Source: Argopecten irradians (lineage: Eukaryota; Mollusca; Bivalvia; Pectinida; Pectinidae). Taken from it: DNA of 64,000 nucleotides. The DNA is taken from NCBI RefSeq assembly GCF_041381155.1, contig NC_091144.1, positions 14,393,544-14,457,543 of the forward strand, given 5' to 3'. Below, piece after piece: positions 1-64,000 of this stretch (positions are counted from its first letter, which is position 1; the number at the start of each line of letters is the position of its first letter). The notes below the pieces were generated by a model. The model saw nothing but the letters and a program-made list of their open reading frames with translations. It was not told the DNA's origin and made no database searches. The position numbers and the translations under genes were made by a program.

Positions 1-452
1 AGGTTTTGCGGATTATACTCTAAATGTCTGAAGACATATTTTATTATTGTATAATTCAATTTTGCTTGTTACGAGCATTTTCATTGGCCTAAAATTTAAC
101 TTTATCAACCCATAAAGGAACGTTGCTTTTGATTGATTTCATAGATAAAAGAGTCACAAAATGAATTTTGAGTATTTAAGAGATTATCTTTAGAAAATTG
201 AATTATGATTAATTTGAATTTTTTTATGTTATGGAGATATAACACAAAAATCTGAGTGTGCTCTCGTCATAAACCGCTTCGCGGTTTATTTAGACCGTAA
301 CATAAAATCTATTCAAGTTTATCCTTGAAAACTGTATATAAACTACAGATAATACAAAATAATTCGATATTTTCAGTTATTATTGAAATCATGACAAGAT
401 TACTCTACGATGACAAATAAAAGGTTGGCCGTATAATTAATACACGACTTAC

Positions 453-541
453 CTGTATTTCTTTTGCAAACAAGTTCATAAAGTTCCATCGGCTTCCTTC
501 GTCACCCATTGTTGGGACAGATGGAAAACTACTTTGGTCTT
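453..541 (-). CDS. Internal coding exon of an unrecognised gene (copy 1)
   Basis: On the minus strand a pyrimidine-rich tract ending TTTCCAG precedes an 89-bp open stretch that ends at a consensus donor (CAG|GTAAGT). With two bases of a split codon first, it reads DQSSFPSVPTMGDEGSRW and then NFMNLFAKEIQ, ending in phase 0. The second copy at 40940-41028 is the same length and differs by one base, which is synonymous (Pro CCA/CCC). I do not recognise the protein. It lies about 8 kb downstream of the Tlx stop on the same strand, so it probably belongs to a different gene whose other exons lie to the left of the window or were not found. Confidence 0.55.
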
Positions 542-852
542 CTGGAAACGTGAAAGGCAAAGACAAAACAAAATATGTGTTAGAAGTTATTCAGGACATG
601 ATAGGTCCAATGATCCGGAATTCAGAGTCGTCTAGACCATTGACAAATGATATTAGTCATACTCTTTAGAAAAAAGAAGATGCTGAAATATTTGGTATTA
701 ATGTGATCGGTCTACACATTGCCAAATTGTACTTAAAAATATTGAAGAGTGGCTCAAATCCACTAGAGTTATCTTTCTTTGAGTTATAATGCAATAACTT
801 TCGGTTACCCTCTTCCTTTCAATTACAAGATTGTGTGATTTTATAGCAATAT

Positions 853-1337
853 TCTTGTATTAAGGGGAGTCATATTAAAATGGGCCGGACCTATAAAATG
901 GACTGAACATTAACACTGCTTGTAGAACGGACGCTATGAATATTTATATGCCACCCAGATTTCATTTATATCTTCAAAAATGGCAATTTAAGAAGACTTT
1001 AATTGTTAAATGTCGATGGACGATCATCAAAGTACCCCAAATATGTTAGTTACCTTTCTTTGTATATTTACCGAGAAAATAGCAGCAAAAGAAACCGACC
1101 AAGTACTACCTTCCCCGGAACAAATACATATGTATATAGAGGAAATCAACTGCTTCTATACAACATTCTATTGGAAACATTCTTAAACATACATTTCTTC
1201 AAATTAAAAAAAAAAAACCTTTAAAATTTTAAAATATTAAGAAACATGTCCTGAGGTAAATATTGAATTAGACAAATTTACTGGGTCATAAACCGACACA
1301 TGACATTGTGTAAAATTCTACAATGTACCCAAAAACA
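853..1337. other. About 485-bp segment present in copy 1 only
   Basis: Copy 1 reads ATAGCAATA, then about 485 extra bases, then TCTGGAAGGTAAATC. Copy 2 joins the two flanks directly near 41338-41342. The segment has an A-run at about 1206-1220 but no terminal inverted repeat or long target-site duplication that I can see. It is an insertion in copy 1 or a deletion in copy 2. A 160-codon open stretch that begins inside it (1300-1782) is not preserved in copy 2. Confidence 0.75.
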
Positions 1338-3588
1338 TCTGGAAGGTAAATCACGAACTCGAATTGAAGAGACCTCCGCTTTACCGATCAACCGGAATCA
1401 TCAAACTCAACAAACGATCACCACAACCAGTGTTCTCCCTTTAAAAGGAAATTTTCCAGTTGGTCCTAAGGATCGACTGATCCTAAAACTTACTCGTCCT
1501 GAGTACAATGCTACTGCTATTTTTGTTTTGTGTATCTTTAGTACTCTATCAGAAATTGACAAAAAAGTCGCCTGTCAAAGGACCAGTTGCATGACGAAAA
1601 ATGTCTACTACAATATAAGTTGCCGGTCACGGACAAACGGAAAGGCGTTAATTTCGAACAATGACCACAAGACCCAAACTGTAGACGTAGAGCATTGTGA
1701 CGTGAGCAGAAACAATGTGATTCCTACCTTATTCATGTCCCAGTCAACACTGACTACAGGTAACTATCAGTCTATTATATGATCCGTCAATGTATTACCG
1801 TAAAAAACACGATAATGTGTTAGGGCTATCCTGTCCAAACACTACTTTTATGTGAATGACTGCTGGAAATGACAAGACATAGCTCAACTGTGATCCACCA
1901 ACAACTAACGTCTGGTAAGAGTCCCATTAGAATATTCTCATTCCAATATTAAAATCTGTGATATCATCAGTAGTAAAGTTCAACTTTTGTCTCCAAAGTC
2001 GTTATCATATGTAGTAACTACAAGAACGTTGGTAATATCATACCCCACTACACGAACTAGATAGTTTGATCACAATCGTTTTATACCTGTCTTAAGACTA
2101 TTGACTATGACCAATTCTCTTCTATGAGGAGATTATATATATGGATCGAGAGTTTGCAGCCCATTGAAGGAAATGTGGATAACATTATGTGTACTTTTCA
2201 CTGATCTCGGAATCCGTATTTGAACAAAGTAGTGAAATGAGGACAACACTAACACCGATGGTAATATCTTCGATGTGTTTCCCCAAAGCTTGTAAAGGAA
2301 AAATGAGCAACACATCGACGAATGTACAGACTGATAATCACAGAATGTTCCTACTAACTACAGCAACAGGTACAATGTTTTACTGATGATTTATCGAATA
2401 ACCTTTTGGCAACATCATAAGAGCGAAAAAGCACAATCAAGTTATTTGTGCGTCATAGTGGTCGCCATTCGTCCTAAAATGCTATTTTCTTTATTCCAAA
2501 GGCACAATTCATTCCGAATCAAAGTAACAAAATTGGACATCCCATCAACCAACGTCTCCATTTATCTGTATTTTCTGAGTTGCTTTACAAAAATACAAGA
2601 ACAAGTCAATTAAAACCGACGACAGAAAAAACCAAATCTGCATTGTAATTACTTATTCTAACACATTTGGAAAGTGTTATTTATCTAAAAATAAATTAAA
2701 TATTACTTATCATTTGGACAATAATTGATGTCTTATCGTGTATATATGTAATGTCTAATTAACTCAAAAATCCATTTAAAATAATTCATTTTGCTTTTGT
2801 TGCCTACGCAATCAGTTCCTCATTCCAATAATTTCATGTAGGGCATAGTTTCATGGATTTTTTTTCGGGATGAAATTATTATTTTTAGATACACTGTACT
2901 TTGATATTGACATAAAGTAGGACGTACTTTTCAATGATGGTAATAGTGTGAAGTAAGTATTTTTTGCGACTGGAAAATAGTACTAATTCATCTGCTCCCG
3001 ATTTTAATAGATAAAATCTTTATGTGTTGCACAAGCATCGTGTGAGGAAAGTTCTGATTTAACATATAGCAGTAAAGTCTATACTAATTTGTCTACTACT
3101 GCTTAACGCTCACCTACACTATGGGCATCTCAATCCGAGAGCAAGATGTTTACATGCCCCGTGTTGACCTTAAAAAACCTCACTTCGATACAGAATATCC
3201 ACTTGTCCGGGATGAGAGAAAACAGTCGAAAAACAGAAGAATCATTCGCCCTCTTTACATTTGATGATAAGGAATTTCAACCCTCGGGATGTGACTCTCA
3301 TGCTATAAAACACTTGACAGAGCCTCGTGTTTGATAACTTAACTCTTTCTTCTTGGGATGAGATTCTCCTGTCTCGTCCTTAAAGGAGATGAAGAGTTTT
3401 AGTTTCTCTTACCCAGGACAGAGATATCCGCAATTTTACCGGTGTGAGTTTTTTGTTTCATTTTTTATCTCGCTTTGCACAACTTAAGTTGTTTTCAAGT
3501 ATTTCCATCATACCATCATTTTAGAATCATCATACATATACAATGTTCGTCAAAATTGATGATGCAATCGAAAAATGTACCGTATTGA

Positions 3589-3770
3589 TGACGTCACGTA
3601 ATTTTTGGCACGTATGAACTGTTATGACATAAAAAAAGAATGAAGATGAAGTTTCAGCCATGCAAACAAGTATAACAAGGTATTAATGTGAATGTTGTCG
3701 TCGTCGCCGTTGTTGTGACGTCATTCATTCCATTGTTGTCGTAACGCCTTCTATTGCTATTGCTACGTCA
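3589..3770. promoter_or_regulatory. Cluster of CRE/ATF-like sites (copy 1)
   Basis: Two full palindromic TGACGTCA sites (3589-3596 and 3716-3723) and one TACGTCA half-type site (3764-3770) lie within about 180 bp. Both full sites are kept in the second copy (43518-43525 and 43653-43660). TGACGTCA is the known CREB/ATF binding sequence. Function as an enhancer is inference; the interval is roughly 5 kb past the Tlx stop codon. Confidence 0.35.
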
Positions 3771-3954
3771 TGGCATTGATACCGCCACATAACACTACAA
3801 GGATCTTTTTACCGTAAGGTGTGATGAAAAACATGGCAGCTTTTCCTGTGCAGGGTAAGAGAAAGAGTTGTCTTTCACCAAGCAACCGGGGAATATGAAG
3901 TTCGGGGGAATATACGTACTTGTCTGATCACACCAATTTACACCTCACTCATTT

Positions 3955-4005
3955 GACCTTAGTCGTTGATAGGACGTTACACAAAATAAAGCCAAAACAT
4001 AAACA
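3955..4005 (+). repeat. Possible SINE 3'-tail fragment (copy 1)
   Basis: The motif GTCGTTGATAGGACGTTA followed by an A-rich ACACAAAATAAAGCC stretch resembles the 3' tail shared by many molluscan tRNA-derived SINEs (GCTGTTAATAGGACGTTAAA then CAAA-rich). No A and B promoter boxes are recognisable upstream, so it would be truncated or decayed. The same fragment is present in copy 2 near 43893-43940. Confidence 0.35.
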
Positions 4006-7000
4006 ATAACATAACAAACTCACAGTAATAAAAGAGGGAAATATCTTTAATTCATTCATTAATAACATTTCAAATTTCAAAAATGGCAACATCTTTACAC
4101 AAGTACAACAGGTAAATGCACAAAACAGGGAGTTCATATCACATCATCATATGATAATAAAATTGTTTTTTTTTCTGATCACAACCACGATGTTACAGCT
4201 TTTAGTAAAATTCATACTTTTAAAAAACATGACACACATTCCTTTCCATTCTCCATTTTATAACTCTGATTATCCTTATTTCATATTTTCATATTTTTTA
4301 TGCTTAAAACTTAAACACGGAAACAGAATACCCTATACAGGACTGTGTATTGCATTATCCCAGTAACTCAGACATGAAAAATAGCGCGTTTCAGATATGA
4401 CTTACAGGAAAATAGCCAGTGAACATTCGAAAATCAAATAACATTTGATTTAAACCACAAATTTCAAATAGTCCTTTTTATCTTAGCAACTTCATTAAGA
4501 TCTCTTATGACGTACTTATTTTTGCTCTGCTAGTCACACTCTAATATAATGAGCATATGGTAGATGTTTAGATATCTCCGAGAAATGAAAAAAAAATGTT
4601 AAAACTTGATCTAATTCCGAATACTAACAAGTTTTTTATTACATTTTTGAATTTTATTGTAATTTTTAACTGAGTCCTTACATGCCGTAATTTTACTATT
4701 GATTGCTGTCTGTCTACATGTACGTTGACATTTTACTAACAACAACAGCAGAATGACCATTAACACTGTTACACGAAAGTAATTTATATATACCAAATAT
4801 TTACACATAAGATAACTGATTACAAAAGTCTCAATGTAAGACATGTAAAGTGCCCCAACTCTCCCGTTATCTACACACAATAGGCACAGAGAGGCATATT
4901 ATTATACCTCACTTTAATTTTAAAATTGACTGTTCTGATTGGATTAAACTTACTCACGTGGCATTGAATAATTTAGATACATGTATTTCACCGAAATTAG
5001 AAGATGAGGGAAATAACCCCTTCGCCTTCGAGAAAATAATTCTTTCCAGGGAGACAATTTTAGATGTATCCCTCCACAGAGGGCCGTAATTATATATTAA
5101 TAATAGTAGTTAACCTGCTTTCTTGAACATGCCGGATTCATTAGATAAATCTAACCCTGAAACTTTCGCTATTTCCAATATAAAACAAGTTTTTTTAGAA
5201 AACCATTCGCGGATTATGAAGATGTATAGAAATTTCTATCAATATGAATGGTGTCAATATTAATTCGCGGAGAAAAACTTTAGCGAATTTATTTGGATCG
5301 CGAAATTTGCGAACGTAAATCGCACGCGAAAAAGTTGTTTGTTCAATATTTGGTTTTGTAAAGGAGATATGTGTCCCGGTGCGTAATTGCGTTTCTTGTT
5401 TGGAAAGAAACACCTGTATACAACGCTAACTGTGCTATCTACAAAACTAGTAAAAATAGGAAAAACCTAGCATACTAACATCTTTTCATTCCAAATAAGG
5501 CAGACGATATATCATTTCACTCTTTATAAACTTTTATTTTATATATTTGACATCCATCACAAAATTTACAAAATCTCGTACCGACGTTTTTGTGTTTTTT
5601 ATTACATCCAACTAAACAAATTGGTAAAATATGATTGATAGATCTTATCCTGCAGAATATAAAATTGTCTTTTAAGTTTCCGCCTTATAAAATATGTGTT
5701 ACTGTAAATTCTTACACTTTTTCCAGGCCACATAACAGAAGCTAAATTTCAGCTTTTTTATAGTTTACCGACTTTGTAGAATTGAAGACCTGCTTAGAAC
5801 TACTGCGGCCGTCGGCGCATTCGACGGTCCTTTGTCATCATTAAGGGTGAAACTGCGAAACTGTTGTATATGTCTCCACACAACAATCATTCCCGGTAAG
5901 GAGAAGGTCAATCCGATTGCCAAATGTCATGATCTAAAACGTACCATGCTCCATCCTTCCAGTCCATTTTTAAAACAATTTACGAGTTTCCGTGTCAAGC
6001 TCTAAAGCCAGGCCATGCTGAGTAATCAAGATGATCCCACTGTACACTCCTGTAGTGCAGGGCGATCGAGCCAGAAATTGTGTGGTATACTATAAAGATA
6101 GGGCTTACAATACACAAACTTCCAAAATGTTAGTGACGTCCTCTTTTTTGCAGGACTCAGGTGTTCAAAAGGTCATAGGTTAAACACATACGTATGTAAT
6201 TGACAAAACCTGTAAACATATATTGTTTTAAAAAATCAATAAGAAATGAAACAATGGCATGCTTAAGATTTTTCACTATGTTTGGACTGCCTTTTTCTGT
6301 TTTAGTTAGTTGTGTCCTGATTAATGCACAAAATTAAAGAACTAATCCGATTTTGCTTAACTCGTATTAAACTTTCATTGTCAGTAAATAATGTTGTATA
6401 TTAATCAAAATCACATGAATTCGCAGGTAATATCGGTCCAAAATAATATCAAATTATAAGAAATAAAATAATATTTTTATTACATGGTCCATCGTGTCGG
6501 ATTCTAAAAATCTTAATATCATCATATAAATACCATTTACACACTAATTTGCCTCCAATTCTGTAACGAAACAAAACAATTAATACAGCATACCAGTTTT
6601 AGTCCATATCCTTTAATCTGAATTACCTGTCTTCTAAATTGAGCCAATTTTACTGTTTTGTTCATTGATATCATTTTTAAAATGAACATATCAATATAAG
6701 AAAGTAAACATGGCTCAGTTTAGTCCCTGACCTCTGTTTATATGCAAGTACCATTGCTTTTGGAACCTATGATATGGTATTGTTTTCCTGTCAAACGCAC
6801 GTATTTATTTCGTAGTTATTCAGGTCCAACCCATGAGTATTCACATTTTTTGTTTGTTTGTATTTTAAAGAGAAAATTTAAATGATAATTATGAATTTCC
6901 ATTTGCTGTTCAATACTTTAGAAAGTGTCTGCTTGCTGCCTTGTACACAATTGACTATTAGTAGCTCAAACATGTCCAGTAGGCCTCTATGGGCATGACT

Positions 7001-7215
7001 TGGGAACTGTTTTTTTATAATATTTATCTATGATCTGTACCAGATTTATTACAATTAATATGAGTCTACTGGCGATTATTTCTGGGTGTCCAAGCAACTT
7101 GGGTTCCATTGGGCGAGATAGGCTACATTTAGTGTTTGTTTTTTGTACTTATACTAAACTTATGTCAATAACATACAACGTATGCTTTACTAAAAATATT
7201 TGCCCTACCCATTAA

Positions 7216-7614
7216 AGGCCCACTACCTTTCCGGAGGAAAACATAAAGGTTTCTTAAAAACATTAATAACATCAGAAAATATATACCAATGGCCTAAGAT
7301 GAGGTTACAACACCAAACATATGCAAGATTTCCTGCGTAATGTTTGATAACAGTGGAGAGTTATTTCGCTGTTTTGCCGTCTGGCGCAGTGATAGTCAAC
7401 TACCGCGCGGTATTTAGGACGACGGCGGGAAACATAAGACGACCCGCGTTATGAAAATTAACATTTTATTTATTTTAATCAAATTGTTTAGAATGTGATG
7501 ACACGTGTAGTATTAACGGTAAGTTAATAACTTTAGCGACTATACAAAAATATCGATCTCGTTTTACTTTCCCATTTTAGAAACTAAAAGCCGTTTCGGA
7601 AAGGTAGTGAGCCT
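7216..7614. mobile_element. TTAA-flanked MITE, about 400 bp (family 1, copy A)
   Basis: The element starts AGGCCCACTACCTTTCCGG and ends with the near-complement TTTCGGAAAGGTAGTGAGCCT. It is flanked on both sides by TTAA (7212-7215 and 7615-7618), the usual target duplication of piggyBac-type transposons. It has no coding capacity. Related copies are at 47151-47549 (the duplicate) and at 39048-39447 inside the unique block, which shows that the family moves independently of the large duplication. Confidence 0.8.
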
Positions 7615-8485
7615 TTAAGCGAATTAGTATGCACCATATACAATATAAGATTACCATTTAATAAACTCGACGCTAAAACAAGATGACATAGTCTTCAAAC
7701 GAAACAGAACAAAAAGAAACGATAAGGAAGTTCGTAGTACGTGGCCGACAAATATAAAAGCTTTGGATTAAAATATACAAGTTTGCCGTATACCACTGAC
7801 ATAACCTCAAAGATCAACAGTGCGTTCACATAATTACTTGAAAGGTAAATCCTGTATTTATAGATTGATAGAGGACATCGTATCTCCATATCTTAACAAT
7901 TTCATAACTACTCCAAACTACTGTGTTCAGTTCATACGATACGCTGAATTAAAAAAATGTTATTTTAGAATTATAAAAAATTGGTTTTAATTGTAGTAAA
8001 TATAGCAACAGAATAAAATGGAGATGAAAACATGAATATTGACAAAGGGAGGGATGAAAATGTTCATTTGATTTTAGGAAACACAAGAGTTGATGATATC
8101 CATAGGAGATCTCCACTCTAGATACCACGAGGCGATATATTATCCATCCGGCACAGTCCCTGCAGTACACGTATATGAAAAGGTGAGGTTGTTTGTTACT
8201 TTGAAATCCTGAGTTAAAATGATAAAAATTTCCATCTGAATGACTGGTGGATATTGACTTCATATGGATATATATATATATAACGTCATTTCCAATCTTG
8301 ACGTCGTTTACTTTGCATTCAATGTCTGATTTTTCATAAATGTATATTTATATTATAAGTAACGGCTATTCCCGATTGTCATCGATAATCAATCCGGTTC
8401 TACTTTGTACTGTACTTCAAAGTAGTTCATGTCTTTCGTTTTTCGTCACTTTTGAAGTTCTGTTTGGGGAATCCTCATGATATAA

Positions 8486-8495
8486 ATGACGTCAT
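8486..8495. promoter_or_regulatory. Palindromic ATGACGTCAT site beside the Tlx stop codon (copy 1)
   Basis: A full CREB/ATF-type palindrome lies three bases beyond the Tlx stop codon on the minus strand, in the presumed 3' UTR. It is identical in copy 2 (48411-48420). It may be chance; in a 3' UTR a DNA-binding role is uncertain. Confidence 0.25.
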
Positions 8496-8498
8496 CAA

Positions 8499-11400
8499 TC
8501 ACCGATCACTACGTGAAGAATCATCGACCCACGGCTGCAGGTTCTGTAGCGCGTGTAGGGAAGAGTTACTCATGCACAATGGGTCACGAATGTCATAGAT
8601 TGTCTTATTTGCCTCCGCCTGTAGACTTATCATTAAGCGGTTGGCCGCCTGACGTTCAGCCTCTCGTTCCTCAGCTGTCTGACGTCTGTAAAACAAAAGA
8701 AACATCATATATCGTATTGGTTCAAATTGGTTAAAGAAATATAAGATAACGTCATTTATCTCCTGGTACTTTTCATTATATAGGTTGGAAGAAACTAATT
8801 AATACAATTACCTTTTATTGCATATGTCCTTTCAGTTGTATGCATATTCGACTTTATATTTGAAGTTCAAATTAAACATCAGATAAATTGAAATGTTGTC
8901 TCCAGAGTAAGACTGGTGTTAGTTATGAACATCTTTAGATGCATTTGATAACACACTTATTTATCGTACATTCAGAGCTGATACCATCTCGCCTTTAATA
9001 CACATAGATGTGTATAGAATTATGTGCTCATTACGCTATTAATGGCAAACATTCTGCATAACATCGTTTCAATTAACCAGCAGTGCAAAAACGTGTTTAA
9101 ATAAGTGCGTATTTAATTAGTTTATGACGTCGATGTTTATATAACATAAAATTCCATTTTTTTAATCATTACTTTTCAAAGAAACTTTCGTTTTTATTCT
9201 CTGAATTAATTTAAATTCATAAATCTGTTAAGTTGTCTTTGCATTCATATATATGTTTCATTTAATTTTGTTGTGCTATCAGCATTTCCAAAAGTTTCAG
9301 AATGAATATATAATTTATCGATTTCAGGTTTTGTTTAATGGTCATTTTTCTATCCCAACAAGCATGATCTCACTAGAGTTTCGTTTATAAATTAGTATAT
9401 TGTAGGGGATAAATCAGATACTAGTATTTATCCGATGGTCATTGCTAACGATTGTTTAAATAAGAATGTACGAATACTGTTTGTGATAATTTGTTTAATT
9501 AACCTTAATTATTTAGATTTCACTGAATTAAGTAATTCTTGACAAAGGTATTTAGATATCAAAAGCACTTTGAAAATTGCTCGCTGCGTCAAACTTCCCG
9601 AAAGTTATAACTTCTATTCCACTATTAAGATGTTAATTTGTGCGAGTGGTTGAATCAGCAACAATGTGATTAAAGCCATACCTTTGATATCCACGCCGTT
9701 ACGGTAAACCTATAGAGTATGTAGCGACGTGGATAACAAAGATATGATTTAAAATAGATCAAAGTAGCAGCGTTTGGCAAAACATACATCTGACGTCCAC
9801 TGCTATTATCGTTACACATATTTCTTACAATTAATTACTTTGGTTTACTTACATAAATACGACATATTTGGTATATGTACTATGTAGTTATTTTAAAATG
9901 TTTTCTTTTCCTGAATTGGAATGTTGTTCATGTCTTAATTGAAATGTAATTAAATATTACTTGGTAACATAACTTCTCGTCCAGCTACTTGGCAGAGAAA
10001 TGAAAAGGAAGCTGTTTTATTTTAACTATAAAGGGAAATTACAATGTTTAAAGCGAATACATATTTGGTTTTATTTCGTTATGCATGTACGTCAATACAA
10101 ACTTTCTTCATAATCGCAATGCCCTGATCATTTTCTGCTGACATCAGTTTAACATAGAGTGTATGATTAGCCTTGCCACAACAAGAGGCAAGCTAAGAGA
10201 GTTAATTATCGAATTACTGAGTTGTTAGATAATTTTCATTCAGGAAAATCGAAACAGTTTAATGTTATAACAAGCAATTTCCTCTACGATATTGATACAT
10301 AATAGGAATTCTTGTAAATGTGAATTACTGTCGATAATTAAGCCCTGTCAGACATTGAACCAATATGGCGTCACAGCGGGAGCCCGGGTCCTTGACTAAC
10401 GTGAAACAATACAAAGACCGCTCCCGTTTAAATATAGATGAGCCGACGCGTGTCTTTAAACATCACCCATCCGTCGAAGACATTGTAAAAAGGAAACGGA
10501 TCCGTTCGTCTCAGCAGGGATGTAAAGACATCAGCGACATCCGCAGATAATGTACGAATTCAGTTCCTCACATTGGATTATACCCCAAAGGGAGTAAAGA
10601 TTTGAAATCATCGAGGCCCTTACCATAGTCCATAAATAACGATTTGCTACCAGCGTTGAAGTAACACTCTTTGTTTGCTTTTAAACATTCAGAGCACGGC
10701 CAATACATGTACCGCCCCATTATTTATGTTGCTGACCTGTTGATGGATTAAAACTACATCGAATGTGACTTACACCACAGACACATGAATTCATTAAATA
10801 GAAATGCAGACATTAAGCAGTTTATGTATCGGTACCTGGTGTGGTTATGATATTTCATCATATACGGAATACTGTATCACTAGGCATTATTTACGTTGGA
10901 ATTAAAATTTGGTCTAATGAATACAGCTGTATTTTCAATACAGCGTTCCATCTTGATACAAGACTTTTTAAGATTGCTACCACATTATACACTATAATGA
11001 ATGTCGAGGAAATAACAAAGTAAAATCGAATCTATGGAGTTAAACAGACAAACCGAATCCTTCTCGTGCATTAAGTTATGCCCCTTCATACTACCCAAAT
11101 AGTACGCTGATATTAATTTAGCCTGCTTCTTCGTGCGATTTTCGTTGCCAAATCATCGTCTTTTAATATATATTTTATGAAGAATCTCTGTTACAATGTT
11201 TTATTTTGCTTAGTGTTTTACGTCTTAAATACATCCTTATTAGGGTGTTATTTGAACTATATTACATAGTACCGTAGTATGTGATTAACTATGCTGTGTA
11301 TTGCATTCGGCGATGAATAGCAGCATTTTAAGCTAATCATGGTAATCTTACCTCCATTTTTTGTCCGACGGTTTTGGAACCACGTTTTCACCTGTGCATC

Positions 11401-11570
11401 TGTCATTTTCAGCGCCTTTGCTAATGCCGATCTTTCAGCCGAGGCGAGGTACTTTTGTCGATGGAAACGCTTTTCAAGTTCCATGATTTGAAGCCGTGTA
11501 AACGATGTCCGAGGTTTTTTCCGTTTTGGAGGTGTTCTGTTCTGATATGGGTGTCCTATCCGCCGGGTAA
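8499..11570 (-). CDS. Tlx: Tlx homeobox transcription factor, last two coding exons (copy 1)
   Basis: Exon 2 (11352-11570) encodes [20 protein letters not shown] followed by a full homeodomain with recognition-helix sequence [11 protein letters not shown]. Exon 3 (8499-8685) continues [19 protein letters not shown] and ends [17 protein letters not shown] and stop. Both match the vertebrate TLX1/2/3 homeodomain and C-terminus closely; Tlx proteins are nuclear DNA-binding factors of the NK-like class. Acceptors (CTTCAG, TTACAG) and donor (TGGAG|GTAAG) fit. The last codons of exon 2 should read ACA-AAA-TGG, but this copy has six A bases instead of four, shifting the frame by two just before the conserved Trp; copy 2 has the correct length. 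Exon 1 (N-terminal, EH1-like region) is not visible and would lie to the right, where the unrelated block begins. Confidence 0.9.
10365..10550 (+). CDS. Small open reading frame of unknown function inside the Tlx intron (copy 1)
   Basis: A 61-codon frame starts in a good context (caatATGGCG), is more GC-rich than the intron around it, and ends TCCGCAGATAA. The product is basic and hydrophilic (begins [15 protein letters not shown], contains [11 protein letters not shown]) with no membrane segment. It lies antisense to Tlx in its second intron. The copy at 50293-50478 is base-for-base identical although flanking intron sequence differs at several places, hinting at constraint. It could also be a first exon or a CpG-rich regulatory element; I do not recognise a domain. 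Confidence 0.3.
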   Translation: MASQREPGSLTNVKQYKDRSRLNIDEPTRVFKHHPSVEDIVKRKRIRSSQQGCKDISDIRR

Positions 11571-13069
11571 CTGAAGAATATGATTAAAAAACTATATTGT
11601 ACATGGTAACCGCATTGACAGATATAAATAATGAAATAGAATCTTGAAGTATGACATTGGGCTTACAGTAGGTTATTATGTAGCCGTCGATAGAGACGCT
11701 TCATCTCCCGCATAACCTGGTCCTATACCTCGCTTATGTTCTGTAGAAATGTTTCTGCTAGTCGTTATTTTGTTACGGTTGGTTTAAAATTAATATCTAA
11801 AATTACAAAGAAACTGTTTAAACTCTGTATAATGTTTAGACAAGGTAGTACTAACAGTCCCGCGAATGATGCAATGCTTTCCTTAAATGTGATATATTCT
11901 ATAACTACGTATGAACATGATTTTTTTTTCATTGAGTCTCATATTTATTAGTAAACTCACAATATTAATGTCTTCATAATATATGCACATGAGATATTTT
12001 TTTTTTTTTTTTTTTTGCAGACGTTTTGCAAAATTTGACTTCATAAACATTTGCTACAGGAAGGCAAGCTTTTAACATCCAAGGATAGTAATGTTGATGT
12101 TATTTATAATATTCGAAATACCTGAAACAGGAAAATCCAATCTTTATTTGTTTCCTTTCATAACATTTAATGTTTAATATAAAACAAATAAACCGGTAGA
12201 GTATGTATGTATATTTAACAAAGTACACGTGCATAAGGCCTGTTTGCCCCTTTTCCTATTTTGCTGGTAACATATGAAAATATATTATTGACTCCTACCT
12301 CTGCAAACATTTAAAAATACGATTTCTCGTTATCTTGCTTATAGGTGTTCAATGACAATACCACCTTTGGTGATATAATTGGTTTTGTCCATATCTTCGA
12401 CAATAGATACAGCATATTTTCTCAGTGAAAATCCTCTTGCGTAAACTGCATGCGTGAATATTTTGACAAGTGCTTAATTTTACGATTTGGATTTAGAAAA
12501 TTTTCACAGAGTTGTTATTTTCGCGAAAGATACACTTTCCGACTTTTAAGAACGAAATTCATTCATGCACAAAAATATAACGCGATGGGAATATTTTCGC
12601 GATCAAGCGACCTCCGCATAATTAGAGTAAATTTGCCCTTCGCGTAAATACCCAAGTTCACAGTAACTAGTAGTGTAGCCGTGAAATGTTGGACACAATT
12701 TGCATTCACCTTAATGATAATGTTGGTAGTTGTCAATATGTAAGGAAAAATTTTAGAAAATATTTTCAGTGCCAAATAAACAAAAAGGCCATGTTCTTTA
12801 ATTTGTTGATCAGTTACTATATTGTATATTATGTTCACTCGATTTATACCGTCAAAATCAGTAACAATTATTTTGAAATGTTAAGTTTACTTGGTTAAGC
12901 CGTTAATCACCGCTTTTATTTTTCCACAAGATGTACTATTTACAAGTATTGTATTGATTCATAGGTATAAAATAAACGAATTACCTGCCATTTCTGTACA
13001 TTAATGCCCTCATGTAGATAAGTTAGGCACAGCATATCGTCAAGTCTACAGGGACCTTGTAATTTTATA
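11571..13069. other. Presumed Tlx intron 1 sequence, truncated at the duplication edge (copy 1)
   Basis: AT-rich DNA upstream of the homeobox exon. Apart from a long T-run (about 12000-12016, shorter in copy 2) and a stretch with repeated TTCGCG motifs (12470-12655), nothing stands out. It ends at 13069 where homology with copy 2 stops. Confidence 0.5.
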
Positions 13070-13072
13070 CCA

Positions 13073-15193
13073 ATGACTCCAGCATCTTCGTCTCATGCAC
13101 CCATAGCAGATGAGCCAACATTAATGACTCCAGCATCTTTGTCTCATGCACCCATAGCAGATGAGCCAACATTAATGACTCTAGCATCTTCGTCTCATGC
13201 ACCCATAGCAGATGAGCCAACATTAATGACTCTAGCATCTTCGTCTCATGCACCCATAGCAGATGAGCCAACATTAATGACTCTAGCATCTTCGTCTCAT
13301 GCACCCATAGCAGATGAGCCAACATTAATGACTCCAGCATCTTTGTCTCATGCACCCATAGCAGATGAGCCAACGTTAATGACTCTAGCATCTTCGTCTC
13401 ATGCACCCATAGCAGATGAGCCAACGTTAATGACTCTAGCATCTTCGTCTCATGCACCCATAGCAGATGAGCCAACATTAATGACTCCAGCATCTTCGTC
13501 TCATGCACCCATAGCAGATGAGCCAACATTAATGACTCTAGCATCTTCGTCTCATGCACCCATAGCAGATGAGCCAACATTAATGACTCCAGCATCTTCG
13601 TCTCATGCACCCATAGCAGATGAGCCAACATTAATGACTCCAGCATCTTCGTCTCATGCACCCATAGAAGATGAGCCAACATTAATGACTCTACCATCTT
13701 TGTCTCATGCAGCCATAGCAGATGAGCCAACATTAATGACTCTAGCATCTTCGTCTCATGCACCCATAGAAGATGAGCCAATGTTAATGACTGTAGCATC
13801 TTCGTCTCATGCACCCATAGCAGATGAGCCAACGTTAATGACTCCAGCATCTTCGTCTCATGCACCCATAGCAGATGAGCCAACATTAATGACTCTAGCA
13901 TCTTTGTCTCATGCACCCATAGCAGATGAGCCAACATTAATGACTCTAGCATCTTCGTCTCATGCACCCATAGCAGATGAGCCAACATTAATGACTCCAG
14001 CATCTTTGTCTCATGCACCCATAGCAGATGAGCCAACATTAATGACTCTACCATCTTTGTCTCATGCACCCATAGTAGATGAGCAAATGTTAATGACTCC
14101 AGCATCTTTGTCTCATGCACACATAGCAGATGAGCCAACATTAATGACTCTACCATCTTTGTCTCATGCACCCATAGTAGATGAGCAAATGTTAATGACT
14201 CTAGCATCTTCGTCTCATGCACCCATAGCAGATGAGCCAACATTAATGACTCTAGCATCTTCGTCTCATTCACCCATAGCAGATGAGCCAACATTAATGA
14301 CTCCAGCATCTTCGTCTCATGCAGCCATAGCAGATGAGCCAACATTAATGACTCCAGCATATTCGTCTCATGCAGCCATAGCAGATGAGCCAACATTAAT
14401 GACTCCAGCATCTTCGTCTCATGCAGCCATAGCAGATGAGCCAACATTAATGACTCTAGCATCTTCGTCTCATGCACCCATAGAAGATGAGCCAATGTTA
14501 ATGACTCTAGCATCTTCGTCTCATGCACCCATAGCAGATGAGCCAACGTTAATGACTCCAGCATCTTCGTCTCATGCACCCATAGCAGATGAGCCAACAT
14601 TAATGACTCTAGCATCTTTGTCTCATGCACCCATAGCAGATGAGCCAACATTAATGACTCTACCATCTTCGTCTCATGCACCCATAGCAGATGAGCCAAC
14701 ATTAATGACTCCAGCATCTATGTCTCATGCACCCATAGCAGATGAGCCAACATTAATGACTCCAGCATCTTTGTCTCATGCACCCATAGCAGATGAGCCA
14801 ACATTAATGACTCTAGCATCTTCGTCTCATGCACCCATAGCAGATGAGCCAACATTAATGACTCCAGTATTTTTGTCTCATGCACCCATAGTAGATGAGC
14901 AAATGTTAATGACTCTAGCATCCTCGTCTCTAGCATCCTCGTCTCTAGCATCTTCGTCTCATGCACCCATAGCAGATGAGCCAACATTAATGACTCTACC
15001 ATCTTTGTCTCATGCACCCATAGCAGATGAGCCAACGTTAATGACTCCAGCATCTTCGTCTCATGCACCCATAGCAGATGAGCCAACATTAATGACTCCA
15101 GCATCTTCGTCTCATGCACCCATAGCAGATGAACCAACGTTAATGACTCTACCATCTTCGTCTCATGCACCCATAGCAGATGATCCAACGTCT
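13073..15193 (+). repeat. Coding minisatellite, 41 units of 51 bp
   Basis: The unit begins ATGACTCCAGCATCTTCGTC and encodes 17 residues. Units differ mainly at a few positions (Pro/Leu at residue 3, Ser/Leu at 6, Ala/Glu/Val at 12, Thr/Met at 16), so variants recur in a patchwork, as expected of unequal exchange or conversion. Unit 37 carries two extra 15-bp pieces (CTAGCATCCTCGTCT). Because 51 is a multiple of three and the unit lacks stops in another frame too, the minus strand is also open over long stretches; that is a side effect, not a gene. Confidence 0.97.
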
Positions 15194-18100
15194 CTTGGAT
15201 CTTTGACCGTAGATGAGGAGCCTGGATCTTCAACTCACAGGTTTTGTCCTAGAAATATGACATTACCAGATTCTTCTGACTCATCCAAGGTTTCAGAAAA
15301 TGAAAATGATTCTACATATATCCCATCTAATGATGAGATGTTTTCCCATGTATCTGACTCTTACTCCTCTGAGGAAATAGAATATCAAGGTGCCCCAAAA
15401 ATCAAGAATGTTACTACAGACAGTGATGATGATGATGATTGTGTGGTCTCTGGCAGCAATAAACTTAAAGAGAAAGATATTGTGCGGGATAAGAAAATGT
15501 CTGGTATTTATATGAGAAAACATACACACAAGGAAAAGGGGTCATGTGCCAAACGGGTTTATGATAATTTTCATGCATGCTTCTACTGTGGAAAATTGGT
15601 GCTACATATTGCAGTACATATGAAAATACATAGAAAGGAAAAGGAAGTAAAGGAAATCATGAAAGAGGAAAAAAAAGATTTCACAAATCTTAGAAAACGC
15701 GGAGACGATAGGCACAATAGAGCGGTGGTTAAATCTGGAATGGGAGAAATGATTCTGGCAAGGAGGCCAAGTAACAACAAGTTCGATGTGTCGCTGTATG
15801 GACCATGTCCACACTGTTACGAATGGATTCTTCTAGATAACATAAAGGAGCATCATCGAAAATGCACAGAGACACAAAGGGGAAAGACAATGTATACTGA
15901 AAGGAAAAGAGATTTAGTTGTAAAATCGTCAATCATTGCTGGACACTACAGATCAAAACCTTCAGAAATGATGGCAAAAGAAGTTTTTAGTTCCATGCTG
16001 AAAGATACTGTGAGTGAAATTGCTCAAAATGACAAACTGATTGTATCTCTTGGAGAAAGCTGGCTGCGTAGAAACCTGGATAATGAGGCAAAACGGAAGT
16101 ATTATGCCAGCTCAAGAATGCGTCTTTGTGCAAAATTACTGAAAAACCTACGAGAAAGAGATGCAAGTAAAAAGACAGATGGCAGTGAAAGTGATGCTGA
16201 GAGTGATCATGGTGAAGCTGAGTCTATGTCAGCTGAAACTTCGAAAAGTCTTTGGCAGTACTTAACAGTCAAAAAATTTGATGATGTCATTGTAGCAGCA
16301 ATCCAATGTGCAGCGCCATACATGGATGATGAAGAGGATTTAAGATCCCCATCAAACGCAATAAAACTGAAATATGATATTAGGAGATTAGTTAATGCAA
16401 AATGGGCATTCATTGTTAAAAGCCAGGGAGAGGCCAAACTAGCAGAGGAATGTAAAGTCTTTCTAAGTCTGATGGATATAGAATGGGCAGAGAAAGTCAC
16501 TAAAATGGCATATTCAGTTCTTCAACGCAGGAAATACACAGAAGTGAAAGAAGTCCCATCTCCAGCAGATATCAAAACCCTAACCCAACATCTTATGCAG
16601 GAATTGAAGGCCATTAAGTTGATTCCAGAGAATTTCACTAGAATTGCTGTCTTGTGTTTGACACGACTAATGATGTACAACAAAAGACGTTCTGGAGAGA
16701 TCGAGGTTGTGAAGTAAGTAAATTAAAGCATACATTTTGCATGTATTTAATGAGTTGTTTTAACCTCAAAATATTATTATTTTTCATTGATAAACTATTT
16801 GTAATTTGAACATCCCACACTTCTTATTTTTATCAATATGTTTGAATACATTTTTTTTTATTTGTTTCATGTATTTAACATTTAATAACTTTCTGATTGA
16901 AGAGAAAAGATGGAAATAAATAACATTTATTATCCTCGATGCCATTTTTCAAAAACTATCAAGAAGTTATTGACTAATTGAAAACAATTTTGATGCTTTT
17001 TGTTTCTAAAACCTTGTTTGAGCATAACTAAAATAATTTAATCATTTCTTGACCAGAATTTCTTACAGTTGGTTCAGTTACAATCTAAACTTGAGATGAT
17101 TCAGTGATAATATTATCCATGGTTATTTTAGGCAGAGTAGCTATGCCTCAAGAATTCAAAACATGAGTGATATGGACAAATCTTTGGCAGAAGACCTAAC
17201 AGATGTTGAGAAATACCTGCTTAACTCGCAAGATTTGATGACCGTGCGCGGAAAGGTTTGTAATTGATCCGTAATTTAATTTCCAGATATTAATGGGATT
17301 TATTCTATACACAATGCAAATATGTCATTAAAACTTGAAATATGTAAATATCATAAAAAGAAAGTACCATAGATGTATATAAACAAATGTAATGTAAATA
17401 TAAATCTATTAAGTTGATATTGTGTAAAAGTATCCAGCTACAGACTGATGCATTTTTTTGATCTAGTAATTTTTCTATTGTTGTTTCTTGCTTGACCATC
17501 TCTTATGCATGCCCAAACATTTACCAATCTTATTATGATATCCTGAGTGTCATTTTAAATCAATTTAATGAAAAAGACAGTGGTCTTGTGTAGTAATTAT
17601 TGATTAAATTAGACTAATGTTGATGCAATTTATTTCAGCGTGGAAGACCTGTGCCTATTATTGTGCCATCAGATGCAAAGAAACCACTGCAGTTTCTGTC
17701 ATCCAAGGAAATGAGAGACAAGGCAAGGATTTTGCCATGCAATGACTTTCTGTTTCCAAATTCAAGTAAGTAACAGTAATAAGTAGGAAAAGTCTTGCTG
17801 TCATTTTAACAGTACATACACCCATTTCAAAGGCATTCTTTACTTATCTCTATTTAAGTATGTTTTGCATTCAAATATATAATTGTTATTGCCGGCATAG
17901 AGAAATGAACATAGAAGGGGCTTGTAGAATCATTTTGGCGTTGACGTCGATGTTGCAAGGTTAAAGTTTTACCACTGTTCTATCAAAGAATATCAGTTTA
18001 CTTGATCTTGATTTATCACAATAAACTGAGAGAGGCGAGCTATGCTTTTCTCAAACATTGAATCTTGGATATTAGGATGAACTCTGTGAAGCATTAAAAT

Positions 18101-21100
18101 AAATTGGAGCACAGTATGTCTTACATTGATATTTGAACTGTTTTTCGGGATGCTGTTCTATATCAAAATAATTTTATATTTTCAGTGAAGTCATACATAA
18201 GGGCATATCATTCCCTCAAAACAATATGCAATGAGTGCAGCTTGTCAACACCAAAACAAATTACAAGTGTGTCTCTTAGAAAATATACGGCCACACTAAC
18301 TCAGGTATCAAGTTTGAATAAATTATATCTGAATCAATTGTCAATCATCAGATAGGTCTCTTCATTCAACATCCTGCCATCATTAACAATGAATTATCTT
18401 TTTCGTGTGTGATATGTGAACAAGGTACATGCTAATGAAAATAAGTAACATATTTTTACACCCCAACCACGAAGGAAGGGAAGCGAAATATCATGTCATC
18501 GATGGTCATCCTGTCCTTTTGTTTCCTATCCAATTCTATTATACATTGTATTAATTTAATTATAATAATTTCATTTTTCAGATGTTTGACTTAAGCAAAT
18601 ACCAGCTTGAGTGGGTCTGTAAACATTTAGGCCACACTAAAAGAGTGCATAAAGAACATTACCAGCAAACCAGTAGTTTGCTGGAAAGAGTCCATGTCTC
18701 AAAACTCTTACTGGTCCAAGACCTTGGACTTACGTCCAAGTATAAAGGCCAAAGTTTGGAGGATTTGGATATTAGAGGTATACTTAATACTGCCAAATAT
18801 TTGCCTAGACTTTTAGCATGATAAATCAAGACTGTAAAAGGGTTAAATTATTTCATTTGGAAATATGAAGTCTTGAAGATATACTTTACCTGGTAAGTAA
18901 TATCTTGTAAGACTGTAAGTTTTATTCATATATTTTAAAATGTCATTAATTTTTTCATGACAATGCTTCTAAATTAATGTTGTGATATCTATGAGGTGAT
19001 GTAATGAATATATTGTGATCACAATTTTATTTTGAATTTTTCATAGAAATTGTGATGCCAAGTGCTGGTGACTTACCTGATTCCAGCAGCAGTCGAACAT
19101 CAATTGAAGCATCAGTTGAAGCAGTTGAACCATCAGTTGAACCATCAGAACAGAAGAGGTATGTGATTCAATTTTGCTTATACGTTCAGCTTAATTTTTT
19201 TATGAAATATCTGAACTCATTGTTCTTGGCACTTTAAGAGGATCCTTACGATAAACTAACTATCCACTGCTAATAAATTCTTTTAAGAGGTGAGTGTGAA
19301 CACACAAGGAAAACTAATTCAATTAATTGACTATGTCACATATATTCTGTTCCAGTCATGAAAATGTTAGAAATTAATATATTGCTCAAATATGATGAAC
19401 ATTATTTTAAACTGTTGGTGTACAGATGATTCCGCTTATTTGAATAAGTCATTTTCCAGAAGAAAATATGCAAATAACCGGAGTATTCGAATAGGCGGAG
19501 ATGGCATTAAGCACCTCCGTTTGACCCCCTACATATCCATGTGAACAGGCAGATAGATATCGTTTCTTCTAATGATAAATACGTAAATCATTTACTCTTA
19601 AAACGAACAATAGGTGATTATTTTTGAAGTTGTAAATCAATTTTAATTGTTTCATAACAAAAAATATTCCAATATTAGATTCTTTTTTACGCTAGATCGA
19701 CACGTGAATCTTTGAGAAACAGCTAAACGATCGATATCAAATGCAATAACTAAACACGATTGAATTTGTGTCTGCAATTCTGAACCTAAATAATAAACTA
19801 ATTTACATACATTTGCCCGGCAAAATGAGCTTACGATCATGATTAAACGATCAACTAGCAGTGTTGTTTTGACACTTGGGTATGAATTCGAAAATGGCGG
19901 CGGGTGATGAAGCCATGTGTTCCCTGGACCTAAACTTGTTTTGAGAATTCTTCCTGTAATGTTGATCGATACGGCGAATAGCTTGGTAACATTTCAGAAA
20001 TTAATGCATATCCAAGTAGCAATGAAACGAGGTAGCAAGTATCTTTTGTATCCATAATATTACATACAAAACTTGCAGTAGTCATTGCACGCCGACTTTG
20101 TATGCTTTTATGTCTCGTTCAACGAGACGCTTGATACACACATGTCTCGCGTAGTCATCAAGACTCTTCTGGTTGAACGAGACTACTCATAAATGGCGAT
20201 TGTTGTAGGGAAGCATGTTTTCTCCAAACGATCGCCAACTAAGGTACGTTATGTTAATAAATAAACATATTTGAAAGTGCAAATGCTTTAATTAGATGTT
20301 TGAGTCAGTGATTATTTTACTAAAGTAATGATCTACCTCTGCTGATGTAAATCGTAACAGCGTTGAATACCTTTGCAGATTCATGCATAAAATAACAAGC
20401 CATACGATAACATTAATCTGTCTCCATGATGATTTCTAGTAAAAGCGAAGTATCTTGAAACATATATCGGCGAATTTCACTAAATATATATTACAAAATT
20501 GATAAATATTCAATTTTATTTTTAGAATTTCCCAAATATTTTATTCGAATAACTGGAGGTCATGTAAAAGTCTATTCAAATACACGGAGTTGAAAAACAA
20601 AGATAAAGAAGGAAAAAAATCTGGACCGCAGAATTTTATGTAAAGAACCGAAATATTCAAATAACCGTTATTCGATTATGTGGAGTCCTCTGTATATTCT
20701 TTTAATTGTATGCAATTATGAATGCAAAAGGGGCAAGGATGACCTAAAGCCATCATGTTTTGTCTGTCGTCATTCTGTTATTTTCCGGATAGGTCCAAAA
20801 TCCAAGATGGTCATCAGGTCCACCATTTTGAAAACACATTTTAAAATTATTCTCCAGTTCTTTTGTCGGATTGAGCAAAGTCTCTTTGTATGTTTTGTCT
20901 GTATGTTCGTCATTATCTCCCTCATTATTCAAGCTTTAAACTTGTATACAGATGATTGTGTTTTAAAAACACATTTGTATATACAGTCTTACCCACTTAT
21001 ATTGAACTCGGGTATATTGAAATCCTGCTTAACAAGTATACAATCCCCTTCCACAATGCCATATAATCTATGTATTTTTTCCCGGTTAAGTTGAATTGGC

Positions 21101-22834
21101 TACTATGAAATCCCATGTTGTATGAAGTCTTGTTTGTCCCAGTCACCACTTTTTCAACTAATTTTACCCGGATATTGTGTAAACATTTGACTGATATGAA
21201 TCGGTGGCTCAAGCCAGACATAGTGTACATTGTTTAAACAAAGGCGAGAATGGGCCGTGCCCTGTATGAATGGAAACTTAATTGACCTTGAAGTTGAGTG
21301 TTCACAGATGAGTTTTGATGTTGTGAGTAAAAGTCGTAACAAAAATATAAACCAGTCGTGGAACAAGGACTAAACCTAAAACACAAATAACGAAGGAATT
21401 TGACATCAAACCCAGTACATTAGGTGAGATTTTGAACTAAAAGATAGAATAATAGAGACATGTGAAAGAGGAAAGTTTACTCCGAAACGGAAACGGAAGC
21501 TGTGACAGGGTCGAGGTTGAGTCCGATAACCCAGATTACCTGATTCCATTAACGAATAACATGGGTATGGAATGTAGTTATTTCTGTAGATAATTACGTT
21601 TCTATGGATGATAACGTCACCACAACCACAACATTATCAGATCTATGTACTAACGTCGACATTGACTAGGATGACGATGATGATTAAAAACATGACTAGG
21701 CTAATGCTGAGGCACGAAACTGCTGCATCACTAAACTAACAACTTGAAGGTACATTCAAAAAAACAAAACGTTTTTAAAATATTTTTGTCAGTCTTGCTT
21801 GCAATAGTTTTATTTGTCAGCAACAAATTTGTTGACAAATAAGAGACAGTCTCGCAAAAGCAATTTCTTTCAAAAATGACAATAAGGCTTAATTACCGGA
21901 GAACAGACTGCAGTATCGAGGGTATGATATATTGTAAATGTTAAATGTTTAATGAAATCAATTTTATAAAAAAAATTATGTAAATTAAAACAAATGATTC
22001 TAAAATTAGTTTATTAAAATATTTTGATTTTCTTGTTGTCGTTGTTGATGGTCGGATCTACGTCTAACAAGGGAAGTAAACTCGAGATGTCCTACGAAAA
22101 TGCCAACCCGGTTATATAGAAACCCGCTTATTATAAACAAATTCATACGGTCCCCTGAAATTCATTATATACAGGTCAGACAGTATTCCTCATGGTACAG
22201 TAGTTAGATGACCATTAATGCCCTTGTTGTCATCCAGTAGCCTTTTACAAAATTATAATCACAAATTTCAACTCGGGTTAATTTCAATGTTTACAGTTTA
22301 ACTTGGCTTTAGAAGAGTTTGGAATAATTCTGCAGTATTCACAACATCAATGTTGTAATTTAAGTCATGTTCTGACTGAAGGGAAAAATCTTTAAACAGC
22401 GAAAAATGCAACATTTTTTTTATATTGAAAATGTAATTTATGTCTATGTTGCAGTGATGATGAAAATTAAACAGCAAAAAATGCAACATTTTTTTTTATA
22501 TTAAAAATGTAATTTATGTCTATGTTGCAGTGATGATGAAAATGACAGCTCTGAAGATGCATCTATCTTCAAATCAGAGAGTGACAGTGGTGATGAGGAT
22601 CATGAGCCCAAAGAAAAAAAACAAAGAAGAGCCCGAAAAACATGGACTCAGCAAGAAGAAGATGAAATTAATCTCTATTTTGAAGACTACCTGAAAGCAG
22701 GTATTACTCCAAGGGGTCCTGCGTGCGAAAAGGCTAAGTTAAAAAGCAAAGCTAACAAAGGCCAAATCCAGTTTAGGCAGAACCATTTGATAATAAAAAA
22801 AATCAGTGCAATGAATCATAAAAAAAGATTGTGA
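13073..22834 (+). CDS. Repeat-rich zinc-finger / tyrosine-recombinase-like protein, seven exons, 1540 codons
   Basis: Exons: 13073-16713, 17132-17255, 17639-17765, 18186-18304, 18582-18777, 19047-19158, 22531-22834. All introns are GT-AG and the phases join without a stop. Order along the protein: 41 near-identical 17-residue units (1-707; MTPASSSHAPIADEPTL type), an acidic Ser-rich linker, a C-x2-C-x9-H-x3-H motif from Cys836, a C-x2-C...H...C motif from Cys912, then a domain resembling tyrosine recombinases: NKRRSGE (about 1203-1209), RGKRGRPVP (Lys1255), SLRK (Arg1329), LGH (His1355) and a candidate nucleophile Tyr1364; finally a Myb/SANT-like tail (RKTWTQQEEDEINLYF). From memory, this C-terminal architecture matches an uncharacterised, often expanded metazoan family; similarity to Crypton-type recombinases is inference. 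The His of the usual HxxR motif is replaced (VSLR), so catalysis is doubtful. A stop at 13019 precedes the first ATG, and the true 5' end may be missing because homology to copy 2 ends at 13069. Confidence 0.85.
19423..20692. mobile_element. TA-flanked DNA transposon remnant, pogo/Tigger-like ends, in intron 6
   Basis: The left end CAGATGATTCCGCTTATTTG and the complement of the right end (CAGAGGACTCCACATAATCG) are imperfect inverted repeats, each bordered by TA, the target duplication of Tc1/mariner and pogo elements. The inside has no long open frame, so the element is non-autonomous or decayed. It sits wholly in the 3.4-kb intron before the last exon of the recombinase-like gene. Confidence 0.5.
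20984..22183. mobile_element. Second TA-flanked DNA transposon remnant in intron 6
   Basis: The left end CAGTCTTACCCACTTATATT and the complement of the right end (CTGTCTGACCTGTATATAAT) are imperfect inverted repeats next to TA dinucleotides. Subterminal sequences (TTGAACTCGGG and CCCGGTTATATAGAAACCC) are also partly complementary. No transposase frame is visible. Together with the element at 19423-20692 it makes up most of intron 6. Confidence 0.45.
22395..22543 (+). repeat. Tandem duplication of an intron/exon boundary, two units of about 75 bp
   Basis: Two adjacent units (about 22395-22468 and 22469-22543) each contain a T-run, the acceptor sequence TCTATGTTGCAG and the exon start TGATGATGAAAAT. 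Use of the second acceptor (exon start 22531) keeps the frame open to the stop at 22834. Use of the first (exon start 22455) would meet TAA after SDDEN. The second is therefore taken as the real exon 7 start. Confidence 0.85.
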
Positions 22835-22847
22835 AGATTGTGATTAA

Positions 22848-24435
22848 GCATCTTCATCTCTAGAATCTTTGTCTCTAGAATCTTCATCTCTAGAATCTTT
22901 GTCTCTAGCATCTTCATCTCTAGAATCTTTGTCTCTAGAATCTTCATCTCTAGAATCTTTGTCTCTAGAATCTTCATCTCTAGAATCTTTGTCTCTAGAA
23001 TCTTCATCTCTAGAATCTTTGTCTCTAGCATCTTCATCTCTAGAATCTTTTCTCTAGATCTTCATCTCTAGAATCTTGTCTCTAGCATCTTAGAATTTTG
23101 TCTCTAGAATCTTTGTCTCTAGCATCTTCATCTCTAGAATCTTTGTCTCTAGCATCTTCATCTCTAGAATCTTTGTCTCTCTAGCATCTTCATCTCTAGA
23201 ATCTTTGTCTCTAGCATCTTCATCTCTAGAATCTTTGTCTCTAGCATCTTCATCTCTAGAATCTTTGTCTCTAGCATCTTCATCTCTAGAATCTTCATCT
23301 CTAGATCTCTCTAGCATCTTCATCTCTAGAATCTTTGTCTCTAGCATCTTCATCTCTAGAATCTTTGTCTCTAGCATCTTCATCTCTAGAATCTTTGTCT
23401 CTAGCATCTTCATCTCTAGAATCTTTGTCTCTAGCATCTTCATCTCTAGAATCTTTGTCTCTAGCATCTTCATCTCTAGAATCTTTGTCTCTAGCATCTT
23501 CATCTCTAGAATCTTTGTCTCTAGCATCTTCATCTCTAGAATCTTTGTCTCTAGCATCTTCATCTCTAGAATCTTTGTCTCTAGCATCTTTGTCTCTAGC
23601 ATCTTTGTCTCTAGCATCTTCATCTCTAGAATCTTTGTCTCTAGCATCTTCATCTCTAGAATCTTTGTCTCTAGCATCTTCATCTCTAGAATCTTTGTCT
23701 CTAGCATCTTCATCTCTAGAATCTTTGTCTCTAGCATCTTCATCTCATCTTTGTCTCTTCATCTTCTCTAGAATCTTTGTCTCTAGCATCTTCATCTCTA
23801 GAATCTTTGTCTCTAGCATCTTCATCTCTAGAATCTTTGTCTCTAGCATCTTCATCTCTAGAATCTTTGTCTCTAGCATCTTCTTCATCTCTAGAATCTC
23901 TTTGTCTCTAGCATCTTCATCTCTAGAATCTTTGTCTCTAATCTTCATCTCTAGAATCTCTAGCATCTTCATCTCTAGAATCTCTAGCATCTTCATCTCT
24001 AGAATCTTTGTCTCCTAGCATCTTCATCTCTAGAATCTTTGTCTCTAGCATCTTCATCTCTAGAATCTTTGTCTCTAGCATCTTCATCTCTAGAATCTTT
24101 GTCTCTAGCATCTTCATCTCCTAGAATCTTTGTCTCTAGCATCTTCATCTCTAGAATCTTTGTCTCTAGCATCTTCATCTCTAGAATCTTTGTCTCTAGC
24201 ATCTTCATCTCTAGAATCTTTGTCTCTAGCATCTTCATCTCTAGAATCTTTGTCTCTAAGCATCTTCATGTCTCTAGCATCTTGGTCTCTAGCATCATTA
24301 CATCTCTAGAATCTTTGTCTCTAGCATCTTCATCTCTAGAATCTTTGTCTCTAGATCTTCATCTCTAGAATCTTCGTCTCTAGCATCTTTGTCTCTAGCA
24401 TCTTCATCTCTAGCATCTTTGTCTCTAGCATCTTC
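22848..24435 (+). repeat. Satellite-like array of alternating 15-bp units (about 30-bp period, about 53 periods)
   Basis: The array alternates TCTCTAGAATCTTTG and TCTCTAGCATCTTCA, with occasional repeats of one type and many 1-3 base indels, which are densest at the right-hand end. It starts 14 bases after the stop codon of the recombinase-like gene and would lie in its 3' UTR or flank. Open frames on both strands (Ser/Leu-rich plus strand, MLETKILEM-type minus strand) are by-products of the period. The 15-bp unit matches the core of the upstream coding repeat. Confidence 0.95.
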
Positions 24436-24508
24436 CGAAAGCTGCTAAGGAAACTTGCCGTCTCCTCCAGGTTCAGCAAAACTTCACGCCCAGTTTTGTA
24501 CACAAGTG

Positions 24509-27500
24509 TTTGGGTGCATGTGAACGTACACACCGTGTCCTGGCTGAAAAGCTTACACCGTACATGAATCGTGCCAAGAACAACTGGGAAAGCTTATTGC
24601 CGTCCATCATATTTGCCATGAATGCTGCAGTCAACCGTATGTCAGGATACTCACCTTTCGAAGTTGTGTTCGGTCAGCGCCCAACCTTTCCATTAGCTGG
24701 AGTTCCAGTGGATATGTCGACTATACCGGCTAGCATATCTACTTATGTTGAAGATCTTCAACGTCGTTTGGAGGTGGTTCGGTCACACATGAAGGATGCA
24801 GTCTTATTGAATCAGGACAAAATGGTTGCCCAACAACTTGGAAATAACAAGGAAACAGTTCAGACGGGAGATTATGTTTTATTTACAACAAACGCCCACA
24901 GGTGCTGGACATAAACTTCAGAACATTTACTCAGACGTACTAGTAGTTAAAGAAAAGCTGTCTGAACATTTAGTGACCCTAAGTGATCCTACCACAGGGA
25001 AAGTTGGTACTCGCCCTGTTCACTTAGATCGACTAAAGCCAGCTCATATTCGCGCCCCAACACCCTCAAATTATTTCCGTATTGTTTCAAACAACAGAGT
25101 TGAATGTGGTGTCCAAACTGAAGACTTTAGCCCTATCACTTCTTCATCCTCTAACCGCGAGTCTGCTAGTGACTTACAGTCAGATATAAATGAACATTTC
25201 CCGCAGATTAATGGAAGCGACTCATCTTCACCGATATCCTCAAACCTCGATTCTTCCAGTGACTTACATTCTGATGTAAATGTATCCTCTCCGCAGGTTG
25301 TAGGAAATGACTCATCTCGTTCGATGTCCTTAAACCAGGAGTCTACTAGTGATTCACATTCAGATATTCATGCGCCATCTCCACAGGTTATAGAACGTGA
25401 TTCCTCTTCATCTACTCCATTACCTGTGTTACCTCAAAGACCTAAACGAACAATAAAAAAGCCAGTGCGCTACCGTGATTCTAGCTTTACAGCTGATTCC
25501 GACATGTCTTCGTCAACTGGACAAGATAAATTCTATAAAATCAAACGTGTTCTGGCTCAAAGAGGATCTGGAGCAACGCTTGAATATCTCATCCAATTCA
25601 GAGGAGAACCATCACAAAATGCCATGTGGCTGAAACCACGGGACTTGAATACTCATCCTCGGAAAACATGCCTTTTGAAGCCACCTAAAACTGTGTTATA
25701 GAGAATGTATTATATGTAGGGGTGCATAATTGTTGTCTTATGCACAGGTTCAGTACTTGTTGTTCTATTGACTTTTTGTATGAAATTGATGACTCAAATA
25801 CTGATTTTATGAAATCCAATTATCCATATGTAATGCAGTGTATTGAGTGTTTTCATTATTTGATGTTTAAGATGAGGCCGATACTTTTTGCCATAGTTAG
25901 ATGTTTTTATACTGAAGGACTGTATTGTAAAATGATGACATTCATGTTTTTGTATGGTTTTCATATTTTATGATTGATTTTGAATTGATGATTTCCTTAC
26001 AACATAACATTTCTCACCTTTTTTTTTAGATTTTTTTAATCAAATGAATACATTGATATATTAGACAGAACTTTGCTATGTTGGAAGTGTGCCACTTCTC
26101 AATATTCCAAATTATGTATTGATGCTATAGATTTTTTCATAATGTTGATCTCTGATTAAGAAAATTCATGTTCTATATTTGTTTGTTTGTATATTTTTTG
26201 CCATTCCCCATGTCTGATCAGATGACATCTTGATTGGAAATTTATTGATGCAACATAAAAGAGTCCTTGACCAAATATCTCTTTTTAAATTCTAGTCAAA
26301 GTGATGAATACCTATAACTATTGATAATTAAATGCACTGAATTAAAGATAATAATATGAGAATCTTATTCTCATGTGAATGATATATTTTCCCAACAGTT
26401 TTGTATAGTATGTATTTCATGAATGGGTTTGCATATGAATAAATTTAGATTGAGTTTGATATTTGACATGCAATAATCATAATTTGATATATTCTGATAA
26501 TGAAATGGATATTACCATGATATTCATTATATGAATTTAAACTTTGACATTAATATGGATTTCTGCAATGTATGGTGAAATGATTAGCTCCCATGTATAG
26601 CTATTGCATTGAAATGTTGTGGATTTTTGATAATTGACCATGCACACTCAAATATGTTCATGTTATGTTTATGCATTTATTGTTCAGAGATTTTGTTTTA
26701 TTGTAAAGGTATCACAATATTACTTATTTGTGAAATAGAGATTTTCAGTGTGCCAATGCCCTAATACTAGTCAAAATATCTGTATTTTTCGCTGTTGTTA
26801 TTACAACTTATTCCATTCTTATTTTCTGGAAAAATTTCCTTACAACACCTAGAACTCAAAACCAGATTTTAAGCAAAGTTACTTCTATGTAATAGGAAAT
26901 GCTATGTGTCACGTTACATTATACAGGCCAGAAACTCTCTTGTGCATGTTAAGTATTACCTTTTAAATGGAAATCTTGTTTGTTCCAAATGTATTATTGT
27001 AACAGTAGGCATGGTTTAGTCATGCTAGTAGATCTTGTAACCAGACAAGGTCATTTCTTTTTACAATATTACTGTGAGGGTTCATAAACACATTTTTCTG
27101 TTTTCCTCTTACTTGCACTTTGTTAAATGTGTCACATTTGAGGATGTTTTCAATATTCTCCTGGTTAATGTAGAGTGCTCCTTTGTTTAAGATGATGTTT
27201 GTGATAGTTTGGTGCATTTTGATAATATGCAAAAATGTTAAAATTCAGATATCACTCTATTTCTGTATAATATTACACGTATGACTTGCATTCCTGAACT
27301 ATGGTTTTGATCGTATTTATTAGTATTTTCTTTGACATGTCGTTTCAAAATTGTATGCACAATTTTTGTTTGGGGGGCGGGGATGTCGTATACGTGTATT
27401 TGTACATGTCAAAGAAAATATAAATTAATCCGGAATATAAAAATGTTATATGTTTGGTTCTAATTTTACAATCTCAATTTTCCGGAATTGTTTCTCCGGG

Positions 27501-27659
27501 TTTCGGTTATTATGTTACTTATGTGAAGAAAATGAAAATAAACGAAGCAGGCAGCAGAACAGAAGATTTTGTCATTGTTTCGACCCTTATTTTGTATGTC
27601 TGACGTCGCCTTCACAACAAAATCCTCTCACAAGCCTTTCCCGGCGACGACACTTGACA
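24509..27659 (+). mobile_element. Fossil Ty3/Gypsy LTR retrotransposon, 3' part only
   Basis: The left part (about 24509-25700) encodes the end of a Gypsy-type pol: the integrase segment ERTHRVLAEKLTPYMNRAK, the motif SGYSPFEVVFGQRP, and a chromodomain-like tail (YLIQFRGEPSQNAMWLKPRD). A long AT-rich untranslated region follows. A purine tract GGGGGGCGGGGA at about 27372-27383 precedes a candidate 3' LTR (27384-27659, beginning TGTCGTATACG and ending CACTTGACA). Everything upstream of the integrase end, including gag, protease, reverse transcriptase and the 5' LTR, is absent, and the satellite array abuts the truncation. The element is broken, with 5' truncation and at least one further break. 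Age cannot be read without a paired LTR. Confidence 0.75.
27324..27420. repeat. 17-bp perfect inverted repeat around the candidate LTR start
   Basis: TATTTTCTTTGACATGT at 27324-27340 is the exact complement of ACATGTCAAAGAAAATA at 27404-27420, with a 63-base spacer that contains the purine tract and the first bases of the candidate LTR. It could form a hairpin in RNA or be the ends of a small inserted element. Confidence 0.6.
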
Positions 27660-27682
27660 GCCGATGGGTGCCGAGAATGATA

Positions 27683-27975
27683 GGGCAGTAGGATTCAAAA
27701 TTGTACAAATGATATGGGGCTGACCCTCGTGCCCTGTTTGGCGGGCCCAAAAGGGGTCAAATTGGCTATTTCATAAAAACGACTTCTTCTCTGAAACTAA
27801 GCATTGCCGGACAGCACTCATAATGCAAATTCAGTGGTAGCATCCTTATAGGGTAGGGATTCAAAACTGTACAAATGATGTGGCTGACCCCCAGGGGCCT
27901 GTGGGGTGGGGCCATTAGGGGTCAAATTGCCTATTTCCTTTAAACGGCTTCTTCTCTGAAACTAAGCATAGGATA
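27683..27975. repeat. Two diverged tandem units of about 125-130 bp
   Basis: Both units run from AGGGNAGGATTCAAAA-type sequence through TGTACAAATGAT, GGCTGACCC, GGGGTCAAATTG and CTTCTTCTCTGAAACTAAGC (starts near 27683 and 27850). They sit between the fossil LTR and the candidate promoter of the EEP gene. No coding capacity. Confidence 0.7.
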
Positions 27976-28019
27976 GCCCTCACAACGTTGTAGGGAAACT
28001 TACCATCTATATATGATAT

Positions 28020-28090
28020 GGGACGGCGTGCGCGACCAATCAAACGGCGCGTTTGACCTTGCCCTAAAAGAGGCTATTTTCAGCAACAAG
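28020..28090 (+). promoter_or_regulatory. Candidate GC-rich promoter with CCAAT box
   Basis: A local GC-rich island contains GGCGTGCGCGACCAATCA (CCAAT at 28036-28040, next to an NRF-1-like GCGTGCGC) and is followed by CAACAAGATGGCTGC at 28084-28098. This arrangement resembles a TATA-less housekeeping promoter. Assignment to the EEP-domain gene downstream is inference. Confidence 0.4.
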
Positions 28091-28125
28091 ATGGCTGCAG
28101 AGTCTGAAGCGATGACCGGCGAATG
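28091..28125 (+). CDS. Candidate first coding exon (MAAESEAMTGE) of the EEP-domain gene
   Basis: An ATG in good context (caagATGGCT) opens 11 codons and two extra bases before a possible donor GAATG|GTATTT. It is on the right strand and close to a promoter-like island. However, at least one exon carrying the first strands of the EEP fold would still have to lie between here and 32373, and I could not find it. It may equally belong to another transcript. Confidence 0.3.
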
Positions 28126-29087
28126 GTATTTATTTAACACTCTTATTATATATTTCCGTTGTCCATACTTTGTTTTAGTCTAAATATATACATATTAAGA
28201 ACATGCAAACCAGTGTAGAAAACTAGATGCTCTTTAAAGAGTGTGTTTTCCGCGGAAATTTAAATGAAACACTTGCCCTATGACCAAACCTATTGCGATT
28301 TAGGTAGGCTAGGCCTAGATACCACCCGTACTGTTCGATTTTCACCTCGATGTCTTGTAGGAACATGTGTTTAGGATATCAAAAACAAATTGGTATTTTG
28401 GAGGCTTCCTAATAAGCAGGAAGCAAGATATCGTTTTAATAATGAAATATGTTGGTAACCCCCCGCCTCCCCCGCACACACAGATCTAACACACTCATAG
28501 TTAGGCCTATTACAATGCCGGCACATGATCTTGCGCACCTAAGAGTTTCATAGCCGATAGATAATTCATTAAATATTTATTTATTGTTAAATTATGGTGT
28601 CAGCAAGGAACAAACATTTGTTTTTCAGTACCTTCCATCAATAAATGATATCTTTTCAGTTTACCAAAAATAAACGAAAAACATTGACCTTAACAGCTGT
28701 TATCCCATGTTTGAACTGTAAACACGGCACATGATCTTGCGCAGTACACTATAATCCAATTTTAATCATACTATGATATTCAATTTATTTAGCTGACCAT
28801 TCTAATTTCAATGAAAAACAAAATAATTGAATTATAAATCAGACTGCAATTTTTAAAAATGTCAAATAAAAAAACCAATGGAGACTTTTTAAATCAGGAG
28901 TCACTTTCCGCCATTCTTCCACTATCGCCCCATTGTAACACGGTACGTCTGCACCTTAGACTAAAAACTGAGATTGTATCAGAATTTACATTGCCATTCT
29001 ATACTTTTTATGTCTGAATAAGTTTGTTACTTTATTAAAATTAGCTGAATTAAATTACCAGTGCACAAGATCATGTGCCGCGCAAGT

Positions 29088-29230
29088 AGTCCGCTAAACC
29101 TGCCTATATTATGTATATATTATATTTATTTTTAATTTATTTTATTATTTTTTTTTTGCCTAAGATATTAGGCAAAAAAAAAAAAAAAAAAATTAAAAAG
29201 CCTAATAATATAGGCAGGTTTAGCGGACTA
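29088..29230. mobile_element. Fold-back MITE (family 2, copy A)
   Basis: The left arm TAGTCCGCTAAACCTGCC, continuing TATATTAT, is the exact complement of the right arm ending at 29230. The centre contains GCCTAAGATATTAGGC, itself a palindrome, and a long A-run. The whole 143 bp can fold into a hairpin. No coding capacity. Confidence 0.8.
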
Positions 29231-29773
29231 CTGCGCAAGATCATGTTCCTTTCCTGAAAAAATAAACGAAAAACATTGACCTTGCAAAAAATGCGAAAGT
29301 TTTTCTCTTTAGCAAATATGAATTTCATTTAGCAAATTGTGAAAAACATTAATTTAAATAACTAAGGAGCATCAAATAAACAGCTGTTATCCCATGTTTG
29401 AACTGTAAACACGGCACATGATCTTGCGCAGTACACTATAATCCAATTTTAATCATACTATGATATTCAATTTATTTAGCTGACCATTCTAATTTCAATG
29501 AAAAACAAAATAATTGAATTATAAATCAGACTGCAATTTTTAAAAATGTCAAATAAAAAAACCAATGGAGACTTTTTAAATCAGGAGTCACTTTCCGCCA
29601 TTCTTCCACTATCGCCCCATTGTAACACGGTACGTCTGCACCTTAGACTAAAAACTGAGATTGTATCAGAATTTACATTGCCATTCTATACTTTTTATGT
29701 CTGAATAAGTTTGTTACTTTATTAAAATTAGCTGAATTAAATTACCAGTGCACAAGATCATGTGCCGCGCAAG

Positions 29774-29918
29774 TAGTCCGCTAAACCTGCCTATATTATG
29801 TATATATTATATTTATTTTTAATTTATTTTATTATTTTTTTTTTGCCTAAGATATTAGGCAAAAAAAAAAAAAAAAAAAATTAAAAAGCCTAATAATATA
29901 GGCAGGTTTAGCGGACTA
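29774..29918. mobile_element. Fold-back MITE (family 2, copy B)
   Basis: Second copy, carried by the tandem duplication; the same arms and centre as 29088-29230, with a slightly longer A-run. Flanking GCGCAAG and GATCATGT motifs occur on both sides in inverted orientation. Confidence 0.8.
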
Positions 29919-30889
29919 CTGCGCAAGATCATGTTCCTTTCCTGTATGGCTACTGTAGTCGCCTTGCAACAGTATTCGGGGTATTCGACTCATTCGAGGT
30001 TGGTCACAATCAACAGTCAAAATGTCCGGTCTCAAACTATGACAAACAATGCACGACAATGACATTTTAATTACCCTATCTTTCAACATTTTGGATTTCT
30101 TTATTTAAGTGTTTTATTGATAGCAATATCAAGTTGCAAAAAAAAATGTATAACATAAATTTAGTGTTTGAAAAAGCTAACGAGAAAGCCCTAAATCATT
30201 CACAGCAGAGTAAGCGATCGTCATCTAGGTCAATGCAGAATCCATATTGGTCAACAAGAAGTACATTTTGTATTATTTAATTATCATAAATCATTTATAA
30301 CATTTACAAAATATATACTCACAATAAAGTTATTAACCAGCATATTTACGGACATAAGAAATGATATTTATAGATGTCTATTTAGTAAAAGCGTGACGTT
30401 GGGTTATATGAGTTTATAAGTAAAGTTACAAAATACAATTTACGAGATACGGAACGCACTAATAAAATGTACTTTGCATATATCATTTGATATCATTTAC
30501 ATCTTACGATAAATAACATTGTGTAAGCTTGTTGAATGAAACCAACAAAGAAATTTAAAAAAAATAAACTTTTATAATTAGGCGGACGTCAGCAATATCT
30601 TCCGCCTCTTTTGTCATTTCACATTATGTGTACTTTCTATTTACCAAGATCAAAAACTTCCATATTTTCGTATTTACAGCGAAAATTATTACGAGAGAAA
30701 CATCAATAACTTAATGCCTTTTCTGAAATATTCAAATAAAGTTAGCATCAAACAATGACTTGCGATTGTGTAGGTAGGTAATAATGTACAGTAACTGTAC
30801 AGTAACTGATTAATTTATCAACTGTTTTAACAGTTTTAGACTTGCTATGAAAGTAATGTGACTGAAAAAACTATGTTTGAAGCTTGTGT

Positions 30890-32067
30890 CTGCGAAACTT
30901 AAGCATTTTTATGCCATGGCGCGGCGTCCGTCGTCCGTCCGTCCGTCCGTCCGTCCGTTAACAATTCTTGTTACCGCTAATTCTCAGAAAGTGCTGAAGG
31001 GATCTTTCTCAAATTTCATATGTAGGTTCCCCTAGGACTCTAGTTGTGCATATTGCATTTTGGGACCGATCGGTCAACAAGATGGCCGACAGGCAGCCAT
31101 CTTGGATTTTGATAGTTAAAATTTGTTACCGCTATTTCTCAAAAAGTACTGCAGGGATCTTTCTCAAATTTCATATATAGGTTCCCCTAGGGCCTTAGTT
31201 GTGCATATTGCATTTTGGGACTGATTGGTCAACAAGATGGCCGACAGGTGGCCATCTTGGATTTTGATAGTTAAAGTTTGTTACCGCTATTTCTCAAAAA
31301 GTGCTGAAGGGATCTTTCTCAAATTTCATATACAGGTTCCCCTAGGACCCTAGTTGTGCATATTACATTTTGGGACCGATCAGTGAACAAGATGGCCGAC
31401 AGGTGGCCATCTTGGATTTTGACAGTTAAAGTTTGTTACCGCTATTACTCAAAAAGTACTGAAGGGATCTTTCTCAAATTTCATATATAGGTTTCCCTAG
31501 GGCCCTAGTTGTGCATATTGCATTTTGGAACCGATCGGTCAACAAGATGGCTTGGATTTTGATAGTTAAAATTTGTTACCGCTATTTCACAAAAAGTAGT
31601 GAAGGTATCGTTTACAAATTTCATATGAAGGTTCCCCAAGGACCCTAGTTGTGCATATTGTTAATTGGGACCGATCGGTAAACAAGATGGCCGACCGACG
31701 GCCATATTGGATTTTGATTGTTAAAGTTTGTTACCGCTATTTCTCAGAAAGTACTCAAGGGATCTTTCTCAAATTTTATGTGTAGGTTCCCCTTGTACCC
31801 TAGTTGTGCATAGTACCTTTTAGGACTGATGCATTTAAATGCCTTTCGGGACTGATCGGTAAACAAGATGGCCAACCGGCCGCCATCTTAGATTTCATTG
31901 TTGAAGTTTGTTACCACTATTTCTTAAAAAGTACTATAGCGATCTGTCTCAAATTTTATATGTCATGTGTTTGAAAAAGTTTGAAAAGCAGGGAAAAGAT
32001 CCCTCTTTCCATTGTCAGACATAGATCTTTCTTTGGTGGGCGCCAAGATCCCTCTGGGATCTCTTGT
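30890..32067. repeat. Tandem repeat region of about 155-bp units with a leading GTCC microsatellite
   Basis: After a (GTCC)n tract at about 30926-30958, seven units start with GTTACCGCTATTTCTCA-type sequence near 30970, 31125, 31280, 31433, 31573, 31726 and 31908. Most contain AACAAGATGGCC, a short spacer and GGCCATCTTGGAT, a 10-bp inverted repeat holding a YY1-like AAGATGGC. The region ends CCAAGATCCCTCTGGGATCT. A shorter, more decayed member of the same family is at 37325-37908. It lies in the presumed 5' intron of the EEP gene. Confidence 0.9.
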
Positions 32068-32372
32068 TGTAAATTGTTTATGCTTACCAATTTGCATTAT
32101 TTCTATTATAGTAGATCCATGATGTTATTTCACAATTGCATTTAGCATATTGTTAATTAGAAAACCTGCAGATTGTCATGCGTAATAACTTCTGCCTGAA
32201 TCCTATATATGCTTAAACATATAGTACATACATACTGCATGTACATGTACTGGTGTATAAGTTATTTTGGTATACATGTATTCACAATAACAATTAAGGT
32301 ACCGTATTTATCATTATTACAATTACCCGGTATATATATCTACAAGTGCATAACATTTTGTCTTAATTTCAG

Positions 32373-35300
32373 GTTCTGGCTAAAAGTAAACCAGACATTA
32401 AAGGTTTTCAAGAAGTTCGCTATGAGTATTCCAAGGGGGGACAACTTGGTCCATGTCAGGTCCAACATTTGGCTGATATGTTAGAAGATTATCAGGCAAG
32501 TATTCAAGTATTTCTGAATTTCTAAAAACTTGCTTCAGTTACTTGTATTTCCTCTATGATTAATGCTTAAATATCAATTATGATGTTGTTTATTTTTTTA
32601 TGAATAATGAAAAAAAAAAACAATTAAGTTATAAAACTGCAGGGTTCAGGTTGATTTTGTTATACACTGTCTTTGCATTTAGCTTCAAATATAAGTGGTC
32701 AGTCCAGTTCTAAATATTTGTAATCTGATGTAAAAAAGTATTGATCAACTCACTTGACCACAAATGTTTCCGCCCCAAAAAATGGCTGTCCCTTTTGCCT
32801 CCAACATGTGTTAAGTAATGACAAAAATAATAGATGGAACATTGCTTCATCATTATTCAAAATATATGACTTTGGTATTTAAATAGAGTTTTTAGAAAGG
32901 TGTTAGTCCAGAGTTTCTCTAATATTTGCAATTTGTGTTATCCTTCAGTTTGTATTCCAACCTGGCCAGCTGCAACCCAACAGTTTGTATGAAGGTCGGA
33001 CTGAAGAAGGTGTGGCTATCTTCTCTAAGTACCCAATCACATCAGTCAATCATCTACTTCTCTTCAGGTTTGTTATATTCGTTAGTATAATGGACATAAG
33101 TCAATTCTATATCCATATTCTACTCTTTAGAAAATGGAGATAATTGATTGACATCCATACATGTTACTTACTTAAGTATTAAAACAATATTTTATTCAAT
33201 ATTAATAGGTTTTGCAATACTTCTATAATGGGATTTAAATAATATCTCTATCCTAAGCTTACTTGTAGCAACTGGGTTGTAATTTTGCATTACAGTTGTA
33301 ATTTAAGTTAACTTTTCACATCAATATTTTCAACTCACCAAACTATATAAAAGAGAGACAATTGGTTTTGTTTATTTATAAAGCAGATAGCCTGTTTCTT
33401 AAAAGCTAAATCATGTAGAGCAGTATTCACATTATGATTTGTTTCTACATACAGGAATAGATCTAATAGTGCTGACACTCATCAGCGTGTTTGTCTTCAT
33501 GCAGTTATCACTCACCCAACAGGGACACAGGTATGTGCATAAACGATGTCCCAGACAATTCACATTCACTGAAGGATAGAAGGTTCGGGTGTGTTGCCAT
33601 AACACCATTAATATATGGCTGAGTACAGAGTGGCGAAATTTCTGATCACGATTTTAAGTTGCCTCACCCTTTTTGAGTTCCATGTATCTTTCTGTATGAA
33701 GGTTATCTCCCTTTGCCCAATTTATTTGAATATGATGATAAAACCGTATTTATTATAGATCAATGTTTTAAACACACACCTGTCGTTGAGTCATGAAGCT
33801 AGAGAGAAAGCGGTCATTGAGATATGGAGATATGTCCAACAACTACAGGGACCAGTGGTTTTTATGGGAGACCTTAATGCAGAGCCAGATGAGCGAGCAA
33901 TCAAGTAAGCTTATTTTGATTTCCCTTAGCAGCTTTGAGAAATTGCTATTTACATGTAAAAATGGGTGTTTGTATGTGTTTCATTACACATATTAACACT
34001 AAAGCCAAGTTTGTTTGCATGTTTTTAATTATACTGTATGAAAATACAAATATAAATAGGGCAAAGAAGTAATTCTATATATACAAATTATAATATATAC
34101 TTATAGCAGTAAATTGGTTGTGTGCATGCAACAAGATGGTGATGCAGATAATATCAGGATTTGTTCAATTCTAGGTTTTTACGCGGAGAGATTTCTATTG
34201 AAAAGCAGCAAACTAAAGGTTTTATAGATGTTTGGCTGGAATCACACGGTAGAGACATACCTGGTTTGACATATAATACATTAAAAAAGGAACTCTCTAA
34301 ACGGGTATGTATTTATAATTACCTTTAAAGGATTTGTGCAGTCAAAAATGATAATTTCAGTTTATGCTGGAAATGGCTTCATTAGACCATGTAGAAACCT
34401 CTCCGTGCCGCGCGTGACCGGAATAACCTGTAAACTGCCGATATCGAGGTCAAATTTTCTGACCACCCGATTATGCATATTTTCTAGCTCTAAACCGTGT
34501 GACGTCATAATAGTCCGTGGCTTATAGCTGTACTATAAGTGATGTGCTATCACTTACATCGACGGTCACAGATAAAGCCGATAAAAGTTTTTTTATGATT
34601 ACTTTTGAGTAGAGTTAATCGTACAATAACATTGGCTCGAATATGAATAACTAAACGAGTGAAATTCGATGTTTCAAATACTCTAGTTTATGCTCTAATA
34701 GCAGGTATCTTCGTGTAATTATGAAAGAAAATCCACACAAAAATAAAAGTTTCAGATTTTTTGTCGAGGAGTTCAGCAACGAATTAGCTTTAATTAGATA
34801 ATATTATCCTGTATCTTTGATACATTGTGAATTGCAATGTTTGTGACTGTAATATGAAATTTTACGTAACAATTTAAGAAATCCTTGATTAAAGCATCAA
34901 TGATATGATGCTTGACTATATATATATACGTACACACCGATGATTGATCATTACAAACATTGGATTGTGTGTTGCTAACCGAATAAATCGAGATACATTT
35001 ATTACAATATCGTAAAACGTTTCTACATGTGGTAGAAAGAATTTACTTTTGATAGTATAAAAGATCAAATAATTGAGATATTAAGCAAAACAAACTATTT
35101 TTTCAGACCGTGCGGTCGCTTTCAATTTTTAATCGATATACGAGTAGATACACCGATATTATAGATAAATAATTAGCCATGCCTTTGGTTTGATGGTTAT
35201 GTAATACCTTGACCAGGATGTTGTTTACCTGTACATAACGCCATTCATCGAACTCGCCTGTAATTACCTGGCCTCGGGCAATTTGCTATTCGGTGGACTA

Positions 35301-38300
35301 TATCGGGTATTTGCTATTGTCTTACTGTCAATCGATCAGGTTAGGACATCTGTTAATTGGATTGTGATTTGAATTATGGAAACCCCGTACATCTATACTC
35401 TAGGTTTTTTTTGTCACCTCCATTTTTAGAATGAAGATGTAAAAGCAAATGGAAGTAAAATATACCTGATCATACCTAGGAATATATATTGCATACACAC
35501 ATATATACATTGTATGTAGTACACAGATAAAACAAAAATGGAAGGTGACTTATTCAGAAACAAAAATGGTTCTAAGAACTATTTCAACTAAAGGTTTAAC
35601 CTTAAAAATTATTCCAGTCTAGTACTGTAATTACGGAATCGTGGCATATAGCAATCTTCCGTAATTTATAAGGTATCATTAAAAATTCTAAGTATGTATT
35701 TTCACCGTTTTGAATCTAAATGTACATGTATAGTCATACAAGAAGGGTTACAACATTATCACACTAAATATGCTTATTTAAATATCACTTACCGGGTAGT
35801 ATATTTTTAAAAAGGTACAAGATATTATATCTATTTATAATGCCTGTATACAAGTAATTTCAATTTTCATTTGAACACTTTATGTGGTTACTTTTTGGAT
35901 TATACGATAAATGTTCATATATCATACTATTAAATCTCGGTAAGATATACAAAACAGTCGACAATGAATATACTATTTTAAGGATTTAGTATAATTTTGA
36001 AATAATGAATTTAAATCTACACTGTGATTTAGGAACATATATCAGAAATACCATTGATGTATTTCTGCTTTTTAGTAAACGTTATGGATAAAGTTTCAAA
36101 GGCAACAATATAGATATACATATTATTTTCTGTATAAGTTCGGTACTGTTACTCCAATATCACATAACTGATAACCGTCCACATTTTATTTTTACTCAAA
36201 AACTGTGCCGTGTTTGCATCGTTATAGCAGAAGTTTGAAATACTAAACACGGATTCTAGATATATTCATGCTAAATTTTGGGATTTCACCCGTAAAAAGA
36301 TAGTGTTATATTATACTGTTTTTTTTATTACACTGAAATTTACATCATATGCTATCTAAATCTCAGTCCAGACTGATCCGAACATCATTTTGATATCGCT
36401 ATCAAATTGGACTTATTATCTAATCTAAAGTTAGATATATGCTTGTCTTAACTTTTTGAGTGGTGTAAATTGAATGTTTTGAAACTGAAAATATCTATAT
36501 CATAAAGCTAGAATAACCATTTACTCGAAAAACTCATATTGTAGATCTAACGTATACGTATATATGCTGTATACATGTATAGTACTAGGCTTACCTTGTG
36601 TAGCCGCGGACTACTCTGACATCACAAGACCACGTGACCACCTAGCTCATTATCTCTGAACCGTAGTCGACACTACCCGTAAATCACGACCAAAACCAAC
36701 CGATAGCAATAAAAGATAGGCGATTCGTTGGGTGGGACTTAATTTTTCATTCACCCAAAGCAATATCCTGATGTATTATCAAAAAAAAAAATATTTGGCT
36801 GCACAAATCCTTTAAACTTGATTGTTTCTTATAGATATCAGATAGGAGGGCAATGCATTTAAGGGGTCATCTGAGCTTTAAATCATGGAGGAACAGTGTT
36901 ATTCAATTTTTAAGCATATTATCAAAAAATAGTGGTAGAGTGGTTAAGATGTCCTGACATATTAATTATCACAAGCCCTCAACCTCTGGGTCTCTAGTTC
37001 AATTCCCATGTTGCCAGATACCTGACATTCGTCCGTCTCCTAAACAATGCATGTCCTTAGATGACACTTGTGATGTTAATGTTAAATTAATCAAACCAAA
37101 CCAAACACTTAATATTACCTCAATTCATCGGTATGCTATTTACATATCTTGTAATTGAGAAGGAGATTTCAATAATTTGACCCCTGAAACTTTTGAAATT
37201 AAGTTCAAAGCCATCCACTTTAACAGATGTTTGTTGATCTACTAAATATAGATACAATATGTAGCCAAACATATGTCTCAATAAATTTTTGAACCTTGGA
37301 TTTCTATATTATGAATCTTGTTTTAGCCTACCATCATCAGATGGTGGCCTATTCAAATCACTCTTTGTCCATGGTCCGCTGTCCATCAGTCAATCCGTCC
37401 TTCCATCCATTAACAGTTCTTTTTATTGCTATTTCCCAGAAGTGCTATCTTTCTCAAATTTCATATGTATGCTCCCTTAGCGCCCTAGTTGCGCATATTG
37501 CATTTTGTTACCAATCGGTAAACAAGATGGCCGCCAGGCAGCCATCTTAAATTTTGATATGTATGTACATGTGTCCCTTGGGCCCTAGTTGTTTGTACTG
37601 ATCAGTTAACAAGATAGCCAGCAGGCAGCTACATATTGTATTTTAAAATTTGATTGTAAAAAATTGTTACCGCTATTTCTCAGAAAGTACTGAAAGGATC
37701 GTTCTTAGATTACAGATATTGGTTCCCCTTGGACCCTTGTGCAATTTGCATTTTGGGATTGATTGGTCAACAAGATGGCTGACTGGTCGCCATATTGAAT
37801 TTTAATAGTTGAAGTTTGAAAAGTGGAGAAAAGATCGATCCATCTGACATTTGTCAGACATAGATTAATCTTTGGTGGGCACCAATATCCCTCTGTAATC
37901 TCTTGTATGAATTCTACATTCTCTTTTACTGCTGCTTTTCTTTACCAATATAACCTGTTACTGGTATTTCAATTATTATTTTATATGAATATTTCACTTT
38001 TCTTTAGATTGATTACATCTTTATAAGAAAGTCTGAAAACTTACAGATTGTTGAAGTCACAACTCCTGATAATAAGAAACGAGGGTGAGTGGAAATACAC
38101 TGCGTATAATGTATGAAACATTTAATTTCTCATATATCAGCTGGCAATTGAACTCATAAATATAATCAAGATTTATGATTTTTGGAAAGTATAGCCTATA
38201 CACCATCTTATACATGTAATAAAAATGCTTACACATGTAACTTGTACTTGTGATATCAATTAAGCTTGCTTATAGCAATTGCTTTTTAACTACTTATATG

Positions 38301-38379
38301 TTTTCTTTTCAGACATAAAGCAGCCTCTGACCATTTACCTGTACATGCCAAGTTTACATTGATTCCTCCGAGTGTGTGA
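32373..38379 (+). CDS. Endonuclease/exonuclease/phosphatase (EEP, DNase I-like) family protein, 3' seven exons
   Basis: Exons 32373-32495, 32949-33067, 33455-33530, 33759-33904, 34175-34304, 38008-38084 and 38313-38379 join in frame into 245 residues and a TGA. EEP landmarks in order: PDIKGFQEVR (metal-binding Glu), RTEEGVAIFSKYPI, QRVCLHAVI, INVLNTHLSL, VVFMGDLNAEPDE (catalytic Asp/Asn pair), GLTYNTLKKELSKRIDYIF and ASDHLPVHAKF (terminal Asp-His). These are the known active-site motifs of Mg-dependent phosphodiesterases such as nucleases and sphingomyelinases; the exact substrate cannot be told. The N-terminal portion with the first strand (usually xxNxW) is missing, so at least one upstream exon was not found. 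The first listed intron begins GC (CAG|GCAAGT); the others are GT-AG. The 3.7-kb intron before 38008 is filled with repeats. Confidence 0.88.
34329..36811. mobile_element. Long non-coding TTAA-flanked inverted-repeat element, about 2.5 kb
   Basis: 18-bp perfect terminal repeats TTTAAAGGATTTGTGCAG (34324-34341) and CTGCACAAATCCTTTAAA (36799-36816) include TTAA at each edge (34325-34328 and 36812-36815), a piggyBac-type signature. No open frame long enough for a transposase is seen, so it is a non-autonomous or internally decayed element. It sits in the EEP gene intron 34305-38007. Confidence 0.7.
36931..37108 (+). mobile_element. tRNA-derived SINE
   Basis: An A-box-like stretch (GTGGTAGAGTGGTTAAGATG) is followed about 45 bases later by a B-box-like AGTTCAATTCCC. 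The 3' part TCCTTAGATGACACTTGTGA, then GTTAATGTTAAATTAATC and CAAACCAAACCAAAC, resembles the tail of molluscan SINEs. Length about 180 bp, typical for the class. It lies in the same EEP gene intron. Confidence 0.65.
37325..37908. repeat. Decayed member of the 155-bp tandem repeat family
   Basis: It starts CCTACCATCATCAGATGGTG, carries GTCC/ATCC-rich sequence, three to four diverged units with TTACCGCTATTTCTCAGAAA and AACAAGATGGCC, and ends GGGCACCAATATCCCTCTGT, as the region at 30890-32067 does. It stops about 100 bp before EEP exon 38008-38084. Confidence 0.8.
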
Positions 38380-39042
38380 CCAGTGTGCTGTCCCTATACC
38401 CATCATTAGGTTACATATTGTTTTACATATTATTATAATTCCTTTTTTTATCAAAATTGTGATACTGTAGTCTACAAAACCATATTTAAGAATCAATTGC
38501 TATTTTGGATTTACTTTTGATATTTGTGATTGATTTCTTATGGTTAAGTTTTAAATACACTGTTTATAAAATGCATATTTAAATCTGATGTTTTAAAATC
38601 ATGTAGTTTGAAATTTCAAAATTTAGAAAATGAAATATTTTATAACATTTTAGCTCATATCATTTGTAGATGTTAGATTTTAGAAAAGATGTTAAGGACC
38701 TCTTTGTTATTTAATCGGAAGATTTCTGATGTTTAATCAGCCTTAAAAAATGTACGAGTCGTTAAACCGCCCTGTCGGATATTCTTCAAAATCCAATTCA
38801 AGATCAGAAATGTTTGGATTAAACTTTAAACATTCCTATTTTGGCTTTAATATCACATTCAGTTTTTGTCAGTGTGCTCAATTTTATTCCCATATACATG
38901 TACATATGTATGTATACATTTACCCTGTAGTTTACATATATAAATCATAGAAATCCACCTTAGGGATTGGCCCATGATAATTTAACGGATCACATTTGTT
39001 GTAAATCAAGGACTGGAACAGATACAGAGAGTTTTAGGTACA
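38380..39042. other. Presumed 3' UTR and flank of the EEP gene
   Basis: AT-rich sequence directly after the TGA. No classic AATAAA close to the stop stands out in this part. Short open frames here (for example 38750-38950) look like chance. Confidence 0.4.
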
Positions 39043-39047
39043 TTATA

Positions 39048-39447
39048 GAGGCCCACTACACCTTTCCGGAATAAAACATAAAGGTTTCTTAAAAACATTA
39101 ATAACATCAGAAAATATATGCCGATGCCCAAGATGAGCTTACAACACCAAACATATGCAAGATTACCTCCGCAATATATAATAACAGTGGAGAGTCATTT
39201 CGCTGTTTTGCCATCCGGCGCAGTGATAGTCAATACCACGCGGTATTTAGGACGACGGCGGGAAACATAAGACGACCCGCGTTATGAAAATTAAAATTTT
39301 ATTTATGTTAATCAAATTTTTCAAAAAGTGGTGATACGTGTAGTATTAACGGTAAGTTAATAGCTTTTGCGACTCTACAAAATTATCGATCTAGTTTTAT
39401 ATTCTCACTTAAAAAATTAAAAGCCGTTTCGGAAAGGTAGTGGGCCT
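39048..39447. mobile_element. TTAA-type MITE (family 1, copy B)
   Basis: It starts AGGCCCACTACACCTTTCCGG, ends TTTCGGAAAGGTAGTGGGCC, and is flanked by TTAT on the left and TTAA on the right. It aligns along its length with 7216-7614, with several differences, and so represents an independent insertion of the family inside the unique block. Confidence 0.78.
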
Positions 39448-39451
39448 TTAA

Positions 39452-40270
39452 ACATTATCAATTTCACGCATTTTGTTTTGAAAACATTTTTCGCTTAATC
39501 CTATTTTACACTAATTTATATATATCATTTGTAAATATACATGTACTAGTATATGGTTTGCTCTGAATAGAATGTGCGCTTACATATTTTAATTTACATG
39601 TAAATCGGGACCATAATACACATGTACAATGTACATACATGTGTACATTTAGTGGAAACATGTACACATAACGGTTATATCTGAAACATGCATCTCATCG
39701 TCATAGGATTTTCAACGTGAATGCATCATGAGGGCAAAAATGTCTGTCTAAACTCTTAAAGGGGACCATAAATATGTATTTTTGTTCTAATTTAATTTCT
39801 GAAGAATTGCAATATTAGAAACATTACATTTGAAGTTGCATCCTTATTTCATTTTAAGCTGAATCTTTTTAAGTGTTACATATATACTCATTTTCTGGAC
39901 GTTGATTCTTCATTTGGTCAATTTATTCAACATTGACTTTACGCAAAATGTTATTGTACATGCAGCAATGTATGTATCAATGCAAACAAGTATGCTTACA
40001 ATGACAGTTTTAATGAGAAAAAGAATGATGTTGTACCGATACCACGTTATATTTTTGATAATTGGTTACTTAAATTGTTAAATATGTTATAGAATATACA
40101 AATGTGATATTTGTTATATATGTAGAATTACTAGGAAATAAACATTGTTAATCATTATTTGAATTTTACTTGTCGATATCGTATGGTACCAACCTTTTAG
40201 ATACATAATGTCCTACTTATAGTTATACGAAACGACACAACATCAGGGGCTAAGACAGTATTCATCTAAG
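39452..40270. other. AT-rich spacer without visible genes
   Basis: No exon, promoter or repeat with clear ends was recognised. Several ACATGTAC-type palindromic stretches occur near 39540-39665. Confidence 0.5.
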
Positions 40271-40497
40271 TAGTCCGCTGTATTATAAGGTGTTTTTTAG
40301 CCTAAAAAAAGGACAAAAAACCTTTAGTACCAAAACAAACTATGTCTGTTTAGGGTTATATTGGGAAAAAAATAGGGTCCGGAGTCGGAGATCGAAATCC
40401 CTACTTTTAATTTTTGTTCGTAGAAAAGTTGGGGAAAATAACTCCAAACAGACATATTTATTGTTGGCCTAATGATATAGGCAGGTTTTGCGGATTA
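40271..40497. mobile_element. Diverged fold-back MITE (family 2, copy C) spanning the left edge of copy 2
   Basis: It starts TAGTCCGCTGTATTATAAGG and ends GGCCTAATGATATAGGCAGG, TTTTGCGGATTA, an imperfect version of the arms seen at 29088-29230. The window itself begins with the last bases of the equivalent element of copy 1 (AGGTTTTGCGGATTA, 1-15), so both large copies are bordered by or contain this element. The centre differs from copies A and B. Confidence 0.55.
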
Positions 40498-40939
40498 TAC
40501 TCTAAATGTCTGAAGACATATGTTATTATTGTATAATTCAATTTTGCTTGTTACGAGCATTTTCATTGGCCTAAAATTTAACTTTATCAACCCATAAAGG
40601 AACGTTGCTTCTGATTGATTTCATAGATAAAAGAGTCCCAAAATGAATTTTGAGTATTGAAGAGATTATCTTTAGAAAATTGAATTATGATTAATTTGAA
40701 TTTTTTTATGTTATGGAGATATAACACAAAAATCTGAGTGTACTCTCGTCATAAACCGCTTCGCGGTTTATTTAGACCGTAACATAAAATCTATTCAAGT
40801 TAATCCTTGAAAACTGTATATAAACTACAGTTAATACAAAACAAAATAATTCGATATTTTCAGTTATTATTGAAATCATGACAAGATTACTCAACGATGA
40901 CAAATAAAAGGTTGGCCGTATGATTAATACACGACTTAC

Positions 40940-41028
40940 CTGTATTTCTTTTGCAAACAAGTTCATAAAGTTCCATCGGCTTCCTTCGTCACCCATTGTT
41001 GGGACAGAGGGAAAACTACTTTGGTCTT
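40940..41028 (-). CDS. Internal coding exon of an unrecognised gene (copy 2)
   Basis: Counterpart of 453-541 with identical splice sites, length and predicted peptide (…MGDEGSRWNFMNLFAKEIQ). Downstream exons would have to lie left of 40940, only about 450 bp from the edge of the duplicated segment, so this copy of the gene may be cut off from its remaining exons. Confidence 0.5.
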
Positions 41029-43517
41029 CTGGAAACGTGAAAGGCAAAGACAAAAACGAAATATGTGTTAGAAGTTATTCAGGACATGATAGGTCCAATG
41101 ATCCGGAATTCAGAGTCGTCTAGACCATTGACAAATGATATTAGCCATACTCTCTAGTGGAAAAAAATGCTGAACTATTTGGTATTAATGTGATCGATCT
41201 ACACATTGCTAAATTGTACATAAAAAATATTGAAGAGTGGCTCAAATCCACTAGAGTTATCTTTCTTTGAGTTATAATGCAATAATTTTCGGTTACCCTC
41301 TTCCTTTGAATGACAAGATTGTGTGATTTTTATAGCAATATCTGGAAGGTAAATCACGAACTCGAATTGAAGAGACCTCCGCTTTACCGATCGACCGGAA
41401 TCATCAAACTCAACAAACGATCACCACAACCAGTGTTCTCCCTTTAAAAGGACATTTTCCAGTTGGTCCTAAGGATCGACTGATCCTAAAACTTACTCGT
41501 CCTGAGTACAATGCTACTGCTATTTTTGTTTTGTGTATCTTTAGTACTCTATCAGAAATTGACAAAAAAGTCGCCGGTCAAAGGACCAGTTGCATGACGA
41601 AAAATGTCTAATACAATAAAGTTGCTGGTCACGGACAAACGGACAGGCGTTTATTTCGAACAATGACAACAAGAACCCAAACTGTAGACGTAGAGCATTG
41701 TGACGTGAGCAGAAACAATGTGATTCCTACCTTATTCATGTCCCAGTCAACACTGACTACAGGTAAATATCAGTCTATTATATGATCCGTCAATGTATTA
41801 CCGTAAAAAACACGATAATGTGTTAGGGCTATCCTGTCCAAACACTACTTTTATGTGAATGACTGCTGGAAATGACAAGACATAGCTCAACTGTGATCCA
41901 CCAACAACTAACGTCTGGTAAGAGTCCCATTAGAATATTCTCATTCCAATATTAAAATCTGTGATATCATCAGTAGTAAAGTTCAACTTTTGTCTCCAAA
42001 GTCGTTATCATATGTAGTAACTACAAGAACGTTGGTAATATCATACCCCACTACACGAACTGGATAGTTTGATCACAATCGTTTTATACCTGGCTTAAGA
42101 CTATTGACTATGACCAATTCTCTTCTATGAGAAGATTATATATCTCGGAATCCGTATAGTAAAGTAGTGAAATGAGGACAACACTAACACCGATGGTAAT
42201 ATCTTCGATGTGTTTCCCCAAAGCTTGTAAAGGAAAAATGAGCAACATATCGACGAATGTACAGACTGATACTCACAGAATGTTCCTACTAACTACAGCA
42301 ACAGGTACAATGTTTTACTGATGATTTATCGAAGAACGTTTTGGCAACATCATAAGAGCAAAAAAGCCCAATCAAGTTATTTGTGCGTCATAGTGGTCGC
42401 CATTCGTCCTAAAATGCTATTTTCTTTATTCCAAAGGCACAATTCATCCCGAATCAAAGTAACAAAATTGGACATCCCATCAACCAACGTCTCCATTTAT
42501 CTGTATTTTCTGAGTTGCTTTACAAAAAATACAAGAACAAGTCAATTAAAACCGACGACAGAAAAAAACAAATCTGCATTGTAATTACTTATTCCAACAC
42601 ATTTGGAAAGTGTTATTTATCTAAAAATAAATTAAATATTACTTATCATTTGGACAATAATTGATGTCTTATCGTGTATATATATAATGTCTAATTAACT
42701 CAAAAATCCATTTAAAATAATTCATTTTGCTTTTGTTGCCTACGCAATCTGTTCCTCATTCCAATAATTTCATATAGGGCATAGTTTCATGGATTTTTTT
42801 TGGATGAAATTAATTATTTATAGATACACTACTTTGATATTGACATAAAGTAGGACGTTCTTTTCAATGATGGTAATAGTGTGAAGTAAGTATTTTTTGC
42901 GACTGCAAAATAGTACTAATTCATCTGCTCCCGATTTTAATAGATAAAATCTTTATGTGTTGCACAAGCATCGTGTGAGGAAAGTTCTGATTTAACATAT
43001 AACAGTAAAGTCTATACTAATTTGTCTACTACTGCTTAACGCTCACCTACACTACGGGCATCTCAATCCGAGAGCAAGATGTTTACAATCCCCGTGTTGA
43101 CCTTACAAAACCTCACATCGATACAGAATATCCACTTGTCCGGGATGAGAGAAAACAGTCGAAAAACAGAAGAATCATTCGCCGTCTTTACATTTGATGA
43201 TAAGGAATTTCAACCCTCGGGATGTGACTCTCATGCTATAAAACACTTGACAGAGCCTCGTGTTTGATAACTTAACTCTTTCTTCTTGGGATGAGATTCT
43301 CCTGTCTCGTCCCTAAAGGAGGTGAAAAGTTTTAGTTTCTCTTACCCAGGACAGAGATATCCGCAATTTTACCGGTGTGAGTTTTTTGTTTCATTTTTTA
43401 TCTCGCTTTGCACAACTTAAGTTGTTTTCAAGTATTTCCATCATACCATCATTTTAGAATCATCATACATATACAATGTTCGTCAAAATTGATGATGCAA
43501 TCGAAAAACCGTATTGA

Positions 43518-43660
43518 TGACGTCACGTAATTTTTGGCACGTATGAACTGTCATGACATAAAAAAGAATGAAGATGACGTTTCAGCCATGCAAACAAGTA
43601 TATAAAATGTAACAAGGTATTAATGTGAATGTTGTCGTCGTCGCCGTTGTTGTGACGTCA
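43518..43660. promoter_or_regulatory. Cluster of CRE/ATF-like sites (copy 2)
   Basis: TGACGTCA at 43518-43525 and 43653-43660, in the same arrangement as in copy 1 despite nearby indels between the copies. Confidence 0.35.
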
Positions 43661-46600
43661 TTCATTCCATTGTTGTCGTAACGCCTTCTATTGCTATTGC
43701 TACGTCATGGCATTGTTACCGCCACATAACACTACAAGGATCTTTTTACCGTAAGGTGTGATGAAAAACATGGCAGCTTTTCCTGTGCAGGGTAAGAGAA
43801 AGAGTTGTCTTTCACCAAGCAACCGGGGAATATGAAGTTCGGGGGAATATACGTGCTTGTCTGATCACACCAATTTACACCTCACTCATTTGACCTTAGT
43901 CGTTGATAGGACGTTACACAAAATAAAGCCAAAACATAAACAATAATATAACAAACTCACAGTAATAAAAGAGGGAAATATCTTTAATTCATTCATTAAT
44001 AACATTTCAAATTTCAAAAATGGCAACATCTTTACACAAGTACAACAGGTAAATGCACAAAACAGGGAGTTCATATCACATCATCATATGATAATAAAAT
44101 TGGTTTTTTTCTGATCACAACCACGATGTTACAGCTTTTAGTAAAATTCATACTTAAAAAAAAAACATGACACACATTCCTTTCCATTCTCCATTTTATA
44201 ACTCTGATTATCCTTATTTCATATTTTCATATTTTTTATGCTTAAAACTTAAACACGGAAACAGAATACCCTATACAGGACTGTGTATTGCATTATCCCA
44301 GTAACTCAGACATGAAAAATAGCGCGTTTCAGATATGACTTACAGGAAAATAGCCAGTGAACATTCGAAAATCAAATAACATTTGATTTAAACCACAAAT
44401 TTCAAATAGTCCTTTTTATCTTAGCAACTTCATTAAGATCTCTTATGACGTACTTATTTTTGCTCTGCTAGTCACACTCTAATATAATGAGCATATATGG
44501 TAGATGTTTAGATATCTCCGAGAAATGAAAAAAAAAATGTTAAAACTTGATCTAATTCCGAATACTAACAAGTTTTTTTATTACATTTTTGAATTTTATT
44601 GTAATTTTTAACTGAGTCCTTACATGCCGTAATTTTCCTATTGATTGCTGTCTGTCTACATGTACGTTGACATTTTACTAACAACAACAGCAGAATGACC
44701 ATTAACACTGTTACACGAAAATAATTTATATATACCAAATATTTACACATAAGATAACTGATTACAAAAGTCTCAATGTAAGACATGTAAAGAGCCCCAA
44801 CTCTCCAATTATCTATACACAATAGGCACAGAGAGGCATATTATTATACCTCACTTTCATTTTAAAATTGACTGTTCAGATCGGATTAAACTTACTCATG
44901 TGGCATTGAATAATTTAGATACATGTATTTCACCGAAATTGGAAGATGAGGGAAATAACCCCTTCGCCCTCGAGAAAATAATTCTTTCCAGGGAGACAAT
45001 TTTAGATGTATCCCTCCACAGAGGGCCGTAATTATATATTAATAATAGTAGTTAACCTGCTTTCTTGAACATGCCGGATTCATTAGACAAATCTAACCCT
45101 GAAACTTTCGCTATTTCCAATATAAAACAAGTTCGCGAAGAAAACCATTCGCGGATTATGAAGATGTATAGAAATTTCTATCAATATGAATGGTGTCAAT
45201 ATTAATTCGCGGAGAAAAACTTTCGCGAATTTATTTAGATCGCGAAATTTGGGAACGTAAATCGCACGCGAAAAAGTTGTTTGTTCAATATTTGGTTTTG
45301 TAAAGGAGATATGTGTCCCGGTGCGTAATTGCGTTTCTTGTTTGGAAAGAAACACCTGTATACAACGCTAACTGTGCTATCTACAAAACTAGTAAAAATA
45401 GGAAAAACCTAGCATACTAACATCTTTTCATTCCAAATAAGGCAGACGATATATCATTTCACTCTTTATAAACTTTTATTTTATATATTTGACATCCATC
45501 ACAAAATTTACAAAATCTCGTACCGACGTTTTTGTGTTTTTTATTACATCCAACTAAACAAATTGGTAAAATATGATTGATAGATCTTATCCTGCAGAAT
45601 ATAAAATTGTCTTTTAAGTTTCCGCCTTATAAAATATGTGTTACTGTAAATTCTTACACTTTTTCCATGCCACATAACAGAAGCTAAATTTCAGCTTTTT
45701 TATAGTTTACCGACTTTGTAGAATTGAAGACCTGCTTAGAACTACTGCGGCCGTCGGCGCATTCGACGGTCCTTTGTCATCATTAAGGGTGAAACTGCGA
45801 AACTGTTGTATATGTCTCCACACAACAATCATTCCCGGTATGGAGAAGGTCAATCCGATTGCCAAATGTCATGATCTAAAACGTACCATGCTCCATCCTT
45901 CCAGTCCATTTTTAAAACAATTTGCGAGTTTCCGTGTCAAGCTCTAAAGCCAGGCCATGCTGAGTAATCAAGATGATCCCACTGTACACTCCTGTAGTGC
46001 AGGGCGATCGAGCCAGAAATTGTGTGGTATACTATAAAGATAGGGCTTACAATACACAAACTTCCAAAATGTTAGTGACGTCCTCTTTTTTGCAGGACTC
46101 AGGTGTTCAAAAGGTCATAGGTTAAACACATACGTATGTAATTGACAAAACCTGTAAACATATATTGTTTTAAAAAATCAATAAGAAATGAAACAATGGC
46201 ATGCTTAAGATTTTTCACTATGTTTGGACTGCCTTTTTCTGTTTTAGTTAGTTGTGTCCTGATTAATGCACAAAATTAAAGAACTAATCCGATTTTGCTT
46301 AACTCGTATTAAACTTTCATTGTCAGTAAATAATGTTGTATATTAATCAAAATCACATGAATTCGCAGGTAATATCGGTCCAAAATAATATCAAATTATA
46401 AGAAATAAAATAATATTTTTATTACATGGTCCATCGTGTCGGATTCTAAAAATCTTAATATCATCATATAAATACCATTTACACACTAATTTGCCTCCAA
46501 TTCTGTAACGAAACAAAACAATTAATACAGCATACCAGTTTTAGTCCATATCCTTTAATCTGAATTACCTGTCTTCTAAATTGAGCAAATTTTACTGTTT

Positions 46601-47150
46601 TGTTCATTGATATAATTTTTAAAATGAACATATCAATATCAGAAAGTAAACATGGCTCAGTTTAGTCCCTGACCTCTGTTTATATGCAACCATTGCTTTT
46701 GGAACCTATGATATGGTATCGTTTTCGTGTCAAACGCACGTATTTATTTCGTAATTATTCAGGTCCAACCCATGAGTATTCACATTTTTTGTTTGTATTT
46801 TAAAGAGAAAATTTAAATGATAATTATGAATTTCCATTTGCTGTTCAATACTTTAGAAAGTGTCTGCTTGCTGCCTTGTACACAATTGACTATTAGTAGC
46901 TCAAACATGTCCAGTAGGCCTCTATGGGCATGACTTGGGAACTGTTTTTTTATAATATCTATCTATGATCTGTACCAGATTTATTACAATTAATATGAGT
47001 CTACTGGCGATTATTTCTGGGTGTCCAAGCAACTTGGGTTCCATTGGGCGAGATAGGCTACATTTAGTGTTTGTTTTTTGTACTTATACTAAACTTATGT
47101 CAATAACATACAACGTATGCTTTACTAAAAATATTTGCCCTACCCATTAA

Positions 47151-47549
47151 AGGCCCACTACCTTTCCGGAGGAAAACATAAAGGTTTCTTAAAAACATTA
47201 ATAACGTCAGAAAATATATACCAATGGCCTAAGATGAGGTTACAACACCAAACATGTGCAAGATTTCCTGCGTAATGTTTGATAACAGTGGAGAGTTATT
47301 TCGCTGTTTTGCCGTCTGGCGCAGTGATAGTCAACTACCGCGCGGTATTTAGGACGACGGCGAGAAACATAAGACGACCCGCGTTATGAAAATTAACATT
47401 TTATTTATTTTAATCAAATTGTTTAGAATGTGATGACACGTGTAGTATTAACGGTAAGTTAATAACTTTTGCGACTATACAAAAATATCGATCTCGTTTT
47501 ACTTTCCCATTTTAGAAACTAAAAGCCGTTTCGGAAAGGTAGTGAGCAT
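47151..47549. mobile_element. TTAA-flanked MITE (family 1, copy of 7216-7614)
   Basis: Same insertion as in copy 1, so it predates the duplication or allelic split. Inverted ends and flanking TTAA (47147-47150 and 47550-47553) are kept; a few substitutions separate the two. Confidence 0.78.
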
Positions 47550-48423
47550 TTAAGCGAATTAGTATGCACCATATACAATATAAGATTACCATTTAATAAA
47601 CTCGACGCTAAAACAAGATGACATAGTCTTCAAACGAAACAGAACAAGAAACGATAAAGAAGTTCGTAGTACGTGGCCGACAAATATAAAAGCTTTGGAT
47701 TAAAATATACAAGTTTGCCATATACCACTGACATAACCTCAAAGATCAACAGTGCGTTTACATAATTACTTGAAAGGTAAATCCTGTATTTATAGAATGA
47801 TAGAGGACATCGTATTTTCATATCTTAACAATTTCATAACTACTCCAAACTACTGTGTTCAGTTCATACGATACGCTGAATTAAAAAAATGTTATTTTAG
47901 AATTATAAAAAATTGGTTTTAATTGTAGTAAATATAGCAACAGAATAAAATGGAATTGAAAACATGAATATTGACAAAGGAAGGGATGAAAATGTTCATT
48001 TGATTTTAGGAAACACAAGAGTTGATGATATCCATAGGAGATCTCCACTCTAGATACCACGAGGCGATATATTATCCATCCGGCACAGTCCCTGCAGTAC
48101 ACGTATATGAAAAGGTGAGGTTGTTTGTTACTTTGAAATCCTGAGTTAAAATGATAAAAATTTCCATCTGAATGACTGGTCGATATTGACTTCATATGGA
48201 TATATATATATAACGTCATTTCCAATCTTGACGTCGTTTACTTTGCATTCAATGTCTGATTTTTCATAAATGTATATTTATATAATAAGTAACGGCTATT
48301 CCCGATTGTCATCGATAATCGATCCGGTTCTACTTTGTACTTCAAAGTAGTTCATGTCTTTCGTTTTTCGTCACTTTTGAAGTTCTGTTTGGGGAGTCCT
48401 CATGATATAAATGACGTCATCAA

Positions 48424-51400
48424 TCACCGATCACTACGTGAAGAATCATCGACCCACGGCTGCAGGTTCTGTAGCGCGTGTAGGGAAGAGTTACTCATGC
48501 ACAATGGGTCACGAATGTCATAGATTGTCTTATTTGCCTCCGCCTGTAGACTTATCATTAAGCGGTTGGCCGCCTGACGTTCAGCCTCTCGTTCCTCAGC
48601 TGTCTGACGTCTGTAAAACAAAAGAAACATCATATATCGTATTGGTTCAAATTGGTTAAAGAAATATAAGTCTGAACGTCATTTATCTCCTTGTACTTTT
48701 CATTATATAGGTTGGAAGAAACTAATTAATACAATTACCTTTTATTGCATATGTCCTTTCAGATGTATGCATATTCGACTTTATATTTGAAGTTCAAATT
48801 AAACATCAGATAAATTGAAATGTTGTCTCCAGAGTAAGACTGTTGTTAGTTATAAACATCTTTAGATGCATTTGATAACACACTTATATATCGTACATTC
48901 AGAGCTGATACCATCTCGCCTTTAATACACATAGATGTGTATAGAATTATGTGCTCATGACGCTATTAAAGGCAAACATTCTGCATAACATCGTTTCAAT
49001 TAACCTGCAGTGCAAAAACGTGTTTAAATAAGTGCGTATTTAATTAGTTTATGACGTCGATGTTTATATAACATAAAATTCCATTTTTTTAATCATTACT
49101 TTTCAAAGAAACTTTCGTTTTTATTCTCTGAATTAATTTAAATTCATAAATCTGTTAAGTTGTCTTTGCATTCATATATATGTTTCATTTAATTTTGTTG
49201 TGCTGTATCAGCATTTCCAAAAGTTTCAGAATGAATATATAATTTATCGATTTCAGGTTTTGTTTAATGATCATTTTTCTATCCCAACAAGGATGTTCTC
49301 ACTAGAGTTTCGTTTATAAATTAGTATATTGTAGGGGATAAATCAGATACTAGTATTTATCCGATGGTCATTGCTAACGATTGTTTAAATAAGAATGTAC
49401 GAATACTGTTTGTGATAATTTGTTTAATTAACCTTAATTATTTAGATTTCACTGAATTAAGTAATTCTTGACAAAGGTATTTAGATATCAAAAGCACTTT
49501 GAAAATTGCTCGCTGCGTCAAACTTCCCGAAAGTTATAACTTCTATTCCACTATTAAGATGTTAATTTGTGCGAGTGGTTGAATCAGCAACAATGTGATT
49601 AAAGCCATACCTTTGATATCCACGCCGTTACGGTAAACCTATAGAGTATGTAGCGACGTGGATAACAAAGATATGATTTAAAATAGATCAAAGTAGCAGC
49701 GTTTGGCAAAACATACATCTGACGTCCACTGCTATTATCGTTACACATATTTCTTACAATTAATTACTTTGGTTTACTTACACAAATACGACATATTTGG
49801 TATATGTACTATGTAGTTATTTTAAAATGTTTCTTTTCCTGAATTGGAATATTATTCATGTCTTAATTGAAATGTAATTAAATATTACTTGGTAACATAA
49901 CTTCTCGTCCAGCTACTTGGCAGAGAAATGAAAAGGAAGCTGTTTTATTTTAACTATAAAGGGAAATTACAATGTTTAAAGCGAATACATATTTGGTTTT
50001 ATTTCGTTATGCATGTACGTCAATACAAACTTTCTTCATAATCGCAATGCCCTGATCATTTTCTGCTGACATCAGTTTAACATAGAGTGTATGATTAGCC
50101 TTGCCACAACAAGAGGCAAGCTAAGAGAGTTAATTATCGAATTACTGAGTTGTTAGATAATTTTCATTCAGGAAAATCGAAACAGTTTAATGTTATAACA
50201 AGCAATTTCCTCTACGATATTGATACATAATAGGAATTCTTGTAAATGTGAATTACTGTCGATAATTAAGCCCTGTCAGACATTGAACCAATATGGCGTC
50301 ACAGCGGGAGCCCGGGTCCTTGACTAACGTGAAACAATACAAAGACCGCTCCCGTTTAAATATAGATGAGCCGACGCGTGTCTTTAAACATCACCCATCC
50401 GTCGAAGACATTGTAAAAAGGAAACGGATCCGTTCGTCTCAGCAGGGATGTAAAGACATCAGCGACATCCGCAGATAATGTACGAATTCAGTTCCTCACA
50501 TTGGATTATACCCCAAAGGGAGTAAAGATTTGAAATAATCGAGGCCCTTACCATAGTCCATAAATAACGATTTGCTACCAGCGTTGAAGTAACACTCTTT
50601 GTTTGCTTTTAAACATTCAGAGCACGGCCAATACATGTACCGCCCCATTATTTATGTTGCTGACCTGTTGATGGATTAAAACTACATCGAATGTGACTTA
50701 CACCACAGACACATGAATTCATTAAATAGAAATGCAGACATTAAGCAGTTTATGTATCGGTACCTGGTGTGGTTATGATATTTCATCATATACGGAATAC
50801 TGTATCACTAGGCATTATTTACGTTGGAATTAAAATTTGGTCTAATGAATACAGCTGTATTTTCAATACAGCGTTCCATCTTGATACAAGACTTTTTAAG
50901 ATTGCTACCACATTATACACTATAATGAATGTCGAGGAAATAACAAAGTAAAATCGAATCTATGGAGTTAAACAGACAAACCGAATCCTTCTCGTGCATT
51001 AAGTTATGCCCCTTCATACTACCCAAATAGTACTCTGATATTAATCTAGCCTGCTTCTTCGTGCGATTTTCGTTGCCAAATCATCGTCTTTTAATATATA
51101 TTTTATGAAGAATCTCCGTTACAATGTTTTATTTTGCTTAGTGTTTTACGTGTTAAATGCATCCTTATTAGGGTGTTATTTGAACTATATTACATAGTAC
51201 CGTAGTATGTGATTAACTATGCTGTGTATTGCATTCGGCGATGACTAGCAGCATTTTAAGCTAATCATGGTAATCTTACCTCCATTTTGTCCGACGGTTT
51301 TGGAACCACGTTTTCACCTGTGCATCTGTCATTTTCAGCGCCTTTGCTAATGCCGATCTTTCAGCCGAGGCGAGGTACTTTTGTCGATGGAAACGCTTTT

Positions 51401-51497
51401 CAAGTTCCATGATTTGAAGCCGTGTAAACGATGTCCGAGGTTTTTTTCCGTTTTGGAGGTGTTCTGTTCTGATATGGGTGTCCTATCCGCCGGGTAA
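48424..51497 (-). CDS. Tlx: Tlx homeobox transcription factor, last two coding exons (copy 2)
   Basis: Exon 2 is 51280-51497 and exon 3 is 48424-48610; splice sites match copy 1. Exon 3 encodes the same C-terminus ([19 protein letters not shown] to [17 protein letters not shown]). In exon 2 the end ACA-AAA-TGG-AG is intact, so NRRTKWR would join properly to exon 3, but the run coding for KRKKP has seven A bases (T-run 51441-51447) instead of six, shifting the frame by one near the start of the exon. The intact exon should be 217 bp; here it is 218 and in copy 1 it is 219. A sequencing or consensus error in homopolymers is the simplest reading. Exon 1 is not seen up to 64000. Confidence 0.9.
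50293..50478 (+). CDS. Small open reading frame of unknown function inside the Tlx intron (copy 2)
   Basis: Identical in sequence to 10365-10550, with the same start context and 61 codons, antisense to Tlx intron 2. No recognised domain. Confidence 0.3.
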   Translation: MASQREPGSLTNVKQYKDRSRLNIDEPTRVFKHHPSVEDIVKRKRIRSSQQGCKDISDIRR

Positions 51498-52988
51498 CTG
51501 AAGAATATGATTAAAAAACTATATTGTACATGGTAACCGCATTGACAGACATAAATAATGAAATAGAATCTTGAAGTATGACATTGGGCTTACAGTAGGT
51601 TATTATGTAGCCGTCGATAGAGACGCTTCATCTCCCGTATAACCTGGTCCTATACCTCGCTTATGTTCTGTAGAAATGTTTCTGCTAGTCGTTATTTTGT
51701 TACGGTTGGTTTAAAATTAATATCTAAAATTACAAAGAAACTGTTTAAACTCTGTATAATGTTTAGACAAGGTAGTACTAACAGTCCCGCGAATGATGCA
51801 ATGCTTTCCTTAAATGTGATGTATTCTATAACTACGTATGAACATGGATTTTTTTTTTCATTGTGTCTCATATTTAGTAGTAAACTCACAATATTAATGT
51901 CTTCATAATATATGCACATGAGGTATTTTTTTTTTGCAGACGTTTTGCAAAATTTGACTTCATAAACATTTGCTACAGGAAGGCAAGCTTTTAACATCCA
52001 AGGATAGTAATGTTGATGTTATTTATAATATTCGAAATACCTGAAACAGGAAAATCCAATCTTTATTTGTTTCCTTTCATAACATTTAATGTTTAATATA
52101 AAACAAATAAACCGGTAGAGTATGTATGTATCTTTAACAAAGTACACGTGCATAAGGCCTGTTTGCCCCTTTTCCTATTTTGCTGGTAACATATGAAAAT
52201 ATATTATTGACTCCTACCTCTGCAAACATTTAAAAATACGATTTCTCGTTATCTTGCTTATAGGTGTTCAATGACAATACCACCTTTGGTGATATAATTG
52301 GTTTTGTCCATATCTTCGACAATAGATACAGCATATTTTCTCAGTGAAAATCCTCTTGCGTAAACTGCATGCGTGAATATTTTGACAAGTGCTTAATTTT
52401 ACGATTTGGATTTAGAAAATTTTCACAGAGTTGTTATTTTCGCGAAAGATACACTTTCCGACTTTTAAGAACGAAATTCATTCATGCACAAAAATATAAC
52501 GCGATGGGAATATTTTCGCGATCAAGCGACCTCCGCATAATTAGAGTAAATTTGCCCTTCGCGTAAATACCCAAGTTCACAGTAACTAGTAGTGTAGCCG
52601 TGAAATGTTGGACACAATTTGCATTCACCTTAAAGATAATGTTGGTAGTTGTCAATATGTAAGGAAAAATTTTAGAAAATATTTTCAGTGCCAAATAAAC
52701 AAAAAGGCCATGTTCTTTAATTTGTTGATCAGTTACTATATTGTATATTATGTTCACTCGATTTATACCGTCAAAATCAGTAACAATTATTTTGAAATGT
52801 TAAGTTTACTTGGTTAAGCCGTTAATCACCGCTTTTATTTTTCCACAAGATGTACTATTTACAAGTATTGTATTGATTCATAGGTATAAAATAAACGAAT
52901 TACCTGCCATTTCTGTACATTAATGCCCTCATGTAGATAAGTTAGGCACAGCATATCGTCAAGTCTACAGGGACCTTGTAATTTTATA
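51498..52988. other. Presumed Tlx intron 1 sequence (copy 2)
   Basis: Counterpart of 11571-13069. It has a shorter T-run than copy 1 and no exon with supported splice sites. Confidence 0.5.
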
Positions 52989-55900
52989 TACAGACATTAC
53001 TATTTTATACAGGGATATTTTGTATTTATATAAAGAGATCTGATAATTTATATGACAAGTACAGAGGTTGTATTTATTACACCATACTGTAACATTCTGT
53101 GAACCTAATATATTTTATATGCCATTTTGTAGCCTTTTGATTTCAGACAATTAAGTTTTATTCGGATACATTTTATAACTCAATCCCATTTTGAGTAAGA
53201 TACGCAGTGGTATATCTAAAAAGGTATCAAATGTAAGACAATCATTCTTTACCCCACATAAAATCACACCTATAATTCAAGATTACAAGGATCTGAGTAT
53301 GAAAACGTTTTATATTAGGTCTATAAAAATTCAAAATTATTGTATTCTATATTGTGAACCTATTAAGAATCAAAATGTTCAAGTTATTGAGATTTCCTAT
53401 ATTTGAGGAAACAATAAAATCTTGAGTCGAATTAAATTATCTTTGGAGTTACAAATATTATGCCGTAGGCTATATTTGGTATTGAAGGTATGAAGAAATT
53501 TGATATCCGTGTCCTTATTTTTATTATTTTAGGCTATTTCTTTATTAATATGTTACAATGTTACAATAGTCTAGCAACGATCGTATTTAATATCGATAGT
53601 TATGTGTTTATTGCTGTGTTTTCTAATTTATTGGAAGGCATTAGTACAATCAAGGTGTAACAGTTCTAATGGATATAAGTCAGTGTACATGAATACTAAA
53701 TTAATGAAAACAACCCAAACTAAGAAGCAAACAAAACAACATCAGTCAAAATAGGGATTGGATTTCGCTTTTATGTTCACCATGCTTGTATGGAGCAATT
53801 CCTCTAAGAATATATTCTATATATTGAATCTAATGATTTAATGATTTAATGAAATTTATAGATTTAATCGATATACATGTATATTTATAAACCAAACTCA
53901 GTGCACCTAGCTCCAGCTTAACTATGCAGTTTTTGAGAATATCTTTCCATTTTAAGTAGAATACCTTAGATCCCATTATGTTTTTGACAGTATAAACGAA
54001 CATTCTCAACATAAAACATCTGTATACCTACCTAATGCATACATCTTCGTTTAGTTTTGTTCAAATCTTCACAAATGACAAAATGTAAATGTGCTCGACT
54101 AAACATATTGTTTGTAGCTATATATGTCAGTATTGTAAAAGTAAGATGATTATGGATGGAGTATATGGAGTGTGTCATACTAGCTCTGGATTTCTCAGTT
54201 ATTGGAACTACGTGTCTGAATAACAGCTCATTGTCAGATGTCATCATACAATTATTGGTTCTATCAGTTGACAATTTTTTTACAATAAAAAAAACAAAAA
54301 CATAATGTGACTTTTATATCTAATTGAACTGTAAAAAAAATGTGAAAGTGTTTGATATACAACGTATCAACCAACATTACAATTAACGGAGTCACCCGTT
54401 ATCATCATATGATTTACATTTCGTGGCAAAATAACTGAACGCAATATTAATATTAATAAGTGATAAATATACAATTAATCAACCAACTACGTTGAAATGC
54501 CAAATATTATGGAAGCATAAGTGAGCACTTACAATGTAGTTGGCATGCACTTTTGGCACTTCACGAAGACAGAATTAATCCTATTTGTAGCCAATACAGT
54601 TCGAACGCAATACAGCACGCGCGGTCAACGTAAGTTATGTGTTTGTAGCCTATGGCCCCTTACGGCATTATCGATTGTTTCCTTCCTGGTATCATTTAAC
54701 CTTCTTTAAAATAAAACTGTTCTTGTCTATCGCTATTAATTAACTTTTATCTAATTCACTTTCTCTTTTTGCAAAGATAACTTTATTGTCTGCGTTCAAG
54801 TTCTATATACCGAAGAAAACACTTACATAAATAAAAACAGAAAAAAGACGAAAATGAAACATTATCGACTCAAAATGAAATAGACAAGCGCTAAAGGAAA
54901 TTTAATTTTAACTAGGACAAGTTGAAGGCAACCACTAAGATTTAATTATGACTGTTCATTTCATTGCGTAAGACAAGGCACACTACCGACCGGAAATTTA
55001 GTGTGGTTGAATGGTTGCGATGGTTCTGAACCCGACAAAGTTATGATGTCTGAGCGATGTTTACTCTAATTGAAAGACGTGACTGGTCTTTAACAACAAA
55101 AACAACATATGGGTTTGAACTCATAAAAGGTCATGACCAGGATAAGTACACAAGTGTACCGAGCTAGAGGTTAAATTGTCTCGATTGACTTTAAACGAAA
55201 TTGAAGTTAATCATTACTTTGAAAGTGTATTGATGGTTTGTACAAACTGTTATATATTGCAATAACCTAATATGGTGCTGTAGAACATTTATTTCATTCA
55301 TCTGACTTTAAAGGGACAAACAATTTCTTACTTCGTTATTTAAACTGATGCTCGTGACCCCCATTAAAAAACTTATTTTAATGGGAGTTATTTTAGGAAC
55401 GAGGGTTTTGATTTATTTAATTTTTACTTTAATTTACTTTAATGCAAAATCTGGCCCTCACTCTGAATTGCTTTGAAAAAATAAATATCCCTTCTACTAT
55501 ATGTAGATGTGCATGCGAGAATTTAAATGTTTAAAGAGAGTCAGGCACAGTTAACCTTATCTAGCTCGCAACTTCTGAATCATATGGTGAATGCTGTTAT
55601 ATATGTGTTTTTGGTATGTTATACAATATATCTACATTTTTGTGCGTGCAGCGTCCATCTTATCAAACACTAGACACCCAGGTGTGCCATTTAACAAAGA
55701 AAAGTGTCGTTTTCAAGATAGCACAAGACAACATAAGTACTATGTTAATTTAATCAAATTCACGATGTTTGGAATACTTCGATTTACTTCGAAGTATAAA
55801 ACCGTACTGAAGGAATAAAAGACATCACAAGCTCTAGGTCCATTATAAGTATTATGTAAAGTAAAGGTTTTTAATCGTTTGATAGTAGGAATTTCAAAAT

Positions 55901-58700
55901 TATGAAATTATTAAAAAATAACAATTTACATGGTCCTATTAATGTAACGTTTTTGATGAACGAAAACACATTTGATTTGATAAGTTGTGTATACAAATGG
56001 AGTTAAATGCACATACATGTATTTCAATATCTTAATTTATAATAGTAAAGCATACAAATTAAATTAACTTATGAAGTTATTGTAAAAGTATCTAAACGAC
56101 TATAAAATGTTCGAATTGAAGACTTATGATTTCATACGAGTGGTATAGAACATGAGTCACACAAATGTTTTGTCATAAACCATGTTATCATTATAAATGG
56201 TTATAATCAAATATTAAACATAACTATTTTCTATGCATCACTACAGAAAGACAAAAATATCTCGTTTGATTCTTTTGTCAAATACCTACAATAGTTTTCA
56301 TTGTAAAACATCAATTATTTAAGAAATAAAATGTTAAATTTAGATGTACGAGCTGTCTGGTCGCGATGTCCGAAATAGGCCTCGATTATTTGAATGGATG
56401 TAGAACTGAATAAACAATGACTGACAATAAGAGTTTTAACCTTGAACTTCCATCCATGTTCTTGACAGCTGACCCTTAACCTCTGGCCCTTGAAATGGAG
56501 AAGAGCATGTAATGTGTATCTTCATTTCTAAACTGCGTCGTTTGACCGGGTCTTTTAAGATGCATTAAATATTTACAGCGGCATATCAAATAAGATTAGA
56601 ATAGTGTTTAAATCTCTATAGAGGGAATGATTTGGCATCCATCACCTTGACCTTTGATCTGTTGACGATCAACGCTACAATTGGTCGCCAGAGTACTAAA
56701 TTACATTCAAATATCGACTAAATGTTAAAAGGAGGCTATACATTTGCTAGAAGTCTGAGAAATTAAGAAACAAAACTTTCAATCATTTGGTGAAATTAAT
56801 AATTACATTTTTTTTTACCATGGATTACTAGTAATGCAATAATACTAATCACAAAAGTCAAAAAATGTTATGTTATTTCATTTCTGGCAATTAATTGATA
56901 GTAGAAATATCATCTGCTTAGAAAGAGCTGTGTGTATTTTCGTTCTTCCTATTTTCCTTTTAGAACCATAATCTTAAGACTTGCTGTCAGTTCAGCTAAT
57001 GTTTTAGCCATTGTGTTAAACGATTCTATGACTACTTTATCAACGAATGCAATAAAACCGTTTTAGGATGTTGAGATGCTCTACCTGACGCCTTACTTCT
57101 TGGTTCTCCCGTGAAGGTCTTAAATATATTCACCTCTCTCGTTCTAAACACATATTTGGCTTGTATTGGTCGGTAAGTTTAATGATCCCAAGAGTAATAA
57201 ATGATCAATTTGGGGATCATAACGATAATGGTAAACTGCATGGTTAAGGGGAGGTGTTCGTTCTATATAACGGGCCTATTAACGGGGCCAGACAATGCTA
57301 TTGTTGTACAGTGATAAGGAGAAACATGGCCATATACAAACGTTATCATATTTACGGTTCTATATCTGTAAATACATAAATTTATATAATTTCATACCAA
57401 ACGCATCGAGTGTCCCGTTCATAGGCAAGGAAGAACACTGCTAATATCATGAAATTCCCCGCTGCTACAATGTATTTTAGCCACTTGCTTGTGCAGAAAT
57501 CTTTAAAAAGGCCAATTGCATTTTGTCTGTCCTGCATACAAATAATCACCATTGCGTATTTGTTGAGCTATGGCAAACCCGTTAGCGGACCTTAAATTAT
57601 AGCAGTTCAGTATACTAAACTATTAATGAATTGTGATACTAAATTTCAAAAGAAAGATATCACTAGTAACAAAATGATTTGTTATATAATTAACATTCCA
57701 TGTCGTACTTAACGGGCATAACCGCAAATAAATTAAAGTTTTACCAATCTTAACGATAGAAACAAAAAAACTAGGCTCTCGTAAACATGTATTAGCACCT
57801 TCCCAATGCCAAGTGATAGACATCTATGGCTGTCATATCCAGAAATGGCTAGATACTTTTTAAATGCACTCGTCTCTGAATTAATGAGAGCCTTTTCTCC
57901 TAGAGTACTCGTATTGCCTAATCGACAGATTGGAGACAGCGCTGGCTAATAAATCACGTATTGTGTTGGGGATTTAATTGCTTGCTGTACATGATGCCCG
58001 TATAATCCTTACGTATGCTCAGTGACAATGCTTTACAGTGAGTTACGATTACGACTACAGTGCTCTTAACATTATCAACCCAATTAAATTTCTTCTCCTA
58101 TACGTAATCGTATATCAAAATGCCTTGGATATTTTTTTCAGTAAATAAAAATGAGCGAGGTTCAGTTATACATTATGTCATTATTGTTTTCAGATGCCAA
58201 TTGTTATTCTATGTAAAGAGGATTCAATTTATATCAGCTAATCATAGTCCAATCATAAAAAATAATCAATTGATGAAATTGACACTGTTTGGTGGACTAT
58301 GCCGTTAATCACCAGTTGTTTTCATGTGTCAAATCCGCGGAAAGAGCGACTCACTAAAAGAAATTATTAATCAGACGCCCGCTATGCGAATAACACGAAA
58401 TCCGATAGACATACGGTAAGTTACATTTTTTTTATTGGAAAATCTTTTTGATATATATATATACATATACAACCTATTTACTTAATTAATAATGCATAGA
58501 TATCGTTCACTATTGCTCTTATATACTGGACAATTTTATGATATAATTAAAAATGATATATACATATAAATTAAAAAATACTACAATGAAAATGTTGTGA
58601 ACATGGCAATTGTGTAGAGAACAAAAAAGATAAATGCTTATGGTATGCATAAATGAAAAATATGAATTTTTTTTTGAGTTTTTGAATTTTTTTATGAGTA
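52989..58700. other. Single-copy AT-rich DNA without visible genes
   Basis: Both strands were read for exons with acceptor, donor and non-repetitive coding sequence; none is convincing. Short frames such as 54521-54709 and 55591-55818 lack features of real proteins. By position it may be Tlx intron 1 or upstream regulatory DNA. Confidence 0.5.
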
Positions 58701-58744
58701 AATAGGAAACATCTACATAATTATATTAAAACGGGGGATGACGG

Positions 58745-58852
58745 GATAGAACATAACAGAACTTAACGAAACAGAAGGGAACTTAACGGAACAGAACGGA
58801 TATTAACGAAACAGAACGGAATTTAACAGAATGTAACGGAACTAGATGAGAA
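58745..58852. repeat. Short degenerate tandem repeat (about 20-bp unit)
   Basis: Variants of AACTTAACGGAACAGAACGG occur about five times in a row, with alternation of AACGAAACAG and AACGGAACAG. The purine-rich strand contains no stop-free coding pattern of interest. Confidence 0.8.
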
Positions 58853-58939
58853 GGGACAGGACAAATCTTGTCTGTTCTCCCAATTCTAATGACGATTCTA
58901 TACCTGTTGTTAATATGAATTAATGATGTGACAATATTT

Positions 58940-58990
58940 GTGATTGGTTTAGTTAGTTCAACGTCCTATTAACAGCCACGGTCACCAATT
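58940..58990 (-). repeat. SINE 3'-tail fragment
   Basis: On the minus strand the sequence GGCTGTTAATAGGACGTTGA followed by ACTAACTAAACC matches the conserved tail of molluscan tRNA-derived SINEs. No promoter boxes follow at the expected distance, so the copy is truncated or decayed. Confidence 0.5.
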
Positions 58991-61730
58991 TAAGATTTAA
59001 TCTACACGTGATCGCGTAGAAATTGCGTTCGTTGCTGTACTGCATAGACTTTATGATTGTATTACGTAAAAATACAGATCTATTGCATATTCTTGAAACA
59101 AATATGCTCGAGTCTATATATATATAAAAACTATAACGGCTATTCTCTGTCATTAACACTTTCCTGACACATGAATATGTAAGTTATAAGTTATAGTTTT
59201 TTTTAAACTAATAAAACTAATAAACGAATTGATCATGGACCAAATTAATAGTCAGCTGATATACGGACGAAATAATATATAGTGATTTATATAAAATATG
59301 TTTTTACAATATAATTTTCGATTATGTTGTTTCTTTTAACTACCGTGCTAAGAAAATCGATATAGTACGTAACCAGAATACTTCTTGTTTTAGCGGTGCA
59401 CATCAATATAAACCCCATTTATATGCCAACAATATGACTCAGGAAATACCACTTATAATTTAAAATGTAGTTGTCATTGATAAAACAAATCCAAATCATT
59501 TTTGAAACCACGAGTCTTGCATACGTTCTATTTCAGAACTTTATTTAAATGAAATGTAGAAAAGACAAAAATGAGATTATTAACTAATAACGTGATAACG
59601 CCAATCACTTCTAGGTAACTATTAAAACGAAAAAAACATGCCAGGCTGTAAGGATGAAGGAGATATTGTTAATAATTTATGCAAAGATTTACACATGTAT
59701 GGATTTATACAATCGAGCTACATTCAATTTAATTGATCAAGTCAAGGTAAGATAAATTAGTTTAAACATACTAAAATAAAATGTTAACGATATTGTAATA
59801 AATACTCGTAACAAAAGTAGCATTAATGCATACAGAATAATCAGGTTTGTAGGATCTTTTGATATTCATACTTTAAAAAATCATTTGAACATTTTGTTTT
59901 TATATTAGCATAATGATACACTGATCTATCTACTTTCAGTTCTTGAAAATATGTGCAGAGATGTTTTACCACATAAAAGGGGTAATAAACACTCAAAATT
60001 AAATTACAAAATGCAACTAAATAATAATTCACAAATAAACAAATGAACAAAAACACGAACAAATTAATTAAAATACCCTGATACGTCCATTATGCTATTA
60101 TAATGCAATATATAGTACAAAGAGGAAAGATTTAAAAGTGTTAGAAATAGTAATTGGAAATTATAATTGCCGTAACAAAGCAATTGTGGGACAAAACGGT
60201 TGATCTAACAAATCGTTTCGAAAACAAATTTATCATGAAAAAAATCCAGATAAAATAATTTATTGCTATTAATTTTTAATAAAAGTAAATACGTCCGAAT
60301 ATTTTTTTTTGCATTTGTTTCTCAAATGAATATAACATGTTATATAAACATGAAAAAAAATCATAATGATTTTTATAGCTAACCCCAAATTAGAAGGTGT
60401 TTTTTTATTATATATGTATAATATGTGGGTTGTTTTATAAATTTTATCTTTAGAGAGAGTTTTATTAACTGAGAGTAACAATTAAGAAAGATTGAATTCA
60501 AATACGTCAGGACATGTTACGAATACCATAAAGGTTTTCCATATGGGAAATAAGGATGGATGCGTAACAATATGGTACCAATTATCATATACATGATAAA
60601 CCTGTACTTTGTATTTGATAAAGATTATTCAACATGTCTATCATTAGCTGCTACCATAATTGTATTTTTTTAATGAGAAAGCAAAACATTGAAATAAATA
60701 ACTTAACATCAGGTCATGCAGTTCTACAACACCACACTATATTAAAAAACAATATATAATGAAGTAAATATAAGCAAACAGATTGTCATCCTCGGCGCCC
60801 ACTCGGCATTTTCTTGCACTGTGAACATGATGAACATGAAAGGAAAAAATATTGATGTTGGTGCATCCATAAAATAATTTAAGTTTTTTTTATGATGCCT
60901 TTAAATGACGTCTTGAATGGTACTATAATTATGTATACAGGATACCTCCATAAAAACGTCTTCGATATGTTTCCCGGTATAACGTCAGTCAATACATCGG
61001 TACATAGAAGTAACAGTCTACGATGCTTTTAGCCTTATTTATGTTAACCAATTCAACATTGAAAATGCAATAGTCATGCATGTATAATTCTTCATTACAT
61101 AACACAACATAACAAATATATAATTTATAACTATAAAATGACACTGTAAGTGTATTATGCAATAGTTATATAGTAATAATAAATTGAATTATATTAAAAT
61201 AAAAAAGATGATGTTTTCACATCGTTTAAACAGTACTCGACTGTTTGCCCACTATCTCCTTGCGCTATTAAATAATGATAGAAGGAGATGTAATTCCGTT
61301 TACGATGGATACTGACATACATTACATAATCAATAGAACATTACGCATATACAATAATGCAATGTTCCTAGCTTGCAATATAATAGAATGAAGGTTTACG
61401 AAAATGTGCGGATATGAAAAGGAAATAGGAATGAATCATTACTATAACATAAGATATAAATGCAGTACTGTTATCATTGTCATGAAGCTCTAATCATAAT
61501 AAGGGTGTAATGATATATTTGGCAAGTGAGGGTGATAACAACACCTTCTAAACACTGGAAAGTTTTCTGAAGGGAAACTGCTTCCTAATATTTGGTATAT
61601 AAAACTGTTTTATTCTTTATTTGTAGGTAGAAGATGAGCATGTATGATAATTCGAGCTTTTCATTTACCATATTATGTTAGAAATAGCTTATAGCTAAGG
61701 AAGGAACCCAAAGGGGACATTTTAACCTAC
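58991..61730. other. AT-rich DNA without visible genes
   Basis: Many short A and T runs and no supported exon on either strand. Confidence 0.5.
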
Positions 61731-61732
61731 TT

Positions 61733-61775
61733 GCCCCCCCCCCCAAAAAAAAAAAAAAAAAAAAAATCAAAAAAA
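61733..61775. repeat. Adjacent homopolymers: C-run followed by a long A-run
   Basis: A run of about 12 C bases is directly followed by a run of more than 20 A bases. This may be the poly-A end of a retroposed sequence, but no element with clear 5' end was identified next to it; lengths are prone to sequencing error. Confidence 0.7.
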
Positions 61776-62055
61776 TCAATAACGATTCGGCAGGTGCGAC
61801 CTTCGACATATATACACTAAAGATATAGGCAAGGACACATTCCAACAATCTCAGCAAAAGTACAAACACAAGTTTTATTTGCAATAATAATTTATCAAAA
61901 TCTATGCCGTATACAGGGTGATGGTTGTAATATTTATGATACTTCAGCCCTAACTATTGTGTACCTATAGGACCCTAAAAGAAATGCCTCTAAGAAGATA
62001 CAATGCATTAAGGACATTTTATTGTGTATGGTTAAGTGTATTGTACTTCTTATCA

Positions 62056-62182
62056 CAGGTTCATCTTCATTGTCTGATGTATAACTGCAATCCACTCTGT
62101 TTCTGTTCCCTTCAATGAGTCTGGGTATTGTCTTGAATAAATCTTCTGCTGTGAATATTTCATGACTTCTAGCCTTTGTCAT
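62056..62182 (-). other. Weak candidate minus-strand exon
   Basis: The frame beginning MTKARSHEIFTAEDLFKTIP and running to SDNEDEP reads like hydrophilic coding sequence and is followed by CCT|GTGATAAG, a poor donor-like sequence. I do not recognise it, there is no second copy to test conservation, and it may be chance. Confidence 0.15.
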
Positions 62183-64000
62183 TAATTAAGGACCTATGCA
62201 TCTTTTTCCCTCGACATGACCTGACAGTTTACTTGACGTGGAACGATGAGACACTGTGTGTTTTCAATATAAAATACGGGTTAGGGGTGTGTAGGGATCG
62301 GTTCGAAGGAGTTTTAATTATCGTCATTCCAAAGTAAATACTTTGTACCAAGAAAAATAAATCTAGCCTCAATTTAGAAAAACGGCGAACTTCTAGACAA
62401 CATACAAATGGTTCAACAAACATTTGAAAATGAGCACGTTTGAGTTGTATTATAAAACAATAAAATCGTTATTTAGCATATATTTGTTGAAGTATTGGTT
62501 TTGCATCTAATTACTTGATAAACAATTTTGAAAACAAATTTTAAAAAAAAGAGATTAAAGGGTAGGCAATACAAAAAAATAATGACACATAGCTTATTAT
62601 CAAATTAATAATAACTAATTGAATTTAATTAAAGGTTTCATTGGCATAGTATATTGTAAAAATTGTAATTTAGACAAAAAACAACCTTAGATAGTAAAAC
62701 GGTTAATTCGTTACATAAGCATATGAACGTCGTGTCTTGAATTACCCGAATGGAAACTTAGAATTTAGAAAAATGGAATATTCAACTACAAACATTGGTT
62801 TTATAATTTTGACATTGTGCGAATCTCAAAAGAAAAATATACAAAATTGAGATAGATTTAATGATTTGTACACGTCTTTGGAACATCATTAGGTAATTTG
62901 CGCAGTGAAAAAATTAATATTACTAGAGATATGAATTGCTTAATCACCAAGGCTTTTTAAGTCTTGTAACCATATTTCAAAATTAAATGAATCGGATATA
63001 CCACATATTCATATATTATATCGCGTTAAGTTGTTTAACATTTTTTGTAAACTTTTCCTACATGATACCGTAAAGTGTTAAATTGTGTATGTCAAATATT
63101 ACTAATGTTCACCTGAATAAATTCTATGACTATGTATTCTATCTAAATTCAGATAACCATTAGTTTTTTTTCCTCACTATTTTTTAATAAAAAAATCTTA
63201 ATAAAATGTAAATCAGACAACGTTTTTAATCTCAAACTGTTACTCGTCCGAAGGTATTTCTGAAAATGTCATTACAACTAATTATGATAAATCAGGGTAC
63301 ATCTCAATGTCCATGTTAATTTCACACCATCATATCTTTAATATGGCTTATTGCAAACTTAGGCACTGATCTAAGTAATGTTATTCACTTCTTAAGGTAT
63401 TATACCTTATTTGTAAACCTTTGTTTTGTTCAATTAAATACATTTTTGAGAAATTACGAATCGTTATCAGATGCAGGTCACTTTCGGAAACAATTAAATG
63501 TTTTGACTGTTTGGTAATGTCATTAATACTCAGGGTAGCATCGAGATTGTTACCGATTAACCTTAACAGAAAAACCAACATACAATTGAAAGATGTATAA
63601 CGAGTCTCATTCCGTCGAGAGTCTATAATTCATTCCAGTAAATTTTATTTAAAGCTGACAATGCCAGGTTAACGTGGCGAATGACTCCCCTCTCCAACCT
63701 ATCATACTCACGCCGTAACATTGTTTTATAGTTGTCAAATAGCGAAACAGCATTAACAGTGTAAATCTCGGAGTAATTAGGGATAGAATTTATAGCTCAG
63801 TGCTGCCAAAAACCAATTAATTAGAGATGCGTGTTACAATGAAACTGTAATTGTGCTATGATCAGAGTACGAGAACTTCACTCTCCAGGTAATATCATTC
63901 TTAAATTAAATTACAAATCAGGTCATAGGTTTACGATTGTGATTTCTTAAAGTTTTTAATTAGAATGGAATACAACGATGTAAAGAGGGAATCCTGTGAA
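62183..64000. other. AT-rich DNA without visible genes up to the window end
   Basis: No exon, repeat with defined ends or RNA gene recognised. Confidence 0.45.

Follow-up and report, generated by a model that had tools for sequence, protein, structure and literature searches.

A seven-exon coding sequence at positions 13073-22834 of a 64,000-nucleotide stretch of the Argopecten irradians genome (contig NC_091144.1; hereafter the window) raises the question of whether it is a living host gene, a domesticated transposase, or a piece that a mobile element has left behind. We find that the gene holds up in outline and resembles a truncated transposon recombinase. In our best explanation, to which we assign a probability of about 0.76, it belongs to an intron-bearing lineage of Crypton-like tyrosine-recombinase DNA transposons and is a stranded copy whose coding sequence is intact; a mechanism for the family is proposed below.

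The seven exons join into 1,540 codons and a stop, with GT-AG borders at 6/6 introns, reproducing the gene model with canonical splice sites and an intact coding frame that an earlier note had read from the window. The 41-unit peptide repeat described there is likewise present, counted as 41 in-frame 51-bp units where a unit is accepted at no more than 14 differences from the consensus. The same note took the stop-free frame as strong evidence; the frame is indeed open, but this is weak evidence through the array, because repeated copying of an open 51-bp unit keeps the frame open. The features of the gene are:

13073-15191, + strand: N-terminal in-frame array, 41 units of 51 bp, 17-residue unit MTLASSSHAPIADEPTL
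13073-16713, + strand: exon 1, with array, acidic linker, zinc motifs, pre-catalytic region and Arg I region
15578-15634, + strand: C2H2-like motif, C836-x2-C839 ... H850-x3-H854, aligned in L043, L041, L035, L037 and L040
15806-15865, + strand: C2HC-like motif, C912-x2-C915 ... H927-x3-C931, seen in the aligned family rows
16685-16699, + strand: RRSGE, Arg I region, R1205/R1206; RR-x-GE is invariant in the eight-row family alignment
17132-17255, + strand: exon 2, with K1255 at the exon end
17639-17765, + strand: exon 3, with RGRPVP; one G, one R and the V are invariant across the eight-row alignment
18186-18304, + strand: exon 4, with SLRK, R1329 at 18278-18280 and V1326 at the HxxR histidine position
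18582-18777, + strand: exon 5, with LGH, H1355 at 18633-18635 and candidate nucleophile Y1364 at 18660-18662; GH and Y are invariant in 8/8 rows
19047-19158, + strand: exon 6, linker
22392-22543, + strand: 76-bp tandem duplication, in which the exon 7 splice acceptor is present twice
22531-22834, + strand: exon 7, conserved tail (WTQQEEDEINLYF...), with 8 additional genome matches (E<=0.01)
22847-24434, + strand: 15/30-bp tandem array, beginning 13 bp past the stop codon

As read from the sequence, use of the upstream copy of the exon 7 acceptor would terminate the protein after S-D-D-E-N.

A unique gene is ruled out by matches elsewhere in the 846-Mb genome, with 41 further matches to exon 5 and 82 stretches matching residues 706-1213 of exon 1, the window itself counted; no near-identical full copy of the window gene was found in the genome. 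Locus L043 is collinear with the window gene: within 10 kb it has matches to exon 1, to exons 2-5 and to the tail, with order and orientation kept. The same holds for L041 taken with L004, and exon ends near residues 1214, 1255, 1297, 1338 and 1402 are common to L043 and L041/L004. Comparison of exon 1 with L043 gives a pS of 0.82 and a dN of 0.52 at 47% identity, while exon 5 is 65% identical to L041, whose exon 1 is divided between frames. Judged from these alignments, the gene goes beyond chance, with relatives that share its exon ends and a protein that is conserved despite saturated synonymous divergence. In alignment A5, 22 of 26 rows were kept after removal of four N-terminal fragments misplaced by MAFFT, one of them from the window; in the alignment that shows the zinc motifs, the rows of L042 and L011 carry stretches near exon 4 that are apparently misread; the family tree uses 147 columns, has four open forks and includes two rows that cover under half of the columns.

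Tyrosine recombinases share the motif order R ... K ... HxxR ... H/W ... Y, and the residues proposed as catalytic (R1205/R1206-SGE, K1255, R1329, H1355 and Y1364) are at the positions claimed for them, as is the change of the HxxR histidine, whose place is taken by V1326. Across the eight-row family alignment R, R, H and Y are invariant (8/8), the HxxR histidine is replaced by T or V in every row, and the equivalent of K1255 is Q in two of the eight, the near relatives L043 and L041. Because the histidine is absent from all eight aligned members, recently moved ones included, its loss is not decay, and being common to all of them it is no sign of exaptation; domestication inferred from the lost histidine is thus rejected. 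The zinc fingers and Myb-like tail are motifs that can be read by eye, but a Pfam search with residues 703-1540 returns nothing above cut-off, zinc motifs and tyrosine-recombinase models included. Of the eight aligned members one matches Phage_integrase and seven have no match to the Pfam tyrosine-recombinase models; the full-length relative L035 matches Phage_integrase (PF00589) at E=6.2e-5, below the family cut-off, and a Phage_integrase profile search of the genome gives no family locus among the 149 scored of 354 candidates. Aligned by hhalign to five bacterial or phage tyrosine recombinases, the family profile lines up its K, R, H and Y with theirs (E=0.005, probability 7%). Foldseek with a domain model of L035 (pLDDT 60, pTM 0.53; a relative, not the window protein) ranks XerH, XerA and XerD as eight of the nine best PDB folds (best E 0.055; XerH matches at prob 0.92-0.93), and seven of the first eight viral matches are named integrase or recombinase (best E 0.0054), with nothing at E<=0.001 in either set. 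A longer model built from a two-row alignment has a pLDDT of 41, a PDB sequence search finds no relative, and of 20 viral stretches that fit a pattern 0 were confirmed. The earlier note is probably right in proposing a tyrosine-recombinase-like, Crypton-like protein, the signs of it being the ranking of the Xer folds, the L035 match and the hhalign register.

Some relatives in this genome are recent insertions located within simple repeats, ACACAC for example. One intronless subfamily (C3-type) consists of elements of 17-18 kb; its copies on C3 and C4 show 0 nucleotide differences over 574 codons, those on C13 and C4 show 1 over 503 codons, and the three lie on separate chromosome-size contigs, the N-terminal frame of the C13 copy being interrupted to give three ORFs of 258, 249 and 503 aa. 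C3-type termini are 100% identical in 5 places per end. The gene-3' ends adjoin (AC)n in 8/8, and of the six gene-5' matches five keep the end, four reaching (AC) runs of at least 6 units and one a degenerate AC-rich stretch; L067 is without it. As background, the loci examined contain one (AC) run of at least 7 units in L045, distant from any terminus, and one in L047, some 70 bp away from a terminus, and the window holds no (AC) run of 6 units or more. An intron-bearing second subfamily (C7-type) ends in (AG)n in both copies read (12 bp in C7, 36 bp in C10), against 2 other (AG) runs of at least 6 units among 299,640 host bases examined. Short inverted arms, TTGTAAAC / GTTTAC(c)AA, are seen by eye near the C3-type ends, which have no long terminal inverted repeats. 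By ORF list, the C3-type element carries no large second ORF, other ORFs of at least 110 aa amounting to one of 114-125 aa per copy, and none beside the recombinase is of reverse transcriptase or RNase H size. The family is one of Crypton-like transposons that home to dinucleotide microsatellites, (AC)n in the C3-type and (AG)n in the C7-type; the copies whose microsatellite ends were read (L037 and L018 types) all fall in the intron-poor half of the tree, the window clade in the other half.

The 41-fold repeat is an accessory part that changes fast, and comparable repeats are carried by other family members. Its 51-bp units behave as a minisatellite, with 21 of 23 distinct changes nonsynonymous where 108 of 149 possible changes are so; purifying selection on the peptide is not seen, and the array as a selected peptide is without support. 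The fusion to a repeat is no isolated case, since arrays of other units occupy the equivalent N-terminal place in four further member lineages. Periods in the five N-terminal arrays are 30, 48, 51, 90 and 180 bp, every one divisible by three, whereas the 3' arrays have periods of 73 bp (C3-type) and 67 bp (C7-type), although the array loci were selected for long open frames, which favours periods divisible by three. The frame that continues into the gene covers 476 of 1,285 bp in L035, 297 of 555 bp in L041, and the whole array in L036, L037 and L043, while copy number is 4.2 in L036 versus 5.2 in L037, in elements that are almost identical. On our reading the N-terminal repeat is a spacer whose sequence is free to vary, of repeated origin by minisatellite growth, its reading frame probably maintained; five units, periods divisible by three and varying copy number suggest that coding minisatellites arise repeatedly within one protein family. 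A second array of this kind, on contig C734, continues into other DNA without exon 1, and the contig starts within such an array. The window's own 15/30-bp 3' array, inside which fall 38/38 genome matches to its unit (up to 2 mismatches), likewise has a period that is a multiple of three, which weakens the frame-keeping argument.

The fate of the window copy turns on the edges of the block in which it lies:

13070-13072, no strand: breakpoint at the end of a segmental duplication, 3 bp before the first ATG
32063-32064, no strand: other edge of the unique block; L045 from 4132 on matches the window from 32064 on

Window positions 1-13069 match 40483-52988, the copies diverging after 13069/52988 (CCAATGACTCC versus TACAGACATT), and the unique block 13070-32063 lies between two flank copies that are 95-98% identical. 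With the first ATG so close to the structural breakpoint 13069|13070, the 5' end of the gene is uncertain. Neither side of the window copy has a recognisable transposon terminus, and this copy is therefore probably unable to move itself. A 155-bp array was rejected as a transposon end, being a dispersed repeat in its own right. The 19-kb block could conceivably itself be an inserted element (C3-type elements are 17-18 kb), but dinucleotide repeats of at least 6 units are absent from its edges.

These edges would also suit a recently dead fragment, a transposon piece that a segmental duplication or a join in the assembly brought along and that is intact only through its youth, which is compatible with the family part of our explanation and concerns only what became of the window copy. 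The 5' edge falls within a tandem array, the 3' array passes into other DNA, the flanks are near-identical, and since contig C734 begins inside a like array the assembly may have struggled at such a place; against this stand 1,540 open codons with every splice signal present and the absence of gap letters from the window and from L044 and L045 to its left, and we regard this fate as a serious but doubtful candidate. An artefact of reading that joins exons of at least two unrelated genes, as the 3.4 kb of intron 6 might suggest, is highly improbable given the collinear matches in L043 and in L041 with L004.

Domestication of the window copy is possible but unlikely. Such a host gene would have lost its termini, selection then maintaining it for DNA binding or as a recombinase, and the intact frame and splice sites, the lack of a near-identical full copy, the 47-65% identity of L041 and L043 at saturated synonymous sites, and two sides without a recognisable terminus all fit; a transposase lineage, however, would show equal conservation, the 5' end halts at a duplication breakpoint, the array peptide is without purifying selection, and a piece of it, window 18280-19177, has a recent copy on C15 that is 94% identical and contains a stop. 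Neither "living gene" nor "domesticated" is supported as stated in the earlier note: the copy has no recognisable terminus, its 5' side ends at a duplication edge, array fusion recurs in four other lineages and the histidine is lost in 8/8 members.

For the preferred reading, a stranded copy of a Crypton-like transposon, we propose a mechanism that builds on the observed family, its copy number, near-identical copies, microsatellite ends, conservation and arrays. In the intronless active lineage the enzyme would most likely cut the element out as a circle, which would then be inserted through tyrosine-recombinase strand exchange. Crossover may fall in the microsatellite spacer between the short inverted arms (TTGTAAAC ... 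GTTTACcAA), which would make (AC)n the attachment site; in the second lineage (AG)n would take this role. The zinc motifs and the region up to the catalytic domain may bind DNA, presumably at the arms, and R1205/R1206, K1255, R1329, H1355 and Y1364 would catalyse the reaction with the customary HxxR histidine missing. A fuller scenario, that each active member targets one particular dinucleotide repeat with the microsatellite as recombination spacer, that the target switched between lineages (AC versus AG), that a frame-keeping N-terminal minisatellite turns over fast between near-identical copies, and that the window gene, having lost both ends, has been retained by the host, is speculative and, taken whole, rather unlikely. 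To our knowledge, the target choice and movement of Cryptons are poorly known, and this genome, with a number of near-identical elements whose two ends are both defined, offers a concrete, testable attachment-site model.

At the family level, the near-identical C3, C4 and C13 elements resemble Crypton DNA transposons as mobile tyrosine-recombinase elements without reverse transcriptase and, in the C3-type, without long terminal inverted repeats; they differ from DIRS/Ngaro retrotransposons, as the C3-type has no ORF sized for reverse transcriptase and RNase H. Bacterial XerH/XerD and phage integrases give the best fold matches and have K, R, H and Y in matching order and register; the family differs from them by T or V for the HxxR histidine (8/8) and by its added zinc motifs and arrays. 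Classic CryptonA is rejected, the window protein giving no Pfam hit to DUF3504 (PF12012) and the eight aligned members none at E<=1; PF12012 has 151 genome matches, none at family loci among the matches listed. An excerpt of PMC3212892 names ZMYM2-4, QRICH1, KCTD1, KIAA1958 and WOC as recombinase-derived, domesticated CryptonA / DUF3504 genes of animal genomes and describes animal Cryptons as lacking a C-terminal domain, unlike the window clade with its conserved tail. The recombinases of endogenous nimaviruses, as a section of PMC10871703 describes them, likewise join a C2H2 domain to a tyrosine recombinase and integrate in a simple repeat, but belong to large viral genomes and are specific for the telomere repeat (TAACC)n. 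By description, the family is also like the CryptonV group, tyrosine-recombinase DNA transposons of which some families are reported, in a passage of PMC8869645 citing Kapitonov and Jurka 2012, to insert specifically in microsatellites. Possible points of comparison with that group are the element size of 17-18 kb, the introns, the arrays at the N-terminus and the choice of AC in one lineage but AG in another.

We find that the seven-exon gene at 13073-22834 (+) is one of many in its genome, with 42 matches to exon 5 (E ≤ 0.01, window included), nine to exon 7 (itself included) and 82 matching stretches to residues 706-1213, several per locus, all of these being matches and not copy counts. 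The seven-exon model proposed from the sequence is exact on recomputation, with 1,540 codons and six introns, all GT-AG, a peptide repeat that counts 41 units of 51 bp, and tyrosine-recombinase (YR)-like residues where the earlier note placed them. The zinc fingers also claimed there are borne out in part: direct reading gives a C2H2-like and a C2HC-like motif, and residues 703-1540 have no Pfam match above cut-off. A tandem duplication at 22392-22543 provides the exon 7 splice acceptor twice, and the first copy, if used, would truncate the tail.

A 20-row tree divides the family in two (support 100/100), with 11 rows (window and loci L041-L043, L007, L010-L013, L015, L016) in one half and nine (L018, L024, L026, L027, L029, L035, L037, L039, L040) in the other. 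Intron positions correspond to those of the window gene in L043 and L041/L004; fewer introns are seen in L018, L024 and L029 than in these, and none in L035-L039. Contig C15 carries a 0.9-kb piece of the window gene, differing at 4/321 exon and 13/548 intron positions.

Taken together, the evidence for tyrosine-recombinase identity is good, though short of conclusive. The RR, R, GH and Y are kept in 8/8 rows of the family alignment, and the HxxR histidine is missing from all eight. One of eight members matches Phage_integrase (PF00589); full-length L035 scores E = 6.2e-5, under the family cut-off, and L037 and L043 give no PF00589 match. In hhalign against XerD, FimB, FimE, lambda Int and P2 Int, the K, R, H and Y fall in register (E = 0.0052, probability 7%). 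An AlphaFold2 model of the L035 domain (22-row alignment, pLDDT 60) retrieves XerH, XerA and XerD in eight of the first nine Foldseek places (best E 0.055), and in a viral library (best E 0.0054) seven of the first eight bear the name of an integrase or recombinase. Across the whole genome, at least 151 DUF3504 (PF12012) and at least 149 PF00589 matches occur among the candidates scored, which makes it probable that it holds several further groups of YR elements.

The intronless C3-type subfamily shows close identity between copies on different contigs. Those on C3 and C4 (5.02 Mb) are identical at 574/574 codons, and the C13 copy, its N-terminal frame broken, differs from the C4 copy by one base in 503 codons. 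C3 and C13 have in common a 17-18-kb block, 97-99% identical outside arrays, with (AC)n at both ends; the C4 (5.02 Mb) copy shares the gene-3' end of this block and is truncated at the opposite side. Each terminus is found 100% identical at five places; matched up, the termini bound four full-length elements with lengths of 17.2-18.4 kb (C3, C4 and two on C13), the second C13 element and the 4.98-Mb C4 element being known from ends and family matches only.

Reading the flanks places (AC)n beside 8/8 gene-3' ends. Among six gene-5' matches, five retain the end; in four of these it adjoins (AC)≥6 and in the fifth a degenerate stretch rich in AC. C241 and C10 have similar flanks and may reflect a single insertion read two times. 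The C3-type ends read (AC)n[ATACCC]GTTTACCAAGC and TTGTAAACCA(AC)n, and ATACCC is absent from the C241, C10 and C8 ends. Joined, the two ends would form inverted arms with AC as the spacer between them, arranged like a YR core site. In the second, intron-bearing C7-type lineage (C7, C10), (AG)n of 12 and 36 bp stands at the end in 2/2 copies read, out of three and at one end only. Between gene and that terminus lies an array with a period of 73 bp (C3-type) or 67 bp (C7-type). In L063 (C8:11012050-11012240), ACACATACCCGTTTACCAACACAC stands in front of a terminus, which resembles a joined end or one left behind.

No description of this family was met in the literature searched, subscription papers and Repbase reports lying outside that search, and an earlier one may exist. 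CryptonV is named in three papers found, one of which states microsatellite insertion for some families (PMC8869645).

In other lineages the same N-terminal place holds arrays built from different units, which look dissimilar by eye:

30-bp unit: L035, L039
180-bp unit: L036, L037 (4.2 versus 5.2 copies)
90-bp unit: L041
48-bp unit: L043

With the window's 51 bp there are five periods, all divisible by three. For free and independent periods the odds of this are about 1 in 243, but the loci had been picked for long frames, and the L035 and L041 arrays are in frame only in part. In the window array 21/23 distinct changes are nonsynonymous, against 108/149 possible changes, and therefore no peptide constraint is seen. 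C734 carries a second array of the window's kind without exon 1 after it.

We regard the window copy as probably stranded, because it adjoins a duplication edge and has no terminus of known type. A second copy of window 1-13069 lies at 40483-52988 (96-98% by block), and the duplication runs on leftwards to position 4132 of L045, a locus left of the window, equivalent to window 32064 (94-97% by block). In total ~20 kb, 94-98% identical by block, lie either side of a unique 19-kb block (13070-32063) that contains the gene and whose left edge is 3 bp upstream of the first ATG; this may be a real tandem duplication, retained haplotypes or an assembly join. The array 3' of the gene stops at 24434 inside a reading frame that by eye, with no Pfam support, resembles a portion of a Ty3/gypsy integrase, and neither (AC)≥7 nor (AG)≥6 is found within the 64-kb window.

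Both duplicated segments carry a homeodomain exon (PF00046, E = 6.9e-21), presumably TLX-like, at 11257-11583 (-), where it is open, and 51285-51501 (-), with a frameshift near 51444. A dispersed 155-bp tandem repeat, which has (CGTC)n at its head and a fixed tail, occupies 30925-32068 and recurs near four family members (L009, L011, L035, L039) and in L044, a left-flank locus. Two direct copies of ~566 bp (28692-29256 and 29379-29944), 99.8% identical and 122 bp apart, each contain an inverted repeat.
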